A stretch of 64,000 nt of DNA from an uncultured Kordiimonas sp. (GTDB lineage Bacteria > Pseudomonadota > Alphaproteobacteria > Sphingomonadales > Kordiimonadaceae). The notes below the pieces were generated by a model. It ran no database searches, had not been told where the DNA came from, and worked only from the letters and a program-made list of their open reading frames with translations. Made by a program: the position numbers and the translations under genes. This document shows, piece after piece, positions 1 through 64,000 of the stretch. The stretch's first letter is position 1. Each line of letters opens with the position of its first letter. Location: NCBI GenBank assembly GCA_947503625.1, contig CANNEK010000002.1, positions 930,001-994,000 on the forward strand. The letters are read 5' to 3'.

Positions 1-1052
1 ATTACCGGGCCTTTCCCGCCGGGTACGGTATCCAGTGTTCGCGCTGCCAGGTGTACCTGCCAATCGGGCTCGGGCAGGGCCAGCACGGCCAACTGGCGGG
101 TTTGCTCGCGCGCTGCCTCTGCCCCCAAGGGTATGGCGTCCTCCGCGCGATCAAAATCCACGAGGCCGATATCACTGACTTTCGGGCGGATCACGATGTC
201 ATCGTCCCGCAAGGTTGCCAGCTGGGCGTCTGTGTTTTTGTGGGTTAGAATCAGGGAAAGCTGGTTGATCACCCGGGTGAAGGACGTGAGGTCTTCGCGT
301 TTTTTCAGCGGCGTGCTAATGTCCACTACAATCACGATATCCACGCCCATGGAGCGCGCAACATCAATCGGCAAATTGTTGGCAACACCGCCGTCCACCA
401 GCAGTTGGTCACCGAGTTCCACGGGCGGAAACAGCGCGGGTACCGCCATGCTGGCGACCATGGCAGACGCCAGGTCACCTTCCCCCAGCACCACGGCTTT
501 GCCGGTTTCAAGGTTGGTGGCGACAGCACGGAAAGGGATGGCAAGTTTGTCAAAATCCCGTACGCTGGCCGCACCTGCTGACAGTTCACGCAGTAGCAAA
601 CGCAGATTGTTGGGGTTAACAAGGCCGGATGGCAGCTTCAGCTTGCCTTCCTTGATGCCGACACGGAACCTGATCAGGAAACCGTCGTCGTCCTGTTTGC
701 GGCGGAAAGAGCGGTCTTTCCTCGGGGCTTCGCTGGAAAGCGCTTGCTGCCAGTCAAGATTTTCCAGAATGTCGGTCAGTTCGTCGGCAGAATAACCTGC
801 GGCATACAGGCCGCCCACCAGCGCGCCAAAACTGGTGCCGGCAATGGCATCAATGGGAACGCGGTTTTCCTCTAGTACCTTCAGGACACCCAGATGTGCC
901 GCCCCGCGCGCGCCGCCGCCCGACAGCACCAGTCCTATTTTAGGGCGCTGTTGTTGCGGATCTTTGCCTGCGGTATCGGGTTGCCCCTGCGCGGTTTTCC
1001 CTGCCAGCACGACAACCATCACCGCGACAGCGACAAGGTTTAAGCGGATCAT
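1..1052 (-). CDS. Patatin-like phospholipase family protein (partial, 3' end off the window)
   Basis: Predicted exported lipid acyl hydrolase of the RssA/NTE-type patatin family. A signal peptide covers about residues 1-23. The oxyanion-hole glycine motif GGGARG is at 45-50, the nucleophile elbow GTSFG at 72-76 (Ser74) and the catalytic Asp in DGG at residue 220, so the Ser-Asp dyad is intact. About 350 codons are visible and the frame is still open at the left edge, so the C-terminal part is missing. The start is the ATG at 1052, with a purine-rich GGGGAA just upstream. It lies 151 bp beyond the M56 gene on the same strand, with an imperfect hairpin between them. The substrate is unknown; family members act on phospholipids or lysophospholipids. 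Confidence 0.9.
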   Translation of the reverse strand, partial: MIRLNLVAVAVMVVVLAGKTAQGQPDTAGKDPQQQRPKIGLVLSGGGARGAAHLGVLKVLEENRVPIDAIAGTSFGALVGGLYAAGYSADELTDILENLDWQQALSSEAPRKDRSFRRKQDDDGFLIRFRVGIKEGKLKLPSGLVNPNNLRLLLRELSAGAASVRDFDKLAIPFRAVATNLETGKAVVLGEGDLASAMVASMAVPALFPPVELGDQLLVDGGVANNLPIDVARSMGVDIVIVVDISTPLKKREDLTSFTRVINQLSLILTHKNTDAQLATLRDDDIVIRPKVSDIGLVDFDRAEDAIPLGAEAAREQTRQLAVLALPEPDWQVHLAARTLDTVPGGKGPV

Positions 1053-1160
1053 GATAATTCCCCAATTGCCTGATCAGTCGGGGTAGTTAAATCATGGTTG
1101 AAGGAAAGCGTCTAGTTCGGGGTGGCATGCTCAGTAACTGATTGACACAGGGAGCATCAT

Positions 1161-1187
1161 AACCGCCGCATATATAATGCGACGGTT
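1161..1187. other. Imperfect hairpin between the M56 and patatin genes
   Basis: An 11-base inverted repeat with one central mismatch (arms 1161-1171 and 1177-1187, loop ATATA). It lies between two same-strand genes and has no U-run on either side, so it may be a weak processing or attenuation structure rather than a terminator. Confidence 0.35.
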
Positions 1188-1203
1188 AGGTGTTTTGGGC
1201 CGG

Positions 1204-2874
1204 TTAGTCTTCCCGGCTGGTGGGTTCCGTGGCGCCTTCGCTCCTCAGAAAATCTGCCATGCGATCATGCTTGTGATGGAGTGCTTGCCCAAGGGGCGAG
1301 CGATATTTGGCACGCCGGAAGCCCTTGTTGCCGGTTTCAACCTTCAGATTCACGTCTGCGCCTGCGGTGACCAACATGCGTGCGACGTCAAGGTTGCCTG
1401 CACGCGCGGCACCAATAAGCGGTGTTTCATCGCCCAGAACAAAACCGTTTGCATTTGCACCGGCTTCAAGAAGCAATTCGACAATTTTTTCATTGCCACG
1501 ACGAGCAGCCGCGATGAGCGGATTGCCATCCCCTCCTGAGGCTTTGTTCGGGTTAGCACCAGCTTCCAGCAATAGCTTGACAACATCCTCGTCATTGTAC
1601 CTTGCAGCAAGAATGAGCGGACTGCCGTCACCGGAAACGGCTTTGTTAACGTCTGCACCAGCCTCCAGAAGCAGGTTCACCATGCCCCGGTCGCCTGTGC
1701 GAATTGCAAGCATAAGCGGTGTTCCATCCCCCGGGATGGACAGGTTGACGTCTGCGCCCGCCTTGATAAGTGCCCGCGCATAATTGCGTTGGCCCTCGGC
1801 AATTGAATAGGCAAGTGCAAAACCCTGTGCACCTTCCAGATCTGTCGGCCCTTCGTCTTTTTCCGAGGTGCTGGCAGTTTGGTCTACGTGCACAACACGG
1901 GTGGAAAACATACCCCATGCAGACGCGCTGGAGAAAGTGACTGCAGCCAAAAGGGCAACAATACCGGCAGAGCGCCGCGCCGCAGACAAGGGTGGTGTTG
2001 CCAGATGCGCTACTCTTGATTTCAGCGGGTGCAATGCTTGAGGTAACCAGCCGCACCCGATGGGCGCCTGCTCACCCAGTAACTGAGATTTCAGAAGTGT
2101 CTTCGCATAAACATGCCGGAAACTGCCATGACGGCGCATGACACGTTCGTCACAGGCCAGCTCCTGATCAATGCGAAATTGCCTTAGGGCGATGTATACA
2201 AAAGGGTTAAACCAGTTCAGGCATTTCAGGAAAGCGGCAAGCGCATTCATGCGAATATCGCCGCTGCGGATATGGGCTTTTTCGTGCGCAAGAATAAGGG
2301 CGCGTTCAAGCTTGTTATACTGATCAGTAAAATTATGCGGCAGGATGATGCGTGGTTTGATCACTCCGACAACCGCCGGACCAAAGTTGTTGCCCTCAAT
2401 GGTTTGTATGCGGGCGCTGTTATCCAGAAGCTGCCGGGTTTTCAAAAAGCGATATTGCCTCAGAAGAAGCATGCCAAGGCTGAAAGCAAACCCTGTAAAC
2501 CATATGACCAGCAAAATGTTGGTGATGGCTGGCAGCTTGAATGCGTTCGTCTGTGCCTGGGGGAAGGGTGCCGCACCGGTCGCTGTCATGACGGACCTGG
2601 TCTGCGCGGCAGGAACTGAACCATTGTCAACCGGCTGTGAAGCGATAGTTTCGTTCACTGGCGCATCCACAGACATGGGCGCATCGCCGGAAAACACCAG
2701 TTCTGCCGGTAGAATGCTTGCAAACATCGCTGCGGGCACCAGCAACCACGAAGCATAGGCGATATTGGAGCCAAACTGTCGGCGCAGCCAAACCCTGATC
2801 AACAGGACAAAGGCAATCGCGATACTTGCGCCCAGCGCAGCTTGCAAAACATAGGAAAGGATATCAGCGGTCAT
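1204..2874 (-). CDS. BlaR1/MecR1-type M56 peptidase with C-terminal ankyrin repeats
   Basis: Membrane zinc metallopeptidase of the M56 (BlaR1/MecR1) family, 556 aa. Hydrophobic segments sit at about residues 5-30, 38-58 and 115-138, with another near 300-322. The zinc motif HEKAH is at 197-201, in the expected cytoplasmic loop. In BlaR1 the C-terminal part is a periplasmic penicillin-binding sensor. Here, from about residue 345, it is replaced by five or six ankyrin repeats recognisable by repeated LLLEAGA and TPLxxA cores. The stop lies near the patatin gene; the start overlaps the blaI-type gene by 4 bp (ATGA), so the two are translationally coupled. By analogy it would sense an envelope signal and trigger cleavage of the partner repressor. 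If BlaR1 topology holds, the repeats are periplasmic, which is unusual. The inducing signal is unknown. Confidence 0.9.
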   Translation of the reverse strand: MTADILSYVLQAALGASIAIAFVLLIRVWLRRQFGSNIAYASWLLVPAAMFASILPAELVFSGDAPMSVDAPVNETIASQPVDNGSVPAAQTRSVMTATGAAPFPQAQTNAFKLPAITNILLVIWFTGFAFSLGMLLLRQYRFLKTRQLLDNSARIQTIEGNNFGPAVVGVIKPRIILPHNFTDQYNKLERALILAHEKAHIRSGDIRMNALAAFLKCLNWFNPFVYIALRQFRIDQELACDERVMRRHGSFRHVYAKTLLKSQLLGEQAPIGCGWLPQALHPLKSRVAHLATPPLSAARRSAGIVALLAAVTFSSASAWGMFSTRVVHVDQTASTSEKDEGPTDLEGAQGFALAYSIAEGQRNYARALIKAGADVNLSIPGDGTPLMLAIRTGDRGMVNLLLEAGADVNKAVSGDGSPLILAARYNDEDVVKLLLEAGANPNKASGGDGNPLIAAARRGNEKIVELLLEAGANANGFVLGDETPLIGAARAGNLDVARMLVTAGADVNLKVETGNKGFRRAKYRSPLGQALHHKHDRMADFLRSEGATEPTSRED

Positions 2875-3260
2875 TGTTCGTCTCCTTGGTCCATTTCCTG
2901 GATCATTTTTTTTATGTCGTTGATGTCATCAGCACTCAGTTTTTCGTGCTTCGAGAAATGCGTAAACAGCGAAGAAACCCGCCCTTCAAAAAGCCTGTCC
3001 AGCAGCCCCTGCCCTTCAGCGCTGATATAGTCGGCGCGTTCCAGTATGGGGCTGTACAAATAACGGCGCCCTTCTTTTTCAGCAGAAATTGCCTCTTTCG
3101 ACAAAAGCCGGTTAAGCAGCGTTTTAACAGTGCCTGTACTCCAGGCCTGTTCGCCGACAAGGGCCGCCATGATGTCGTCCGCACTCAACGGGTGCGTGCG
3201 CCACAAGGTTTCCATAACCTTGCTTTCTGCGATGCTGATTTGCTTTTTTTCTGTGCTCAT
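2871..3260 (-). CDS. BlaI/MecI/CopY family transcriptional repressor
   Basis: Winged-helix repressor of the BlaI/MecI/CopY (penicillinase repressor) family, 129 aa, the usual length. The N-terminal half carries the DNA-binding domain (pattern ESKVMETLW followed by a recognition helix ending TVKTLLNRLL). The C-terminal half is the dimerisation part normally cut by the partner M56 peptidase. It is the first gene of a two-gene operon with the ankyrin-bearing peptidase. Two palindromes of the BlaI type lie immediately upstream (3270-3283 and 3301-3320), so autorepression is likely. The gene is divergent from lepA. Whether it also acts on lepA or the patatin gene cannot be seen. Confidence 0.93.
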   Translation of the reverse strand: MSTEKKQISIAESKVMETLWRTHPLSADDIMAALVGEQAWSTGTVKTLLNRLLSKEAISAEKEGRRYLYSPILERADYISAEGQGLLDRLFEGRVSSLFTHFSKHEKLSADDINDIKKMIQEMDQGDEQ

Positions 3261-3269
3261 TCTTTTTTA

Positions 3270-3283
3270 TTTACACGTGTAAA
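3270..3283. promoter_or_regulatory. BlaI-type operator 1
   Basis: Perfect 14-bp palindrome TTTACACGTGTAAA, 9 bp upstream of the repressor start codon. It contains the TACA/TGTA half-sites typical of BlaI-family operators. Its centre is 34 bp from that of the second site, about three helical turns. Confidence 0.75.
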
Positions 3284-3300
3284 CGATAGAGTCAAGGCAT

Positions 3301-3320
3301 TTGTTTACGCGTGTAAACAA
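3301..3320. promoter_or_regulatory. BlaI-type operator 2
   Basis: 20-bp near-palindrome with arms TTGTTTAC and GTAAACAA around a 4-base centre; 18 of 20 positions are symmetric. It shares the TTTAC/GTAAA core with operator 1 and lies in the divergent region between the repressor and lepA. Confidence 0.72.
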
Positions 3321-3465
3321 TAGGTGGCGGTAAGCTCGTTGGCTGTGGCAGCACACCAAACTCGGTGATCATTGTGATTTCTGTATTACCAATATTTTTT
3401 ACCTCAGACCCGGGCAAGGCTGATCTTGCTTGCCGGACATGTTTTTTCCAGTTAAACAGCCGCTC

Positions 3466-5268
3466 ATGACAGACCAGAAACATATCCGCAATTTCTCGAT
3501 TATTGCGCACATTGACCACGGTAAATCCACGCTGGCGGACCGTATGATCCAGACCACCGGCGCGCTCTCCTCCCGCGAGATGCAGGCGCAGGTGCTGGAC
3601 AGTATGGATATCGAGCGCGAGCGCGGCATCACCATCAAGGCACAGACCGTGCGGCTGGACTATAAAGCCGCAGACGGCGAGCAGTATGTACTGAACCTGA
3701 TGGACACGCCCGGCCATGTGGATTTTGCCTATGAGGTCAGCCGCTGTTTGTCGGCATGCGAAGGCTCGCTCCTGGTGGTGGATGCATCGCAGGGCGTGGA
3801 AGCACAAACACTGGCAAACGTGTATCAGGCTATCGAGAACGACCATGATATCGTGCCGGTCCTGAACAAGATCGACCTGCCTGCTGCCGAGCCAGAGCGC
3901 GTGCGCACGCAAATCGAAGATGTGATCGGCATTGATGCGTCGGATGCCATCGAATGTTCTGCCAAGTCCGGCATCGGCATCGATGATGTGCTGGAGGCCG
4001 TGGTCACCCGCCTGCCAGCCCCCGAAGGCAATCCGGATGCGCCCTTGAAGGCCATGCTGGTCGATAGCTGGTATGACACATACCTTGGCGTGATGGTTCT
4101 TATTCGGGTGATTGACGGCACCATCAAGAAGGGTCAGCTTATCAAAATGATGGCGGCGGGCACCGAGCACCAGATCGAGCGTGTGGGTGTGTTTACCCCC
4201 AAGGGTGTGCAGGTGCCATCGCTTGGCCCCGGCGAGGTTGGCTTTTTCACCGCCAGCATCAAGGAAGTCGCCGACACTAATGTGGGCGACACCATCACTG
4301 ACGCCAAAAAACCATGCGCAGAAGCATTACCCGGTTTTAAACCAAGCCAGTCTGTGGTGTTTTGCGGCCTGTTCCCGGCTGATACATCAGAGTATGAGCA
4401 GCTCAAGGAAGCGCTGGCCAAACTACGGCTGAATGATGCCAGTTTCGAATTTGAAACCGAAAGCAGCACAGCGTTGGGTTTTGGTTTCCGCTGCGGCTTT
4501 CTTGGCATGCTGCATCTGGAAATCATTCAGGAGCGTATCACTCGCGAGTTTGACATAGAGCTGATCACCACCAGCCCCAGCGTGATTTACAAAATTCATC
4601 TCACCAACGGTGACATGCTTGAGCTGCACAACCCGGCCGACATGCCCGACGTGGTGCGGGTGGACCATATCGAAGAACCCTGGATTGATGCCACCATTCT
4701 GGTGCCGGACGAGCATTTGGGCACGGTGTTGAAGCTGTGCGAAGACAAGCGCGGTATCCAGCAGGACCTGACATATGTGGGCGCGCGCGCCATGCTGAAA
4801 TACAAGCTGCCGCTCAATGAAGTGGTCTATGATTTTTACGACAGGCTGAAGTCGGTTAGCCGCGGCTATGCCAGCTTCGATTATGACATGGCAGGCTACG
4901 AGCAGTCAGACCTTGTGAAGATGTCCATATTGGTGAACGCAGAGCCTGTGGATGCCTTGTCGATGCTGGTGCACCGTACACAGGCTGACAGCAGGGGCCG
5001 CGCCTTGTGCGAGCGCCTGAAGGACCTGATCCCCCGCCAGCTGTTCAAAATTCCGATACAGGCGGCCATTGGCGGCAAGGTTATCGCCCGCGAAACCATC
5101 AGCGCCATGCGCAAGGACGTGACCGCCAAATGTTACGGCGGCGATGTGACGCGCAAGAAAAAACTGCTGGAGAAGCAGAAGAAGGGCAAGGCCAAGATGC
5201 GCATGTATGGCAAGGTGGAAATCCCGCACAGTGCCTTCATCGCTGCCCTCAAAATGCGCGAGAATTAA
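3466..5268 (+). CDS. lepA: Elongation factor 4 (LepA), ribosome back-translocating GTPase
   Basis: Translational GTPase EF4/LepA, 600 aa from the ATG at 3466, matching the usual 597-603 aa. The P-loop AHIDHGKST lies at residues 14-22, followed by switch motifs ([15 protein letters not shown]) and NKIDLP. The C-terminal LepA-specific domain ends with the typical lysine-rich segment and KMREN. In-frame starts further upstream (TTG 3430, ATG 3439) would add a tail not seen in the family and have no better ribosome site. Its stop is only 6 bp from the stop of the convergent lysR gene. A second, diverged copy of its last 48 bases sits at 7058-7105 and a decayed piece of the preceding segment at about 11440-11549, so the 3' end has been a recombination point. 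Confidence 0.97.
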
Positions 5269-5274
5269 AGACGC

Positions 5275-6189
5275 TTACAACGTTCCAATGCCGTGGATTT
5301 TTTCCACGGCAGCCGCCATATGGTCGATGAACAGTTTCAAGCGCTTGGGCTGCCACTTTGATGGCAGATAGGCGGCATTGAGTTTGAGCGATGGGGCACG
5401 CCAATCAGGCAGAAGGTCCACAAGAGTGCCGTTTGCGAGATCTTCTTCGACAAACCAGCGTGGCATTACAGCGAAGCCAAGGCCATTTCGAGCCGCCAGA
5501 CGTGCGGAGAAGATGTTGTTTGTTGTGAGGGAGGCTTGAGCCTTTACGGTCGCCCGTTCGCCATCGCGTGCGGTGAGGCCGATCGTGGTACCTTCAAAAG
5601 CCGACAGCGATACGCATGGAATATCGCAAACGCTTTCCGGTCTTTCAGGAAATTGTTCAGCGAGCAATGATGGAGCAGCGACCAAAAGCCGTTCAATATC
5701 ACCAATCGGACGCGCAATCAGGGTGTCGTCTTTAGGTTTGCCGACGCGAATCCATAAGTCCGCCCCCATTTCCGCAAAGCGGATTTCATCGTCATCCAAA
5801 AGCCATGTCAGCGCCACGCCAGGATATTGAGCTTGAAATGAAACGGCCGCAGTTGCCATTCGAGTCTGGCCCAATGCGACCGGCGCGAAGACTTTCAGCG
5901 CACCTTCGACTTTACCCCTGTCGGTTTTGTGGGTTTCTTCAAACTGATCCCATCCCGCAAGCAGGGTTTTTGCATCCGCCAGACAGGCTTTGCCAGCCGC
6001 TGTCAGGCTGAGCGTGTGAGTGGTGCGCCGAACAAGGTCTGAACCAAGCCGGGCCTCAAGGTCCGCGAGTTGACGACTGGCGGATGCTTGTGAAAGACCA
6101 AGGTCCCGTGCTGCAGCGGAAATCGAACCTCTTTCTGCAATGCGAGTGAAGGTGGTTAACAGTGTCAGGCGGTCAAGGCTTTTGCTCAT
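5275..6189 (-). CDS. LysR family transcriptional regulator
   Basis: LysR-type regulator, 304 aa from the ATG at 6189 (an upstream in-frame start at 6207 would add six residues ahead of the normal MSKSLDRL beginning). The N-terminal winged helix-turn-helix carries the family pattern SISAAARDLGLSQASASRQL, followed by the linker helix and the effector-binding domain from about residue 90. It is divergent from an aldo-keto reductase gene 104 bp away, with an ACGT-containing inverted repeat at 6188-6202, so that gene is the likely target. The stop lies 6 bp from the lepA stop. It belongs to the cassette bounded by duplicated lepA 3' ends. The effector is unknown. Confidence 0.92.
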   Translation of the reverse strand: MSKSLDRLTLLTTFTRIAERGSISAAARDLGLSQASASRQLADLEARLGSDLVRRTTHTLSLTAAGKACLADAKTLLAGWDQFEETHKTDRGKVEGALKVFAPVALGQTRMATAAVSFQAQYPGVALTWLLDDDEIRFAEMGADLWIRVGKPKDDTLIARPIGDIERLLVAAPSLLAEQFPERPESVCDIPCVSLSAFEGTTIGLTARDGERATVKAQASLTTNNIFSARLAARNGLGFAVMPRWFVEEDLANGTLVDLLPDWRAPSLKLNAAYLPSKWQPKRLKLFIDHMAAAVEKIHGIGTL

Positions 6190-6202
6190 ACGTAATACGT
6201 AT
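6188..6202. promoter_or_regulatory. Inverted repeat at the lysR start (candidate operator)
   Basis: Arms ATACGT and ACGTAT separated by AAT. The repeat overlaps the lysR start codon in the divergent lysR/akr region, as expected for autoregulation and control of the neighbour by a LysR-type protein. Confidence 0.5.
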
Positions 6203-6293
6203 AGCAAAAACTCGTGTCAGCCGTCTACCAAGTATAGGACAATTCGCTCATCTTGGCTTCAACAGACCACCCAACTCAGATGGAGCAAGGAAG

Positions 6294-7058
6294 ATGAAAC
6301 AGACATTCAAAATCGGCGGAAACCTTGAAGTGAACCGGCTTGGCTATGGTGCCATGCGCCTTACCGGCCAGCCGGGCAATTTCGGGCCCTATGAGAATTG
6401 GGACCAAGGCATTGCGCTGGTTCGACGTGCCTACGAACTGGGCGTAACGTTTTTTGATAGCGCATGGGCCTATGGACCGGAACATGCGGACCGACTGGTC
6501 GGCGAAGCCCTGGAAGGATTGCCGGCGGTTATTGCGACCAAAGGTGGTGTCGACAAACCGGCGCCAGGCAATATTGTCGTGGATGGCTCACGCGACGCAT
6601 TGTTACGGCAAATCGACCAAGCACTGGTCAACCTGCGTGTTGATCAAATCGACCTGTTTCAATTGCATCGGGTTGACCCTAACACGGACATCGAAGTTTC
6701 CATTGAAGCGCTTGCTGAGGCTGAAGCAGATGGTCGCATCCGGCACATCGGTCTTTCCAACGTCAGCCGAGACGGTTTGGACCGTGCTCTGAAGGTCGCA
6801 CCGATCGCAAGTGTTCAGAATCGTTTTAATAGTGCGGAGAGCGCTGACGCTGCTCTAGTGGACTATACCACCTCGCTTGGCATCGCCTACATTCCATACG
6901 GTCCACTGGGCGCCCATCCCATGCAGCAAGGGGCGAAACTTGCACCCGCAGATGCACTGCAGTGGTTGCTTGAGCGCTCTCCCAACATCGTGGTTATTCC
7001 AGGCACAACGTCGATTGCTCACCTGGAAGACAACATGACGGCTCTCCAGGTTGCATAA
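6294..7058 (+). CDS. Aldo/keto reductase
   Basis: NADPH-type aldo/keto reductase with a (beta/alpha)8 fold, 254 aa, somewhat shorter than the common 280-330 aa. The tetrad is present: Asp55 and Tyr60 (FFDSAWAY), Lys83 (ATKGG) and His125 (LFQLHR). A late IPGTTS motif matches the cofactor-binding segment. The start at 6294 has a strong upstream GGAGCAAGGAAG; upstream in-frame codons would overlap the divergent lysR start and are not family-like. Probable target of the adjacent LysR regulator. Its stop codon shares its last base with a degenerate lepA tail, marking the right end of an inserted cassette. The substrate cannot be predicted. Confidence 0.92.
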   Translation: MKQTFKIGGNLEVNRLGYGAMRLTGQPGNFGPYENWDQGIALVRRAYELGVTFFDSAWAYGPEHADRLVGEALEGLPAVIATKGGVDKPAPGNIVVDGSRDALLRQIDQALVNLRVDQIDLFQLHRVDPNTDIEVSIEALAEAEADGRIRHIGLSNVSRDGLDRALKVAPIASVQNRFNSAESADAALVDYTTSLGIAYIPYGPLGAHPMQQGAKLAPADALQWLLERSPNIVVIPGTTSIAHLEDNMTALQVA

Positions 7059-7105
7059 TTCCTCACAGCGCCTTCGTCGCCGCCCTTAAAATGCGCGATA
7101 CTTGA
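7058..7105 (+). pseudogene. Displaced lepA 3'-end remnant A
   Basis: 48 bases aligning without gaps to the last 48 bases of lepA (5221-5268), with 9 differences. Translated in the lepA frame it reads IPHSAFVAALKMRDT and a stop, against [15 protein letters not shown] in the intact gene. Six of the nine changes are synonymous, including the stop codon, so it diverged under selection as a real lepA tail before ending up here without its body. It begins on the last base of the akr stop codon. Confidence 0.85.
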
Positions 7106-7157
7106 TCACCGACACTCCGCCGCGGCTTTGGCATGAATGTAAATCATACATTTAGTC

Positions 7158-7186
7158 TTGAAATTGCAACACTGAACAGTTTTAAT
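7158..7186 (+). promoter_or_regulatory. Sigma-70-type promoter for the tail-collar cluster
   Basis: -35 TTGAAA (7158-7163), a 17-base spacer, and -10 TTTAAT (7181-7186), about 44 bp upstream of the first collar-domain gene. Confidence 0.6.
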
Positions 7187-7229
7187 ACTCCCCAATAGGT
7201 TGAAATACCTATAGAGGGGAGTGTGGATT

Positions 7230-7748
7230 GTGCCAGACGTGTTTATCGGGCAGATCAAATCGTGGGGTTATGGCTTTTGCCCTCAAGGGTGGTTGCCTTG
7301 CGATGGCCGGACTATTTCCTTGGGCCAGAATGACGGAAAATACAACGCGCTGATCAGCATTATCTGGGACCGATATGGCGGAGATGGTCGAACGACTTTT
7401 GCCTTGCCGGACTTGAGGGCACGTGTGCAAATGGGCCAGGACTGGAGCACGGCTCAGCTCGCCGCACGAGGCGGTGAAGCGAGCAATGTGATGAAGCAAA
7501 CGCCTTCCCATCAGCATTATTTCAGTATTATGGAAGGCACTGGTGTCGAGGAGGAGCCTGCTGGTAATATGCTGGCAAGCTCTATTGCGACCGGTGACGA
7601 ATATTTTTTCAGCTCTGTGCAAGATACCACGTTGCACCCAGATACCGTCAAAAATGCAGGTGCGTCAGCCCCAATCGACAACATGCAGCCCTATCTGGCG
7701 GTAAACTATTGCATCAACTGGGATGGCTATTATCCGCAACGAAACTAG
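7230..7748 (+). CDS. Phage tail collar domain protein 1 (microcystin-dependent-protein type)
   Basis: Small tail-collar-domain protein (Pfam Collar, COG4675-like), 172 aa. The N-terminal fold signature is clear: IGQIKSWGYGFCPQGWLPCD, then RYGGDGRTTFALPDLRARV and a MGQ turn. The C-terminus ends with the shared QPYLAVNYCI segment. A GTG at 7230 with GAGGGGAG eight bases upstream is preferred to the GTG at 7221, which would overlap that ribosome site. First of three tandem paralogues (gaps 21 and 11 bp), probably one operon from the promoter at 7158. No other tail genes are nearby. Family members are of uncertain function; suggestions include surface or tail-like structures. Confidence 0.88.
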   Translation: MPDVFIGQIKSWGYGFCPQGWLPCDGRTISLGQNDGKYNALISIIWDRYGGDGRTTFALPDLRARVQMGQDWSTAQLAARGGEASNVMKQTPSHQHYFSIMEGTGVEEEPAGNMLASSIATGDEYFFSSVQDTTLHPDTVKNAGASAPIDNMQPYLAVNYCINWDGYYPQRN

Positions 7749-7769
7749 CCCGCGATAGAAGGACGAAGC

Positions 7770-8378
7770 ATGACCGAAGACACACCCGCTCCCACGCCAG
7801 AGCCACCACCACCACCACCACCCCGTCCGAAAGTGGAAGCCTATTTAGGTGAAATAAGGCTTATACCGTTTCCCTTCGCGCCGGTTGGCTGGTTTTTTTG
7901 CGACGGCACATCTTTGCCCATCAACGGCTATGACGCCCTTTTTGCTGTTATCGGCACCACCTATGGTGGCGATGGCAGAACCTTTTTTAACCTGCCTGAC
8001 CTGAGAGGGCGTGTGCCGGTTGGGATGGGGCAAAATGATGGACTTAACTTGCGTTTGGGGCAAACCGGCGGCCGGGAAACTGTCCAGCTGACCACTGATA
8101 ATCTGGCGCCCCACTCTCATACTATCAACGCGTATAAGGCCACAGACAAGTATCCTGTGGAAGGGTCCAATGCCTTTCCCGGAGTCAGTGAGACAGCGGT
8201 CAATGGCCGCAGCAACCCCACTCTCTGTTACGTGGAGGCAGGCGACACGCTCACGACACTGGATCAGGAAACGTTGGAGCCAAATCGCACAGTAGGTGAG
8301 GAGTTCCTCAACCTGCAACCCTATCTGACGCTTAATTATATTATTGCTGTTGAAGGGCTGTTCCCGCCACGCAGTTAA
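7770..8378 (+). CDS. Phage tail collar domain protein 2, with polyproline N-terminus
   Basis: Second tail-collar paralogue, 202 aa. An N-terminal tail of about 25 residues is rich in Pro, Glu and Thr and includes a run of eight prolines, which would make translation dependent on EF-P. The collar signature follows: YLGEIRLIPFPFAPVGWFFC, YGGDGRTFFNLPDLRGRVP and GMGQ. It is the closest of the three to the family consensus. The end NLQPYLTLNYII matches its neighbours. It sits 21 bp after the first gene and 11 bp before the third. Presumed same operon and structure; role unknown. Confidence 0.9.
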   Translation: MTEDTPAPTPEPPPPPPPRPKVEAYLGEIRLIPFPFAPVGWFFCDGTSLPINGYDALFAVIGTTYGGDGRTFFNLPDLRGRVPVGMGQNDGLNLRLGQTGGRETVQLTTDNLAPHSHTINAYKATDKYPVEGSNAFPGVSETAVNGRSNPTLCYVEAGDTLTTLDQETLEPNRTVGEEFLNLQPYLTLNYIIAVEGLFPPRS

Positions 8379-8389
8379 GGAAACAGGGT

Positions 8390-8956
8390 ATGGATGACTA
8401 CTATATTGGTGAAATCTGTGTTTTTGCCGGAAACTTTGCCCCACGCGGCTGGGTTTTTTGCGCTGGCGGATTGCTGTCTATCGGCGAATATCAAGCGCTT
8501 TACTCTCTCATCGGAACATACTATGGCGGCGATGGCCGGGTAAGTTTTGGTGTGCCTGATCTGCGACAGCGAGTGACCGCCCACAGGAAGACAGACGATC
8601 CCTATTTTTACTTTCCCCGATATGGGGGGACTCCAAGCAAACTGGTTACCAACACCCACATGCCTGCGCACACTCATGATGTCCAGGTGATGGAGGAGTT
8701 TGCATCCGCATCGGCTCCTGATCCGACCATGATGCTTGCCAATGGATATCGCAACAGCGGCCCACCGGTTCAGCGTAATAAAAAAATGTACGCCCTCAGA
8801 GACCCAAGCTTGCAGGCATGGCTCAATCCTGAGGCCGTTAGCGATGGCGGCGGCGGCGGCGTGGTAGAGCTGGACAATCACCAGCCGTATCTCGTGTGCA
8901 ATTATATCATTGCCACTGATGACGTGCCGGATGCAGTCTACCCCAACAGGTCGTGA
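8390..8956 (+). CDS. Phage tail collar domain protein 3
   Basis: Third tail-collar paralogue, 188 aa, start ATG at 8390 after AAGGAAACAGGGT. It carries the collar signature (YIGEICVFAGNFAPRGWVFC, YGGDGRVSFGVPDLRQRV) but replaces the usual GQ-rich turn with a charged segment, and has a five-glycine run before the final DNHQPYLVCNYII. It is the most divergent of the three, which suggests specialisation after duplication. The operon appears to end here; a CNNM-type gene converges from the right. Confidence 0.88.
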   Translation: MDDYYIGEICVFAGNFAPRGWVFCAGGLLSIGEYQALYSLIGTYYGGDGRVSFGVPDLRQRVTAHRKTDDPYFYFPRYGGTPSKLVTNTHMPAHTHDVQVMEEFASASAPDPTMMLANGYRNSGPPVQRNKKMYALRDPSLQAWLNPEAVSDGGGGGVVELDNHQPYLVCNYIIATDDVPDAVYPNRS

Positions 8957-9052
8957 CATCTGCTTTGATTGCCGTGTTCACCATCGCTGAAGCGGCATAT
9001 AAACCCGGCGCGGCATCATTGCGGATAACGGCAAGGCCTGACGCCCGGTAGG

Positions 9053-10420
9053 CTATTCTGCCCTACGCCCTTCAGGGGTATCGCCGGACGGAAGCAGGTC
9101 CATCTGGTCGGGGTCGATCCCGAGCTTTTGCGCACGGGCCTGCCACTGTTTGCGCGCAAGGATGCGCATGTCTTTAACGTCATCCATTTCGTCCATGATC
9201 TCCATGCCCAGAAGCGCTTCGATCACATCCTCGAGCGTGACAATGCCCTTTGTGCCGCCATAGTCATCCACCACCAGCGCAATATGCTGCCTGCTGTCGA
9301 GAAAATGCTCCAGCAAATCCGGCAGCGACATGGCCGCCGCCACCCGCCTGATATCACGCCGTATGGCATCAAGCCCGGTGGTGCCTTCCCGGTCGGCGGC
9401 CAGCGCAAGAACCTCGTCTTTCAGCACCACGCCGGTGATATCGTCGATGTCGCGCCCGTAAACCGGCAGGCGGGAGAACACCGTTTCCATAATCGCCTTC
9501 GCCGCCTCCGACACGGAAACACCGGCCTGAAGCGCGGCAACAACCGTGCGCGGTGTCATGATATCTTCAGCCTTCAGGGAACTGAAGCGGATCAGGTTCC
9601 TGACAATGCGCGCCTCGTGCGCCTTGATCTCGCCGCTGCGCTCGCCGATGCTGGTCATGGCCAGAAACTCGTCCCGGCTGAACAGATGCACACTTTTGCC
9701 GCGCGCGATCAGTTTGGTCAGCCCTTCTGAAAGCCATATCAGTGGATAGAGAAGCTTGATGGAAATACGGATGAAAAAGGCGGTGGGCCCCACCAGATGC
9801 GGCCAGTAAACCGCGCCGATGGTTTTTGGGATGATTTCCGACAGAAACAATATCGCCAGCGTCATCGCGCCTGAAAACAGGCCGATCCACGCGCTGCCGA
9901 ACACCACAGTGGCCTGCGCCCCGGCGGCAATGGCCCCCACCGTGTGGGCAATGGTGTTCACGGTTAAAATCGCCGCGAGCGAACGGTCCACATTATCCTG
10001 CCGCAAGCGTTTCAGCATGTCGGCGCGCTTTGGTTCGCTGGTGCGCAGCTTTTCAATGAAAGACGGCGTGATGCTGAGCAGCACCGCTTCGGCGACCGAG
10101 CAGACAAAGGAAAAGCCCAGCGCGCCGGTAACGAACAGCACCAGCAGCCATATGTCGCCCTGAGTTACCTGAGTGGCCAGCGTTGCCAGCGTTGCCTGAG
10201 TCGCCTGAGTTACGGCTTCGCCGCCTGCCTGCGCCAGCGCGGGTGATGCGCCCGCAAGGTACAGGCCCGCCAGCAGCAATGCGGCGCGCTTACGCCAAAC
10301 CCGGCCCCAAACCCGGCCCCAGGCCCCATCCCAAACCCGGCCCCATCCCATGCGCTGCACACACGCCCGGCCTGCCTTGCTGAAAAGGGTGCCAACTGTT
10401 CCTGAAGCGTGTCTGGTCAT
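9053..10420 (-). CDS. CNNM/HlyC-CorC family membrane protein (DUF21 + CBS pair)
   Basis: Integral membrane protein with a DUF21/CNNM transmembrane domain (about residues 90-250) and a CBS-domain pair (about 265-405), as in Mg2+/Co2+ transport or efflux proteins of the CNNM/CorB group, 455 aa. The EIIPKTIGA motif is the DUF21 hallmark. The final CorC-HlyC transporter-associated domain is missing or very short. The N-terminus is odd: a four-residue repeat (GRVW type) precedes a signal-like stretch ending near ALAQA, followed by a T-Q-A/L-A-T low-complexity linker. Both are coded by short in-frame tandem DNA repeats, so the true start could be internal (for example ATG at 10354). Ion specificity is not visible. 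Confidence 0.88.
   Translation of the reverse strand: MTRHASGTVGTLFSKAGRACVQRMGWGRVWDGAWGRVWGRVWRKRAALLLAGLYLAGASPALAQAGGEAVTQATQATLATLATQVTQGDIWLLVLFVTGALGFSFVCSVAEAVLLSITPSFIEKLRTSEPKRADMLKRLRQDNVDRSLAAILTVNTIAHTVGAIAAGAQATVVFGSAWIGLFSGAMTLAILFLSEIIPKTIGAVYWPHLVGPTAFFIRISIKLLYPLIWLSEGLTKLIARGKSVHLFSRDEFLAMTSIGERSGEIKAHEARIVRNLIRFSSLKAEDIMTPRTVVAALQAGVSVSEAAKAIMETVFSRLPVYGRDIDDITGVVLKDEVLALAADREGTTGLDAIRRDIRRVAAAMSLPDLLEHFLDSRQHIALVVDDYGGTKGIVTLEDVIEALLGMEIMDEMDDVKDMRILARKQWQARAQKLGIDPDQMDLLPSGDTPEGRRAE
10161..10215. repeat. 9-bp in-frame tandem repeat in the CNNM gene
   Basis: About six degenerate 9-bp units encoding a TQA/TLA-type linker between the signal-like segment and the first membrane helix of the DUF21 domain. 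Confidence 0.6.
10297..10344. repeat. 12-bp in-frame tandem repeat in the CNNM gene
   Basis: Four 12-bp units; three are AAACCCGGCCCC and one is a variant. On the minus strand they encode GRVW repeats at the N-terminus. Confidence 0.7.
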
Positions 10421-10502
10421 GCGCTGTGTTTCCGTATGGTTGCTGTTTCGCCCTGTTTACACGGATTTGCCGCCGATACCTATCCAGATATCTTTTCTGG
10501 TG

Positions 10503-10538
10503 CGGTTATCGTTTCTGGCCCGGTTATCGTTTCAGGAG
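10503..10538. repeat. Two 18-bp direct repeats upstream of the CNNM gene
   Basis: CGGTTATCGTTTCTGG occurs at 10503-10518 and again with one change 18 bp later, in the intergenic region before the DUF169 gene. Confidence 0.5.
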
Positions 10539-10580
10539 CGGGGCGAGCGCGGGGCAGGTAAGGGCGGGGCGGGCTGTCGT

Positions 10581-11363
10581 TCAATAGCTTGCCGCCATGC
10601 CGGCGCGCACATCCTGCTGGATGCCATATTGCGCAAACGGATAGCGAAAGCCGTTTTTGGCCAGCGCCTTCATGCCGGTGATCGCTTTTTCCAGCGGCCC
10701 GACCGGCAAGGCCATCAGCATCTCGTCGTCCAGCACACCGCCGTATCGGCGTTCGGCAAAGCAGGGGATGGAAAGCGAAGGTTCCTTTAGTTTCAGCGCC
10801 CGGCCCCAGCTGTCGGCACAGGCACTTTCGCCCACCACCGACCAGTCAAACCGCTTGTAACCGGTCCATTGCAGCCCGTTGATAAAATACATCATCGCGC
10901 CCGGCGTGGCATAAAAAAGCACAATATCCGGCGGGTCCAGCCTGCCCGAGGCCAGCGGCGAAACCGCCAGCGCTTCGTATTTGCCGTCTTCCACACAGTG
11001 CATCGCCGCCTGATGCGCGGCGGCACTTTCATCGTCTTCGAACCAAACCCCTTTCATATGCTGGCCAGAGCGCCACGCCGGGTCTTTGGCGTTGCCAAGG
11101 CCCACAACCGCGCGGCACTGTGCGCCCACAAGGTCGTCGCTGGTGATGCCCACGGTCCAGCCAAGCCGGGATGCCTGGCCAACGATCTGGTCCAGTGTAT
11201 GGATGTCGCTTGGCCGCCTGATTTTTTCAATTGCTTCCATATCGGATGCGCGTTCGAACATTTTCATGCCAAACGGGATCGACCGCAGCTTCAGCAGGGT
11301 TTGCAGTTCTGTTGCCAGCGTTGCGGGGTTCGGTGTTTCAGGATTCGGTGTTTCAGGGTACAT
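10581..11363 (-). CDS. DUF169 family protein
   Basis: Resembles the DUF169 (COG2043) family, 260 aa from the ATG at 11363, placed 7 bases from GGAGGAG; the adjacent ATG at 11366 is also possible. Family-like features are the early segment on use of a substrate-like region (IPFGMKMFERASDM), the middle GRLDPPDIVLFYATPGAMM and the late Cys-containing IPCFAERRYG. The first residues are a duplicated ETPNP coded by a 15-bp direct repeat. No function is established for the family, although members are often found near metal or redox proteins. It is a single gene on the minus strand, 160 bp upstream of the CNNM gene, and may be co-transcribed with it. A decayed lepA fragment begins about 75 bp upstream of its start. 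Confidence 0.7.
   Translation of the reverse strand: MYPETPNPETPNPATLATELQTLLKLRSIPFGMKMFERASDMEAIEKIRRPSDIHTLDQIVGQASRLGWTVGITSDDLVGAQCRAVVGLGNAKDPAWRSGQHMKGVWFEDDESAAAHQAAMHCVEDGKYEALAVSPLASGRLDPPDIVLFYATPGAMMYFINGLQWTGYKRFDWSVVGESACADSWGRALKLKEPSLSIPCFAERRYGGVLDDEMLMALPVGPLEKAITGMKALAKNGFRYPFAQYGIQQDVRAGMAASY
11326..11355. repeat. 15-bp direct repeat at the start of the DUF169 gene
   Basis: Two adjacent 15-bp units (GGGTTCGGTGTTTCA and GGATTCGGTGTTTCA) that duplicate five codons. Confidence 0.65.
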
Positions 11364-11439
11364 CATCTCACTCCTCCAGATTACCAGAGACTTGAGCGCA
11401 AAACAGGCCGCCAATCAAGGGCCGATCAAAAGGGTGGGG

Positions 11440-11549
11440 TGTGGCAAGCGACGATCGCGGGAATTAGAGTAAGCCATGCGCAAGGACAAGAGTATGGTAG
11501 CGGCGTGACCCGAAAGAAGATGCTTCTGGAGAAGCGTGAAAAGGGCTAG
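11440..11549 (+). pseudogene. Decayed lepA C-terminal fragment B
   Basis: Fifteen bases at 11473-11487 are identical to lepA 5104-5118. After a small deletion, the next segment reads YGSGVTRKKMLLEKREKG and a stop, against [19 protein letters not shown] in LepA (14 of 19 residues). Weaker similarity appears to continue upstream to about 11440. The two parts are in different frames, so the fragment is non-functional. It corresponds to the region just before that of remnant A, and is more decayed. Confidence 0.8.
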
Positions 11550-11638
11550 AATCGCACCATTGTCGATGGCGGGGGCCCGCCTTATACAAAGCAGTAAGGC
11601 TAACCGCTTCTATAAGAAACGATGATGAGGACAAGACC

Positions 11639-12142
11639 ATGCCAACACAGCAGTTACCTGAAACGCCGCTAACGGCAGAAAGCCATGTTGTGGCCGGGCG
11701 CTGGGTGCTGAGCTTTGCTGCGCCCACGATTTTCTTCTATCAGCATTCTTTGCCGCCCGGGAAATGGCCCGTTCTAAAGTATGTGGTTGAAGGCTGGGAT
11801 GATGCGGTAGCATGGTCATTGCTGTTGAACGCGAACGCAGTCGCTTTCGTGGTTTTTTTGATTTTAGCATTCAGGTTTTTTGCCCAAAGCAGGGCTAAAT
11901 CCCTTGCGCAGCAGATAAGGGACATCATTGACGACCTGAATGACCAAGCAGACCCTCAATACGGCAGGCCTTCGCGCCCCTATGATGAGTTTGAGCAGTT
12001 TACCGCCAAGCATGAAGGGAAAAAGAAAACCTTTCAAAAGCTTGCTGCGGGTATTCACGTGGCTTTTTCCAACGTGGTCCAATTGGTGCTGCCCTTCGTG
12101 CTCGGTGCATACGCGATGGTTATCCTTGTTTTCCTGAATTGA
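11639..12142 (+). CDS. Hypothetical membrane protein
   Basis: Not recognised. 167 aa, start ATG 11639 with GATGAGG upstream. Hydrophobic segments lie at about residues 22-36, 57-82 and 145-166, with a charged, probably cytoplasmic, middle part (about 83-140) containing QQIRDIIDDLNDQ and many Lys/Glu. There is no signal cleavage site. It converges on the HTH-Nudix gene, with 131 bp between. Codon use looks normal for a real gene and the ribosome site supports it, but no homologous family comes to mind. Confidence 0.7.
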   Translation: MPTQQLPETPLTAESHVVAGRWVLSFAAPTIFFYQHSLPPGKWPVLKYVVEGWDDAVAWSLLLNANAVAFVVFLILAFRFFAQSRAKSLAQQIRDIIDDLNDQADPQYGRPSRPYDEFEQFTAKHEGKKKTFQKLAAGIHVAFSNVVQLVLPFVLGAYAMVILVFLN

Positions 12143-12273
12143 TGCGCTATGCCCCAATTGCCACCGTGCCTGCCATCATGCGGCGGGCAAGGCGGAGGTT
12201 AAAGCGCGGTTGATTAAGAAGGTTTCAAGATTGAATGCCTACTGATCAGCGGGACTAGGTCGCCCATTTTTGG

Positions 12274-13596
12274 CTAATAATAGTCGAACGTTCGCATTGC
12301 ACAGGCGATACCCGAAGACCAAATTGGATACTGCGTAAAGGTGCTTTCCAACTGTTCTTTGTCAAAAGGGTGTGCGCGTATGGTTTGATTTTCCTTGCGG
12401 TCCTTGGCTTTCTGCCAAGCGCTATAGATCGTGTCAAAATCAAGATCCACTTCGGCGAAACCAATGAAGTTCCATTGATAAAACTCCAGATCACAGCCAA
12501 ACTCGAATACCACAAGGCGTTTGATAACCTGCTCAATATCAACGCCAATGGTCTTGCTGTCCAGACCAAGTTCCTCAGAAAGAGCCCGTCGGGCGACCGT
12601 CATTACATCGACCTTTCCCTCTTCCATATCCCCCTGCGGTCTGATCCCCTCCACCACTGCAACATCATATTCGCCTTTCCTGAAGGTCTCATGGTCGGAC
12701 CGTTGCCCCAGAACGATTGATTTCCCATCATCACAGATCACGTTCAGGCAAATACCGACGCCAGAGGCCAGATAAGGTACAGGTTTGATAGGGTGAGTGG
12801 CGTCCTGAAGTTCCTGCCACCGAAAATCAGCCCCTGCTTCCTGCTTTGCAATTACATTGTAGCGATACCAGGATTGCTTCATCGTCAGGGCAATCAAATT
12901 ACGTTCTTCAGCATCATTTGAAAGCGTGCTCACAACAGAGGCGAGACAAAAAGTTCTATTGTCCGACCATCCCCTGATTCCATTTTTTTTGCGTTCTTCG
13001 TTTTGTATACTTACGTCATTTGCCCTTTTAACAAACAGATCAGGCGGAATGACTTCTTCGTCGTCTCCAAATATGGAAACCTCCCCGGCCCGAAATCCTC
13101 CCTCACCAGATTTTTCGCTTTCAATCCATGTGGTGGTGTGGTCGCCTAACCGATAGGCGTCTCGGATCAATGGACCGAACTCTCCCAGCGCAAGGTTCCT
13201 GTGCCGCCATTTTTGAATAAGATGTGGGTTGGCACCCGGGTTGGCGTTTAGGTTTGGGTCAAGAAGGACATTTTCCACGTCATCTTCACTGAGCCCGTAG
13301 CTTCTTAGAAGAGCCTTTAAAATAAGTTCAGAAGGGGCCCGTTTTTGGCCAGCTTCTATGCGCCGAATACCATCTGCGCTGATATCGATACCTGTGACTT
13401 TTTTTACCCATTTAGAGGCTTCCATGCGAGACATTGAAGAACCCAATTCGGCGGCATGTTTTCTGAAAAGCTCATGTGCATCAGGGTTAGGCGTCCGTGT
13501 TTGAACTGAATTCCGCAAAGCCAGCAATAACCTGCCTATCCTCGAAGGCTGCCGTTTTATCTCTCCTGTTCTTTTGTCTTTTGTCGATTCTTTCAT
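12274..13596 (-). CDS. HTH (XRE-like) regulator fused to a Nudix-like domain
   Basis: 440 aa. Residues about 56-100 form an XRE-like helix-turn-helix (SADGIRRIEAGQKRAPSELI). The middle (100-270) is unassigned. The C-terminal part (about 278-400) looks like a Nudix fold, with a degenerate Nudix box ending ARRALSEELGL (Arg336 onward): the REUxEExGU pattern is kept except that the first Glu is Ala, and the upstream Glu is not in register. This suggests ligand binding rather than full hydrolysis, as in Nudix-type regulators such as NrtR. It is divergent from a 2OG-Fe dioxygenase gene 106 bp away, the probable target. Local base composition is AT-richer than in the flanks. The ligand is unknown. 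Confidence 0.68.
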   Translation of the reverse strand: MKESTKDKRTGEIKRQPSRIGRLLLALRNSVQTRTPNPDAHELFRKHAAELGSSMSRMEASKWVKKVTGIDISADGIRRIEAGQKRAPSELILKALLRSYGLSEDDVENVLLDPNLNANPGANPHLIQKWRHRNLALGEFGPLIRDAYRLGDHTTTWIESEKSGEGGFRAGEVSIFGDDEEVIPPDLFVKRANDVSIQNEERKKNGIRGWSDNRTFCLASVVSTLSNDAEERNLIALTMKQSWYRYNVIAKQEAGADFRWQELQDATHPIKPVPYLASGVGICLNVICDDGKSIVLGQRSDHETFRKGEYDVAVVEGIRPQGDMEEGKVDVMTVARRALSEELGLDSKTIGVDIEQVIKRLVVFEFGCDLEFYQWNFIGFAEVDLDFDTIYSAWQKAKDRKENQTIRAHPFDKEQLESTFTQYPIWSSGIACAMRTFDYY

Positions 13597-13702
13597 TCAA
13601 AACCCCCATCCAAAAAAAGAGTCAAATATTGGGCTGTCTTCAAGGTCGATCGATTAAGGCAGTCTGTTCCTGACAGCACAATAAAACAAAGGAGCAATCG
13701 TC

Positions 13703-14398
13703 ATGATTACAATGATCAAGAAATTAACATTCGAAGATGATGGCATAGAAATCTTCAAAGAGGCAAGTTTGCAGGACACCAGCTTTTTGGCATTTGCCGC
13801 ACGTGTGTTCGGGGAATTGTCACCTGCCAAAAATGCGGTCAACAAGCTTAGTCGAGGTATTCGCTGGGGAGTCTTGGCTAACTCGAAAATCACGTGGCTT
13901 GACCGTAACAGCTATCGCCTGGATGCATCCCTGAACAAACAGGAGGCGGGCAGAACTCGCGAGTTCGATTTACTGCCCATAGAGTTTGTCACGCATCCCA
14001 TAGTGCAAGGCGTTATCATGCGTGCGTTTGAAAGGATGCGTTTCGACGTGTCTTCTGAAACGAGGGCCTTCGAGATTCAACTGTCTGCGATCCGTTACAA
14101 TGTCTCGAACGCAAACAGCGCAGAACCTTCGCCGCCTGAACCGCATCAGGACAGTGTTGATGGCAGCGTTATTGTGATTAACGAGCACAATGTGTTCCGG
14201 CCCGAAAACCGGATTTATGATTTGGACAATCAGCCGCTTTTTGCCTTCACCCTGAAGCCATCCGAAGGCTTCCTGCTTAAGGATGATCGTTACAAGCATC
14301 AGGTGGTGCCTCATGTGTTTCAAGCCGACCGTTGGCCCGATGAAGACAAGGGGTTTCGCGATATCATTATTATCCGCTTTCAGCCAGTTGGCCGTTGA
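13703..14398 (+). CDS. 2-oxoglutarate/Fe(II) dioxygenase family protein (PF10014-like)
   Basis: 231 aa. Matches the 2OG-Fe dioxygenase family that includes the free L-isoleucine and related amino acid hydroxylases. Iron ligands can be placed: His148 and Asp150 in EPHQDSVDG, and a distal His199 in DDRYKHQVVP (His204 is an alternative). Arg219 in FRDIIIIRF would bind 2-oxoglutarate. The segment VIVINEHNV with the following IYD is typical of the family. Start ATG 13703 has AAAGGAG eight bases upstream. It is followed by a hairpin terminator (14446-14465). Divergent from the HTH-Nudix regulator, so expression is probably ligand-controlled. Free amino acid hydroxylation is inferred from the family; the substrate is not visible. 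Confidence 0.8.
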   Translation: MITMIKKLTFEDDGIEIFKEASLQDTSFLAFAARVFGELSPAKNAVNKLSRGIRWGVLANSKITWLDRNSYRLDASLNKQEAGRTREFDLLPIEFVTHPIVQGVIMRAFERMRFDVSSETRAFEIQLSAIRYNVSNANSAEPSPPEPHQDSVDGSVIVINEHNVFRPENRIYDLDNQPLFAFTLKPSEGFLLKDDRYKHQVVPHVFQADRWPDEDKGFRDIIIIRFQPVGR

Positions 14399-14445
14399 AG
14401 CGATCAGTGGCATGGCGTTTACACAACGGGCAACAGAGAGACCAG

Positions 14446-14469
14446 ATGGCCCTCACGAGGGCCATTTCT
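14446..14469 (+). terminator. Terminator after the dioxygenase gene
   Basis: 8-bp perfect stem ATGGCCCT/AGGGCCAT with a 4-base loop, followed by TTCT; 48 bp after the stop codon. Confidence 0.6.
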
Positions 14470-14509
14470 GCTTCTGTTACAACGAAGGAAAACTTCGGAA
14501 TTATAGCGA

Positions 14510-14740
14510 CTATTTCTTCAGGCGGACGCCGGGGCCGCCGCCGTTTTGGAAAATGAACTCGACGCCTGCGCTTTCCATGTAGCTTTGCAGCTTCTGGATT
14601 GTTGAAGCCTTGGCGTCAGCACCGTTTTCATAGCGGCTGATTGTATTGGCGGTTACACCGGTTTTTTCTTCCAAAGCCCGCAAGCTTATTCCCAGTGCTG
14701 TTCTTCCCAGTTTGACGTGCAATCCAGTAATCATCCGCAT
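14510..14740 (-). CDS. Small XRE family helix-turn-helix protein
   Basis: 76 aa. Single-domain Cro/C1-type HTH: LRALEEKTGVTANTISRYEN is the classic helix-turn-helix with the SRYENG end of the recognition helix, and the C-terminal VEFIFQNGGGPGVRL is the tail often seen in small chromosomal XRE regulators. The start is placed at ATG 14740; ATG 14734 (MITGLHVKLG) is equally plausible because no strong ribosome site decides it. It has no toxin-like neighbour. The upstream region to 14942 has AT-rich inverted repeats that could be its operator, and the next gene (pseudo-nucleotidyltransferase) is divergent. Confidence 0.85.
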   Translation of the reverse strand: MRMITGLHVKLGRTALGISLRALEEKTGVTANTISRYENGADAKASTIQKLQSYMESAGVEFIFQNGGGPGVRLKK

Positions 14741-14942
14741 ACTGCCCAAATCAATGTATCATATTGACAATAACCACATGTATTTGTACAATATCCAAAT
14801 ACAGAGGTGCTTTAACCATAAACATTAGGGCATTCTGTATATAAATTGATTGTAAATCAATGCGTTCGCGAGAATTCGGACCATGAAGGTGCTGGTACAC
14901 CGACATGGCCCTAACCACAACCAACCTTTATAGGAGGTCGGC
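14741..14942. promoter_or_regulatory. AT-rich divergent control region with inverted repeats
   Basis: 202 bp between two divergent genes. It holds TTGTACAA (8-bp palindrome near 14785) and an inverted repeat ATTGATT/AATCAAT at 14845-14861 with a 3-base spacer. It is strongly AT-rich compared with the flanks, as expected of a promoter/operator region bound by the small XRE protein. A strong AGGAGG ribosome site precedes the gene at 14943. Confidence 0.5.
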
Positions 14943-15950
14943 ATGGCTGATCACACGTCTATCACAGACACCACACCACAACCAACCGTAGAAACACCGC
15001 CAAATCAATCTTCCGGGTCATCACCCGAACCGGCACCACCTTTTGGAACAGCCGAACCGCCGCAAGCGCTAACCCCTTATTATATCCGGGGGCGGGTAAA
15101 CCAAAGCCTGCCATCAGATCGCTGGAAAACCCGGCTGGCGCTGTTCACCAAAATCATCCTGCAAACCTTCGCCGGGCATACCGCCAAACGCCACTATAAG
15201 CCGCGCAACCAGCGGCGCATCCGCCAGATTATCCTGCACGGCGCCCATGCAGACGAACAGATGATCACCCGCAAGGGCGAGCCTTACATGATGCTCGTGA
15301 CCGTCAACAAGCTGCCGCACGATATTGACACGCTTCTGGCCACCATCACCGCAATCATCCACGCGCGCTGGGGCATGCATGTCCACATTCATCTGATGCG
15401 CGCCCGGCAGTTCAAGCGCGGGTTCAGACGAGCCAGCCCCTTTTACAAGGCGCTGACCGTGTGCAGTGAAGTGCTGTATTCAGATGGCGGCAACCACCCG
15501 ATTATGCCGCCTGTGGTTATGGCTGCCCCGGTTTTATCGCCCGGCGGGGCGGGGGCAGAAGCCCCGATAATGGCAAAGGTCATCACGCCGGATAAAAGGC
15601 CGGAAAGAAAACCGGATCACCCTGAAAAGGAAGCAGACGAGCCCGCCGAAACTCCTGCCGAAAACCCGGATGACAAAAAACCGTGGTGGGATGCGCCCGA
15701 TATGCGCGGTTACAAAGCCGCCTACGACCGCGAGCATGGCGGCCTTTCAACCGACGACATCATGATGGACATGGAAGAACCGATTGTGCGGCTGAATGAT
15801 GCGGCTGTTTTACTGACCGACCTTGCTTACGGCGGCATGCACGATGTACCCCCCCGCGCCAAGGGCCTCGATTTTATCGCGCAGGCGCTGACCCGCGACG
15901 CCCGGCTTCTGTACCGGCTGTATAATGGCCACGCGCCCAACTATCATTAA
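14943..15950 (+). CDS. Degenerate nucleotidyltransferase (MNT)-like protein
   Basis: 335 aa. The region from about residue 55 to 185 resembles the MNT half of HEPN-MNT type proteins: a leading helix starting LPSDRWKTRLALF, then IRQIILHGAHADE where active members have I-LFGSxARGD, and EPYMMLVTVN where active members have SDxDLLVxVN, and later ASPFYKAL with a following VLY. Both catalytic motifs are lost (no GS, no Asp pair), so the protein is probably inactive as a nucleotidyltransferase. The first 45 residues and residues 215-255 are Pro/Glu-rich linkers. The C-terminal 80 residues are unassigned and do not look like HEPN. Start ATG 14943 follows AGGAGGTCGGC. The family assignment is by pattern only. 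Confidence 0.6.
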   Translation: MADHTSITDTTPQPTVETPPNQSSGSSPEPAPPFGTAEPPQALTPYYIRGRVNQSLPSDRWKTRLALFTKIILQTFAGHTAKRHYKPRNQRRIRQIILHGAHADEQMITRKGEPYMMLVTVNKLPHDIDTLLATITAIIHARWGMHVHIHLMRARQFKRGFRRASPFYKALTVCSEVLYSDGGNHPIMPPVVMAAPVLSPGGAGAEAPIMAKVITPDKRPERKPDHPEKEADEPAETPAENPDDKKPWWDAPDMRGYKAAYDREHGGLSTDDIMMDMEEPIVRLNDAAVLLTDLAYGGMHDVPPRAKGLDFIAQALTRDARLLYRLYNGHAPNYH

Positions 15951-15968
15951 CAGCGCAATGTGCCCGGA

Positions 15969-16060
15969 AACTGCCCAGAGGCTGCCCGGAGGCTGCAAGG
16001 GGGCTGCCCGGAGGCTGCAACGAGGCTGACAGGGGGGCTGACAGGAGGCTGATTGGGGGC
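15969..16060. repeat. Degenerate GGCTG tandem repeat
   Basis: About eight units of 10-13 bp, each built on AGGCTGCCCGG, AGGCTGCAAGG or GGCTGACAGG, starting 18 bp after the MNT-like stop codon. Confidence 0.65.
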
Positions 16061-16082
16061 GGTGCATTAATACCCTTTAACG

Positions 16083-16137
16083 AAAAACCCCCAGATCAAC
16101 CTTGGGCGTGAAAACGCCGGGCTGGCCTTGGGGGTTT
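16083..16137 (-). terminator. Nested hairpin with minus-strand U-run
   Basis: Outer stem AAACCCCC (16085-16092) with GGGGGTTT (16130-16137); inner stem GGCG/CGCC around a TGAAAA loop. On the minus strand the stem is followed by five Us, so it fits best as the end of a leftward transcript from the hairpin-rich region. On the plus strand only three Us follow. Confidence 0.55.
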
Positions 16138-16139
16138 AA

Positions 16140-16740
16140 TACTCGTCGCTTTTAGTCAGTGTGTTGGCCCGGGACGGATACTCAGAACATGTCCCTTGGT
16201 TGCTTGGTTAGGCTGCAGGCACCGGGAGGGCAGTGCCTGCAGAGATTGTCCCCTGGCAGCTATGAAGGGGAATTGCTGCCAAGGGCAGGGTAATTTGGTG
16301 CCGAGCGTCGGAGTAACAGACACAAGCCGGCCCGGCGCGGCCCATGTGCCTGGGGAAGACATTGGTGAAGTCCTGAAAAAGAAACCCTTGGGGAATTTCT
16401 TTTCCAGGGTGAACCGGGACACATAGATCGCATCCCAATTCGTTGGCCAGCCCGCCGGAACCAGCAGGGAATATCCGGCTGGCTGACCTGATCATCGCAC
16501 ACCATTTACCACCGACGGAGCGGGGAATAGTGCTGCCCTGGGGGGTAGCCAGGGTGCCTGCAAGGTGTGAATCCTGCAAGCAATACGGTGGCGTTGAGCA
16601 CACGATGATCTTCGTAAGTCTATGTTCGTGCTTCTGTCTTCGACTTCCTAAAGATAAGCATTTCGGGCGCTGGCTCAAGAGAGCGGCAATGGGTTTATCG
16701 ATAGAAAAAAGCTATTGAAATAGGAATTTCCATTAGGATT
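16140..16740 (-). ncRNA. Candidate structured noncoding RNA (orientation uncertain)
   Basis: Stem-loops seen: GGGAC/GTCCC (16171-16195); a perfect 10-bp stem CTGCAGGCAC/GTGCCTGCAG (16213-16242); a TGGCAGC/GCTGCCA stem with flanking CCC/GGG (16251-16285); a 12-bp stem with one mismatch around AAAAGAAA/TTTCTTTT (16372-16408); GCCAG-CCGGA/TCCGG-CTGGC (16446-16483); CCCTGG/CCAGGG (16536-16554); and a stem with one bulge at 16559-16578. Minus-strand orientation is suggested by a perfect TATAAT at 16746-16751 and the terminator at 16083-16137, but no good -35 was found. It does not match tmRNA, RNase P RNA, 6S or SRP RNA as far as I can recognise. Confidence 0.4.
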
Positions 16741-16830
16741 GATCAATTATAGAGGCAGCGGGCACCCGCGGGCTGTGTTGCCAGGGATTTGGCGCGGGGT
16801 TGCGGGGCCGGTTTATGCAAGGCGGGCTCA

Positions 16831-16942
16831 GGCCTTTGTGCTCGGGCCTTTGTGCTCAGGCCTTTGTGCTCAGGCCCTGAAACTCAAGCCCTGATCGCCA
16901 AACACTGAAACCGAAGCCTGTGTGCTCAGGTCTCGATGGTCA
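16831..16942. repeat. 14-bp tandem repeat running across a stop codon
   Basis: Eight consecutive 14-bp units. The first three are GGCCTTTGTGCTCG/A, nearly identical; later ones are increasingly diverged. The last two extend over the stop codon and final codons of the OxyR-like gene (stop at 16926-16928). Confidence 0.8.
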
Positions 16943-17858
16943 AATCCGGGAAATGATTTTTGATAACCCCGCGGATCACCTCTGCCAGTTGATGGTACGC
17001 CGGTGCGCGGCCTGCGCTTTTGCGCCATACCAGCCCCACCGAGCGGGTGACGGTGCGGTCATGCAGTTTCTTGACCACAACCTCGCTGCGCTCTGAAATC
17101 TCTGAATGCACATAAAGCGCAGGCAGGAAGGTGACACCCATGCCCATGCCAACCATGGTGCGCAGGGCATCAAGGCTGGTGCCTTCATAATCGCGCAGGC
17201 GCACCGCGCCGTAATCACGGCACAGGGCGCTGATCTGGTCGTGAAGGTGATAATTCGGGCTAAGCGACAGCACCTGCAGGCCTTCGAGGTCTGCGGTGGT
17301 GACCTTGTCATTTTCCGCCAGCGGATGGTCAACCGCCATTGTCAGATACAGAGGCTCGCGGAACAGGCGGCAGGTGACCAGTTCGCCCCCGGTGACCGGC
17401 ATCTGCGCCAGAATGACATCATGCAGGCCCTTGTGCAGTTCGTGCACCAGATCCTGCGGCGGGGCTTCGCGCAGATAAAGGTTCAGTTCGGGATGGTCCT
17501 TGTGCAGCTTGGCAACCACATGCGGCAACAGGTAGGGGCCCAGTGTTGCTTTGGCGCCAAGCCGAATGGTGCCCACCAGGCCATGCTGTGCGCCGGCCGT
17601 GAAATCGATAATACCCTGCAGTTCGTCTACCACGCGCCGGGCGCGGGCGCTGACTTCCCGGCCGACCGGCGACAGGGCAACGCCGGACCGGTCGCGTTCA
17701 ACAAGCCTGACGCCGAGCACATCTTCAAGATTCTGGATTTGGGCACTGAGAGACGGCTGACTGATATTGCAGGCTTCAGCAGCATAACGGAAATGTTTGG
17801 CGTCTTCGAGGGCGACCAGATAGCGAAGTTGTTTCAGGGTCAGTTTGTTAATTTGCAT
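16926..17858 (-). CDS. OxyR-like LysR family regulator lacking the peroxidatic cysteine
   Basis: 310 aa, closest to the OxyR branch of LysR-type regulators. The winged HTH lies in the first 65 residues (ISQPSLSAQIQNLEDVLGV). The effector domain keeps OxyR segments such as GTIRLGAKATLGPYLLP and GTSLDALRTMV. OxyR senses H2O2 through Cys199 and Cys208 (E. coli numbering, GHCLRDQ). Here the aligned segment is NYHLHDQISALC: Cys199 is replaced by His204, while the second cysteine is kept (Cys213). Peroxide-driven disulfide switching is therefore unlikely. A LysR-type palindrome (17898-17914) and a divergent promoter lie just upstream. The 3' end is overrun by a 14-bp tandem repeat. Confidence 0.9.
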   Translation of the reverse strand: MQINKLTLKQLRYLVALEDAKHFRYAAEACNISQPSLSAQIQNLEDVLGVRLVERDRSGVALSPVGREVSARARRVVDELQGIIDFTAGAQHGLVGTIRLGAKATLGPYLLPHVVAKLHKDHPELNLYLREAPPQDLVHELHKGLHDVILAQMPVTGGELVTCRLFREPLYLTMAVDHPLAENDKVTTADLEGLQVLSLSPNYHLHDQISALCRDYGAVRLRDYEGTSLDALRTMVGMGMGVTFLPALYVHSEISERSEVVVKKLHDRTVTRSVGLVWRKSAGRAPAYHQLAEVIRGVIKNHFPDLTIET

Positions 17859-17897
17859 TCGGGGTTCTCCGGTAAGCGGTGGGGTTTCTACTGCATA

Positions 17898-17914
17898 AAT
17901 AGGATTTTCCTATT
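17898..17914. promoter_or_regulatory. LysR-type palindrome upstream of the OxyR-like gene
   Basis: AATAGGA-TTT-TCCTATT, 7-bp perfect arms with a 3-base spacer. It lies 40 bp upstream of the regulator start codon and 5 bp before the -35 of a divergent promoter, the classical placement for LysR-type activation. A close relative, AATAGGAATTTCCATT, occurs at 16719-16734. Confidence 0.6.
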
Positions 17915-17918
17915 CGTT

Positions 17919-17947
17919 TTCAAATATTGATTGTATTTTCATATCTT
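17919..17947 (+). promoter_or_regulatory. Candidate promoter divergent from the OxyR-like gene
   Basis: -35 TTCAAA (17919-17924), 17-base spacer, -10 TATCTT (17942-17947). Each box matches consensus at 4 of 6 positions. Predicted start near 17954. Confidence 0.45.
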
Positions 17948-17970
17948 GAGCGTCTCCCTACAGGAGATAC

Positions 17971-18018
17971 ATGGCAAACTCAAGCCATGGAATAATAGCC
18001 CGGTGTGGGGGAGAATGA
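17971..18018 (+). CDS. Possible 15-residue leader peptide
   Basis: ATG at 17971 preceded by CAGGAGATAC (GGAG, 6-base spacing) opens a frame of 15 codons, MANSSHGIIARCGGE, ending at TGA 18016-18018. There is no amino-acid run of the kind used in classical attenuation. It could be a regulatory upstream ORF or chance. Confidence 0.35.
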   Translation: MANSSHGIIARCGGE

Positions 18019-18028
18019 ATTGACGGAA

Positions 18029-18180
18029 GTAAAGAACCGCGATTCCTTTTTTGGCCGATTCCACTCCCTTTTTGACTGATTCCCCTCCTTTTTCGGGGCT
18101 TTTGTGTCCTTTTTTGGTGACTTTCCTGCCGTGAAGGGCCTGAATTTCAAGGGAATCACTCCGATATTCGCGGTTTTTAC
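18029..18180. repeat. Inverted repeat enclosing pyrimidine-rich tandem repeats
   Basis: Arms GTAAAGAACCGCGA (18029-18042) and TCGCGGTTTTTAC (18168-18180) are complementary apart from one bulged G. Between them about four units of 20-22 bp built on CC(T)5-6GG follow each other. It could fold as one long stem or be a remnant of a small non-autonomous element. Confidence 0.5.
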
Positions 18181-18254
18181 CGATTTTTAACCAACGCATG
18201 ATTACATTGAAACTGTTGATACAGCTCACTAGCTCCCTTAATCTGACTGTGTCG

Positions 18255-18299
18255 AGCGGGACCGCCCCTTCTCCCCCGAATTGCGGTTCCGCTTTTTTT
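18255..18299 (+). terminator. Strong intrinsic terminator with no annotated gene upstream
   Basis: 10-bp stem with one G-U pair (18256-18265 with 18283-18292) followed by seven Us. It would end a plus-strand transcript coming from about 17954. Confidence 0.7.
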
Positions 18300-18341
18300 A
18301 TGGGGCCAGTTTTAGGGGCCAGTTTTATGGGGCCAGTCTGA
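18299..18341. repeat. GGGGCCAGT short tandem repeat
   Basis: Three units of 13-14 bp built on GGGGCCAGTTTTA, directly after the terminator and about 80 bp before the next gene. Confidence 0.6.
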
Positions 18342-18421
18342 AGCACTCATCACATCCTGCTTGCATCTTGGTCCCGGAATATCCTTAAATGCAGCGGGGG
18401 TTGTCCTGTGGTGACATCGCG

Positions 18422-19258
18422 ATGAAAAAAATTCTTTCGTTCTTTTTGGCTTTTGGGTTTGTGCTGGCTGTGTCCGGGCCTTCGCATGCTCAAAAACTGG
18501 TTGATACAGAAGACCCGCGGCAGCTGGCTCTGGATATCTATTCCAACGTGAACAGGGCTGCACCACCGGCGTCAATTGCTGTTCGGCTTCAAACCCTTGT
18601 GCGTGTTTTCCGCTATCGATGCACACGGTTGACCGACTATCAGGTGTTCACTCAGCGCACCAATATCATTGACTTCAAGGTCAAATGCAGTGGCGATTCC
18701 CTTTACGGTGTGACGGTGGCGTCCAACGGTTATGTTTCGGTTTATGGCGGTAACGGCATTATCTCCAGTTTCAACCGAACTGACGGGTTGATCTTTATCT
18801 TTGACAACGAAGGTGACCTTGCGGGCGACCGCTCGCTGACAGTTGAGCAGGCCGTTGGCGAGACGGTGGACAGGCTTGAACTGGAAGACGAAGTCAACGT
18901 TGTTTATGTGATGGGCACGGTTGCAACGATGCTCGGTTTTCTTATGGTGTTCGGTCTCATCTGGTGGCGGGCCTGGAAGTACAAGCAAACCCGGAAACCG
19001 CGCCAGCGCATGAAGCCCATGAGCAAGCACAGAGTCAGTGCATCAAGCAATGACAAGGATGTGTACCTCGAAGAAAGTGAAGAGGTTGCGAAGAATGTTT
19101 TCAAGCATCCACGAGGGTTCTTCATCGCTCGTGGCAAACGTGGCAAACGGCGATTTTTTTCGAGTGCCTTCTGGGCGAGAGTGTACGCAACCCGCGGGTG
19201 GAGATTGTTTGAGATCAGCGCACCGAAACGCGAAGTTGCGGAAAGCAATCCGGTTTAA
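18422..19258 (+). CDS. Hypothetical exported, membrane-anchored protein
   Basis: Not recognised. 278 aa from ATG 18422 (an upstream in-frame start at 18389 would put 11 residues before the signal peptide and is rejected). A signal peptide ends near residue 24 (SHAQ). A probably extracytoplasmic domain covers about 25-165, with two cysteines in RYRCTRL and KVKCSGD that could form a disulfide. A single membrane helix follows near 168-188 (VMGTVATMLGFLMVFGLIWW), then a very basic tail of about 90 residues with KRGKRRFFSS. The layout suggests a surface or periplasmic sensor-like domain with a cytoplasmic basic tail. It follows a terminator and GGGGCCAGT repeats. Confidence 0.75.
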   Translation: MKKILSFFLAFGFVLAVSGPSHAQKLVDTEDPRQLALDIYSNVNRAAPPASIAVRLQTLVRVFRYRCTRLTDYQVFTQRTNIIDFKVKCSGDSLYGVTVASNGYVSVYGGNGIISSFNRTDGLIFIFDNEGDLAGDRSLTVEQAVGETVDRLELEDEVNVVYVMGTVATMLGFLMVFGLIWWRAWKYKQTRKPRQRMKPMSKHRVSASSNDKDVYLEESEEVAKNVFKHPRGFFIARGKRGKRRFFSSAFWARVYATRGWRLFEISAPKREVAESNPV

Positions 19259-19315
19259 AACCTGTTGTATCCAGCCCCCGGCAAAATCGATGGTTCGGAA
19301 CGATGCCCCTGAAGC

Positions 19316-19531
19316 TCAACGCCTGAAAGGCGATGTCCAGGTAACACCGGTTGTTGCGGCGATAAGTTCTGCGGCAAACACAAGAATTATGATAAGGCCG
19401 GTGAACTGGATATAGACAGGCGGCAACCAGGGAACGACGCCCAGCTGCGCGCGCTTTTCGCGCCACCAGCCAAACACCCAGAGAGCAATGCCAACCGACA
19501 GGCCGATCAAGGCATAGATGCTGTTAGACAT
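19316..19531 (-). CDS. Small two-helix membrane protein
   Basis: 71 aa, unknown function. Helices at about residues 4-22 and 40-62, joined by a basic loop WWREKRAQ. The start lies 8 bp after the stop of the EAL-domain gene on the same strand, so the two are probably co-transcribed. No clear ribosome site is visible ahead of the ATG, which suggests translational coupling to the upstream gene. It is short but has the hydrophobic pattern of a real membrane protein. Confidence 0.65.
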   Translation of the reverse strand: MSNSIYALIGLSVGIALWVFGWWREKRAQLGVVPWLPPVYIQFTGLIIILVFAAELIAATTGVTWTSPFRR

Positions 19532-19539
19532 AGGGGGTG

Positions 19540-21153
19540 TCAGCGCTTGATTTTAGGAGAATATTCCGGTTTGCCGAAATAATAACCCTGTCCGAAATCA
19601 ACCCCTACCGACTTTAGAAAGTCGGCTTGAAAATCGGTTTCGACATGTTCACCGATGGTCTTGATACCCAGGTCACGACACAACCGCACAATGGAAAGAA
19701 GGAAGGTGGGTTTATAGCCGGGTTTGTTCATGTCGCGGATATAGGCACCGTCAATCTTGACCATATCAACTTTGAAGGTCCTTAAATACTGGTACCCGGA
19801 AGCCCCTGTGCCAAAGTCGTCCAGGCACAAACGATATCCGGCGTCCTTAAGGTCACTCAGAATACCCTCGGCTTTTTCGATGTTTTTGATCGCCCGGGTT
19901 TCTGTGAGTTCGAGCATTAAATAACGAGCGACATCCTTTGCGCTTTTCAACAACGCCAGGAATTCTTCTTCAAACCGCCCGCTTTCAAGCGTTCGCCCCG
20001 ACAGATTGACAGCAAGTGTAAGCGGTTCGCCAAGGCGTTTCATTTTGCGGACATAATCGATAGCTTTTTTGCAGAGGGCCACGTCAAACTCTTCAATCAT
20101 GCCCACTTCTTCGGCAAATTCGATAATGTCGCGCGGAGATTTTCCTTCCATGTCGCCTTCAAAGCGGCTGAGGACCTCGTTGTGATGAATATCGCCGCCG
20201 TTAAGGGAAAACACCGGTTGAAAAGCCATTTTAAATGATCCACTCTGGATCATGGACCTGATGGTGACCACCCTTTCCTTTGCCTCAACCGCCATCCCGT
20301 CATAGGCGTCGGTCAGTTTTTCGAAATTAACAGAGCTGGAGTCCTCGCAGAATTTGGTCAGGACATATGACAGTGTTCTCAGAATCTGGTCTTCAGAGAT
20401 TTCCGATTCGTCGGTCGACAGTGTCGACACAGCAGTTTTCAACTCAACTTTGTCATCAACTTTTTTGAGGCTCTCGCCAATATAGGCGCCATCGCTCTGA
20501 GATCTGTGAAGGAAGGCAAAATGCTTTTCCCCGATTTGACCAGCCATCTCGCCGTCAACAGAGATTGTCTTCAACTGAGCGGCCAGACGGGTGATCAGGC
20601 TGCGGGCAAACTTGGGCCCGAATTTTTCCTTGGCTTCCTCGATACCTTCAATTTCCACTGCGGTCACATACAGGTTACTGCTTGCCGCATTTTCAGACAT
20701 TGTGTTTGCGGCCAGATCCAGAAAACCGTCACGCGTAAGCAGGCCTGTTTCATCATCAACGAGATGCTCTCCTGCACCGCCAAGTGGCGCTGAACGAAGT
20801 GCCAGAAACGTGCGGCTGCCGTCTCCTGGCATATGAAGCCCAAACAACCTGAGGGCAAAATTATGTCCGGCCATATTTTTAAATCTGATCGGAATTGGCC
20901 CCAGCCGTCCCTTGTGTTCCAGATGCAAACGCAGTGCGTTAAAGACTTCCCTGTCATCCTCATCGATAATGTCGGTTATCTGGGTGTCGACAAGACTGCT
21001 TTTTCTGCCGCTGTCGCCAATTTTTTCGACGGCACCGCCTTCGAACAATATCTTGCCGGACGCGTCAATCTCGAAAAAAATCTCTGCGGCAGCAAACGCA
21101 AACGCGACGAAGCGTTCCCGTTCCTTTCTCAGCTCATCAATGGTGTTTGACAT
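19540..21153 (-). CDS. EAL-domain cyclic-di-GMP phosphodiesterase with PAS and degenerate GGDEF
   Basis: 537 aa. PAS-like domain at about residues 12-110; a degenerate GGDEF domain at about 130-225, with GEKHF where GGDEF would be, so it is not a cyclase; EAL domain at 300-535. The EAL metal and catalytic residues are kept: the EAL motif reads EVL (326-328), NLS (383), ELTET (415-419), DDFGTG (445-450), Lys466 in VDMVKIDG and Glu502 in GEHVE. Hydrolysis of c-di-GMP to pGpG is therefore likely. There is no membrane segment, so the protein is cytoplasmic. The degenerate GGDEF may bind GTP as a regulator. Followed by a small membrane protein gene 8 bp downstream. Confidence 0.93.
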   Translation of the reverse strand: MSNTIDELRKERERFVAFAFAAAEIFFEIDASGKILFEGGAVEKIGDSGRKSSLVDTQITDIIDEDDREVFNALRLHLEHKGRLGPIPIRFKNMAGHNFALRLFGLHMPGDGSRTFLALRSAPLGGAGEHLVDDETGLLTRDGFLDLAANTMSENAASSNLYVTAVEIEGIEEAKEKFGPKFARSLITRLAAQLKTISVDGEMAGQIGEKHFAFLHRSQSDGAYIGESLKKVDDKVELKTAVSTLSTDESEISEDQILRTLSYVLTKFCEDSSSVNFEKLTDAYDGMAVEAKERVVTIRSMIQSGSFKMAFQPVFSLNGGDIHHNEVLSRFEGDMEGKSPRDIIEFAEEVGMIEEFDVALCKKAIDYVRKMKRLGEPLTLAVNLSGRTLESGRFEEEFLALLKSAKDVARYLMLELTETRAIKNIEKAEGILSDLKDAGYRLCLDDFGTGASGYQYLRTFKVDMVKIDGAYIRDMNKPGYKPTFLLSIVRLCRDLGIKTIGEHVETDFQADFLKSVGVDFGQGYYFGKPEYSPKIKR

Positions 21154-21420
21154 GAAGTCCCCAATTAATCATCACGTTTATGCGCTGAGGCAGTGCCGCT
21201 GGAAGGGCAAGCCAGTTACCATAGCTTTACGCATCTGTCGCATAAAGTGCAATTTGATTCCCCAACTGGCTGTCTGAATTTAGGACTGACTCAAACTGAT
21301 TTGGTGATTTACTAGACCTTTGCAAGTGTCTGCGCGACTGGTAGGCTGTTTCTTTCAATGGCCCTTCCCATTTGACGTTCGGGTGTTAGGGCATTGTCAT
21401 TACAGATGGGGAGCGAAACA

Positions 21421-23502
21421 GTGAACATTGACCAATCGGTGGGCGCGATACGCGCGAAACTTTCCTTGGCCGTTGCCGCGGCCACCATGATGCTGCCAAT
21501 AGTAACCAGCGCCGCGAGCGCTGCCGAACCTGTGCCAGATGGCCTTACATACGAAGATGTCTTCAATCTGGAGTTTGCGACCGGGCCTCGCATCGCGCCG
21601 GATGGGCAGAGCGTTGTGTATGAGCGGCGTTCAATGGATATCATGACAGACCGCGTGCGCACCAACATATGGTCTGTGGACCTGTCTGGCGGGCAGCACC
21701 GGCCAGTGCTGTCCGGCAAGGCCAACTTTCGCATGCCGCGCTTTTCCCCGGACGGGACGCGCATGGCGTATCTTTCAACCATTGAGGGCAAGACACAGAT
21801 ATATGTTCGCTGGCTTGACAGCGGTGCCACCGGGCGCGTCACCGATCTGGAACGCGCGCCGGCGAACCTGAGCTGGTCACCGGACGGTGAGCATCTCGCG
21901 TTCACCATGTTTACGCCGGATCAGGGCCCATCCTTCTTTTCGTTGCCGCGAAAGCCCGAGGGCGCCAAATGGGCAGGCAAGGCAAAAGTAATTGATCAGC
22001 TGGTCTACCGGTTTGACGGTGCAGGATACCTGCCGACCGGTTTTACCCACGTGTATGTTGTGCCTGCTGACGGTGGTTCACCACGTCAGGTTACCAGTGG
22101 CAATTTTAACCATAATGGCGGTATAGCCTGGATGCCGGACTCGAGCGCGATCCTTGTGTCCGCCAACCGCTACGACGACTGGGAACTGAACCCGCGTGAA
22201 AGCGAAATCTATGCATTTTCGCTCGATGGCGGCTCGGTCACGCAACTGACCCAGCGTGCGGGACGGGACGCAAACCCCGTGGTGTCGCCGGACGGTCAGC
22301 GCATTGCTTATGTGGGCAATGACGAAGACGGCATGAGCCAGCAAAACGCCATGTTGTATGTGATGAATCTGGATGGCAGTGGTGTGCAGAGCCTGACGCC
22401 AACGCTCGATAGAAATGTAAGCAACATTCAATGGAATACTGAAGGTACCGGCCTCTACTATTCTTATGATAATGCTGGCCAAAAGCTTGTCGCTTTCACC
22501 AACCTGTCTGGAAATGGCCGCATCATAACCAACGCGCTTGGCGGTACGTCGCTTGGGCGCCCCTACACTAGCGGCACATACCGGGTGGCGCCTGATGGCC
22601 GGCTCGTGTTTACCCAGCGGAAAATCGACCGGCCAGCCGACCTCGCGGTGATCGACAGGATTGGTTCTGTAACGCAGCTTACCGAGCTGAACGAGGATGT
22701 GCTGGGAACACGCGCCATGGGGCAGGTCGAGCGTATAACGGCGACATCAAGTTATGATGGCAAGGAAGTGGAGGGCTGGATTGTGCGCCCTGCAAACTTC
22801 GACCCGTCAAAGCAGTACCCTATGATCCTTGAAATTCATGGTGGCCCACACACAGCTTACGGCCCCGGTTTCAGCACGGAAGTGCAGTTGATGGCGGCGC
22901 AGGGCTATGTGGTTCTCTATACCAACCCGCGCGGCAGCACGTCTTACGGTGCCGAATTTGCCAACCTAATTCACCAGAACTATCCAAGTCAGGATTATGA
23001 CGACATGATGGATCTGGTGGACGCGACGATTAACAGGGGCTCTATTGATCCTGGCCAACTGTACGTCACGGGTGGCTCAGGCGGCGGCGTGCTGACCGCC
23101 TGGATTGTCGGCAAGACCAATAGGTTCCGTGCTGCGGTCGTGGCCAAGCCGGTTATTAACTGGGCAAGCTTTGTGCTGACCGCCGATATCAGTCCCATGG
23201 TGACCAAATACTGGTTCCCGGACATGCCGTGGAATGCGCCAGATCATTACTGGCAGCGGTCACCTTTGTCGCTTGTTGGTAATGTGAGCACACCAACGAT
23301 GGTCCTGACCGGCGAAAACGATTACCGCACACCCATGTCGGAGACGGAACAGTACTATAAAGCGCTCAAGCTGCGGCAGATACCGACGGCGATGGTCCGT
23401 ATACCAGGGTCTGGCCATGGTATTGCTGGCCGGCCTTCCAATCTTGTGCAGAAAATCGGTAATATTCTCGGTTGGTTCGAGGAACACTCGGGCGCTGAAT
23501 AA
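21421..23502 (+). CDS. S9 family serine peptidase (acylaminoacyl-/dipeptidyl-peptidase type)
   Basis: 693 aa exported prolyl-oligopeptidase-family enzyme. A GTG start at 21421 is preferred because GGGGAG lies 7 bases upstream; earlier in-frame codons (TTG 21394, ATG 21406) overlap that site. A signal peptide ends near ASA-AEP. The N-terminal half is a beta-propeller with repeated SPDG motifs (PD40 repeats). The C-terminal alpha/beta-hydrolase domain has the nucleophile in GGSGGG (Ser553), an Asp in GENDYRTP and the His in PGSGHG, so the triad is complete. It probably degrades oligopeptides in the periplasm. Monocistronic, with a hairpin terminator at 23528-23554. Confidence 0.93.
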   Translation: MNIDQSVGAIRAKLSLAVAAATMMLPIVTSAASAAEPVPDGLTYEDVFNLEFATGPRIAPDGQSVVYERRSMDIMTDRVRTNIWSVDLSGGQHRPVLSGKANFRMPRFSPDGTRMAYLSTIEGKTQIYVRWLDSGATGRVTDLERAPANLSWSPDGEHLAFTMFTPDQGPSFFSLPRKPEGAKWAGKAKVIDQLVYRFDGAGYLPTGFTHVYVVPADGGSPRQVTSGNFNHNGGIAWMPDSSAILVSANRYDDWELNPRESEIYAFSLDGGSVTQLTQRAGRDANPVVSPDGQRIAYVGNDEDGMSQQNAMLYVMNLDGSGVQSLTPTLDRNVSNIQWNTEGTGLYYSYDNAGQKLVAFTNLSGNGRIITNALGGTSLGRPYTSGTYRVAPDGRLVFTQRKIDRPADLAVIDRIGSVTQLTELNEDVLGTRAMGQVERITATSSYDGKEVEGWIVRPANFDPSKQYPMILEIHGGPHTAYGPGFSTEVQLMAAQGYVVLYTNPRGSTSYGAEFANLIHQNYPSQDYDDMMDLVDATINRGSIDPGQLYVTGGSGGGVLTAWIVGKTNRFRAAVVAKPVINWASFVLTADISPMVTKYWFPDMPWNAPDHYWQRSPLSLVGNVSTPTMVLTGENDYRTPMSETEQYYKALKLRQIPTAMVRIPGSGHGIAGRPSNLVQKIGNILGWFEEHSGAE

Positions 23503-23527
23503 CCGGCTCGAAAGAGTGTTATACTAT

Positions 23528-23554
23528 AAAAAGGGCCTTTCCGGGCCCTTTTTT
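23528..23554 (+). terminator. Intrinsic terminator after the S9 peptidase
   Basis: AAGGGCC/GGCCCTT stem, 6-base loop, then a six-base U-run; 26 bp after the stop codon. Confidence 0.8.
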
Positions 23555-23599
23555 GTCGCTATAGAATGGTGGTGATAAACCTCAAGAGTACTGAGAGGG

Positions 23600-25033
23600 T
23601 CATATATCGAGTTTTGTCCGGGTATAGGAGAGCTCCGAATCTGGATCGAAAATATACTCGGGGCGTATCTGCTGGCCTGCACCCGATGTTTCAAGTTCTT
23701 CTTTGTATTCCTTCATAGCACTTCTGTGTTTTGTCGTAACATGCTCATCAGGCGTGATCTTTTTTGCTTCGCCTTTGATTTCAATTTGTGACTTGAACTT
23801 TGATGCCGCTTTTTGGCCCAGCATCATGACCACGCTGGTCGCGTAACTCGTTACAATATCGTAACGGGTGACCAGTTTCACTGCCATGCCAATTCCTTCA
23901 GAAATGCCGGTATCTATAGCTGCCTTTGCCCCCATTTTGCCGATGGATTTAATCAAGCCGCGGCTTTTATTCTGACTTTCGTATCGGGCGAACTGTATTT
24001 CGCGTTCAGCACCGTCATGAGATGATGTTCTCAGGTGGCCGCTTTTTTCCAGGATTTTCGAGTCGATACGCCTCAGATAAGCTGTAACCGAATCCCGCAG
24101 TGTTTCGCAGTCGGACTGGGTTCCCGCGAAGTCCCGCTTTGCTGCACGAAAAGCATAACATTCGTCAGTATTGCGAAGGTCATCAACATCTCGCGCCGAT
24201 AAAGAGTTCAACCCTTGAACATATGACGATGCCTGTAGGGTCGTTTTTATTCTAAAGGGGCGCAAAATCGACTCGGCCGCGTCCGTGGGCTGCCCCAGCA
24301 GTCTAAATGCCGTCGATTGTTTACTGTCGTGAATTGGAGCCAGTCCGAGCAATGCAGGCATGTTTGTGCAATATACGGCATCAGCGAAACTGGTAATCAA
24401 TTCACGCTCGCCCTGTAGCAAAGGCATGCTCGCCTTGCTCATGTAGTCATACAACAGGCTTTTGAATACATCTCTGCCCAGTAAAGTTGTGTCATTGCCT
24501 CCTTCGTATTCCGCATATTCTTCGCTGTCGCGCCGATCACTGTCGATCTGATCTAGAATTTCGGTGAGTATGATGCCGCGACTGGGCCCAAACTTCTTCG
24601 CATAAATGCCAGATACGAATGCCCGTTTCGTTCTGTGTGCGAACAGATTTGAGACTTTCTTGTAACTCCACGTTGTGTGATCGCAATGGCGGTCCAGCGC
24701 CTGAAGTGCGCGCTTCAGTTTGGGATTGAATTTATCGACATTTATGTCGAGTTCGAACGGGCGATTGTAGATGCCAACCAGACTGGTGTTTCCGGTATCC
24801 CTTTTGGCAATCGTTACACAGCCATTGTGAAAATAGTCAACGAGCCCCGGCTCGTTGGCAACAAGCGTCAAGAAATTTCGGGAACGTGTTAGCTGCGTAT
24901 CTGTTATGAACATACGCTCATTCATCAGAAATGTATGGATAAGATGAGCCCGGAAATGATCCATTAGATCGGGGTTCACGGAAACCGGATGATCTTGGTC
25001 CAAGAGCAACGAATACGCGTTTGAATCCATCAT
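23600..25033 (-). CDS. Hypothetical protein, unrecognised family
   Basis: 477 aa from the ATG at 25033 (ATG 25030 is equally possible; an alternative TTG at 25048 is less likely). No family recognised. No signal peptide or cysteine clusters. Mostly alpha-helical and polar, with a moderately hydrophobic stretch near residues 365-405 (GISEGIGMAVKL, SYATSVVMMLGQKAA) that could be a membrane-active hairpin, and a Lys/Glu-rich tail. It is AT-richer than its neighbours and stands alone between a terminator-ended peptidase gene and an amidohydrolase gene on the same strand, which hints at recent acquisition. A cytoplasmic effector is conceivable but nothing shows it. Confidence 0.7.
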   Translation of the reverse strand: MMDSNAYSLLLDQDHPVSVNPDLMDHFRAHLIHTFLMNERMFITDTQLTRSRNFLTLVANEPGLVDYFHNGCVTIAKRDTGNTSLVGIYNRPFELDINVDKFNPKLKRALQALDRHCDHTTWSYKKVSNLFAHRTKRAFVSGIYAKKFGPSRGIILTEILDQIDSDRRDSEEYAEYEGGNDTTLLGRDVFKSLLYDYMSKASMPLLQGERELITSFADAVYCTNMPALLGLAPIHDSKQSTAFRLLGQPTDAAESILRPFRIKTTLQASSYVQGLNSLSARDVDDLRNTDECYAFRAAKRDFAGTQSDCETLRDSVTAYLRRIDSKILEKSGHLRTSSHDGAEREIQFARYESQNKSRGLIKSIGKMGAKAAIDTGISEGIGMAVKLVTRYDIVTSYATSVVMMLGQKAASKFKSQIEIKGEAKKITPDEHVTTKHRSAMKEYKEELETSGAGQQIRPEYIFDPDSELSYTRTKLDI

Positions 25034-25148
25034 ATCCAATTCAACCAATTCCCATAGGGGCCTTCAAAATACCGGAGGAACGCGGTGGAAGTCGAAATTT
25101 CCTCGCTGGTTTGCCAAGGGCTTCAGTCGCATTTTCCCTCAGATTGGT

Positions 25149-26864
25149 TTAGGGCGCCTGATAGATGATTTCGCCGTCGACAATGGTCAGGATCGCGCGG
25201 CCTTTTGGAATGTCGGCTTCTGCGGCTGTCATGAGATCGATGTCAAAGGCAGTAAAATCGGCTTTCTTGCCAACAGCAATCGATCCCAGTTCATCTTCTG
25301 CGAAAGAAGCTGTTGCCGGCCATAATGTAAACATCTTCAAGGCTTCGGCCCGTGTCAGCGCTTCTTCGGGGTGCCAGTTCTCACCCTGAAAGCCGCTGAG
25401 GTCGCGCCTTGCAGTTGCTGCATAAAACTCAATCAGCGGATCGCCGCGTTCGACAGGTGCATCGGAGCCACCAGCAATAATAACGCCGGTATCCAGAAAG
25501 CTCTGCCAGGCGTATGCGCCCACGAGGCGTTCCTCGCCCAAACGGTCGGCGGCAAAGTGCATATCGCCGATGGCGTGGCTTGGTTGCATCGAAGGGATGA
25601 CGCCGAGTGCCGCGTAGCGTGGAATATCATCAGGGTGCACGATTTGGGTGTGTTCATCACGCCAGCGCGGTGTGGCCACAGCCCGCTCAAACGGCGGTAC
25701 GGCGTTGAAAGTTTGCTCGAACCAATCCAGAAGCTGCCGGTTACCGCGATCACCAATAGCATGCATGTTGATCTGAATGCCCTGGCGCAGTGCTGTTTGC
25801 ATCAGCGGCAGAACTTCCTCAGGTTTCGACAGGATCAGGCCAACGGTGTTGGCATCCGCATATGGCTCCAGCAAAGCAGCCCCGCGTGAACCAAGAGCGC
25901 CATCCATATAGAGCTTGATAGCGCGTGTGATGATGCGCTCGTTGTTGCTTGAGCGCGCGCCACTGGCAAAAAGTTGCGGGGCTGCATCAGCATTGATGGA
26001 ATTATAGACCCGGATGCCGATATCTCCGTTTTCTGAAAGCGTTTCAAGCAGGTTAACTTCGTCCCAGCGAACAGACATATTGTGCAGGCCGGTCCAGCCG
26101 TACTGGCCATAAACCTGACCGCCCACTGTTAACTGTTCGGCCAGATCTTCAAGGGTTGGTTCAGGGATCAGCCCCCCGATAAGGCCCATGGCTGTGTCGA
26201 TCAATATACCGGTTGGTTCGCCCAGAGCATTTTTCTGGATGGCGCCTCCGAAGGGTGCTTCTGTGTCGCTGGTGATATTTGCAGCGATGAAGGCTGCACT
26301 GTTGGCGACGGCGGCATGTCCATCAGCCCGGAACAAGATTACAGGCCTGTCGGCAACAATGTCGTCCAGGTCCCAGCGGGAGGGAAAACGTCCTTCCGGC
26401 CAGTGGGTTTCTATCCATCCACGGCCAACAATGACCGGCTGATCTGCAGACTGTGAATATGCTGCCAGCGCATCCTGAACGGCGGCAAGGGATGCGACGC
26501 CCTCAAGGTTGAGGGTCAGTTCACGCGCCCCGATGCCCGATAGATGCGCATGCGCGTCCACGAAGCCCGGATAAAGGCTTGCCCCTTCCAGACTGATAAT
26601 GGTTGTGTCGGGCGAGACAAAACCCTGAGCCCCTGCCTGTGTGCCCACATAGATAATTCGGCCACCACTAACCGCGACAGCCTGCGCGGTGGGGCCGCTA
26701 TCTTCCGCAGTATAGATCGTGCCACCCCAGATAACCAGATCGGCAACAGCAAAAGGCTCGGCATCAAGCGTGGCATCTACGCTGGTGTCTTGCGTTGTCG
26801 CGCGCGCAGCAAATGCCCAAATGCTGGCGGCGAACAGAATAAAAATACGTGCAACGAGTTTCAT
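25149..26864 (-). CDS. Exported amidohydrolase (YtcJ/AepA-like)
   Basis: 571 aa metal-dependent hydrolase of the amidohydrolase superfamily, YtcJ-like (amidohydrolase 3) group. A signal peptide ends near residue 22. Metal ligands appear as VDAHAHLSG (HxH), MHAIGDRGN, HTQIVH and a late GGSDAPVERGDP with the catalytic Asp. The final DGEIIYQAP is the usual small beta-domain end. Start ATG 26864 has GGGAGGAG upstream. The substrate is unknown; relatives act on amide or formamide bonds. Divergent from the O-glycosylation ligase gene. Confidence 0.92.
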   Translation of the reverse strand: MKLVARIFILFAASIWAFAARATTQDTSVDATLDAEPFAVADLVIWGGTIYTAEDSGPTAQAVAVSGGRIIYVGTQAGAQGFVSPDTTIISLEGASLYPGFVDAHAHLSGIGARELTLNLEGVASLAAVQDALAAYSQSADQPVIVGRGWIETHWPEGRFPSRWDLDDIVADRPVILFRADGHAAVANSAAFIAANITSDTEAPFGGAIQKNALGEPTGILIDTAMGLIGGLIPEPTLEDLAEQLTVGGQVYGQYGWTGLHNMSVRWDEVNLLETLSENGDIGIRVYNSINADAAPQLFASGARSSNNERIITRAIKLYMDGALGSRGAALLEPYADANTVGLILSKPEEVLPLMQTALRQGIQINMHAIGDRGNRQLLDWFEQTFNAVPPFERAVATPRWRDEHTQIVHPDDIPRYAALGVIPSMQPSHAIGDMHFAADRLGEERLVGAYAWQSFLDTGVIIAGGSDAPVERGDPLIEFYAATARRDLSGFQGENWHPEEALTRAEALKMFTLWPATASFAEDELGSIAVGKKADFTAFDIDLMTAAEADIPKGRAILTIVDGEIIYQAP

Positions 26865-26988
26865 GGAAGCTCCTCCCTTGGTTTGTTCATGCTAGGCGTG
26901 GCCAACTGCTTGTCAAGCGCTCAGGCTTGCGTGCGCGAAGTTAAGAAGGCACAATGGGACCAATTGGAAATCTGGATAGAATAGCCCG

Positions 26989-28353
26989 GTGAAGAGCGCC
27001 CTTGTTGCATTGCTGATTTTTATGTGGATGCCGCTAATCCTGTTCAAGCCACAGATTGGTGTCTTGGTATGGAGTTGGGTGTCTCACATGGTGCCGCACA
27101 GCTATACCTATGGATTCGCTCAGACCTTTCCGTTTCTGGTGTTGGTTGGCGGCCTGACCGCAGCTGGTATGGTCGTATCCAGAGAACCAAAGAATTTCCC
27201 GCCTCACCCTATTCTTATCTCAATCATTATCTACACGTCCTGGACTATTGTGACCTGGTTGCTTGGCTATGAAATGAGCGTTGGCGAGGAGAAGATCAGT
27301 CAGTTCATGAAGATGATTGCCTTTGCAATGGTCTCTGTGATTGTGATGCAGTCGCCCCTCCGGCTAAAGGCGTTTTTATATGTGATGGTGGGCTCCCTGC
27401 TGTTTATCGCCGTTAAAGGAGGGTTGTTCACTCTTTTGACAGGCGGCGGTAACCGTGTGCAGGGTGCTGGCGGCATGATGGGAGACAACAACCAGCTTGC
27501 CATGGCGATGTCCATGTTGTTTCCGCTGGCTTTGTATCTGGTAAGACACCCGCCTCACAAGCTGTTCAAGTGGCCCGCGACCGTCGCTGCGGTGTTGGTG
27601 CCGCTTGCCGCTATCGGCACACAGTCACGCGGTGGCTTTGTCGCGCTCGCTGCTGTGCTGTTCATGATCCTGCTCAAGAGCAAGCGTAAATTCATTTTCA
27701 TTGCTGTAGGTGTGCCTTTGGCATTCGGCGCGGTTTCTTTCATGCCGGATAGCTGGAAGGAACGGATGCAGACGACAGAAAACGCCACAGATGACGGCAG
27801 TTTTCTTGGCAGGGTGTCGATGTGGAAATTTGCAACCAATGTTGCAGCCAAACACCCGATTGAAGGCGGTGGCTACAATGTATTTTATGTTCGCTACCTG
27901 GGCCCCGAGTTTATGCCTGCTGGCTTCAGGATGAGAGCACCACATTCGATTTATTTTGAGGTCCTGGGCGAGCATGGCTATGTCGGGTTGTTTTTATTCC
28001 TCACCATGTTGTTTAGTGGATGGTTTGCTGGCGGTTCGACGGCGCGACGTTTCCGCAAATACAAGGAGACCGAGTGGATTGGTGATCTGGCAGGCGCTAT
28101 CCAACTCAGTCTTGTTGGCTATGCTGTTGGTGGCCTGACGGTGAATATTGCTGCCTTTGACCTGTTTTACCATCTGCTTATTATGATTGTACTCTGTCGT
28201 GTGGTGGGTGACCGTCTAGTGGAAAAAGGTGTTACTCCCTTGGAGCGTACAACAATCGTTAGTACCGACGGTAATGCGAAGTGGAAACCGCCATCATCCG
28301 GCCGCCCGCAACCGGCGGAACGCATCATAGGGCAGGCTGGTTTCAATAACTGA
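26989..28353 (+). CDS. O-glycosylation ligase / Wzy-type polymerase (exosortase A-associated type)
   Basis: 454 aa integral membrane protein with about 10-12 helices, matching the putative O-glycosylation ligase family linked to exosortase A systems (DUF5935 N-terminal region plus O-antigen-ligase-like domain). Diagnostic segments are the N-terminal PQIGVLVWSWVSHMVPH, the central GGGNRVQGAGGMMGDNNQLA, TQSRGGF, and the periplasmic loop near APHSIYFEVLGEHG. It starts at GTG 26989; the ribosome site is weak. It would transfer or polymerise lipid-linked glycan in the periplasm. No exosortase, glycosyltransferase or PEP-CTERM protein is seen nearby, so its partners must lie elsewhere. Confidence 0.88.
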   Translation: MKSALVALLIFMWMPLILFKPQIGVLVWSWVSHMVPHSYTYGFAQTFPFLVLVGGLTAAGMVVSREPKNFPPHPILISIIIYTSWTIVTWLLGYEMSVGEEKISQFMKMIAFAMVSVIVMQSPLRLKAFLYVMVGSLLFIAVKGGLFTLLTGGGNRVQGAGGMMGDNNQLAMAMSMLFPLALYLVRHPPHKLFKWPATVAAVLVPLAAIGTQSRGGFVALAAVLFMILLKSKRKFIFIAVGVPLAFGAVSFMPDSWKERMQTTENATDDGSFLGRVSMWKFATNVAAKHPIEGGGYNVFYVRYLGPEFMPAGFRMRAPHSIYFEVLGEHGYVGLFLFLTMLFSGWFAGGSTARRFRKYKETEWIGDLAGAIQLSLVGYAVGGLTVNIAAFDLFYHLLIMIVLCRVVGDRLVEKGVTPLERTTIVSTDGNAKWKPPSSGRPQPAERIIGQAGFNN

Positions 28354-28389
28354 ACATCCGAAGCGCCCGGGTCTCCGGTTTCCCGAGCG

Positions 28390-28737
28390 TCAGTGTTTCG
28401 GGTCTTTATGAGTGTTACTATCTTCCATCATCGCGGTAAGCGTGCCGATAGAATCACGCCGCTTCCAGCGCAGGAATGCCACCAGACCACCAACAAGCCC
28501 GCCAAGAACGGCAACACCGGCAAACAGGATGAAAAATCCGAAAATCCATGTTGCAAGGCTGAATTCACTCTCGCAGCCGTTTTCACACATGCTGGTTGTC
28601 GGGTCACCGACAAAATAGAGAAAGCCCAGCAACATCAATACGCTGGCCACCACGAGCCGCAAAATCAGCTTTATGGTGAGAAAATTCTCCCTGCGCCGTT
28701 GTTTCTGGCGTTTTTTGATGAAAATATTTTCAGCCAT
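28390..28737 (-). CDS. Small membrane protein downstream of pspF
   Basis: 115 aa from ATG 28737. Unknown function. Basic N-terminus, then two predicted helices (about residues 22-42 and 60-88, the latter Gly-rich: VAVLGGLVGGLVAF), separated by a loop with two cysteines (MCENGCES), then a polar tail. The start is 36 bp beyond the pspF stop on the same strand, so it may be co-transcribed with pspF and connected with envelope stress. A weak inverted repeat near 28363-28390 separates it from the convergent ligase gene. Confidence 0.65.
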   Translation of the reverse strand: MAENIFIKKRQKQRRRENFLTIKLILRLVVASVLMLLGFLYFVGDPTTSMCENGCESEFSLATWIFGFFILFAGVAVLGGLVGGLVAFLRWKRRDSIGTLTAMMEDSNTHKDPKH

Positions 28738-28773
28738 GCGCGCACTATGGTCGGATGGGCATGCGAGCACAAG

Positions 28774-29808
28774 TCATGAACCGATGAGCTGGTGTTTTTT
28801 TAGGGCGTGACGTAGCTGATCATAGCTGATGTTCAGCCATTTGGCGGCAGCCCGCTGGTTATAGCGATTGGCTTCCAGCGCTGTCAGAAGCAACTGGTGT
28901 TCGTGCTCTCGCATCTCGGCTTTCAGGTCCGTCGGCTTTGACGGGTGTCCCGGTTTTTGGCTCAGGCTTGTATCGTCACGAACCGGTTTTGATGACGACA
29001 TGTCTGTCTGTCCTGCATAGTTGCCGGGTCTGTAGGGACTGTCAAAAGGGTCAAAGACCAGGTTGCACACCGGAGCTTCGCCGTCCCAGGCACAATAGAC
29101 AGCTCTTTCAACCACATTCTTGAGTTCGCGGATGTTGCCGGGCCAGTCATGAGACATCATCTGATCCGTGGCCATATCTGAAAACCCGGGGAATGTCAGC
29201 CATTCCAATTCGTGCGCCATGGCCATACCAAAATGATTGGCGAGCAGGCCTATGTCTTCCGGGCGCTCGCGCAGGGGTGGCACCGTGATTACATCGAAAG
29301 CCAGTCGGTCCAGAAGGTCATGCCGGAAGTTGCCCGCATCTGCTGCAGCAGGTAAATCGATATTGGTTGCGCCGATCACCCTTACATTCACCTCCACAGT
29401 ATCTGTACCACCAACGCGTTCGAACTCGCCGTATTCGATAACCCTCAGGAGTTTCTCCTGTGCCTGCATGGCCATGGTACCGATCTCGTCGAGAAACAGG
29501 CTGCCATCATGCGCGGCTTCAAACCGGCCTGCCCTTCTGTTCCTCGCGCCTGTGAAGGCACCGGGCTCGTAACCGAAGAGTTCGCTTTCGAGCAGTGTTG
29601 GTGTCAGGGCAGCGCAGTTCATCTTCTGAAATACCTGGTTCCAGCGACGCGACAGGAAGTGCAGGCGTGCAGCGATCATCTCTTTGCCGGTACCGCGTTC
29701 TCCCACCACCAACATCGGACGATCCAGAGGCGCAGCGCGGCTGACTTTGTCCATGAGGTCAAGAAACGCGGGTGAAGACCCGATAATCTGGTCTGGCTGA
29801 TTTATCAT
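28774..29808 (-). CDS. pspF: PspF, sigma-54-dependent activator of the phage shock operon
   Basis: 344 aa bacterial enhancer-binding protein without a receiver domain, as in PspF. AAA+ domain with Walker A GERGTGKE (36-43), the sigma-54 contact loop GAFTGA (83-88), Walker B SLFLDEIG and the arginine-finger region. A C-terminal Fis-type HTH is present (QRAAAKWLNISYDQLRHAL). Identity is confirmed by the divergent pspABC genes and the -24/-12 promoter between them. PspA would normally bind and inhibit it until membrane stress. Relative to enterobacterial PspF the linker before the HTH is longer (about residues 255-300, polar). Confidence 0.95.
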   Translation of the reverse strand: MINQPDQIIGSSPAFLDLMDKVSRAAPLDRPMLVVGERGTGKEMIAARLHFLSRRWNQVFQKMNCAALTPTLLESELFGYEPGAFTGARNRRAGRFEAAHDGSLFLDEIGTMAMQAQEKLLRVIEYGEFERVGGTDTVEVNVRVIGATNIDLPAAADAGNFRHDLLDRLAFDVITVPPLRERPEDIGLLANHFGMAMAHELEWLTFPGFSDMATDQMMSHDWPGNIRELKNVVERAVYCAWDGEAPVCNLVFDPFDSPYRPGNYAGQTDMSSSKPVRDDTSLSQKPGHPSKPTDLKAEMREHEHQLLLTALEANRYNQRAAAKWLNISYDQLRHALKKHQLIGS

Positions 29809-29832
29809 GATGCCAATATATGGTTTTTTTCA

Positions 29833-29843
29833 CTAATTATTAG
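29833..29843. promoter_or_regulatory. Candidate PspF upstream activating site
   Basis: CTAATTATTAG palindrome in the AT-rich divergent region, about 87 bp upstream of the sigma-54 promoter and 25 bp from the pspF start. The position is suitable for an enhancer site; the sequence is not proven. Confidence 0.4.
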
Positions 29844-29929
29844 TATTTATTTTTGATGTAAATAGCAGCTATAGACATGAATCATGATAATATTATTTAA
29901 AAACAATGGGTTAAGTTTTTTTTAAAAAC

Positions 29930-29945
29930 TGGCACGGCTCCTGCT
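29930..29945 (+). promoter_or_regulatory. Sigma-54 (-24/-12) promoter of the psp operon
   Basis: TGGCACGGCTCCTGCT: -24 GG and -12 GC elements with correct spacing, one change from the TGGCACG-N4-TTGCT consensus. Located 80 bp upstream of the first small gene, in front of pspA, and facing away from pspF. The AT-rich tract 29890-29928 could bind IHF. Confidence 0.88.
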
Positions 29946-30024
29946 AATTACTGGCCTATCCACCCGGAAATGAGGTGGAAGTGAAAAATAAAGACAGCGA
30001 ACCAGGATCAGAGGAACAATAAAA

Positions 30025-30189
30025 ATGAACGGATTGACCTTAATGCCACTCACTCTTTCAGATGCGCGCCCAACGACGGATCGTTTTGCAGGTGTGATAG
30101 CAGGCAACGGCCTTGCCCGGAAATCAGATAACCGCATGCCGGTTGCTGATCGTCGCCAACGCCGCCGCAATCGCCAGGGTCGTCACTAA
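30025..30189 (+). CDS. Small basic protein at the head of the psp operon
   Basis: 54 codons, start ATG 30025 with GAGGAAC nine bases upstream. It begins MNGLTLMPLTLSDARP and ends in a strongly basic segment (ADRRQRRRNRQGRH). Not recognised. It is the first open frame after the sigma-54 promoter and lies 156 bp before pspA, so it would be induced with pspABC. There is no signal peptide; the arginine-rich end suggests binding to nucleic acid, membrane phospholipid or a Psp protein. Its size explains why it would be missed by ordinary gene finding. Confidence 0.55.
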   Translation: MNGLTLMPLTLSDARPTTDRFAGVIAGNGLARKSDNRMPVADRRQRRRNRQGRH

Positions 30190-30345
30190 GCTCTGAACCA
30201 CCAAGGCCCGGGTACGACAGCGAAGGGCCGTGCGAGCCAATAAGAAACCAAAAGGTTCATGAGGAGCGCCCACGGAAACGTCCTACAAAAAATGGCCAAC
30301 AAGGTCCGGGACACACGCGAGGAACTTTAGAAAGGAAACTAAAAA

Positions 30346-31059
30346 ATGGGTATTTTTTCCCGCCTGACAGACATCGTTAATTCGAACATCAACGCCATTC
30401 TCGATACGGCGGAAGACCCTGAGAAAATTATCCGTATGGTCATCCAGGAAATGGAAGACACGCTGGTAGAAGTGCGTTCAAGCGCTGCCAAAACCATTGC
30501 TGACCAGAAAGATATCAACCGCCGGCTTGGCAAGCTTGAAAAAGCACAGGCTGATTGGGAAAAGAAAGCAGAACTGGCAATCTCCAAAGGGCGCGACGAT
30601 CTTGCCAAAGGTGCTTTGGTTGAAAAGGCCAAGGTTGCAGACATGGCAGCGCATCTTGCTGAAGAGGCCGCTCATCTCGATGATGCCTTGAAGCGCAATG
30701 AAGAAGATGTCATCAAACTGGACGCGAAATTGCGGGAAGCACGTGCAAAAAAAGCAGCAATGCAGGCGCGTCACAGTACGGTATCAAACACAGTTCGCTT
30801 GCGTAAAAACCTGAATGATAACCGTATTCAGGATGCTTTTGACCGGTTTGATAAAGTGGATGCGCGTCTGGACCGGATGGAAGCTGAAGCGGAATCGATG
30901 GATATTGGCAAGGGCCAGACACTGGCTGAAGAGATTACCAGTCTTGAAGTGGACGATTCGATTGAAAAGGAACTTGAGGCCCTGAAAGCAAAAGCCTCAG
31001 GCACGGCAAATGATAATAAGAAAGCTGCCGCCAAGCCGAAAAAATCGGGCTCTAAATAG
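30346..31059 (+). CDS. pspA: Phage shock protein A
   Basis: 237 aa PspA/IM30 (ESCRT-III-like) coiled-coil protein. The N-terminus MGIFSRLTDIVNSNINAIL is the amphipathic membrane-binding helix, followed by DPEKIIRMVIQEMEDTL and a long heptad region to about residue 185. The C-terminal part is a Lys/Ala-rich tail (KKAAAKPKKSGSK) longer than in E. coli. It acts as a membrane-repair scaffold and as inhibitor of PspF. AGAAAGGA lies ahead of the ATG. First recognised gene of pspABC, controlled by the sigma-54 promoter at 29930. Confidence 0.96.
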   Translation: MGIFSRLTDIVNSNINAILDTAEDPEKIIRMVIQEMEDTLVEVRSSAAKTIADQKDINRRLGKLEKAQADWEKKAELAISKGRDDLAKGALVEKAKVADMAAHLAEEAAHLDDALKRNEEDVIKLDAKLREARAKKAAMQARHSTVSNTVRLRKNLNDNRIQDAFDRFDKVDARLDRMEAEAESMDIGKGQTLAEEITSLEVDDSIEKELEALKAKASGTANDNKKAAAKPKKSGSK

Positions 31060-31127
31060 CAGCGACGCGCGCCTGACCGAAGGCTGGGCGCGCCAACAAC
31101 AAAAACCCAAGGCAAAAGGGGAAAATC

Positions 31128-31358
31128 ATGCCTGACGTTATCGGAATTCTACTTTTCACCGTCGTTATCCCGCTCTGGATTATTTTCCATTATGTCACCA
31201 AATGGAAGCAAATGAAGGGGATCACCCCAGAGGACGAAGCATCCCTTGGTGATTTGAGAAATGCCGCAGACAGACTTGAAGACCGCCTTCGCACCATGGA
31301 GCGTATCATGGACGACGAAGTGCCAGACTGGAGGAGCCGCCATAATGACAAGTTTTAA
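31128..31358 (+). CDS. pspB: Phage shock protein B
   Basis: 76 aa. One N-terminal membrane helix (about residues 5-24) ending in a cytoplasmic leucine-zipper-like helix (DLRNAADRLEDRLRTMERIM), the usual PspB architecture and length. It senses membrane stress with PspC and relieves PspA inhibition of PspF. Start ATG 31128 after AAAAGGGG. The 3' end overlaps pspC by 14 bp. Confidence 0.93.
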   Translation: MPDVIGILLFTVVIPLWIIFHYVTKWKQMKGITPEDEASLGDLRNAADRLEDRLRTMERIMDDEVPDWRSRHNDKF

Positions 31359-31737
31359 GAAAAGTCCAACGCGCCTCTATAAAAACCCGCATCAAGGCAA
31401 AATCGCCGGCGTGTGTGCCGGTATCGCAGACTATTTTGATATCAAAGTTGGCGTTGTAAGGGTTTTAACTGTCATCGGCGCTCTTTTTACCGGTCTATGG
31501 CCCTTTCTTATCGGTTACATCATCTTCGCTATGTGCCTGGACCCCAGGCCGCGTGACTTGTACGAAGATGAACAGGAAGAGCAATTCTGGAAGCAAACGC
31601 GCAAGTCACCGGATTATACGGCCGCAGAAATGCGCCAGCGTTTCAGAGACATCGAGCGCCGCACAGCCGAAATGGAAGCGTATATGACAAGCAAACGTTT
31701 TCGCCTCGAACGTGAACTCAGGGCGCTGGAAGACTAG
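31345..31737 (+). CDS. pspC: Phage shock protein C
   Basis: 130 aa PspC-domain inner-membrane protein. The family signature is clear: LYKNPHQGKIAGVCAGIADY, followed by a helix and VRVLTVIGALFTGLWPFLIGYIIFAM. The C-terminal cytoplasmic tail is acidic, then helical (MRQRFRDIERRTAEMEAYM). The start at 31345 lies inside the pspB end (GGAGGAG is coded within pspB), showing translational coupling. It would form the stress sensor with PspB. An intrinsic terminator follows 50 bp downstream. Confidence 0.94.
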   Translation: MTSFKKSPTRLYKNPHQGKIAGVCAGIADYFDIKVGVVRVLTVIGALFTGLWPFLIGYIIFAMCLDPRPRDLYEDEQEEQFWKQTRKSPDYTAAEMRQRFRDIERRTAEMEAYMTSKRFRLERELRALED

Positions 31738-31786
31738 ACAGACAACGAGACTATCTTTCCTTTCCTCCCGGAACGTGAAAGACCAG

Positions 31787-31821
31787 CGGCGGGCCAATCA
31801 AACTGGGCTCGCCGTCTTTTT
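31787..31821 (+). terminator. Terminator of the psp operon
   Basis: 9-bp GC-rich stem (31787-31795 with 31806-31814, one G-U pair) followed within two bases by a U-rich tract. Confidence 0.75.
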
Positions 31822-31940
31822 ATATGAGGGTAGGATGTGCGGCGCTCGCGATGGCGTTTGGTATATGTGCTCCAACCACGGGGTCATGGCTACCGGGTAT
31901 TCAATAATTTATACCGGCTTCTATGGTAGAAAAACGAGAC

Positions 31941-33281
31941 CTAGGCAGCATCCGCTGCCTTGATCCGGTCTTCTTCTTCAACAACTGCGGTCATATAGGC
32001 TTTGCGTCCCCAGAGGAAAGTTAGAATTCCGACGGGAATAGTGAACAAAGCGACGGCCAGATACGAGAACCGAAGCGAGTCTGGGCCCGTAAACAGGTAA
32101 TCGGACATAAAGCCAATGGCGAACGGCCCGCCGCCATAACCGATAAGGCTTGTTGCCATGATATAAATCGAGATGATCTGGCCGCGCATTTGGTTTGGCG
32201 TAATGATCTGCAGGCTGGCGTAGGCGACACCGGAAGGACTGTTGACGAAGAAATTGCTGATCCCGAGCAACACCCAGGCAACCATTGTGTTTTCAACAAA
32301 TACAATGGCAATGGCAGGCAACGCGAAACCGATAGGGGCTATCATCAGCGCCTTGATGTGTGCGTCCTTATGGCCCTTGCGAAACCAGCGATCCGCCAGA
32401 TAGCCGCCAAACAGCAATCCCAGTGGGCCTGTGACAATTGATATTGAACCAAAGATCAGCCCCACTTCTGCGCCTGTAAGCCCATGGTATCGGCTGAAGA
32501 AGAACGCGAGAAAAACGACGCTGCCAAATCCGAAAGCGGCGTTCATGGAAACGCCGAAACAAATGCTGGTATAGGCTTTGTAGCGACCTTTGAAAAAGGC
32601 AAACACGTCCGCCAGTGGTATCGCGGCGGCGCCTGCAATCTGCCCCTGACGCTCCGGTTCTTTCAGTGTGAGTACCAGCAGTGTTAACAGAATGCCGGGT
32701 ACCCCAACCAGCAACAGGGCTTTTTGCCAGCCGGTTGCAATGCTGAAACTCAGAAACGAAATATCCGGCATGTTGTCGGCAATGGGGATAATCGCGCCGC
32801 CGATGATGAAAGCGAGCGCCGAGCCAACAGGTATGCCCATCGCGTATACCGACAGTGCGGTGGAGAGTTTGTGTTTCGGGAAGCTGTCCGCGATAAGGGA
32901 GTTGGCGGCGGGGCCAAGCGTTGCCTCGCCGATGCCTACGCCCATCCGTAGCACAAACAGCTGGACGAAATTCCTCGCGAGTGATGATGCGGCTGTTGCC
33001 AAACTCCAGAGAAACAAGCCGATGGCGATCAGGCCGATACGGCTGCGGCTGTCAGCAACGCGCGCGCAAAAAAGCCCGATCAGGGTATAGAATACGGCAA
33101 AGGCGAAACCTACGAGCAGGCCGAATTCAGTATCGGAGATGCCAAAATCTGCCTTGATCGCCGGGCCCAGCAGGCTCAGAATCTGTCTATCAATAAAAGA
33201 AAACGTGTAAATCACCAGCAGAAGGGCGACCATATACCAGGCATACTTCGGCTTTGGATAGCTGCTATTATCCGCTGACAT
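31941..33281 (-). CDS. MFS transporter
   Basis: 446 aa major facilitator protein with 12 predicted helices. Helix 1 carries the FIDRQILSLLGPAIKADFG segment, and the loop 2-3 motif is GLFCARVADSRSRI. GVGIGEATLGPAANSLIAD in helix 4 is typical of the spinster-like/AraJ-type group common in alphaproteobacteria. A second-half motif GGYLADRWFRKGHKDA is present. Start ATG 33281 has AAGGACG upstream. Monocistronic; the substrate cannot be inferred. Confidence 0.92.
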   Translation of the reverse strand: MSADNSSYPKPKYAWYMVALLLVIYTFSFIDRQILSLLGPAIKADFGISDTEFGLLVGFAFAVFYTLIGLFCARVADSRSRIGLIAIGLFLWSLATAASSLARNFVQLFVLRMGVGIGEATLGPAANSLIADSFPKHKLSTALSVYAMGIPVGSALAFIIGGAIIPIADNMPDISFLSFSIATGWQKALLLVGVPGILLTLLVLTLKEPERQGQIAGAAAIPLADVFAFFKGRYKAYTSICFGVSMNAAFGFGSVVFLAFFFSRYHGLTGAEVGLIFGSISIVTGPLGLLFGGYLADRWFRKGHKDAHIKALMIAPIGFALPAIAIVFVENTMVAWVLLGISNFFVNSPSGVAYASLQIITPNQMRGQIISIYIMATSLIGYGGGPFAIGFMSDYLFTGPDSLRFSYLAVALFTIPVGILTFLWGRKAYMTAVVEEEDRIKAADAA

Positions 33282-33420
33282 ACGTTCGTCCTTTTTGGGT
33301 GATAGCCGCGCCTGCGGCGAAATGATTGTTGATTTTTAATATCAGTACCTTAGACAGTCGGTCAAACGAAGGCAAAGTCAAGGTTTTGTCGCATCATTTG
33401 GCCGGAAACGGGAATAGCTT

Positions 33421-33843
33421 ATGTCACTGGAAAATACAACGCTTGATGAAATTCTGGATACCTTTGAATTCCTTGATGATTGGGAAGACAGGTACAAGAC
33501 AATCATTGATCTGGGTAAAAAACTCACGCCGCTCGCGCCGGAGGAAATGACAGATGCTTTCAAGGTTCGCGGGTGCCAAAGCCAGGTGTGGCTGGTGCCG
33601 ACAACAGATGCTGACGGAAATATTCATTTTCGCGGTGACAGCGATGCGCATATTGTCAAAGGGCTTGTTGCCTTGATGATCATAACGTTCTCGGGTAAGT
33701 CGGCGCAGCAGATTGTCGATACAGATGCACGCGCTATCCTCGACAAACTTGGTCTGGCATCGCACTTGTCGCCCATGCGGGCCAACGGTCTGTTTTCCAT
33801 GGTCGAACGTATCAAGGCAATTGCTGAAGCGGATTTGCGTTAG
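33421..33843 (+). CDS. sufE: SufE family sulfur acceptor protein
   Basis: 140 aa SufE-like protein. It accepts persulfide sulfur from a cysteine desulfurase (SufS) and stimulates Fe-S cluster assembly. The catalytic cysteine is Cys52 in VRGCQSQVW, at the family position, within the conserved YKTIIDLGKKL...LAPEEM context. The C-terminal RANGLFSMVERIK helix matches too. It is not in a suf operon here, which is common for stand-alone sufE in alphaproteobacteria. The ribosome site is weak. Confidence 0.93.
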   Translation: MSLENTTLDEILDTFEFLDDWEDRYKTIIDLGKKLTPLAPEEMTDAFKVRGCQSQVWLVPTTDADGNIHFRGDSDAHIVKGLVALMIITFSGKSAQQIVDTDARAILDKLGLASHLSPMRANGLFSMVERIKAIAEADLR

Positions 33844-33848
33844 GCAGC

Positions 33849-33873
33849 AAAAAAAGGGGCCATTTGGCCCCTT
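33849..33873 (-). terminator. Bidirectional hairpin between sufE and the NSS transporter
   Basis: 8-bp perfect stem AAGGGGCC/GGCCCCTT, 4-base loop; the seven-A run at 33849-33855 gives a U-run for the leftward NSS transcript. Confidence 0.8.
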
Positions 33874-33895
33874 CGTTAGTTCACTTTCTTCAGGT

Positions 33896-35263
33896 CTAAC
33901 CAGCGAAGATTGTGTTGTAGATGATGGATACAAACACAGCACCAATCGCAACCGGGCAAACATACCGCACGAGGAAGTACCAGATTTTGAAGGTACCTTC
34001 CTCCATCGTCAGTTCTTTCATCATGTTCTTGCGACTGATGAACCAGCCCACAAAAATGGCGATGAACATGCCACCAAGCGGCATCATGATGTTGTTGGTA
34101 ATGAAGTCCTTAAGGCCCATGAAGTCCAGACCAAATATGCGAACGTCTCCAAGAACGTTACCGCTTTGCCCCCAGGCAGACAGCGTTCCCATGGCAAAAA
34201 TGCCGGCGCCAATGTAAACGGCAACCTTCTTGCGGTCCATTCCCGTACGTTCTTCAACGTAGGAGACGGCCGGTTCCAGAAGCGAGATTGCGCTGGTAAC
34301 AGCCGCGACCGTCAGCAGGAAGAAAAACAGGGTTCCGACAATCACACCGCCGGGCATCTGGCCAAAAGCAATTGGTAGGGTGGTAAACACCAGGCCAACG
34401 CTTTGGCCCGGGTTCAGGCCGTAAGCAAATACGATCGGGAAAATCGCGAGGCCTGCGAGCAAGGCCACGCCGCTATCGGCAGCGGCGATGGTCACCGCTG
34501 ACTGCGGAATATTCATGTCTTTGGTCAGATACGAGCCATAGGTCATGATAGAACCGAGCGCGAGCGACAGCGAGAAAAAGGCGAGTCCGAGTGCTTGCAG
34601 AACTGTATTTATATTCAGTTTGCCCCAGTCAGGATTGAACAGGAAATTCAGGGCTGCTGCGAAATCGGCGGTAATCGCCGAGTAGAGCATCAGGCCGACC
34701 AGCAGCACAAATAGTGCCGGCATCAGGAAGGTCACGGCCTTTTCAAGTCCGCCCTGCACACCGCGAGAGACGATGCCAATTGTGATGGCGAGGAAGACAA
34801 AATGGGCAATGATCGGATTGACCGGGTCGGTGATAAAATTGCCGAATGTCTGTGTTGACATTGCCGCGTCGTAACCTGAAAAGCCGGACAGGCCTTTCAG
34901 CAGATAAGCCAGGACCCAGCCGCCAACAACGGAATAGAAGCTGAGGACTATAACACCGCCCAGCACACCAGACCAGCCGACAATAGACCAGGCTTTGCTG
35001 CGGCCTTCTTCCTTGGCAATTTTTGCCATGGAGCCAATAGGCGAGAGCTGCCCCCGTCGGCCTAGTGATAGTTCCGCGATCAGAACCGGCAGACCAACAA
35101 CAAAGACAAACGCGAGATAGACAAGCACAAACGCGCCGCCGCCGCCTTCTCCTGCTTCGTATGGAAATTTCCAGATATTGCCGAGGCCGACGGCACTACC
35201 GACTGCCGCCAGCAAAAAAGTCCAGCGCGATGACCAGTGCGCATGTTGTGTAGGTCCAGCCAT
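33896..35263 (-). CDS. Sodium-dependent transporter of the NSS (LeuT/SLC6) family
   Basis: 455 aa, about 11-12 helices. Helix 1 has the Na+/substrate signature AVGSAVGLGNIWKFPYEAG, and helix 6 the unwound GVALLAGLAIFPIVFAYG. It probably imports an amino acid or related amine with Na+. Start is placed at ATG 35263, nine bases from TAGGGGAG; the ATG at 35272 is too close to that site. Monocistronic with a terminator at 33849-33873. The exact substrate is not readable. Confidence 0.93.
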   Translation of the reverse strand: MAGPTQHAHWSSRWTFLLAAVGSAVGLGNIWKFPYEAGEGGGGAFVLVYLAFVFVVGLPVLIAELSLGRRGQLSPIGSMAKIAKEEGRSKAWSIVGWSGVLGGVIVLSFYSVVGGWVLAYLLKGLSGFSGYDAAMSTQTFGNFITDPVNPIIAHFVFLAITIGIVSRGVQGGLEKAVTFLMPALFVLLVGLMLYSAITADFAAALNFLFNPDWGKLNINTVLQALGLAFFSLSLALGSIMTYGSYLTKDMNIPQSAVTIAAADSGVALLAGLAIFPIVFAYGLNPGQSVGLVFTTLPIAFGQMPGGVIVGTLFFFLLTVAAVTSAISLLEPAVSYVEERTGMDRKKVAVYIGAGIFAMGTLSAWGQSGNVLGDVRIFGLDFMGLKDFITNNIMMPLGGMFIAIFVGWFISRKNMMKELTMEEGTFKIWYFLVRYVCPVAIGAVFVSIIYNTIFAG

Positions 35264-35398
35264 TGGTCCCATCTCCCCTAAAAGAATTTATAGTTCTTGT
35301 ATTTACAGTTTTTGTGCCAGCCCCTTCCGGCATCCCACCTTAAAACCCGCTGTCTGCATGCCAGAGCAGCGGGATTGCTGCCGCAGCTTTAGCCGCCG

Positions 35399-36232
35399 TT
35401 ACTGCGATGTGTCAATAACCGCGCAATATTCTTGCTGGCTTTTCACTGTATTGCACAAGCTGTTTGCGTCGGACCGGTCGCGCACGCGCACGCCCAGCCG
35501 GATTGCGGTGCTGCCGCCAACATCCAGTTCCCATTGGTCGATCAGTCCGGTAAGTGCGGGGAATTTGGCTTCAAGCGTAGACCTGTTTTTCATGGCGTTA
35601 TCAAGCGTGCGATAGCTCGCAAGGTGCACAAACCACTGCCCCAGCGGAGACTGGCTTTGAGGCCGTATGACAGCGCCGCCTGAACCGCCTGTGTAACTGG
35701 TTCCTGCGCCCACCGGGAATTTCCGTCCGTCAACGACACGAACAGGGCCGGAGGCAGGCAATCCGCTATGAAGCGTTTGCTCGGGCGAGAGGTTGACGTC
35801 CATCGCCGTCAGGAATTCCGAAAGGCTCGCCAGGCGCCGAGCTGCCTCGTCTGCAACAAGCCCGTTCGCTAATACCCTGTCGGGGCACTGTGCGCGCACA
35901 ATATCTTTTGAGCCGGTTTGCATAACGCCTGCATAAAGAATACGGGCCCGTGTTGGCAGGCCTGCTTCCTCCAGCGCCAGCGCTGTGAAAAAACGGTCAG
36001 TAACGGCGACGAGCGGCTCAGCCAGAAGTGCATCCACGGCCTGCTGCGCCCGCCCCTCACATATAGCGTCCTGCAAATCAGAGGGCATCGACCTGATGGC
36101 CCCATCGGCTGTTCGGCCAGACGGGCCAGAAAGGCCACCGCTGCCACAGGCAGCAAGCAGCATCAACGGCAGCAGTTTGATGGAATTCAGGATTGTTTTA
36201 CCGCGTATTTTATCAGGTGATCTGTTCTGCAT
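35399..36232 (-). CDS. SPOR-domain lipoprotein
   Basis: 277 aa from ATG 36232. The lipobox LLAACGSG puts the lipidated cysteine at residue 29, after a basic signal segment. The central part is alpha-helical with TPR-like spacing (ALALEEAGLPTRARILYAG). The C-terminal 75 residues have the SPOR pattern (GQWFVHLASYRTLDNAM...), a peptidoglycan-binding domain that recognises denuded glycan at division sites. The start is 4 bp after the stop of the carbonic-anhydrase-like gene on the same strand, so they form an operon. Envelope or division role inferred. Confidence 0.82.
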   Translation of the reverse strand: MQNRSPDKIRGKTILNSIKLLPLMLLAACGSGGLSGPSGRTADGAIRSMPSDLQDAICEGRAQQAVDALLAEPLVAVTDRFFTALALEEAGLPTRARILYAGVMQTGSKDIVRAQCPDRVLANGLVADEAARRLASLSEFLTAMDVNLSPEQTLHSGLPASGPVRVVDGRKFPVGAGTSYTGGSGGAVIRPQSQSPLGQWFVHLASYRTLDNAMKNRSTLEAKFPALTGLIDQWELDVGGSTAIRLGVRVRDRSDANSLCNTVKSQQEYCAVIDTSQ

Positions 36233-36236
36233 GATC

Positions 36237-36998
36237 TTACTGCCCACGCGCGTCTAGAATAATTCTGTTGCCGCGGCGCTGCAGTGGCCGGGCGTTGGCC
36301 CCTCCGACAATGCCTGCAATCAGGTTGATTTGCTCGGCAGATGCTTCGATAGGTTGCTTGTAAATGTACCAGCTCACGCCTTCGCTGCAGGGTGGTGTGG
36401 TCAATGAACCCATGTAGCGGTAATAGCTCTTGTCACCCGGCATCAAGTCGCGGGCGTTTATCAGCACGCTGGCTTCTCGGTTGCGCTGGTCGGGCTCAAG
36501 CGGCAAGTGTGGCAGCAATTCTGACAAGGATCGGTTTTCCCGGCCTTCCTTGAATAGAGAAACGACAATTGCCCTGTCGCCATTGCTGGCCCGGTGAACA
36601 AACTGGACAGACATCGGGAATTGCTCGCCGGCGATGGTATGCTCTGCGGGTGTTCTGAAAACGAAACCGTTGAGTGCCATTGATTTTCTGCCAACGCGCA
36701 GGTAACTGCCATTCTCATAGTCCATGGTAATCATGATGCGGTTATGCGCCAGGTTAATAGCTGAGACCTGATAATCCGGCATGAGGCGGTGCATAATCGC
36801 AGGTTCGGTACCTTCGATGTTGATCGGGGACTGGGACTGGCCAACCGCACATAAAGCGTTGTTGTTGGACAGTGTATGCCAGGCATCCGGTCCGTTTGAA
36901 CCGCCATAGCTCCAGTTGTCTTGTGCGATTGTGGCACCGGCTCCGAGCATTAACGAAGTGGCGACGCCTACACCTGACATGATCCACCGTGACAACAT
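36237..36998 (-). CDS. Alpha-carbonic-anhydrase-related protein lacking zinc ligands
   Basis: 253 aa exported protein with the alpha-carbonic-anhydrase fold: signal peptide to about residue 25, then WSYGG...W, QSPINI, FRTPAEHTIAGEQFPM and GSLTTPPCSEGV. In active enzymes the zinc is held by His94, His96 and His119 (FHFHTPSEH and ELHLVH). Here the aligned positions are Val113, Arg115 and Gln132. All three ligands are lost, while the TTPPC strand and fold residues stay, so the protein is probably a pseudoenzyme like eukaryotic CA-related proteins. It shares an operon with a SPOR lipoprotein, which suggests an envelope binding role. Confidence 0.88.
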   Translation of the reverse strand: MLSRWIMSGVGVATSLMLGAGATIAQDNWSYGGSNGPDAWHTLSNNNALCAVGQSQSPINIEGTEPAIMHRLMPDYQVSAINLAHNRIMITMDYENGSYLRVGRKSMALNGFVFRTPAEHTIAGEQFPMSVQFVHRASNGDRAIVVSLFKEGRENRSLSELLPHLPLEPDQRNREASVLINARDLMPGDKSYYRYMGSLTTPPCSEGVSWYIYKQPIEASAEQINLIAGIVGGANARPLQRRGNRIILDARGQ

Positions 36999-37017
36999 TT
37001 AATTCTCCAAACCCTTA

Positions 37018-38487
37018 TTAAGTCTTTGAACTTTCAAGGCTACACCTCTGACCCTGGCTTGAAAAGCCCGTTTCTGCGCGGATGAGAGCGGCAAGCCGTT
37101 CGACACCTGATTTAACGTCCGTTTCCGACAGGTTTGCAAACCCGACCAATAACCCCTGCTTCGGCTGTGCCGCCTGAAACGTCTGCGATAATGGTACAGC
37201 GCCAATCCCGGCTTGCTGCGCCATTTCAGCCAGCTGTTTGTCTTTCAATTTTGATGCCAACAGCGGTTCCCTGGAAAGAGCCAGCAGATGCAGGCCTGCA
37301 TCAGAGGACTGAAATTCGAGCCAAGTACCAAGAAAACTGTTGGCATATTTCTCGAACGCCTCTTTTCGTCGCGCATGGATTTTGCGCAACCGCCGGATAT
37401 GGCGAGTGAACTCTCCGTCTTCCATGAAGGCATTGAGAACATGCTGATTGTGAATAGAGGGAAAGCTGTCAATTGCCGCACGCATGGTGCGCACGGGCTC
37501 GACAAGATGATGAGGCAGAACCAGATATCCGAGGCGGATCGCCGGAAATATTGATTTGGAGAAGGTGCCGCCGTAAATGACCCGCTCACCACCGTCAATA
37601 CCCTGAAGCGAGTTCAGCGGGCGTCCCGCATACCGAAACTCACTGTCATAGTCATCTTCAAAAATCAGGCTGTTGGTTGCCCGCGCCCATGACAGCATCT
37701 CAAGTCTCCTGCCAAGTGACATGGTGTACCCCAAAGGGTATTGTCGTGATGGACTGGTAACCAACATGCCGGATAGTTTGTCGGGGACGATTGCGCCCTC
37801 AGCATCGACACCTGTGTAATCCACCTTTTGCCCCGAGGCCCGGGCCGCTGCCAGCATGCCATCATATCCGGGGTCTTCCATGATGATTGATTTTCCGGTT
37901 TCCAATGCAGCTGTGGCCAGCAGATAGAGACCCTGTTGCAATCCGGATATCATCATGATCTGCGAGGCATCGCACACAACACTGCGGGAAGCCCTTAAAT
38001 ACTGGGCGATGTTTTCCCTCATGGGTTCAAAGCCCATCGTATCGCTATGGTACATGATGCTGTGATCAAGTGCCCGTGATGTTCGGCCTGCAATGCGCGC
38101 CCATTTTGCTTTGGGAAACTGGTCGAGCGCGGGCATGCCTGAAAGAAGTGGTTGCTGCGCAGGTTTTTGTCGGACCGGACCGGGCGAAGTTGACGATGGC
38201 CGCATGCTCACCAATGTGTCGGGCCCTGCTGCAGACACGAAAGTTCCAGCCCCGGATTTTGTCTCAAGATATCCCTCGGCAACCAATTGCTCGTAGCACT
38301 GAACCACGGTCACCCGTGCAACGCCTAGACGGGCTGCAAGTGCCCGGCTGGAAGGCAAGCGGGAGCCGCCAGGCAGGTCAGACTGCAAAATACCATTTCT
38401 GATTTGGTCATAGAGCTGCCGCTGAAGAGGTGTGCCGACAGTCGAATCAAGTTCTGCCCGCCAGAGCGTGGCAATATCATCTCGCAT
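37018..38487 (-). CDS. MocR-type regulator (GntR HTH fused to aminotransferase-like domain)
   Basis: 489 aa. Winged GntR HTH at residues about 18-80 (GSRLPSSRALAARLGVARVT), then a class I aminotransferase-like domain that binds PLP: FEDDYDSEFRY and the Schiff-base lysine in GGTFSKSIFPAIRLGY are present. PdxR/TauR/GabR-type activators share this build. Two direct repeats with GGACCT cores upstream (38490-38519) fit the operator style. It is divergent from a pyridoxamine-oxidase-like gene, so a link to vitamin B6 or amine metabolism is likely. The stop lies 19 bp from the start of the carbonic-anhydrase-like gene on the same strand. Confidence 0.92.
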   Translation of the reverse strand: MRDDIATLWRAELDSTVGTPLQRQLYDQIRNGILQSDLPGGSRLPSSRALAARLGVARVTVVQCYEQLVAEGYLETKSGAGTFVSAAGPDTLVSMRPSSTSPGPVRQKPAQQPLLSGMPALDQFPKAKWARIAGRTSRALDHSIMYHSDTMGFEPMRENIAQYLRASRSVVCDASQIMMISGLQQGLYLLATAALETGKSIIMEDPGYDGMLAAARASGQKVDYTGVDAEGAIVPDKLSGMLVTSPSRQYPLGYTMSLGRRLEMLSWARATNSLIFEDDYDSEFRYAGRPLNSLQGIDGGERVIYGGTFSKSIFPAIRLGYLVLPHHLVEPVRTMRAAIDSFPSIHNQHVLNAFMEDGEFTRHIRRLRKIHARRKEAFEKYANSFLGTWLEFQSSDAGLHLLALSREPLLASKLKDKQLAEMAQQAGIGAVPLSQTFQAAQPKQGLLVGFANLSETDVKSGVERLAALIRAETGFSSQGQRCSLESSKT

Positions 38488-38489
38488 AT

Positions 38490-38519
38490 TGGACCTATCA
38501 AAAATATAAAAGTGGACCT
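38490..38519. promoter_or_regulatory. MocR-type direct repeat operator
   Basis: TGGACCT occurs at 38490-38496 and 38513-38519, in direct orientation, 23 bp apart, just upstream of the mocR-type start. The pattern resembles the CTGGACYTAA repeats described for TauR-type MocR proteins. Confidence 0.6.
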
Positions 38520-38774
38520 TTATGTAGGATCAATAATGTCACACCTTGTGTCTGCAACCAACATATTTGGACACCAAAATGGAACGACAACTGACAATTG
38601 GCCGCACAACTTTTCTGGTTAGGCGCTCATCCCGCACAAAAAAGTCCAAGACAGATACCTTTACAGGATTCGACGCTGGTTTTCTGAAAATCCTGTCCAG
38701 CTTCTATTGCGCCGTTTGGGCGCACAAGGGAGCAGCCGGCAAACTTCCGAAACATACCGGGCAGGAGAAACATC

Positions 38775-39452
38775 ATGACTGATCAAGCGGGCGAGTTTGC
38801 ACGCAATGATCGCAACCGGGTGCGCCGCGGTCACAAACGGGCGTCCTACGGTAGGGAGCTGGTGTACGGTATCCTCGACAGCCACTTCCTGTGTCATATC
38901 GGGTTCGAAAAAGCCGGGCAGCCTTTTCTTATTCCAACATCTCATTGGCGGGACGGCAACAAGCTCTATTGGCATGGGTCGTCAAAAAGCATGATGATCC
39001 GGCATTTGTCTGCGGGTAATCCGGCGGTGGTTTCCGTTACGCAACTGGATGGTCTTGTGCTTGCGCGGTCTGCTTTCAGCACCAGCGTCAATTATCGATC
39101 AGTGGTTGCCTATGGCACTCCTCGGCTGGTTACCGACCGGCGTGCGTTCGATGATCAGATGAAACGTTTTTTTGACAGGCTTGCGCCCGGCCGCTGGGAA
39201 CAACTTCGACCCATGACCGATACCGAGTTTAAAGCGACAGGTCTTCTTGAAATGGAAATTGAAGATGCGGCAGCAAAGGTCAGGGCAGACCCACCGGGAG
39301 ACGGTGATGAGGCGGATTACCCGGTTTGGGCAGGGGTGGTACCCATCAGCATGCGTCAGCACGCCCCCGAAGTTGCCCCCGAAGGAGAGGCTGCGCCGCT
39401 TTCGCACGCAGTAATGCCGGATTATGGCTGGCCGTTTGAAGGCAAGGGGTAG
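38775..39452 (+). CDS. Pyridoxamine 5'-phosphate oxidase family (NimA-like) protein
   Basis: 225 aa FMN-binding split-barrel protein resembling COG3467/Pyridox_ox_2 (nitroimidazole-reductase NimA-like) proteins. The signature is DSHFLCHIGF, then PFLIPTSHWRDGNKLYWHGS and SVNYRSVVAYG. Flavin-dependent reduction or heme/flavin binding is expected from the family; the substrate is not known. Start ATG 38775 has GGAG upstream. It is divergent from the MocR-type regulator (287 bp between) and very likely its target. The stop is 3 bp from the stop of the convergent M20 hydrolase. Confidence 0.86.
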   Translation: MTDQAGEFARNDRNRVRRGHKRASYGRELVYGILDSHFLCHIGFEKAGQPFLIPTSHWRDGNKLYWHGSSKSMMIRHLSAGNPAVVSVTQLDGLVLARSAFSTSVNYRSVVAYGTPRLVTDRRAFDDQMKRFFDRLAPGRWEQLRPMTDTEFKATGLLEMEIEDAAAKVRADPPGDGDEADYPVWAGVVPISMRQHAPEVAPEGEAAPLSHAVMPDYGWPFEGKG

Positions 39453-39455
39453 CTA

Positions 39456-40766
39456 TCAGTGTTCGCCGAGGCTGCCAGCATCAATTGCCATTATGGTCCG
39501 CGCCAGAACATCTGCGCCTTTCGCCATAGCTTCCGGTGTGGTGAACTCATTGGGCGAATGGCTAACACCGCCAACAGATGGCACAAAAATCATGCCTGTC
39601 GGGGCAAGGTGCACCATATCCTGTGCGTCATGTCCCGCACCGGACGGAAGATAGCGATAGCTATAGCCCATGTTCCGGGTTGCCTTTTCGATGACTTTAC
39701 GCATACGAGGATCGGTCGGCGCGGGCTCGGAGGCGACCTCCAGATATTCAAAGCTGACCTTTGTGCCCGATCTTGCCGCTATCTGTTGGGCCTCTTTTTC
39801 AATGGCGGCAAAAATCCCATCAATTTTTGCTTGTTCCAGGTCGCGAATTTCAAGGCTCATCTCAACGCGCCCCGGAATGACATTGGGTGCTCCCGGAAAA
39901 GCCTGTATCCGTCCAACAGTGGCAACCTGACGGCCCGGTGTGGTCAGTGCAATCCGGTTGACCGCCAAGGTCAGTTCAGCAGCAGTGACCATCGCATCAC
40001 GCCGGTTATTCATCGCGGTCGTGCCGCCATGGTTGGCGTATCCTTCGATCGTTACATCCCACCAGCCGATACCGACGATGCCTTCGACAACGCCGATATC
40101 AAGCTTTTCCTCGTCCAGAATGCCGCCTTGTTCGATATGCAGTTCGATAAAGGCTTCATAGCTGCCTGGGGTAACTGTTGCGCTTGCTATTTCATCTATG
40201 TTGCCGCCAATAAAATTGGTGCCGTCACCTATGGACCGCCCGCTGGCGTTCACGACAGCCAAGGCTTCGGGTTTCAGATGACCACGCATTGCAAGCGAAC
40301 CCACGAGCCCGCCTTCCTCGTTGGAAAACACGACCAGTTCGAGCGGGTGCCTGGTCGTGTGACCGGCAGTGTTCAGGAGTTCCATAGCCTCTATTGCGGC
40401 GATCACGCCGGTGGGACCGTCATAATTGCCGCCGCCGGGAACCGAGTCTATATGCGAACCAAACAGGATCGGCTTGGCAGAAGGGTCTGTGCCGGAACGG
40501 CGGGCAAAGATATTGGCTGCCGCGTCAACGCGGACCTCAAGGCCAAGAGACCGAAGCTGGCCAATGATGTAAGCCCGTCCCGCTTTATCGGCGTCCGAGT
40601 AAGCAACGCGGTCGACACCGCCATCTGCGTTTTTTCCAAACTCCGCAAGGGCCTTGATGCGTGTTTCCATGCGATCTGCGCTTGCCTTTGGCAAGTCCTG
40701 CGTGCTTGCTGCAGGCGGCCATACTGCGAGCACCAAAACGGCGAGCAGAGCGGTAATTTTAGGCAT
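39456..40766 (-). CDS. M20-family Zn-dependent hydrolase (N-carbamoyl amino acid/allantoate amidohydrolase type)
   Basis: 436 aa exported protein. A signal peptide ends near residue 23. Metal-binding motifs are GSHIDSVPGGGNYDGPTGV (His, Asp), FSNEEGG and the late GAGHDAQDM with its His. The dimerisation/lid domain contains the EAFIELHIEQGG segment usual for allantoate amidohydrolase, beta-ureidopropionase and N-carbamoyl-L-amino acid hydrolases. Periplasmic export is uncommon in this group. The GAAGGGGAT ribosome site is good. The substrate is unresolved. Confidence 0.92.
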   Translation of the reverse strand: MPKITALLAVLVLAVWPPAASTQDLPKASADRMETRIKALAEFGKNADGGVDRVAYSDADKAGRAYIIGQLRSLGLEVRVDAAANIFARRSGTDPSAKPILFGSHIDSVPGGGNYDGPTGVIAAIEAMELLNTAGHTTRHPLELVVFSNEEGGLVGSLAMRGHLKPEALAVVNASGRSIGDGTNFIGGNIDEIASATVTPGSYEAFIELHIEQGGILDEEKLDIGVVEGIVGIGWWDVTIEGYANHGGTTAMNNRRDAMVTAAELTLAVNRIALTTPGRQVATVGRIQAFPGAPNVIPGRVEMSLEIRDLEQAKIDGIFAAIEKEAQQIAARSGTKVSFEYLEVASEPAPTDPRMRKVIEKATRNMGYSYRYLPSGAGHDAQDMVHLAPTGMIFVPSVGGVSHSPNEFTTPEAMAKGADVLARTIMAIDAGSLGEH

Positions 40767-40891
40767 GGAGATCCCCTTCGAAGGATAGTGAAAACTTCAC
40801 GTGCGAAAACCGATTTGCTGCACTATAGGAGAGACAAACATCAGGTGCAAATGCGCCTGACATGTGTGTCTGATGAAGCCGGAGAAATAGC

Positions 40892-41200
40892 ATGCTGAAG
40901 ATGAAACCCAACTGTGAACACTGCGACACTGACCTGCCGAATGAAAGCTCTGAAGCAATGATTTGTTCTTATGAGTGCACCTTCTGTGCGGACTGTGTTT
41001 CTGATGTGCTTGATAATGTTTGCCCGAATTGCGGCGGAGGCTTCAAGAAACGCCCCTCCCGCCCAACCGATGAATGGCGGCCCGGCATATCCGCGACGCA
41101 CCAGCCACCATCCGAGGAGCGCGTGGTCAAACCGGTTGATATTGAAGCGCATCTGAAATTCGCAGCAAACATCAAGAAGATAAAACCCAGATATCGATAA
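40892..41200 (+). CDS. DUF1272 zinc-ribbon protein
   Basis: 102 aa. The N-terminal 50 residues match DUF1272, with paired cysteines in CEHCD, CSYECTFCADC and CPNCGGGF, so a zinc-binding domain is expected. The C-terminal half is polar and unassigned. Start ATG 40892 after CGGAGAAATAGC. Followed 28 bp later by a GNAT acetyltransferase gene on the same strand, probably an operon. Function of the family is not established. Confidence 0.9.
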   Translation: MLKMKPNCEHCDTDLPNESSEAMICSYECTFCADCVSDVLDNVCPNCGGGFKKRPSRPTDEWRPGISATHQPPSEERVVKPVDIEAHLKFAANIKKIKPRYR

Positions 41201-41228
41201 TCATCCACTTTCTTGAAGGGAGAGACTT

Positions 41229-41903
41229 TTGACTGACCAAGGCCTTTCGACATGGAAACCCTGTGAGCTTCCGGGCGCCATTGTTTTACAAGGGGATTAT
41301 TGCAGGCTGGAGCCTCTCGATTGGGACAAGCATGGTGAAGATTTGTTTCAGGTATTGAACGGCGCTGAAAACAACGACCTTTGGACCTATATCCCTTTGG
41401 GACCCTTCGATGCACTTGAAGAGATGGTTGCCACCTTCAACTATGTGCGGGAGGCGATGAACTGGCGCACCATGATAATCCTTGATGATCAGGAAAACAC
41501 TGTTCTTGGCATGGCAAGTTTCATGAGGCTGCGGCCCGAACACGGCAGCGCAGAAGTTGGCTGTGTTGTTTTCAGCAAAGCCCTGCAGCGAACACGCGTC
41601 GCAACCGAAGCCATATATCTGATGGCGCGCCACCTGTTTGCAGACCTTGGATATCGGCGGTTCGAATGGAAATGCAATGATGCCAATATGGCGTCAAAAC
41701 AGGCGGCAATTCGTTTTGGTTTCAGTTTTGAAGGTGTGTTCCGAAACGACATGGTGATGAAGGGAAAAAGCCGGGACACTGCATGGTATTCAATGATTGA
41801 TACAGAATGGCCCGCCATTAATGCAGGGTTTCAACAGTGGCTTGATGCCGGGAACTTTGACACGTCTGGTCAACAGCTTTCGCGTCTTTCGGCCGCACCT
41901 TGA
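41229..41903 (+). CDS. GNAT family N-acetyltransferase (RimJ/RimL-like)
   Basis: 224 aa acetyl-CoA-dependent N-acetyltransferase. The RimL-type layout is clear: CRLEPLDWDKHGEDLF, then LGMASFMRL, EVGCVVFSKALQRTRVATEA (acetyl-CoA loop region), and RRFEWKCNDANMASKQAAIRFGFSFEGVFRNDMV. Start is TTG 41229; the AAGGGAGAG at 41216-41224 sits at the right distance and no ATG fits better. Acetyl acceptor unknown (protein N-terminus or small molecule). Co-transcribed with the DUF1272 gene. Confidence 0.9.
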   Translation: MTDQGLSTWKPCELPGAIVLQGDYCRLEPLDWDKHGEDLFQVLNGAENNDLWTYIPLGPFDALEEMVATFNYVREAMNWRTMIILDDQENTVLGMASFMRLRPEHGSAEVGCVVFSKALQRTRVATEAIYLMARHLFADLGYRRFEWKCNDANMASKQAAIRFGFSFEGVFRNDMVMKGKSRDTAWYSMIDTEWPAINAGFQQWLDAGNFDTSGQQLSRLSAAP

Positions 41904-41934
41904 TGAGACGCAGGCGCAGAATTTTCCACAGACA

Positions 41935-42441
41935 CTATTCCTTGAGCAAGTCGTAGGCGCTTTGGATAGCATGAAAACGTTCTGATGCCGCCGGGTCGCC
42001 GGGGTTGGCGTCCGGGTGATACATTTTCGCCAGTTTTCTATATTGGCTTTTGATTGCATCCTGACTGGATCCACTGTCCAGCTCAAGTGTGTCAAATGCG
42101 GCCTGTTCGGTCGTGGAAAAGCCGTTTTCATCAAGGGTACCACCCCATTCAAAGGTGCGGGCCCCGGCGAAAGCATCTGATGACTGACTGTTGTCACTCA
42201 TGTGTTCGCGGGCTTCATCGTCGCTCATGCCTTCGAAAAAATTCCAGCTGCGATTATATTCGGCTGCGTGCGGGCGACAGAAATACCAGCGTTCATTCGA
42301 GCCGGGCGATTTCGGAGCGGGGTGATCGCCGCGCTCGGAGCAGCCGGTATAGTCGCACATGCGTACGGCCTCGGCATCCTTGTCTTTGCCGTACTCGCCC
42401 CATCGGGGGAAACCAAAACTGCGAATGTGATCACTGGGCAT
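41935..42441 (-). CDS. J-domain protein with N-terminal Cys/His segment
   Basis: 168 aa. The C-terminal 60 residues are a J domain with the HPD triad in YHPDAN and a preceding QYRKLAKM helix, so it would stimulate DnaK. The N-terminal part contains cysteines and histidines (CDYTGC, then YFCRPHAAEYN) spaced as a possible zinc knuckle, followed by SWNFFEGMSDDEAREH. This C-terminal J arrangement is a known small alphaproteobacterial type. It converges with the GNAT gene (31 bp apart). Confidence 0.88.
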   Translation of the reverse strand: MPSDHIRSFGFPRWGEYGKDKDAEAVRMCDYTGCSERGDHPAPKSPGSNERWYFCRPHAAEYNRSWNFFEGMSDDEAREHMSDNSQSSDAFAGARTFEWGGTLDENGFSTTEQAAFDTLELDSGSSQDAIKSQYRKLAKMYHPDANPGDPAASERFHAIQSAYDLLKE

Positions 42442-42668
42442 GGGTCTAGTTTACAGCACAATTCTTATGAAGTCTTTATTTGCCGACGGCAAAATGAGGT
42501 GCGCAATGTGATCCAAGTCGGGCCAAAATACAAGAGGTAGATGACAGAAACTCCAAAGGGTCGGCGCTTTCCAAAGGATCAAATTTGCACCGGCGAGTCG
42601 CACTCTTGTGACTGGACGTCTTAGAGCTGCCTGATTAGGCTGATGCGCTGAAGCAATGAGGAACAGGA

Positions 42669-43346
42669 ATGCGAAGCGTTGACGAACTGTTTGATCTGGC
42701 AGCCGGGTTCAGGGGTGGCCGCGATATCGTCGAAGATATGATGCCCGATATCAAAACACCAAACGAAATAGCCCGACTTTCCGATGACCGTATTCTGGCA
42801 GGCATGACCAAAGCCGTGTTTCAGGCCGGGTTCAACTGGAAGGTCATTGAAAACAAGTGGCCGGGGTTTGAGGAAGCTTTTGAGGGCTTTGTGCCTGTGC
42901 GCTGGAAGTTTATGTCTGATGATGACCTGGACACACTGCTGAAAGACACCCGCATTGTTCGAAATGGCATGAAAATCCAGACAATCCGGGATAATGCGAT
43001 CCTGCTGTGTGATCTGGAAGACGAACATGGTTCTGCAGCCAGATGCATCGCAGACTGGCCAATGGAAGACTTTGCCGGCCTTCTTGCCATGCTGCACCAA
43101 AGAGGCAGTCGGCTAGGCGGTTCGACAGCGCAGTATTTTCTGCGTTTTCTTGGAAAAGATGGCTGGGTGATGGGCCGGGATGTTGTCGCGGCTCTTGTGC
43201 GCGAAGGGGTGATTGAAAAAGCACCTACGGGCAAGGCAGCGCAAGCAAAAGTACAAGCCGTCTTTACGCACTGGACTGAAGAAAGCGGACGGCCGTATGC
43301 CCATATTTCGCGCCTGCTGGCGTTGAGCACCGGGCCAAACTACTAG
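42669..43346 (+). CDS. DNA-3-methyladenine glycosylase I-like protein, divergent subfamily
   Basis: 225 aa helix-hairpin-helix glycosylase related to TAG (COG2818). Shared segments are VFQAGFNWKVIENKWPGF, DDDLDTLLKDTRIVRN and KIQTIRDNA. It differs from E. coli Tag: the N-terminal zinc ligands are absent and the catalytic Glu before QQAGLSW appears to be Ala or another non-acidic residue. It is therefore a distinct alphaproteobacterial subfamily of uncertain activity. Start ATG 42669 after AATGAGGAACAGG. Not in an operon with its neighbours. Confidence 0.82.
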   Translation: MRSVDELFDLAAGFRGGRDIVEDMMPDIKTPNEIARLSDDRILAGMTKAVFQAGFNWKVIENKWPGFEEAFEGFVPVRWKFMSDDDLDTLLKDTRIVRNGMKIQTIRDNAILLCDLEDEHGSAARCIADWPMEDFAGLLAMLHQRGSRLGGSTAQYFLRFLGKDGWVMGRDVVAALVREGVIEKAPTGKAAQAKVQAVFTHWTEESGRPYAHISRLLALSTGPNY

Positions 43347-43474
43347 TCGTCATCCACTGGTCTTGTCGCTGGTGTAACTGGTCGCAGTGAACTGGTGGAC
43401 ACAATCAGGGTAGGTCATTATCGTCTGTGGTCGGCCACTGGAGTGTGGAGGCAGGTTTCATTATGGAGATGATG

Positions 43475-43930
43475 ATGTTTGATCGTTTCAGCAAGCTTTT
43501 TGGTGGCAAAACCAGTGAAAAAACGGCGGAAGGTGATGGCCTTGCGCTTGCGACAGCAGCACTTCTTGTGCAGGTTTCAAAAGCGGACGGCGAGTTCAGT
43601 ACAGCTGAACGTACGCAATTGATTTCCAGCTTGCAGGATCACTTTGATCTTGATCAGGCGGTCGCGAATGAAATTCTTGAACGTGCTGAAAAAGATCAGG
43701 AAGATGCGACCTGCCTTTACCGGTTTACCAAGTCCGTTACCGACGAGCTTGATCAGGAAGAGCGCCAGGCCATCGTCAGGCTTTTGTGGCAGGTGGCGCT
43801 GGCCGATAATCATGTCGACAACTTTGAAGCCAACGTTTTGGCAAAGGTCGCCGGTCTGCTCGGGGTGTCGCCGCGTGACCGCGTAACGCTAAAGCATGAA
43901 GTGGAAGCGGATATCGCGGCAGCGACATGA
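43475..43930 (+). CDS. TerB-domain protein
   Basis: 151 aa with a TerB-like (tellurite resistance protein B) all-helical domain: VSKADGEFSTAERTQLISSL and QVALADNHVDNFEANVLAKVAGLLGV are the two acidic metal-binding repeats. Start set at ATG 43475, 6 bases from GGAG; ATG 43463 and 43472 are alternatives. The stop overlaps the LytTR gene start by 4 bp (ATGA), so the two are translationally coupled. No other ter genes are present. The role is unknown; acidic repeats suggest Ca2+ or metal sensing. Confidence 0.86.
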   Translation: MFDRFSKLFGGKTSEKTAEGDGLALATAALLVQVSKADGEFSTAERTQLISSLQDHFDLDQAVANEILERAEKDQEDATCLYRFTKSVTDELDQEERQAIVRLLWQVALADNHVDNFEANVLAKVAGLLGVSPRDRVTLKHEVEADIAAAT

Positions 43931-44823
43931 CTGCGAGCGCCGAAACCTCTCATCGAACATCTGGTCGAATCTCTGGCGGCTTTGGGTCGCCGGACAACCG
44001 AAAGGTAAATGGCAATTTACCCGAATGGAAAAGCCTTTACTGGCTGATCGCCGCAACGCCTGCAACGCTCATTTTCTTCTCTGATGCACTGGAGATAGCC
44101 TTTTACGAACATGCGCGCGCACCCAACATGGGGCCGGTATCTCAAATAGTGTTGATGATGATCTTCTATGCCTGCTGGCCTGTTGTGCCGTGGCTGATAT
44201 GGCAATCGGTAGAACGGCATCAGCGGTTGCCAGGTGCTGTCGTTGCACGATCCGGCATATGGCTCGTCCTGAAGCTCGCCGGACTGGCGCTTGTTGCTAA
44301 CTTCCTGCACATGTCCATACTCACCTTTGTGCTAAGGGCGCAGTATTCCCCGCCGGGCTGGGGGACTGCAGATTTCATGTTTTCTGTCACGGAGTTATGG
44401 GTTCAGCATGGCGGGGTCTGGTTTTTTGTGTTTGCCGTGTTTGGCTGCGGGATCTACTGGATGTTTCGTGCCCGACCTCAGCCCGAGCAGGACCAACTGG
44501 TTTATGAGGTGCGGCAGGGCAATCGTATTGTGCCGGTGGCTGTCGGGAACGTGAGCTGGATTGAAGCGTGCGGCAATTATTCACAACTTCACACCTCCAG
44601 CGGTGCCTTTCTGGTTAGAAAGTCGCTCGCAAGTATCGAGCGTGAAACTGCACAGCATGGTTTTGTGCGGTCTCATCGGGGTGCATTGGTGAACATGGCC
44701 TTTGTTTCATCCATTTCGCCTGACGTGAGCCGCGGTGGTTATACCATAAACCTGAAGACAGGCGGCTTGGCACCTCTCAGCCGTCGGCGTCTGTCAGTCT
44801 TCCGCGAGCAACTCGCGCATTAG
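43927..44823 (+). CDS. Membrane-bound LytTR-family transcriptional regulator
   Basis: 298 aa. Four predicted helices lie between residues about 35 and 185, and the C-terminal LytTR DNA-binding domain covers about 198-295 (VGNVSWIEACGNYSQLHT, LASIERETAQHGFVRSHRGALVN). There is no receiver domain, so signal sensing is likely by the membrane part or by partner proteins. Coupled to the TerB gene by an ATGA overlap. The first 30 residues are Ser/Gly-rich and cytoplasmic. Target genes unknown. Confidence 0.9.
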   Translation: MTASAETSHRTSGRISGGFGSPDNRKVNGNLPEWKSLYWLIAATPATLIFFSDALEIAFYEHARAPNMGPVSQIVLMMIFYACWPVVPWLIWQSVERHQRLPGAVVARSGIWLVLKLAGLALVANFLHMSILTFVLRAQYSPPGWGTADFMFSVTELWVQHGGVWFFVFAVFGCGIYWMFRARPQPEQDQLVYEVRQGNRIVPVAVGNVSWIEACGNYSQLHTSSGAFLVRKSLASIERETAQHGFVRSHRGALVNMAFVSSISPDVSRGGYTINLKTGGLAPLSRRRLSVFREQLAH

Positions 44824-44949
44824 CGCCGAACCGAGACCGCCTCTGGCACACCGCTGATCACTGTTTTTCGACCGTTCACCCCTCCGGCTTTGAAGTGTGG
44901 TCTTGGCCACAGGAAGGTTTCTTGTACAAAACCGGAGCAAGGAACCAAG

Positions 44950-45744
44950 ATGACAGCATATACCAAGACTATGAGGAAAATCACCTACAGGGCTGGCGTT
45001 GTTTTAACAGCGGCCCTTTGTTTGTCTGCGCAGACACTTTCCCTGGATACGGCAGGTACAAGGGTAATCTTGCCGGGCAGTGATCAATTGTCAGTACCTG
45101 AGCTTTTCGACTATGAAGCACGATACACAAGCTCGTTTTCAAAAACCGGTGAATTCACCCTGCACGTGCGATTGACGGGTGACGGCCAGAAGCTGAGTCT
45201 CATCGACATCATTCCGGGTGAAACCATGATGATTGTCTCACAGCGCCATATCGATGTGGCAACTCAGCGAATAGAGTTTTCGGGCGGGCCCTATTTTGCC
45301 TGGGGAGCGGAATATATCGTCGCCCAGTCTGACGGCAGGTCTTATGACTGGGCACGCGTGCCACTGGGCGGCGGCGCCCCCAAGCGCACAAACGGAGAAA
45401 TTGAAAACCACGGATACATGAGCGAAATGTTCTCGCCCCTTCTGGCATCGCTGATGCCGTTGGGCGTAGGGGAGAGTTTTGGCCTGCCCAACAGTTATGC
45501 GCGCAAAGGCGAGTTTGTATCATCCGAGATCGATACCTATGAGGTGATAGCCCGGGAGAGTTTGGAAACGCCTGCGGGGCTATCCTGCAATTGCTGGGTG
45601 ATTGAGAAAACGCCTTGGTCGGGCGGTACCGAGCGTATCTGGATAGATCGGCAGGCACCGTTTGTTTTCAAGCGGCACCGGGATGTTGGAGGGCCTCGCA
45701 GTTTTGTCTCGGAGTTGACGAATTATCGGCGCCTGGAGAAATAA
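44950..45744 (+). CDS. Exported protein, DUF3108-like
   Basis: 264 aa from ATG 44950 (AAGGAA upstream). A signal peptide ends near residue 30. The rest is beta-rich with the pattern LFDYEARYTSSFSKTGEFTLHVRL near the start and VIARESLETPAGLSCNCWVIEKT plus a late RIWIDRQAPFVFKRHR, which resembles DUF3108 lipid-like-binding barrels. The assignment is tentative. Ends in a hairpin shared with pckA. Confidence 0.68.
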   Translation: MTAYTKTMRKITYRAGVVLTAALCLSAQTLSLDTAGTRVILPGSDQLSVPELFDYEARYTSSFSKTGEFTLHVRLTGDGQKLSLIDIIPGETMMIVSQRHIDVATQRIEFSGGPYFAWGAEYIVAQSDGRSYDWARVPLGGGAPKRTNGEIENHGYMSEMFSPLLASLMPLGVGESFGLPNSYARKGEFVSSEIDTYEVIARESLETPAGLSCNCWVIEKTPWSGGTERIWIDRQAPFVFKRHRDVGGPRSFVSELTNYRRLEK

Positions 45745-45745
45745 A

Positions 45746-45776
45746 AAAGACCGCACCTGTTGAAGGCGCGGTCTTT
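45746..45776. terminator. Bidirectional terminator between the DUF3108-like gene and pckA
   Basis: 9-bp perfect stem AAAGACCGC/GCGGTCTTT extended by two more pairs past a mismatch; A-run on the left gives Us for pckA. Confidence 0.8.
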
Positions 45777-45786
45777 GACTGTTTGA

Positions 45787-47409
45787 CTAGGCGGCTTTGG
45801 GCGCCGCCGCGTTTACCTGGTCATCCACATATGCTGCGAAACTCTCGAAGTTTTTGATGAACAAGCCAACAAGGTGACGTGCTTTTGCATCATAGGCTTC
45901 CTTGTCTTCCCAGGTGTCGCGTGGGTTGAGAATAAAGCTGTCAACGCCAGGTGCTTCAAGTGGCACTTCAAACCCGAAGTTTTCGTCGACCCGCATTGGT
46001 GCAGAATTCAGGTTGCCGTCAAGGGCGGCATGCAAAAGTGCGCGGGTGTCTTTAATCGGCATGCGATGCCCAACGCCGTATACGCCGCCAGTCCAGCCAG
46101 TGTTCACGAGCCAGCAGTTCACTCCGGTTTCCGCGATTTTCTTGCGCAACAGGTCGCCGTAAACGCTGGGATGGCGCGGCATGAAGGGTGCGCCAAAACA
46201 TGTTGAAAATGTTGCTTGCGGTTCTTTTACGCCAATCTCTGTACCAGCCACTTTTGCGGTGTAACCCGATAGGAAATGATACATTGCCTGCTCTGGTGTT
46301 AATCTTGCGATCGGCGGCAATATGCCAAAAGCATCTGCTGTCAGCATGATAATGTTTTTGGGTCGTCCCCCGCGGTTTTCAGCGCTTGTATTCGGAATAA
46401 AATTGATTGGGTATGCGGCGCGGGTGTTTTCCGCCAGACTGTTGTCATCCAGATCCAGTTCCCGCGTTGTTTCATCCATCACCACATTCTCGAGAACCGT
46501 GCCGTATTTGCGCGTGGTGGCATAAATCTCGGGTTCAGCTTCTTCCGACAGATTAATCAGTTTGGCGTAGCAGCCGCCTTCAAAGTTGAAGACGCTGTTA
46601 TCAGACCAGCCATGTTCGTCATCGCCAATCAGTGTACGGCTGCTGTCTGCAGACAAAGTCGTTTTGCCTGTACCTGACAGGCCAAAGAAAATTGCCACGT
46701 CGCCTTCCGGTCCAATGTTGGCAGAGCAATGCATCGGCATTATGCCGTCTTTCGGCAATAGATAGTTCAAAATGGAAAACACTGATTTCTTGTTTTCGCC
46801 TGCGTAAGCTGTGCCGCCAATCAGCACCAGTCCTTTGGTGAAATTCACCGCAATCACGGTTTCCGAGTTGCAGCCCATTGTTGCAGGGTCTGCTTTGAAG
46901 CTTGGCAGATTGAAAATGGTGAATTGCGGTGCCATGCCGGCAAGCTCTTGTTCCTCGGGGCGTACCAGCATGGTGCGGCAAAACAGGCTATGCCAGGCGA
47001 ACTCGCCGATGGTGCGCACGGCGATCCGATGATCAGGGTCAGAGCCGCCCCAAAGGTCTTGAACAAACAGGTCTTTTCCTTTGGCGTGCTCCAGAAAAGC
47101 ATCATGCAGAACATCAAAGTGCTCTGGTGTCATTGGTCTGTTGATTTCGCCCCAGGAAACAGTGTTTTCTGTAGTTTCGTCACGCACAGTGAACTTGTCG
47201 TTGGCCGAGCGGCCTGTGTGGCGACCTGTTGTAACAACGAGCGGACCATCTTTGGCAAGCTTGCCTTCGCCGCGGCGAATCGCTTCTTCATAAAGCTGGG
47301 ACGTGCCCAAATTCCAATATTGATTTCCGGTTTGTGTGATGCCTTGAGCATCGAGACTGACTGTACTGTGACAGGCACCAAAGACTTGCAACGTCTTGTC
47401 CTCCAACAT
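45787..47409 (-). CDS. pckA: Phosphoenolpyruvate carboxykinase (ATP)
   Basis: 540 aa ATP-dependent PEPCK: oxaloacetate + ATP to PEP + ADP + CO2, the first committed step of gluconeogenesis. The kinase P-loop [11 protein letters not shown] is present, with the kinase-2 type DDEHGW and the conserved [11 protein letters not shown]. Length is normal. It stands divergent from chvI-chvG, a long-known alphaproteobacterial arrangement in which ChvI-type regulators control pckA. A palindrome at 47709-47737 lies between them. Confidence 0.97.
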
Positions 47410-47781
47410 AAATTTCTGGCTGCGCTCACATCAGCGATTCAAGCGCAAAAAATAACAGAGGAGCATCAACCCATAATGCTTGCTTTAACCCGCAGCTTTG
47501 CCCCTCCCGAGAGTGGGCGACAAGCTTGCGGAAACAAGGTCAGAAATCAACCAGAATCTCAGTGATTTCAAAATGATAGCGCTGTCATGGCAAAATCATA
47601 AATCTGGACTCTTTAGTCAGTTTTGTCGTGGTTGCCACCGCACAGTTGCCACGTCAGCGCCTTGATTTGGTCGTAAATCAGGCTTAGCGAATTAGCTGGA
47701 CCTGTATTAGACTGAAGATGTGTATATATTTCAGTCTCCTACAAATAAATGACGCCCGTGGGACATAAAGGGGATACCAGA
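47410..47781. promoter_or_regulatory. Divergent pckA/chvI control region
   Basis: 372 bp without a gene. It contains two direct TTGCCAC repeats 14 bp apart (47632-47638 and 47646-47652) and a perfect 8-bp inverted repeat AGACTGAA/TTCAGTCT (47709-47716, 47730-47737) with an AT-rich 13-base spacer, 45 bp before the chvI start. These are candidate regulator sites; which protein binds is not known. Confidence 0.5.
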
Positions 47782-48492
47782 ATGACGGCAACCATCGCGC
47801 TCGTGGATGATGACCGCAATATTTTAACGTCTGTAACCATCGCGCTGGAAGCAGAGGGGTTTCGTGTTCGCACCTATCCCGACGGCCAGAAAGCTTGGGA
47901 CGCCCTTTCTAAAAACCCGGCGGACCTTGCGGTGCTTGATATCAAAATGCCGCGGATGGATGGAATGGAACTGTTGCGGAAACTACGTGAAGTAACAGCG
48001 ATGCCGGTCATTTTCCTGACATCGAAAGATGAGGAAATTGACCAGCTTCTGGGTTTGCGTATGGGCGCAGATGATTATATCGGAAAGCCTTTTTCCCAAA
48101 GACTTCTCATTGAACGAATCAGGGCGCTGTTGAGGCGCGTGGAAATGAGCAACCGTGACGTTGAGCCCGAAGATATCGTGGACGGTGACGAGATCATGAT
48201 GCGCGGTAACCTGGTGCTGGACCCGATGCGACACAGCGTTACCTGGTGCGATAAGGATGTAACCCTGACGGTCACCGAGTTTCTGATTTTGCAGACACTT
48301 GCCCAGCACCCGGGCCATGTAAAAAGCCGTGACCAACTGATGGATGCCGCCTACACTGATGACGTCTATGTTGACGATAGAACCATCGACAGTCACATCA
48401 AGCGGTTGCGCAAAAAGTTTCGAATGGTCGATGACGAATTTTCCGCAATCGAAACGCTATATGGTGTTGGCTATAGATATAAAGACGGATAA
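47782..48492 (+). CDS. chvI: ChvI, OmpR-type response regulator
   Basis: 236 aa response regulator. Receiver domain with the phosphoacceptor Asp53 ([11 protein letters not shown]) and Lys in the GKPF motif; C-terminal winged helix of the OmpR/PhoB class (REQ-type [31 protein letters not shown]). ATG 47782 has AAGGGG 8 bases upstream. It controls envelope, acid and carbon-related genes in alphaproteobacteria with ChvG. Followed 14 bp later by chvG. Confidence 0.96.
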
Positions 48493-48506
48493 GGCATTTT
48501 CAGAAC

Positions 48507-50192
48507 GTGGTGGCTGACAATAGCAGGATAAATACTTCTTCGAACTCGGCCAGTGAAAACCAATTGGCCGCCGGGCAAAAAAGTAAAAAAGACATGCGCC
48601 CGCGTCATTACACCCGCGGGCTATCACCGCTGATGGTGCGCATCATGTTTTTGAATGCTATTGCGCTTGTCATTCTGGTTGGTAGCGTTCTTTACCTCAA
48701 TGAATTCCGACAAAATCTGATCAACGCCCGAACGGAGGCCCTGTCGGTTCAGGCCAGTATCATTGCCGGTGCACTGGGCGAATCTGCTGTCGCTGGCCCT
48801 GAAGCGATAGATATTGATCTCGCGCCGGCGCGTCAGATTATTGTGCGACTGGTCGGGCCAACAGAAAATCGGGCGCGGCTCTTCTCCACTTCGGGCGGCA
48901 TGATCGCTGACAGTCTGTTTCTGGCTGGTGACAAAGAACTGGTAGAAGAGCCTTTGCGTCAACTTGATTATCAGCCATCGATGAAAGAACAGGCAGTTAA
49001 TCGTCTTCACGACCTTCTTGAAGCTATCACACAGGAAATTGAAGCACCAGCCAACATAGATACGCCCACGGTGCGCGCGGATGATTTGCCGGAAGTTACA
49101 GAAGCTTTGGCGGGTGTGCTCACACACCAGCTTCGTCGACGTGAGGACGGCGAACTTGTCATTAATGTTGCCGTGCCTGTTCAGCGCTTCCGGCGGGTGC
49201 TGGGTGTCTTGCTTTTGACGGCACAAACAGACGATATCGATACCATTGTCCGCGCGGAACAGATGCTTACGGTGAAAGTCTTTTTCGGCGCGCTCGCGCT
49301 CACGGTTTTGCTGTCATTCTTTTTGGGTCGAACGCTCGTACGCCCCATTCGTGTTCTCGCCCGTGCCGCAGAACGTGTACGTCGCGGAATTGGCAGGGAA
49401 GAGAGTATCCCCGAGTTTGCCGAGCGACGGGACGAAATAGGGGATTTATCCCGTTCACTCTCGGATATGACCGGTGCGCTTTATAACCAGATTGATGCGG
49501 TCGAAAGCTTTGCGGCAGATGTGGCGCATGAGATCAAGAACCCGCTCTCCAGTATGCGTAGCGCGCTTGAGACAATTCAGATGACCGACAAGCCTGAGGT
49601 GCGGGAGAAACTTCTGGAGATTCTGGAAGATGATGTGAAGCGTATTGACCGCCTTATCACCGACATTTCTGACGCGTCCCGACTGGATGCCGAATTAACA
49701 CGGGGCCAAACCCGGGAAATCGACCTGGGGGTCATGATTGCGACCCTCGTAGATGCATATAGAACAACGGGAAAGTGCGACAGCATTTCATTGTTGTTTA
49801 ACGATGATGAAGCCGGCATTTACCGAGTGATGGGTATAGAGGCCAGGCTTGGGCAGGTGTGGCGCAACCTGATTGACAATGCGATTAGTTTCAGCCCGTC
49901 TGGTGGCTCTGTTTCAATATCGCTCGCTATGAAGAATCGCCAGGTTACCCTTGTTATCGAGGACGAGGGACCGGGCGTGCCGGAAGGAGCGCGGGAAAAA
50001 ATCTTCAGCCGTTTCTACTCGGAGCGGCCCTCAAGCGAACAGTTTGGCAGTCATTCCGGCCTTGGACTTGCGATTTCCAGGCAGGTTATTGAAGCCCACG
50101 GTGGGGCCATCCGTGTCGAAAATATCCAGGCAGGGGACGACAATATTGGGGGCGCCCGATTTATCGTGACATTGCCACTGGCACCCGCTTAA
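48507..50192 (+). CDS. chvG: ChvG, sensor histidine kinase
   Basis: 561 aa. Two membrane helices (about residues 44-66 and 248-272) bound a periplasmic sensor, followed by HAMP (about 273-330) and the HisKA domain with phospho-His341 in VAHEIKNPLSSM, then HATPase N-box NLIDNAISF, G1 EDEGPGVP and G2 GLGLAIS. Start GTG 48507 or 48510. Partner of ChvI; in relatives ExoR restrains its activity in the periplasm, but exoR is not in this window. It leads straight into hprK. Confidence 0.95.
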   Translation: MVADNSRINTSSNSASENQLAAGQKSKKDMRPRHYTRGLSPLMVRIMFLNAIALVILVGSVLYLNEFRQNLINARTEALSVQASIIAGALGESAVAGPEAIDIDLAPARQIIVRLVGPTENRARLFSTSGGMIADSLFLAGDKELVEEPLRQLDYQPSMKEQAVNRLHDLLEAITQEIEAPANIDTPTVRADDLPEVTEALAGVLTHQLRRREDGELVINVAVPVQRFRRVLGVLLLTAQTDDIDTIVRAEQMLTVKVFFGALALTVLLSFFLGRTLVRPIRVLARAAERVRRGIGREESIPEFAERRDEIGDLSRSLSDMTGALYNQIDAVESFAADVAHEIKNPLSSMRSALETIQMTDKPEVREKLLEILEDDVKRIDRLITDISDASRLDAELTRGQTREIDLGVMIATLVDAYRTTGKCDSISLLFNDDEAGIYRVMGIEARLGQVWRNLIDNAISFSPSGGSVSISLAMKNRQVTLVIEDEGPGVPEGAREKIFSRFYSERPSSEQFGSHSGLGLAISRQVIEAHGGAIRVENIQAGDDNIGGARFIVTLPLAPA

Positions 50193-50201
50193 CTGATCTT
50201 G

Positions 50202-50681
50202 ATGACCTCTGGTTCGGTGTTTGGTGACGAGACGTGCGGTATGCGAACTTTCCATGGAACTGTTGTTGATATCGCTGGAGCAGGTGTTTTGCTGCGCGGC
50301 CTGTCCGGCTGCGGAAAGTCTGACTTGGCGTTGCGATTGATCGACCGGGGCGCAACCCTTGTTGCTGATGACCAGTGTCTGTTCCAGTCGTCCGAGAGGG
50401 GGGTCGTTGCAAGTGCTCCTCCAAGCATATATGGCCTGCTTGAAATAAGGGGACTCGGTATCCAGTCTATCCCGGCAATTAAAACGACGGTCCTGCGTTT
50501 GGTCGTTGACCTTGTGCCAATCGACGAGGTCCCGCGACTGCCCGAGCAGAGAGAAACAGATATTGAAGGGAAAAAAATAGCAAGCCTGATGCTGAATGCA
50601 TTTGAATACTCTGCGCCTGTTAAAATAGAGTTGGCAGCACGCAATCTTAATCGGATCGGAAATACGGATCGGCGCAAATAA
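50202..50681 (+). CDS. hprK: Short HPr kinase/phosphorylase
   Basis: About 159 aa, the short alphaproteobacterial type that lacks the N-terminal domain of Firmicutes HprK. The Walker A is GLSGCGKSD and the family signature YGLLEIRGLGI follows. It phosphorylates HPr on a serine. The start is uncertain: ATG 50202 has no good ribosome site and ATG 50241 (MRTFHGTVV) also gives a full-length short form. It overlaps rapZ by one base. Its place between chvG and the PTS genes is conserved in the class. Confidence 0.9.
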   Translation: MTSGSVFGDETCGMRTFHGTVVDIAGAGVLLRGLSGCGKSDLALRLIDRGATLVADDQCLFQSSERGVVASAPPSIYGLLEIRGLGIQSIPAIKTTVLRLVVDLVPIDEVPRLPEQRETDIEGKKIASLMLNAFEYSAPVKIELAARNLNRIGNTDRRK

Positions 50682-51592
50682 TGAAAAAACAGGATGATAT
50701 GAGCGCGGTGCCCCGAGCCAAATTGGCAGCACAAATGCAGATCGTTATTGTCACCGGCTTATCCGGGGCGGGCAAGTCTTCGGCATTGCACGCATTTGAG
50801 GATATCGGGTTTCATGCTGTCGATAATCTGCCATTGACGATGGTTGAGGCATTGGTGGACGATCAGAGTTTGGCAGCCGATAGCAAGCCAATTGCCATCG
50901 GGGTTGATTCGCGCACGCTGCATTTTTCGCCGGATTTGTTCGTAGAGGTGCAGCAAAGCCTGCGAGCGCGCAGTAACATGCGCCTGCACGTCTTGTTTAT
51001 GGATGCGTCAGACGATGTTTTGACCCAGCGTTTTTCAGAAACACGGCGCCCACATCCACTCGGAGAGCGCCAGTTGCTGCGCGCGGCAATCAAGCAGGAA
51101 CGCGATCTCATGACTGTTGTGCGAGAGCACATTGACGGTATTCTGGATACAAGTTCCAGAACGGCTGCGGAGACCCGGCGTATTGTTCGCCGACGATTTG
51201 CCAAAGAGGCAGATGATCTTATTGTTACCTTCATGTCTTTTGGTTTTGCGCACGGTGCCCCCCGCGATGCTGATATTGTGCTCGATGTGAGGTTTCTGCG
51301 AAACCCCCACTATGTGCCGGAGCTGAAACCTCAGACGGGCCGGGATGATGCGGTATCGAATTACGTGCGCGCTGACGATGCGTTTACGCCATTCGTGGAC
51401 AAGGTTCAGGATCTGTTGAAATTTCTGATGCCGCGATATCAGTCTGAAGGTAAAGCTTATTTAACCATTGCATTTGGCTGCACAGGCGGTCAGCATCGAT
51501 CTGTAGCCACTGCTGAAGCCGTTGCCGGACAAATGGCTGTCGATGGGCTGGCGGTGAACCTGTATCATAGGGAACTTGCAGGTAGCGTATGA
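50681..51592 (+). CDS. rapZ: RNase adapter protein RapZ
   Basis: 303 aa. P-loop at GLSGAGKSS, then GFHAVDNLPL and the C-terminal GCTGGQHRSVATAE, which are hallmarks of RapZ (YvcJ/YhbJ). In enterobacteria it binds GlmZ/GlcN6P and steers RNase E; in other bacteria it hydrolyses nucleotides, with less clear function. One-base overlap with hprK (TAATG). Part of the chvG-hprK-rapZ-PTS operon. Confidence 0.95.
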   Translation: MKKQDDMSAVPRAKLAAQMQIVIVTGLSGAGKSSALHAFEDIGFHAVDNLPLTMVEALVDDQSLAADSKPIAIGVDSRTLHFSPDLFVEVQQSLRARSNMRLHVLFMDASDDVLTQRFSETRRPHPLGERQLLRAAIKQERDLMTVVREHIDGILDTSSRTAAETRRIVRRRFAKEADDLIVTFMSFGFAHGAPRDADIVLDVRFLRNPHYVPELKPQTGRDDAVSNYVRADDAFTPFVDKVQDLLKFLMPRYQSEGKAYLTIAFGCTGGQHRSVATAEAVAGQMAVDGLAVNLYHRELAGSV

Positions 51593-51614
51593 TGTGTGAG
51601 AGGGACAAAAAGAC

Positions 51615-52013
51615 ATGATTGGGATGGTGCTTGTAACTCATGGCCGACTGGCGGAAGAGTTTATTGCGGCGACAGAACATGTTGTAGGTGCACAGCAGAA
51701 TATTCAGGCCGTTTGTATCGGCCCCGACGATGATATGGAGCAGCGCCGTCTGGAAATCATTGATGCCGTCAAAACAGTTGATGCCGGTGATGGTGTGGTG
51801 TTGCTCACCGATATGTTTGGCGGTACGCCGTCCAACCTGGCCATATCGATTATGGAGAAGGGCAAGGTCGAAGTGATTGCAGGAATAAATCTGCCCATGT
51901 TGATCAAGCTTGCGAGCGTTCGTCAGGCTTTGTCTCTTGAGGAAGCTGTTGACGCAGCAAAAGAAGCTGGCTTGAAATATATCAATGTCGCCAGCCAGAT
52001 ACTGGGCAGTTAG
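51615..52013 (+). CDS. PTS mannose-family EIIA component
   Basis: 132 aa EIIA domain with the phosphorylated His9 in VLVTHG and the conserved LLTDMFGGTPSNLA. A regulatory PTS (PTS-Ntr-like) chain, not a sugar transporter: no IIB/IIC/IID genes are nearby. It would receive phosphate from HPr and report carbon or nitrogen state. 22 bp after rapZ, 14 bp before HPr. Confidence 0.94.
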   Translation: MIGMVLVTHGRLAEEFIAATEHVVGAQQNIQAVCIGPDDDMEQRRLEIIDAVKTVDAGDGVVLLTDMFGGTPSNLAISIMEKGKVEVIAGINLPMLIKLASVRQALSLEEAVDAAKEAGLKYINVASQILGS

Positions 52014-52027
52014 TTTTGCCGGAAGAG

Positions 52028-52342
52028 ATGAAAGTGGCTGAAGAAAGGGTCCGGCATGACCCTGGCGGACACGACGTTTCCCGGACAGTGGAAATCGTTA
52101 ACAAACGCGGCTTGCATGCACGGGCATCAGCCCGACTTGCCCGTGAAGCAGGCCCTTTTGTCTCACAGATTTCAGTGTGCAAGGATGACACATGTGTCAC
52201 TGCCACTTCCATTATGGGGTTGATGATGCTGGGAGCGGCCAAGGGAGACAGTGTTGACGTTCGTGCCTCTGGTGCGGACGCGCATGAGGCGGTTAAGTCC
52301 CTTTCCGCGCTGATTTCCGACCGCTTTGGTGAGTCCGAATAA
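52028..52342 (+). CDS. HPr phosphocarrier protein (regulatory PTS type)
   Basis: 104 aa from ATG 52028. HPr domain with the phospho-His30 in NKRGLHARASARL and the serine region ATSIMGLMMLGAAKG that HprK phosphorylates. About 15 extra residues precede the domain. TTG 52016 and GTG 52034 are alternative starts because no ribosome site is ideally placed. It completes the set HprK, EIIA and HPr. Confidence 0.93.
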   Translation: MKVAEERVRHDPGGHDVSRTVEIVNKRGLHARASARLAREAGPFVSQISVCKDDTCVTATSIMGLMMLGAAKGDSVDVRASGADAHEAVKSLSALISDRFGESE

Positions 52343-52371
52343 ACATTCCTCTTTGCTTATATAAAGAAATC

Positions 52372-52400
52372 TTTATCTCTTATTTTTGTTCTGTTATAAG
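52372..52400 (+). promoter_or_regulatory. Promoter upstream of ahcY
   Basis: -35 TTTATC (52372-52377), 17-base spacer, -10 TATAAG (52395-52400), 37 bp before ahcY. Confidence 0.55.
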
Positions 52401-52402
52401 CG

Positions 52403-52422
52403 CGACAAATATTGATTTGTCG
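52403..52422 (+). promoter_or_regulatory. Hairpin in the ahcY leader
   Basis: Perfect 8-bp stem CGACAAAT/ATTTGTCG with loop ATTG at the predicted start of the ahcY transcript, 15 bp before the start codon. It does not match the SAH or SAM riboswitch consensus; a mRNA-stability or operator role is possible. Confidence 0.55.
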
Positions 52423-52437
52423 TAAACAGGATTTTCC

Positions 52438-53724
52438 ATGACCGATTATAAGATTGCAGATATTTCCCTGGCAGACTGGGGACGCAAAGAAATTAACATT
52501 GCTGAAACTGAAATGCCGGGTTTGATGGCCCTTCGTGATGAATTTGGCGCGAGCCAGCCTCTCGCCGGTGCTCGTATTGCAGGCTGTCTGCACATGACAA
52601 TTCAGACTGCGGTTCTGATTGAGACACTGACGGCTCTGGGTGCCGAAGTGCGTTGGTCGAGCTGCAACATCTTCTCCACGCAGGACCATGCCGCTGCGGC
52701 AATGGCTGCTTCAGGAATACCTGTTTTCGCCTGGAAAGGAGAAACAGAAGAAGAAGCAGAATGGTGTATTCACCAAACCATTAAGGGGCCTGATGGCTGG
52801 GTTCCAAACATGATCCTTGATGATGGCGGTGACCTGACGGTCATGATGCACAATGATTATCCTGAGCTCATGGAAGGCGTAAAAGGGATTTCTGAAGAAA
52901 CCACCACTGGTGTTATGCGCCTGTATGAAATGGCGAAAGAAGACCGGCTTGCCGTTCCCGCCATCAACGTCAATGACAGCGTAACAAAATCCAAATTTGA
53001 TAATCTGTATGGTTGCCGCGAATCGCTCGTGGACGGCGTTAAGCGCGCAACAGACGTGATGATCGCCGGTAAGATTGCCGTAGTTTGCGGTTATGGTGAC
53101 GTTGGTAAAGGTAGCGCCGAGTCGCTTCGGAGCCAGGGTGCACGCGTTATGGTTACCGAGATTGACCCAATCTGTGCCCTTCAGGCAGCGATGGAAGGTT
53201 ATGAGGTCGTCACCATGGATCAGGCTGCCAAAGCTGGCGACATATTTGTAACAGCTACGGGCAACAAGGACGTGATCACCGTTGATCATATGCGGGACAT
53301 GAAGGACCGCGCGATTGTTTGCAACATCGGCCACTTTGACAGTGAGATCCAGATATCAGGGTTGGCGAATTACAAATGGGAAGAAGTCAAACCACAGGTT
53401 GACGAGGTTGTTTTCCCTGATGGCAAGCGCTTGATTGTTCTGGCCAAAGGTCGCCTGGTGAACCTTGGGTGCGCCACCGGCCACCCAAGCTTCGTAATGT
53501 CTGCGAGTTTCACTAACCAGGTGCTTGCGCAGATTGAACTTTGGGAAAACCATAAAAATTACGACCGTAACGTTTATGTTCTGCCAAAACATCTAGATGA
53601 AAAAGTTGCAGCTCTTCATCTTGGTAAACTGGGTGCACAATTGACCGAGTTGACAAACGATCAGGCTGAATATCTCGGTCTTGAAGTTCAAGGTCCGTTC
53701 AAGCCGGAACACTATCGCTACTAA
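52438..53724 (+). CDS. ahcY: Adenosylhomocysteinase (SAH hydrolase)
   Basis: 428 aa, the short form lacking the extra loop of longer bacterial enzymes. It splits S-adenosylhomocysteine to homocysteine and adenosine, recycling the methyl cycle. NAD-binding [12 protein letters not shown], the CxxHPSF-type [11 protein letters not shown] and the C-terminal KPEHYRY end are all present. Its own promoter and leader hairpin are upstream. metK follows after 50 bp, with a hairpin between. Confidence 0.97.
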
Positions 53725-53737
53725 GCCCGCCGAAATT

Positions 53738-53760
53738 GCACCCGGTTTTCTGCCGGGTGC
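53738..53760 (+). promoter_or_regulatory. Hairpin between ahcY and metK
   Basis: Perfect 8-bp stem GCACCCGG/CCGGGTGC, 7-base loop, ending 3 bases before the metK AGGAG. No U-run, so it is not a plain terminator; placement beside the ribosome site could regulate translation or mark an RNA processing point. Confidence 0.5.
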
Positions 53761-53774
53761 TCCAGGAGAATTCT

Positions 53775-54944
53775 ATGTCTGAATATTTGTTTACCAGTGA
53801 ATCTGTTTCAGAAGGCCACCCTGACAAAGTTGCCGATCGTATCTCGGATGAGATTGTCGACCTTTATCTTGGTGCGCAACCGGATGCTCGTGTCGCTGCA
53901 GAAACGCTTGTAACAACTAATCGTATCGTTGTTGCCGGGGAAGTTCGCGGTCCGAAAAGTGTGACGGGAGAGCAGATCGAGGAAGTTGCTCGTAACGCAG
54001 TCAGGGATATAGGCTACGAGCAGGAGGGTTTTCACTGGAAAAACGCTTCATTCGACAACCATTTACACGAACAGTCTGTTGATATTGCTGCGGGCGTGGA
54101 CGCTGCCGGTAACAAGGATGAAGGCGCAGGCGATCAGGGCATTATGTTTGGATATGCCTGCGATGAAACAGAAAGCCTGATGCCAGCGCCAATCGACTTT
54201 TCGCACCGAATTCTTAAATCAATGGCTGCTGCACGGCACGCGGATGTAAACTCGGCTCTTGAGCCAGACAGCAAGAGCCAGGTGACCTTGCGGTATGTCG
54301 ATGGCAAACCTGTTGGTGCGACAAGCGTCGTTGTTTCGACACAGCACAAAGAAGGTGTTTCCCAGGAAGAATTGCGTGAGACGGTTCGAGGGCATGTTGT
54401 TTCTGTGTTGCCCGAGGGCTGGATGTGCCCGGAAGGCGAGTTCTATGTGAACCCGACCGGTAATTTCGTTATTGGTGGTCCGGACGGTGATGCGGGTCTA
54501 ACCGGGCGCAAAATTATCGTCGATACGTATGGTGGTGCGGCCCCACACGGTGGCGGCGCTTTCTCCGGTAAAGACCCAACCAAGGTGGACCGCTCAGCGG
54601 CTTATGCCGCTCGCTATCTTGCGAAGAATGTGGTTGCCGCAGGCCTTGCAAACAACTGCACGATCCAGCTCGCATACGCCATTGGCGTTTCAAAGCCGCT
54701 TGCTGTTTATGTAGATCTTTGGGGTGATCAGCCACGTGTTGACCCGTTGCATCTTTCCAACGTTTTGCAACAGATGGTTAACCTGAGCCCGCGCGGCATT
54801 CGAGAGCACCTCGGCCTTAACAAACCAATTTACGCACGCACGGCTGCTTATGGTCATTTCGGGCGTGAACCTGAGGCTGACGGCGGCTTCGCCTGGGAGA
54901 AAACCGATCTGATCGAAGCTCTGAGAGGTGAGTTTGGTGCCTAG
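53775..54944 (+). CDS. metK: S-adenosylmethionine synthase
   Basis: 389 aa. Start ATG 53775 with AGGAG six bases upstream (the in-frame 53736 start would include the hairpin and is rejected). MetK motifs: [25 protein letters not shown] and the P-loop-like [16 protein letters not shown]. Makes SAM from methionine and ATP. Placed directly behind ahcY, so synthesis and recycling of the methyl donor sit together. A strong terminator follows. Confidence 0.97.
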
Positions 54945-54971
54945 GTAGCGCCTGATCCATACAGAAAACCC

Positions 54972-55005
54972 AAAGGGCGTGCATGTGTTTGCGCGCCCTT
55001 TTTTG
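54972..55005 (+). terminator. Intrinsic terminator after metK
   Basis: 11-bp stem with one T-G pair (54972-54982 with 54991-55001), followed by a six-base U-run. Confidence 0.85.
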
Positions 55006-55087
55006 TCTTCATTCATGATCTGTGGCTTGTGTCGGCTTGGGATCAGGCGCTAGTCTGAATTCAAAGTAAAAATGCTGGAGATAAAGG

Positions 55088-57445
55088 TTGGGTGAAACGG
55101 GTGAATCCCTGTCATGGTCCTGGGTAATGCTGGCCTTTACGCTTCTCGTGTGGGTTGGCGCCAGTCTGTATGCGTTCTGGCGTGCTGGACGCATGTCTGA
55201 CCGAGCGGGCTCTTTGCGCGACCTTGCCGACTTTCTGGATACGATGATCAAGACAGATCATCGTATTCCCATCTGGTTGTGGCCGGATGGTCGCTTGCAG
55301 GCAGACCCGGCCGCCCTGTCCATCGCGGGCTTTCCCGAGAATGTTACGCGTCTTGATGATCTGGTCGGAAATGAAGGCAACGGGTTACCTGAATCTACCG
55401 TAAAACTGATCCGGGGTGGTGTTGAGCAGGGTCTTGATGTGCCGTCTCCGCTGGTTGTCGATCATGGCCCAGGGCGTGCCCGCATGATCATCGATCTGCA
55501 ATGGCTGCCATCACGCGATGCTCGCTGGCCCAGTGGCATCATGTGGCTCGAGCAATCAGTGGACCGGCCAGTGCGGACCAATCGACTTGGTGTGCGCGCG
55601 CTCGAGCTCAGGCTCAAGGACCTGTCTTCTGCTTTCAATCATTTGCCCTTTCCTGTTTGGCTGCGTAGTCCGGATTTCAAATTGCTCGAGGTTAACGAGG
55701 CGTATGTAAAGGCGATTGACGGCGGCTCTGTTGCGAACGTCATTGAACGTAGCATGGAGTTGTTTGGCAATGCGGGCCCGGCGTCTGCCAGCAAGGCAAC
55801 CCAGCAAGGCGCGCCGCTTCTGGAGCGGCGATTTGGTGTCACGGATGGCCAGCGAAGAGCGTTCAGCGTGACAAACTCGCCACTGGACACAGACGGCAAC
55901 ACCATGGGAATTGCGATTGATGTTACCGGTGAGGAAGAAGCCCTTACCGAGCTTTCCCGTGTTCTTGAATCGCAATCTGAAACACTCAACCGGCTTCGCA
56001 GCCCGGTGGCAATATTTGGTCCCAGCCAAACACTGCGTTTCTACAATAATGCATTCACACGCTTGACCAGTATCTCAGAAGAGCAGCTTGCGAATGGCAT
56101 GCTTCACAGCGAACTTCTGGATGCCATGCATGAGCGCCGGAAGTTGCCGGAACAAGCCAACTTCCGAAAATGGAAAGAAGGTATCCTCAAGCAATATACA
56201 ACGCTTCTGGAACCGTCTGAGGAAATGTGGCACTTGCCTGATGGCACCGCTCACCGTGTTGTGACACAGCCGCACCCGCTGGGCGGACTGCTGATCTTGT
56301 TTGAAGACGTGACAGACAAGCTGGCACTGGAACGATCATACAATACCCTGATTGCCGTGCAGCGCGAAACGCTGGACAATATCAGGGAAAGTGTCGCGGT
56401 GTTTGGCACCGATGGCCGTTTACAACTGTCTAATCCGGCATTTTATGAAATCTGGCAATTATCCGCTGCCCAAGTACAGGGTTTCCCGCACCTGACTGAT
56501 CTCATGAGTGCGGCGAATCTGATTGCCACCGGGCCTGACAACATCAGTTTTGCCGAAAACCTTGTCACATGGATTGCCGCGCGCAGTTACAAAACCGGGA
56601 AATGGTATCGTGATGACGGCGCAGTAATTGATTATACCATCGTGCCACTCCCTGATGGCGGCGTGATGCTGACGCAGACAGATGTCACCGACAGTTACAA
56701 GGTTGAACAAGCCCTGCGGGAACGTTCTCAGGCGCTTGAAGCAGCTGACAAGTTGAAAAGCGAATTTATCACTAACATGTCCTATGAGCTGAGGACGCCG
56801 CTCAATACTATTATCGGGTTTGGTGAATTGCTGGACCAGCAGGTCTTTGGCCCTTTGAATGAGCAGCAGGGCAACTATGTTAAAAATATACTCAGCGCGT
56901 CTGAAGAGCTGAAAAACCTGATCTCTGATGTCCTCGATCTTGCTGTTATCGAGTCTGGTGAACTCTCTCTCGAGTTTAGCGAGGTCTCGATTGCAGATAC
57001 GCTCAAAGAGGCTGCGGTTCTGGCCCAGGAACTGGCCCATAAAGCGGGTACTAAACTGGAATTGAAAACTGACGATGAAATTGGCGTCGTATTGGTGGAT
57101 GGCCAGCGTATCAAGCAGGCGTTCTATAATATGGTTTCGTCGATGTTGAGCTTTACCCGTCATGGCGGCGAGTTGATCGTTGATTTGATAGGACTTGATG
57201 ACGAAATTCATGTTTGTATCACCAACCTTGAATCTGGTCTGTCACCATCGGAGCGGACGCGCTTGCTGACAACTGTCGCTATGGGGGTTTCACCGGGCGC
57301 GCGGCGGGCAACCGGGCTTGATCTTGCTCTGGTCAGAAGTATTGTGCGCCTTCACGGAGGGCGGGTTGTGCTTGACGCTGTTGGGGAATCAGGCCTTGGC
57401 CTTTCTTGTTTCCTGCCGCGCGAGCGTCCTGCTTCGCTTTCATGA
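55088..57445 (+). CDS. divL: DivL-type PAS sensor kinase with tyrosine at the phosphorylation site
   Basis: 785 aa. One N-terminal helix (about residues 10-30), PAS-like regions to about residue 540, a HisKA-type domain and an HATPase. In the H-box the usual His is Tyr566 (NMSYELRTPL), the hallmark of DivL of Caulobacter, which controls CckA/CtrA cell-cycle signalling. The ATPase is also degenerate: the expected G1 DxGxG box is replaced by a NLESGLS segment. TTG 55088, with GGAG 7 bases upstream, is the start. Its stop overlaps tsaE by 4 bp (ATGA). Orthology is inferred from architecture and Tyr. Confidence 0.85.
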   Translation: MGETGESLSWSWVMLAFTLLVWVGASLYAFWRAGRMSDRAGSLRDLADFLDTMIKTDHRIPIWLWPDGRLQADPAALSIAGFPENVTRLDDLVGNEGNGLPESTVKLIRGGVEQGLDVPSPLVVDHGPGRARMIIDLQWLPSRDARWPSGIMWLEQSVDRPVRTNRLGVRALELRLKDLSSAFNHLPFPVWLRSPDFKLLEVNEAYVKAIDGGSVANVIERSMELFGNAGPASASKATQQGAPLLERRFGVTDGQRRAFSVTNSPLDTDGNTMGIAIDVTGEEEALTELSRVLESQSETLNRLRSPVAIFGPSQTLRFYNNAFTRLTSISEEQLANGMLHSELLDAMHERRKLPEQANFRKWKEGILKQYTTLLEPSEEMWHLPDGTAHRVVTQPHPLGGLLILFEDVTDKLALERSYNTLIAVQRETLDNIRESVAVFGTDGRLQLSNPAFYEIWQLSAAQVQGFPHLTDLMSAANLIATGPDNISFAENLVTWIAARSYKTGKWYRDDGAVIDYTIVPLPDGGVMLTQTDVTDSYKVEQALRERSQALEAADKLKSEFITNMSYELRTPLNTIIGFGELLDQQVFGPLNEQQGNYVKNILSASEELKNLISDVLDLAVIESGELSLEFSEVSIADTLKEAAVLAQELAHKAGTKLELKTDDEIGVVLVDGQRIKQAFYNMVSSMLSFTRHGGELIVDLIGLDDEIHVCITNLESGLSPSERTRLLTTVAMGVSPGARRATGLDLALVRSIVRLHGGRVVLDAVGESGLGLSCFLPRERPASLS

Positions 57446-57960
57446 AGATACCGGTAATGGATGTGGTCTTCCGGAATACGCTTTTTGGTCAGGCACAAAC
57501 AGAAAGTCTGGCGGCGGCATTTGCGGCTATTGCACGGCCGGGGGATTTGCTTGCTTTGTCTGGTGATCTGGGGGCCGGTAAAAGCACTTTTGCTCGTGCT
57601 TTTATTCGGTCCGCGACCGGCAAACCTGACATTGACGTTCCCAGCCCGACATTTACTCTGGTTCAGTCTTACGACGGGTCAGATGACGTTGCTATCTTTC
57701 ACACGGATTTATACCGGCTTTCGGGGCCGGAGGATACGGAAGACCTCGGACTTGATGAAGAGCGGGAACACTCGATCCTGCTGGTGGAATGGCCGGACCG
57801 TATGCCTTTGGACTGGCAGCAGGATGCATTGCAGCTGAACTTTGCGTTGACAGATAATTCGGGAGCAGAAGAACGGGAACTGGTGATATCAACCGCTAAC
57901 AAAGATTGGCAGGAAAGGCTGTCTGGGGTTGTCCATGTGCTCTCGGGGCCAAATGAATGA
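57442..57960 (+). CDS. tsaE: tRNA threonylcarbamoyladenosine synthesis ATPase TsaE
   Basis: 172 aa. Walker A GDLGAGKST and the conserved PSPTFTLVQSY and HTDLYRL segments identify TsaE (YjeE), which works with TsaB, TsaC and TsaD to make t6A37 in ANN-reading tRNAs. The ATG at 57442 overlaps the divL stop; the longer in-frame start at 57406 lies wholly inside divL. The stop overlaps addB (ATGA). The operon order divL-tsaE-addB-addA is compact. Confidence 0.95.
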   Translation: MKIPVMDVVFRNTLFGQAQTESLAAAFAAIARPGDLLALSGDLGAGKSTFARAFIRSATGKPDIDVPSPTFTLVQSYDGSDDVAIFHTDLYRLSGPEDTEDLGLDEEREHSILLVEWPDRMPLDWQQDALQLNFALTDNSGAEERELVISTANKDWQERLSGVVHVLSGPNE

Positions 57961-60900
57961 GCGCCACAGACCCCAAAGTTTTCACAATCAATGTTGAACA
58001 CGCTTTTGTTGATGAATTGGCGCATGGGATTGTTGATCGTTATGGCTCAGATCCTCTTAGTTTATCCGGTGTTACGGTGCTTTTGCCGAACCGGCGGGCT
58101 GTGCGCGCCTTGCGGGAGGCTTTTTTGCGCCGACACGGCCACCAGCCACTTTTATTGCCCACCATGCGAGCCATTGGCGATATTGACGAGGGTGAAATAG
58201 AGGTTTTGAGCGCCGGGTTTGGTATTGATTTCGCTGAACTGGTGCCGCCTATTTCGCCTTTGCGCCGCCAGATTTTGCTTAGTCAACTGGTGGAGCGCTG
58301 GCAGCTGCCGCTTGGGGACCGCACCACACTTGCACCAGCCCAGGCCTGGCGACTGGCTGAAGAATTGGCATCACTTGTTGATCAGGTGGATACTGCAGGT
58401 TTGTCTTTTGACAGGCTTGAGGATCTGGCCCCTGAAAATCTTGCGCTGCACTGGCATGATACCCTTGAGTTTTTGAAGATCGCAACAGTCCACTGGCCTG
58501 AAATTCTTCTGGCTGAAGGTAAACAGGACCCTGCAGCCTATCGAAACCAGTCTTTACGGCAACTGTCAGGAATCTATCAAAAAATACCTCCGGAAAAGCC
58601 GGTTATTGCTGCAGGTTCAACAGGTTCCATCCCGGCAACAGCAGAACTTTTGAAGACAATCAGCCGTCTTCCTCATGGCAGCGTTGTCTTGCCAGCATTT
58701 GATGCATCTTTATCGGACGAGGCATGGGACGCCCTTGACGAAACACATCCGCAAAGCAGCATGAAGCGATTGCTGAACGCGATGGGCGTCAGCCGTTTCG
58801 AAGTTGATGACTGGATTTCAGGAACCGGACCCAAAAATGGTACGCTTTCGGTGCGGAACCACATGTTGCGTATGGCTCTGCTGCCTGCGGTCGAGACGGA
58901 AAAATGGCGGATCGCAGGATTCGCGGATATGCAAGCTGCAGAGATATTCAAGGGCCTGAAGTCTGTTGTGGCGACGTCGCGGCGCGAAGAGGCCGCTGCT
59001 ATCGCTGTTGCAATGCGGGAAACGTTGGAAATCCCGGAAAAAACGGCCGCACTGGTGACGCCGGACCGACAACTGGCGCTGCATGTTCGGGCCGCACTTG
59101 CCAAGTGGGGTATCCTGATTGACGATTCCGGTGGGGACAGGGCACTGAACAGCCTGCCCGGTCGTTTGCTTGCGCTTCTGGCAGTTGCGGCCAGTGATCA
59201 TTTTGGTCCCCTGTCATTCCTGAGTGTGCTGCAACACCCGATGGTGTGCGCGAAACTGTCACGACCCGAGTTCCTGTCCATGGTGCGTGAGGTTGACCGG
59301 CACGTTATGCGCGGCGTCAGGCCTGTGGGAGGTTTACAGGGCCTTGTTGCGAGAGCTGAAACAGTCGGAAAAGAAAAAAACAGCCCCCTGGGTGCCAATA
59401 CTCTCAAGCATTTCAAGCGGGTGGTCTCAATGCTGGTGCCACTTGAAAAAAGCCTTCAGGAACCTGCAACTTTGACAGATACATTGAAGGTGCATCTTGG
59501 TGTTGCGGAAGACCTGTGCACCGATGGTAGCCAGACAGGCGCAGAAAGACTGTGGCGAGGTGAGGCAGGTATCGCTCTGTCAAACCACCTCGCCGAATTA
59601 CTGGAAAGTGCACAGGGCCTGGCGGTTCCAAGTGCGGAAAGCTACGACGCTTTCTTTACGGAAGTCATGACGTCAGCAACAGTCAGGCCCGGTTGGAACA
59701 AACACCCGCGGCTGGCAATTTGGGGACCCCTTGAGGCTCGTTTGCAGCGTGCTGATTTGATGATTCTTGGTGGCCTGAATGAAGGGGTCTGGCCAACGGA
59801 ATTGAAGGTCGACCCCTGGATGAGCGGGGCCATGCGGGCCGAGTTTGGCTTACCCCCTCTGGAGCGACGGATTGGCCAGTCTGCGCACGATTTTCTGGTT
59901 GCGGCGGGTGGCGGCGAAGTGCTGTTGACCCGCGCGGAGAAAACAGACGGCACACCCACGGTTCCCAGCAGATGGTGGCTTCGTGTTGAAGCACTGGCAG
60001 GCCGCGCTGTTCCGCGTGCCAGCAATTATTTGCATTGGGCGAGTCAGATGGACACTCCGGAAAGCGTGCAGCCTCTGGCTGCTCCGAAACCACGCCCACC
60101 ACTGGAGGCGAGGCCGACGCAGCTTTCTGTAACACAGATACAGGAATGGATGCGTGACCCTTATGCCCTCTATGCAAAAAAAATACTTGGCCTGACAACG
60201 CTTGATCCGATTGATGACAAGCCAAATGCTGCCCAAAAGGGCATCCTGCTCCATGAGGCACTGGAGCTTTTCATGAAGGAGCCTGGCAAGAAAACCGGGA
60301 AAGAAGGCCTCGTAAGGCTGATGGAAGCAGGAGAGCGCGCCTTCGAACCTGTTATAACGCAGCCTGCCGTTTATGCTTTCTGGTGGCCGCGTTTCCAGCG
60401 GATAGCAAGCTGGTTTGTGGAAAATGAGACTGATCGTGAAATCGGCTATGAGCCGGTTCTTATCGAAGGCTGGGCAAAATACACGGTTCGTTTTACACCG
60501 GATGTGCCTGCTTTTACGCTGGTCGCCAAAGCGGACAGAATTGACAGGAATAAAACCACCGGCCAGCTGGCCATCATTGACTATAAAACCGGTGAAACAC
60601 CGACCGCAAAACAGGTGGAAGCAGGATACGCGCCGCAGTTGCCGCTTGAGGCCTGGCTTGCCAAAGCCGGGGCATTTGAAAAACTTGCAGCCACTGAGAC
60701 TGAAGACCTTGTGTACTGGAAGCTTTCCGGCGGCTCGCCAGTTCAGGAACAAAAACGCCCGATCAAGGATATATCGTCTGCTGTTGAAGAGGCGGAAGCC
60801 GGGTTGAGACGCCTGGTTGTCACTTTTGGTGACCCCAAGACTGCATATTTATCCAACCCGCGGCCGACCATCACCGGGTACGGGGACTATGATCACTTGT

Positions 60901-60974
60901 CCCGGGTCAAGGAATGGCGCAATTCGCTCGCGCCAGTGTTTGAGTTGGCGAACAGCCCGAAAGACGAAACATAA
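57957..60974 (+). CDS. addB: Double-strand break repair protein AddB
   Basis: 1005 aa, alphaproteobacterial AddB. Inactivated UvrD-like helicase region in the N-terminal half (LPNRRAVRALREAF) and a C-terminal RecB-type nuclease domain with LVAKADRIDR and AIIDYKTGETP (the catalytic Asp and DYKTG lysine). It pairs with AddA in the AddAB helicase-nuclease that resects ends for RecA. It overlaps tsaE by 4 bp and addA by one base (TAATG). Confidence 0.95.
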   Translation: MSATDPKVFTINVEHAFVDELAHGIVDRYGSDPLSLSGVTVLLPNRRAVRALREAFLRRHGHQPLLLPTMRAIGDIDEGEIEVLSAGFGIDFAELVPPISPLRRQILLSQLVERWQLPLGDRTTLAPAQAWRLAEELASLVDQVDTAGLSFDRLEDLAPENLALHWHDTLEFLKIATVHWPEILLAEGKQDPAAYRNQSLRQLSGIYQKIPPEKPVIAAGSTGSIPATAELLKTISRLPHGSVVLPAFDASLSDEAWDALDETHPQSSMKRLLNAMGVSRFEVDDWISGTGPKNGTLSVRNHMLRMALLPAVETEKWRIAGFADMQAAEIFKGLKSVVATSRREEAAAIAVAMRETLEIPEKTAALVTPDRQLALHVRAALAKWGILIDDSGGDRALNSLPGRLLALLAVAASDHFGPLSFLSVLQHPMVCAKLSRPEFLSMVREVDRHVMRGVRPVGGLQGLVARAETVGKEKNSPLGANTLKHFKRVVSMLVPLEKSLQEPATLTDTLKVHLGVAEDLCTDGSQTGAERLWRGEAGIALSNHLAELLESAQGLAVPSAESYDAFFTEVMTSATVRPGWNKHPRLAIWGPLEARLQRADLMILGGLNEGVWPTELKVDPWMSGAMRAEFGLPPLERRIGQSAHDFLVAAGGGEVLLTRAEKTDGTPTVPSRWWLRVEALAGRAVPRASNYLHWASQMDTPESVQPLAAPKPRPPLEARPTQLSVTQIQEWMRDPYALYAKKILGLTTLDPIDDKPNAAQKGILLHEALELFMKEPGKKTGKEGLVRLMEAGERAFEPVITQPAVYAFWWPRFQRIASWFVENETDREIGYEPVLIEGWAKYTVRFTPDVPAFTLVAKADRIDRNKTTGQLAIIDYKTGETPTAKQVEAGYAPQLPLEAWLAKAGAFEKLAATETEDLVYWKLSGGSPVQEQKRPIKDISSAVEEAEAGLRRLVVTFGDPKTAYLSNPRPTITGYGDYDHLSRVKEWRNSLAPVFELANSPKDET

Positions 60975-63900
60975 TGGCGGGGCGCGATAACCAGATGACG
61001 CCTGATCAGGCGCGATCTACTCATCCGAAGTTGACGGCATGGGTTGGTGCATCGGCAGGCACTGGCAAAACGCATGTCCTGACTGCCCGTGTGCTACGCC
61101 TGATGCTAACCGGTACTCAGCCTGAAAATATCATATGCCTGACTTTCACCAAGGCGGCCGCAGCCGAGATGAAAAATCGCATTTTCGTCGAACTTGGCCG
61201 ATGGACTATTTTGTCTGACGATACCCTTGCGGCTGAAATTCGAACCCGCACAGATGAAGTCGCCGATCCTGATGTTTTAAAACGCGCCCGGCAATTGTTT
61301 GCGCAGGTGCTGGATTTGTCCGGAGGGCTTCAGATCCAGACCTTTCATAGTTTCTGCCAGTCTTTACTGGGCAGATTCCCTCTGGAAGCTGGCATGGCAC
61401 CAGGCTTTGAAGGTATTGACGAGGCTGATGCTGTTGAATTGATGGCATCTGCAAAAGACAAGGTTCTGGCTGCAACACGAGAACCACTGGCCGCAGAGTT
61501 GCAGGATGCCCTCAATATTGTCGCCGGTCTGGTAACTGAACGGACATTCGACGATGTCGTTGACCAGCTATCGTTTCAGGCACCGTTGCTTTCACGGGCA
61601 GTTCGCGCTTACGGCGGGATGACGGGGTTACTTGAGGCGCTGTACGCGCGGTTAGGCGCCGACCCCCACACCTCGGAAGACCAAATTGTTCAGGCAGCGT
61701 GTCTCGACGAACGAATAGATACAGCAGGACTGAAACAATTGGCATCAGCTCTGGCTGCCGGCTCGCTCACCGATTGCAAACGCGGCAATGTTATTGATGA
61801 ATTTCTGGACGCACCCGAGCAGAAACGATTGGCGTTTTATCCAGGGTATCGTAGCGCGTTTATTACCAAGACAGGTACACCGCTCAAAACCGTTGCGACC
61901 AAAAAGATTCTGCAAACTGACGAAAGCCTGATGTCAATCATTGAAGCGGAACAAGTACGTATTCAGGATGTCGAAGAACGGATTATGCGTTGGCGCGCGG
62001 CAGTTGCGACGGCGGCGTTGCTCCGGTTGGGCCTCGAGCAGTTGCGGCTTTACCGGCATGTTAAAAACGAGCGAGGTCTTGTTGATTTTGATGACATGAT
62101 TGATCGCACGGTTGCTCTGTTCTCCCAAGTCGATGTTGCGCCCTGGATTCTTTATAAACTCGACAATCGTGTTGACCACATATTGATCGACGAAGCGCAG
62201 GATACCAACAGGGATCAGTGGCGGGTTGTTGAAACACTTGCGGCAGAATTTTTTGCTGGAGAGGGTGCGCGCGAGGTTGAAAGAACAGTCTTTGCTGTTG
62301 GTGATGCCAAGCAATCCATCTTCTCTTTTCAGCGCGCGGATCCGAAAGAATTTATCGGAGCACGGGACCGCATTTTCGCCAAGGCTGACGCTGTTGGAAG
62401 CCGGGCGGAACGGGTACCGCTGTCACTGTCATTTCGATCGGGCGAGGCGGTTTTGTCCCTTGTGGACCACGTTTTTTCCAATGACGGACGGGCTCACCCG
62501 GGCTTGTCCGCAGATGGAGAAACGGTCTTTCATGCCTTCAAACGAGGAGGGCAGGCTGGCTGTGTCGAACTTTGGCCGCTGGAAACGCCCCATAAACACG
62601 AAAGCCCGGACGGCGATGGCTGGCAACTTCCTCTCAAGCAGGAAACTGTGGATGATGCCGAGCAAAGAGCCGCATGGCGAATTGCGTCACATATTGCGCG
62701 CCGGGTTGGCAATGAGACGCTGGAGGCGAAAAGCCGCCTCATTCAGGCTGGCGACATTCTCGTACTGGTGCGCAGGCGCACAGCGTTCGTTGACCATCTG
62801 GTTCGGGCTTTGAAAACGCTGGGCGTTCCTGTGGCTGGGCGTGACAGAATGGTGTTGTTGGAAGAACTGCCCGTGATGGATCTGCTTGCTGTTGCCCGGT
62901 TTGGGCTGTTGCCAGAAGACGATCTGACGCTTGCAACAATACTCAAAAGTCCTTTCATCGGACTTGATGACGAAGACGTGTTCGAATTGGCATACGACCG
63001 GGACGGGTCTTTATGGGCAGCCCTTAAAAAGGCGCGATCCCGGCCCCGCTTTGCCGACGCTTTTGATTTTCTTCAAGCGGTTCTCCAGCACGTGGATATG
63101 TCGGGCCCCTTCGAGTTTTTCACTTTCATCCTGAATGATCTGAATGGCAGGAAAAAACTGGCCGGCAGGCTGGGTGATGAAATCCATGACCCGATTGATG
63201 AGCTGTTGGAAGAAGCCATGCGCTTTCAGTTTACCCATGCCGCATCTCTGCAGGCTTTCATTGAAAGGGTTCGCCGCGACAACAGCCAGATCAAACGCGA
63301 TATGGAGCAGGCGGGAGACAAGGTCCGAGTGATGACCACGCACAGCGCCAAGGGGTTACAGGCACCCATCGTATATCTTTCGGATATTGTCGGAACACCA
63401 GACCTTGGCAGAGATGGCCGTTTGTTGCCGATTGGTTCTGCATCAGGGACGAAGACAGAGATACCTGTTTGGGCCAGTCAGGCGCGTGGCTTGCCCGAGA
63501 TTGAAGATGCACGCCAAAGCCTGCGAGACCGGCAGCTCGCCGAATATCGCCGTCTTCTCTATGTTGCGCTGACACGTGCGGAAGACGAGCTGTATGTGGC
63601 GGGTTGGCGTGGACTTAGCGAGCCAAGCGAGGACTGCTGGTTTCGCCTTATAGAAGAAGGCTTCGATCGTTTGGGGGCTGAAACACTGACCGGGACCAGC
63701 GGGTATGCCATACGTCGCTTTTCTGTCCCTCAAATTGCACCGCCCGCGGTGTCTGAAGACACATTTGTGCTGGAAGTTGCGGCGCCTGCCATGCCCATCT
63801 GGCTAGACGAAGCGATGCCGTCGGAGCCAACCCCCAACCGACCTTTGATGCCTTCGCGCCCCGAGGAAGAGCCAGCGGTGACGAGCCCGCTTTCACGCGA

Positions 63901-64000
63901 AGGACAGAATCGTTTCAGGCGCGGTAATCTGTTGCATGCTTTACTGCAATGGCTTCCCGACTTGCCGGTCGAAAAACGACAGCAGGCGGCTCAATCCTAC
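60974..64000 (+). CDS. addA: Double-strand break repair helicase-nuclease AddA (partial)
   Basis: Open for 1009 codons to the right edge of the window, so the C-terminal nuclease domain is mostly missing. UvrD-type superfamily 1 helicase: Walker A GASAGTGKT (residues 25-33), motif Ia CLTFTKAAAAEM, motif II ILIDEAQDTNRDQW, motif III FAVGDAKQSIFSFQRADP, motif IV LSFRSGEAVL, and motif V/VI VRVMTTHSAKGLQAPIVYL with LLYVALTRAEDELYVAG. The start overlaps the addB stop by one base. Works with AddB. Confidence 0.96.
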   Translation, partial: MAGRDNQMTPDQARSTHPKLTAWVGASAGTGKTHVLTARVLRLMLTGTQPENIICLTFTKAAAAEMKNRIFVELGRWTILSDDTLAAEIRTRTDEVADPDVLKRARQLFAQVLDLSGGLQIQTFHSFCQSLLGRFPLEAGMAPGFEGIDEADAVELMASAKDKVLAATREPLAAELQDALNIVAGLVTERTFDDVVDQLSFQAPLLSRAVRAYGGMTGLLEALYARLGADPHTSEDQIVQAACLDERIDTAGLKQLASALAAGSLTDCKRGNVIDEFLDAPEQKRLAFYPGYRSAFITKTGTPLKTVATKKILQTDESLMSIIEAEQVRIQDVEERIMRWRAAVATAALLRLGLEQLRLYRHVKNERGLVDFDDMIDRTVALFSQVDVAPWILYKLDNRVDHILIDEAQDTNRDQWRVVETLAAEFFAGEGAREVERTVFAVGDAKQSIFSFQRADPKEFIGARDRIFAKADAVGSRAERVPLSLSFRSGEAVLSLVDHVFSNDGRAHPGLSADGETVFHAFKRGGQAGCVELWPLETPHKHESPDGDGWQLPLKQETVDDAEQRAAWRIASHIARRVGNETLEAKSRLIQAGDILVLVRRRTAFVDHLVRALKTLGVPVAGRDRMVLLEELPVMDLLAVARFGLLPEDDLTLATILKSPFIGLDDEDVFELAYDRDGSLWAALKKARSRPRFADAFDFLQAVLQHVDMSGPFEFFTFILNDLNGRKKLAGRLGDEIHDPIDELLEEAMRFQFTHAASLQAFIERVRRDNSQIKRDMEQAGDKVRVMTTHSAKGLQAPIVYLSDIVGTPDLGRDGRLLPIGSASGTKTEIPVWASQARGLPEIEDARQSLRDRQLAEYRRLLYVALTRAEDELYVAGWRGLSEPSEDCWFRLIEEGFDRLGAETLTGTSGYAIRRFSVPQIAPPAVSEDTFVLEVAAPAMPIWLDEAMPSEPTPNRPLMPSRPEEEPAVTSPLSREGQNRFRRGNLLHALLQWLPDLPVEKRQQAAQSY

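What the first reader, a model, noticed from the sequence alone, without database searches (positions are those of the whole stretch)
5221..7105. lysR-aldo/keto reductase cassette precisely framed by two lepA tails
The last 48 bases of lepA (5221-5268) recur at 7058-7105 with 9 differences, and both encode nearly the same C-terminus plus stop. The 1789 bp between hold only a divergent lysR/akr pair, with the convergent lysR stop 6 bp after lepA and the akr stop touching the second tail. The mostly synonymous differences mean the second tail comes from a lepA that evolved elsewhere or was displaced long ago. This is the signature of DNA added at the 3' end of lepA, without a visible recombinase.
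Basis: seen in the sequence. Interest (0 to 1): 0.75.

Follow-up and report, generated by a model that had tools for sequence, protein, structure and literature searches.

The report
Repeated gene capture behind lepA
Foreign genes have repeatedly been slipped in right behind a housekeeping gene (lepA), each time apparently giving it a new end and leaving the old end downstream as a scar, with no dedicated enzyme seen so far.

Summary
Confirmed and extended. The 48-bp copy of the lepA end at 7058-7105 is real (39/48 identical, E 2e-8). The window also holds an older lepA fragment at 11473-11549, and relatives G006 and G003 have their own displaced ends behind other genes. Across the order, 16 of 382 genomes with a detectable lepA end carry a second one on the same strand 0.1-1.9 kb downstream; for guaA it is 1 of 385. 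By alignment, 21 of 24 fragments in 113 loci end at the lepA stop, with starts varying from -39 to -273, which argues against one attachment site. In G234 the displaced copy is native and the live end divergent. In 14 of 18 genus members lepA lies 0.3-1.9 kb before a conserved gene; in the window and three relatives the gap is 6.7-13.1 kb. lysR-akr is 97% identical to G006 where lepA is 84%, so it moved horizontally. Best explanation: sequential one-sided homologous capture anchored in lepA (homology-facilitated illegitimate recombination or single crossover), like Rhs/T6SS displacement arrays but on a housekeeping gene. No recombinase was seen in limited scans; the mechanism is inferred, and which end is native in the window is open.

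The parts
3466..5268 (+). lepA (elongation factor 4), the anchor gene; its last 48 bp (5221-5268) are the functional tail
   Evidence: 84-86% nt to G003, G006, G014
5275..6192 (-). lysR-type regulator, stop 6 bp after lepA
   Evidence: Pfam HTH_1 and LysR_substrate; divergent partner of akr in 28 of the 32 homologous loci examined
6294..7058 (+). aldo/keto reductase, divergent from lysR; the VOC gene that follows it in G006 and in 8 other loci is missing here
   Evidence: Pfam Aldo_ket_red
7058..7105 (+). displaced lepA tail, 48 bp, 39/48 identical to 5221-5268
7230..8956 (+). three tail-collar domain genes (7230-7748, 7770-8378, 8390-8956), next cargo layer
   Evidence: Pfam Collar; no match in the downstream DNA held for 37 relatives
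9053..11414 (-). CNNM/CBS protein (9053-10420) and DUF169 protein (10581-11414), same layer
   Evidence: Pfam
11473..11549 (+). third, decayed lepA fragment (lepA -165..-78, 70%); similarity can be drawn from 11456
11639..15950 (.). outermost cargo: 167-aa protein without Pfam match (+), HTH/NUDIX-like protein (-, matches below cut-off), 2OG-Fe dioxygenase (+), 335-aa protein without Pfam match (+)
16926..17858 (-). LysR-family regulator kept next to p289 in the window, G003, G006 and G014
18389..19258 (+). p289, the conserved right-hand neighbour of lepA in the genus
   Evidence: 0.3-1.9 kb behind lepA in 14 of 18 genus members with a lepA
19540..23502 (.). EAL-domain gene (-, 19540-21153) and p702 (+, 21394-23502), continuing the conserved block

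Best explanation
The 3' end of lepA is a recurrent capture site for foreign DNA. Incoming DNA that carries the end of a related lepA plus whatever lies behind it pairs with the resident lepA by ordinary homology on one side. The other side is joined illegitimately inside the last roughly 40-270 bp of the resident gene (homology-facilitated illegitimate recombination), or a circularised fragment enters by a single crossover. lepA is restored with the donor's end, the cargo lands behind it, and the resident's old end stays downstream as a scar. Repetition stacks cargo between older scars: lepA / lysR-akr / 48-bp scar / collar genes, CNNM, DUF169 / decayed 77-bp scar / further genes / conserved neighbours. 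Shown: the scars, their stop-anchored but variable length, recurrence, the horizontal origin of lysR-akr, and in one genome (G234) that the scar is the native-like end. Inferred: the RecA-type one-sided mechanism, the order of events, and that no recombinase acts.
For: Scars recur in G000, G003 and G006 and in 15 further genomes of the order, 117-1859 bp apart start to start. By alignment 22 of 113 lepA loci have a same-strand fragment and none a reverse-strand one; 21 of 24 fragments end within 10 nt of the stop, with starts from -39 to -273. Other genes in the same loci: 2 of 418 have a stop-anchored copy, against 19 of 105 lepA genes in a set enriched by selection. guaA: 1 of 385 genomes with neighbouring copies, against 16 of 382 for lepA. 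In G234 lepA identity to three sisters falls from 88-90% to 75-81% at about -241 to -253, close to the start of its 228-bp scar; the scar is 92.5% identical to G169, the live end 82.5%. Two scars of different decay lie in the window (83%, then 70%) and in G157 (94%, then 86%). Cargo is mostly unrelated between genomes. In the window the similarity to G006 ends about 11 bp after the akr stop, where the DNA behind akr in G006 resembles the lepA end (best 13-base match 11, 11 and 10 against three lepA ends; 14, 13 and 112 of 300 shuffles as good). Ku is absent from G000, G003 and G006 and not clearly associated with scars (13 of 22 with, 10 of 22 without).
Against: For the window itself no hybrid breakpoint in lepA is visible (relatives only 84-86% identical), and it is undecided which tail is native. 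In G348, G157 and G119 the live end is closer to sisters than the scar; decay can explain this but does not prove displacement. In G238 the farther of two fragments is not more decayed (92.3% over 39 bp). No donor with lepA directly followed by lysR was found. In G234, G260 and G305 the foreign stretch begins close to where the scar begins, a coincidence that simple one-sided models do not require. Fragment lengths cluster mildly near 48-60 and 155-167. The microhomology is modest and fails against the G003 end. Three of 24 fragments (G035, G369, the second in G238) do not end at the stop.
Confidence: 0.66

Rival explanations
1. Site-specific integration: small elements or islands whose integrase uses the lepA 3' end as attB and restores it from attP; the recombinase acts in trans or has been lost.
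For: The topology is identical (new end at the gene, old end at the far side, possible tandem layers). The foreign stretch starts about where the scar starts in G234, G260 and G305. In close sphingomonad pairs the last 15 codons have a higher synonymous divergence than any body window (0.479; body mean 0.31, maximum 0.446; z 3.0), in more distant pairs 0.511 (z 2.1, maximum 0.526). guaA of G167 has a 33-bp copy of its end behind 0.46 kb of other DNA, which looks att-like.
Against: Scar lengths vary from 48 to 273 bp, with no shared core at their starts (20 pairs read by eye). No Tyr/Ser recombinase motif in ORFs of 113 loci (regex only). Inserts go down to 53 bp. The genus-type end is absent from viral contigs. 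One viral contig carries a whole lepA with methyltransferase and lysis genes behind it, but no repeat of the lepA end at E 0.001 or better in the roughly 10 kb held.
Confidence: 0.2
2. Local duplication: part of lepA was duplicated in place and the second copy decayed, with cargo inserted between later by other means.
For: Some cases have very short inserts (53-61 bp in G234, G260, G305, G317, G374). G494, in another order, shows plain tandem copies of the end plus the DNA behind it.
Against: Live and displaced ends differ mostly at silent sites in G234, as between two functional lepA genes, and there the live end is the foreign-looking one. 21 of 24 fragments end at the stop, which random duplications would not require.
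Confidence: 0.1
3. A chance or convergent resemblance, or a remnant of another GTPase gene.
For: Only 48 bp in the window.
Against: E 2e-8, 0 reverse-strand hits in 113 loci and fragments in 22 loci; LepA peptide with stop; matches only at lepA ends or scars.
Confidence: 0.01

Closest known systems
Vibrio T6SS effector-immunity arrays and Rhs C-terminal displacement (PMC5361080, passages read)
   Same: A conserved upstream part anchors incoming DNA, a new 3' part plus cargo is added, the old 3' part is pushed downstream, and repetition builds layered arrays; homology-facilitated illegitimate recombination was proposed there and no evidence of an integrase was reported.
   Different: There the anchor region leads into variable effector genes and the retained immunity genes may give an advantage. 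Here the anchor is a housekeeping gene whose protein end stays nearly the same, and cargo is mostly unrelated.
Homology-facilitated illegitimate recombination (PMC3240628, abstract and introduction read)
   Same: One homologous end, one illegitimate end, insertions of about 1 kb on average, 3-10 bp microhomology in most cases; the same paper reports single-crossover entry of circularised DNA.
   Different: Described in laboratory recombination, with insertions coupled to deletions; here the visible product is a duplicated gene end, as expected if only events that bring a replacement end survive (inference).
Site-specific islands at gene 3' ends (guaA and tRNA recalled; trmE in an abstract start)
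   Same: Gene end restored, old end left as a direct repeat.
   Different: Fixed crossover and element-borne integrase; neither seen here.
Integron cassette arrays (recalled; compared in a passage of PMC5361080)
   Same: New cargo enters next to the anchor and older cargo moves away.
   Different: No integrase seen near lepA; the separators are gene ends of variable length. attC-like sites were not searched for.

Membership tests
Homology-facilitated illegitimate recombination product | One side joined by homology, leaving a seamless hybrid gene | tested here: inconclusive
   Identity drop in G234 lepA near -241 to -253; no breakpoint visible in the window's lepA
Homology-facilitated illegitimate recombination product | Other side joined illegitimately at variable places, often with 3-10 bp microhomology | tested here: inconclusive
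   Variable places met (48-273 bp). Microhomology tested only in the window: 11, 11 and 10 of 13 against three lepA ends, 14, 13 and 112 of 300 shuffles as good
Homology-facilitated illegitimate recombination product | RecA dependence, uptake of linear DNA | not testable with these tools
   needs an experiment
Site-specific integrative element at lepA | Fixed-length repeated core at both ends | tested here: not met
   Lengths 48-273 bp in 21 tabulated events; no common start seen by eye in 20 aligned pairs
Site-specific integrative element at lepA | Integrase in or near the insert | tested here: inconclusive
   None by regex in 113 loci; none by Pfam among ten window proteins, ten cargo proteins of relatives and eight more; no profile scan of all loci
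Displacement arrays (Rhs/T6SS type) | Several displaced 3' parts in one array, older ones further away | tested here: inconclusive
   Two scars each in the window, G157 and G238; the farther one is more decayed in the window (83% then 70%) and G157 (94% then 86%), not in G238 (92% both)
Displacement arrays (Rhs/T6SS type) | Anchor is a polymorphic toxin or effector gene | tested here: not met
   Anchor is lepA

The most novel reading that the evidence does not exclude
The lepA end acts as a dedicated landing pad: small cargo units, several with toxin-antitoxin or restriction genes, carry a synonymously recoded lepA 3' end that serves as both homology arm and rescue sequence, and spread between species as integrase-free (or trans-recombined) cassettes across an order of Alphaproteobacteria.
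Probability: 0.15. Interest if true: 0.82.

Novelty: new variant of a known kind. Interest (0 to 1): 0.58.

Why it matters
It gives a layered record of gene capture anchored on a universal housekeeping gene, visible as scars of the gene's own end. It offers a natural test of how bacteria add wholly non-homologous genes without integrases, a process known mainly from laboratory recombination and from toxin loci. It would explain why lepA is followed by unrelated genes in close species, and the scar signature could be used to look for similar capture sites at other genes.

Tried and rejected
Chance similarity: rejected. A relative with lepA joined directly to the DNA after 7105: not found among 37 relatives. 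Hybrid breakpoint in the window's lepA: not resolvable. Ku-dependent end joining: no clear association. Site-specific element: disfavoured, not excluded. glnA as a second control was weak: its pattern exists in only 50 of 196 genomes, none with two copies. Class-wide lepA search: 42 of 152 genomes match, two with more than one match (G000, G494); G494 is a tandem repeat of the end plus the DNA behind it, a different thing. Sphingomonad lepA end in plasmid records: 29 records; of the 15 listed, 14 are over 0.8 Mb and four are annotated lepA at the match. In phage records: 10, all at E 0.05 or worse. Neither points to a vector. Literature for lepA as an integration site: the listings showed no such report in titles or abstract starts; PMC3976249 and PMC5502288 hold the word lepA once each beside integrase terms and were not opened.

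Results against the reading or weakening it: 19 of 89 genomes without a scar show a drop of identity at the lepA end; for 11 of the 19 the nearest sister is itself a scar genome, and 3 (G026, G028, G034) drop only in the last 19-27 nt, so few independent scarless cases remain (G394 the clearest). Excess synonymous divergence at the lepA end is not seen in the window's own family (0.551 against 0.509, z 0.9). guaA in one genome and two other genes show single cases. Two reverse-strand hits at E up to 0.01 appeared when six lepA queries were run on the 13 kb behind the window's lepA. In one search, G287 and G351, found by pattern, were not recovered; in G351 the upstream copy lies at a contig edge, so a whole lepA is not shown there.

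Odds left unchanged.
Full report
OBSERVATION. The last 48 bases of lepA (5221-5268) recur at 7058-7105 with 9 differences, 6 silent. Chance is excluded: 62.3 bits against at most -6.5 in 20 shuffled loci, E 2e-8 in its own downstream DNA, and no reverse-strand hit in 113 loci. In 29 family genomes the 48-bp part matches only lepA ends and the scars of G006 and G003. Between the two ends lie a LysR regulator and an aldo/keto reductase. A third, decayed lepA fragment lies at about 11473-11549 (lepA -165..-78, 70%, E about 1e-7 to 9e-7).

WHERE IT IS. The window is G000:C2:930001-994000. Its close relative G006 has a contig of the same length (1,669,692 bases) as the record titled uncultured Kordiimonas sp. 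isolate 2-78-G that holds the same akr (99%) with lepA and VOC around it, so the genus is most likely Kordiimonas. In 14 of 18 genus members with a lepA, the gene p289 follows 0.3-1.9 kb behind lepA, usually with an EAL gene and p702 after it. In the other four the gap is 13.1 kb (window), 12.4 kb (G003), 8.5 kb (G006) and 6.7 kb (G014), with largely different cargo. G014 carries a NaeI-like endonuclease, a C5 methylase and a GmrSD_N protein and no detected scar. A LysR gene next to p289 is kept in all four.

RECURRENCE IN THE GENUS. G006 has a 155-bp lepA fragment 1.7 kb behind lepA, after an HTH-like ORF (read by eye) and a CAAX-protease-like gene. G003 has a 39-48-bp fragment 1.1 kb behind lepA, after a gene with a weak hydrolase match. 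In the family, 3 of 29 genomes show a second end near lepA.

RECURRENCE IN THE ORDER. A strict pattern for the lepA end matched 382 of 396 genomes; 16, including G000, had two matches on one strand. In the 15 others the two lie 117-1859 bp apart, start to start. The same design for guaA matched 385 of 396 genomes: one had neighbouring copies (G167, 494 bp apart), one had copies on different contigs (G379). I then fetched 60 further lepA loci from genera that contain scar genomes. Aligning each lepA end to its own downstream DNA (up to 3 kb) gave a fragment in 22 of 113 loci: 13 of the 15 selected ones, 5 of the 60 sisters (G369 not stop-anchored), 3 of the 37 first relatives (G035 not stop-anchored), and the window. 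For other genes in these loci 2 of 418 had a stop-anchored copy, against 19 of 105 lepA genes (the lepA set is enriched by selection).

ANATOMY. 21 of 24 fragments end within 10 nt of the lepA stop, while their starts vary from -39 to -273. Of 21 events tabulated, inserts run from 53 to 1788 bp, median 573. Cargo is mostly unrelated between genomes: CcdA/CcdB in G218, ParE with PaaA2 in G238, a RadC-domain protein in G121, a Phenol_MetA_deg protein in G119. An exception is a DUF2283 protein with an unnamed partner, shared by G154 and G157 of two genera (67-69% alike). Live and displaced ends of G234 differ mainly at silent sites.

WHICH END IS NATIVE. In G234, lepA is 88-90% identical to three sisters up to about -241 to -253 and 75-81% after it; its displaced 228-bp copy is 92.5% identical to G169, the live end 82.5%. 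So there the live end was replaced and the native-like end lies downstream. For older events the scar has decayed and the test fails. In the window each end is closer to a different relative, so it stays open. A drop at the lepA end also appears in 19 of 89 genomes without a scar, but for 11 of them the nearest sister is a scar genome and 3 drop only in the last 19-27 nt; G394 is the clearest scarless case. In close sphingomonad pairs the last 15 codons are more silently diverged than any body window (0.479, mean 0.31), less clearly in distant pairs and not in the window's family. Relaxed codon use could contribute.

THE CARGO HERE. lysR-akr is an ordinary divergent module: of 71 akr loci returned I examined the first 32, and 28 have the LysR beside the reductase; 9 have the VOC gene behind it, G006 included. 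Many are from marine Alphaproteobacteria (by their names; habitat recalled). In G006 the module is 97% identical in DNA to the window copy while lepA is 84%, so it moved between lineages after they split. In the window the VOC gene is missing: the similarity to G006 ends about 11 bp after the akr stop, where the DNA behind akr in G006 resembles the lepA end. That is what an illegitimate join would look like, but the resemblance is modest (14, 13 and 112 of 300 shuffles as good against three lepA ends).

MECHANISM. Shown: scars, variable length, stop anchoring, layers, recurrence, horizontal cargo. Inferred: DNA carrying another lepA end recombined by homology on the lepA side and joined illegitimately inside the old end, so that lepA stayed whole. 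Events that did not bring a lepA end would break lepA and be lost, which could explain the stop anchoring. Homology-facilitated illegitimate recombination and single-crossover entry of a circularised fragment predict different extents of foreign sequence in lepA; the present data do not separate them. Ku is not required (absent from G000, G003, G006). An integrase acting in trans cannot be excluded; none was seen.

COMPARED WITH THE KNOWN. The closest described process is the displacement of old effector parts in Vibrio T6SS and in Rhs loci, for which homology-facilitated illegitimate recombination was proposed (PMC5361080, passages; PMC3240628, abstract and introduction). The difference is the anchor: a housekeeping gene whose product hardly changes. 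The literature listings showed no report of lepA in this role in titles or abstract starts; the library holds only open-licence papers.

Noticed in passing
L242 (IMG/VR contig), lepA at 11847..10036: A viral-collection contig holds a complete lepA (72% aa to the window's) followed by two methyltransferase-like ORFs (one confirmed by PHROGs), ORFs that read like a nuclease and a HTH/peptidase, and about 9 kb on phage Rz-like spanins; only part of the contig is held.
   Followed up: partly
G014 (L035), +83 to +3604 behind lepA: A NaeI-like restriction system (NaeI endonuclease, C5 methylase, GmrSD_N protein) sits directly behind lepA, with no lepA scar detected.
   Followed up: partly
L170 (G167 guaA): guaA has a 33-bp copy of its end 494 bp downstream behind a short stretch of other DNA, resembling an attachment site.
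   Followed up: partly
L167 (G494), around 2053: Three lepA ends in tandem with the DNA behind them repeated; a local tandem repeat unlike the other cases.
   Followed up: partly
G015 (L038), +1 to +16 behind lepA: A 16-nt near-copy of the lepA end directly abuts the lepA stop.
   Followed up: no
window 7230-8956: Three consecutive phage tail-collar domain proteins, about 30-33% alike, behind the displaced end.
   Followed up: no
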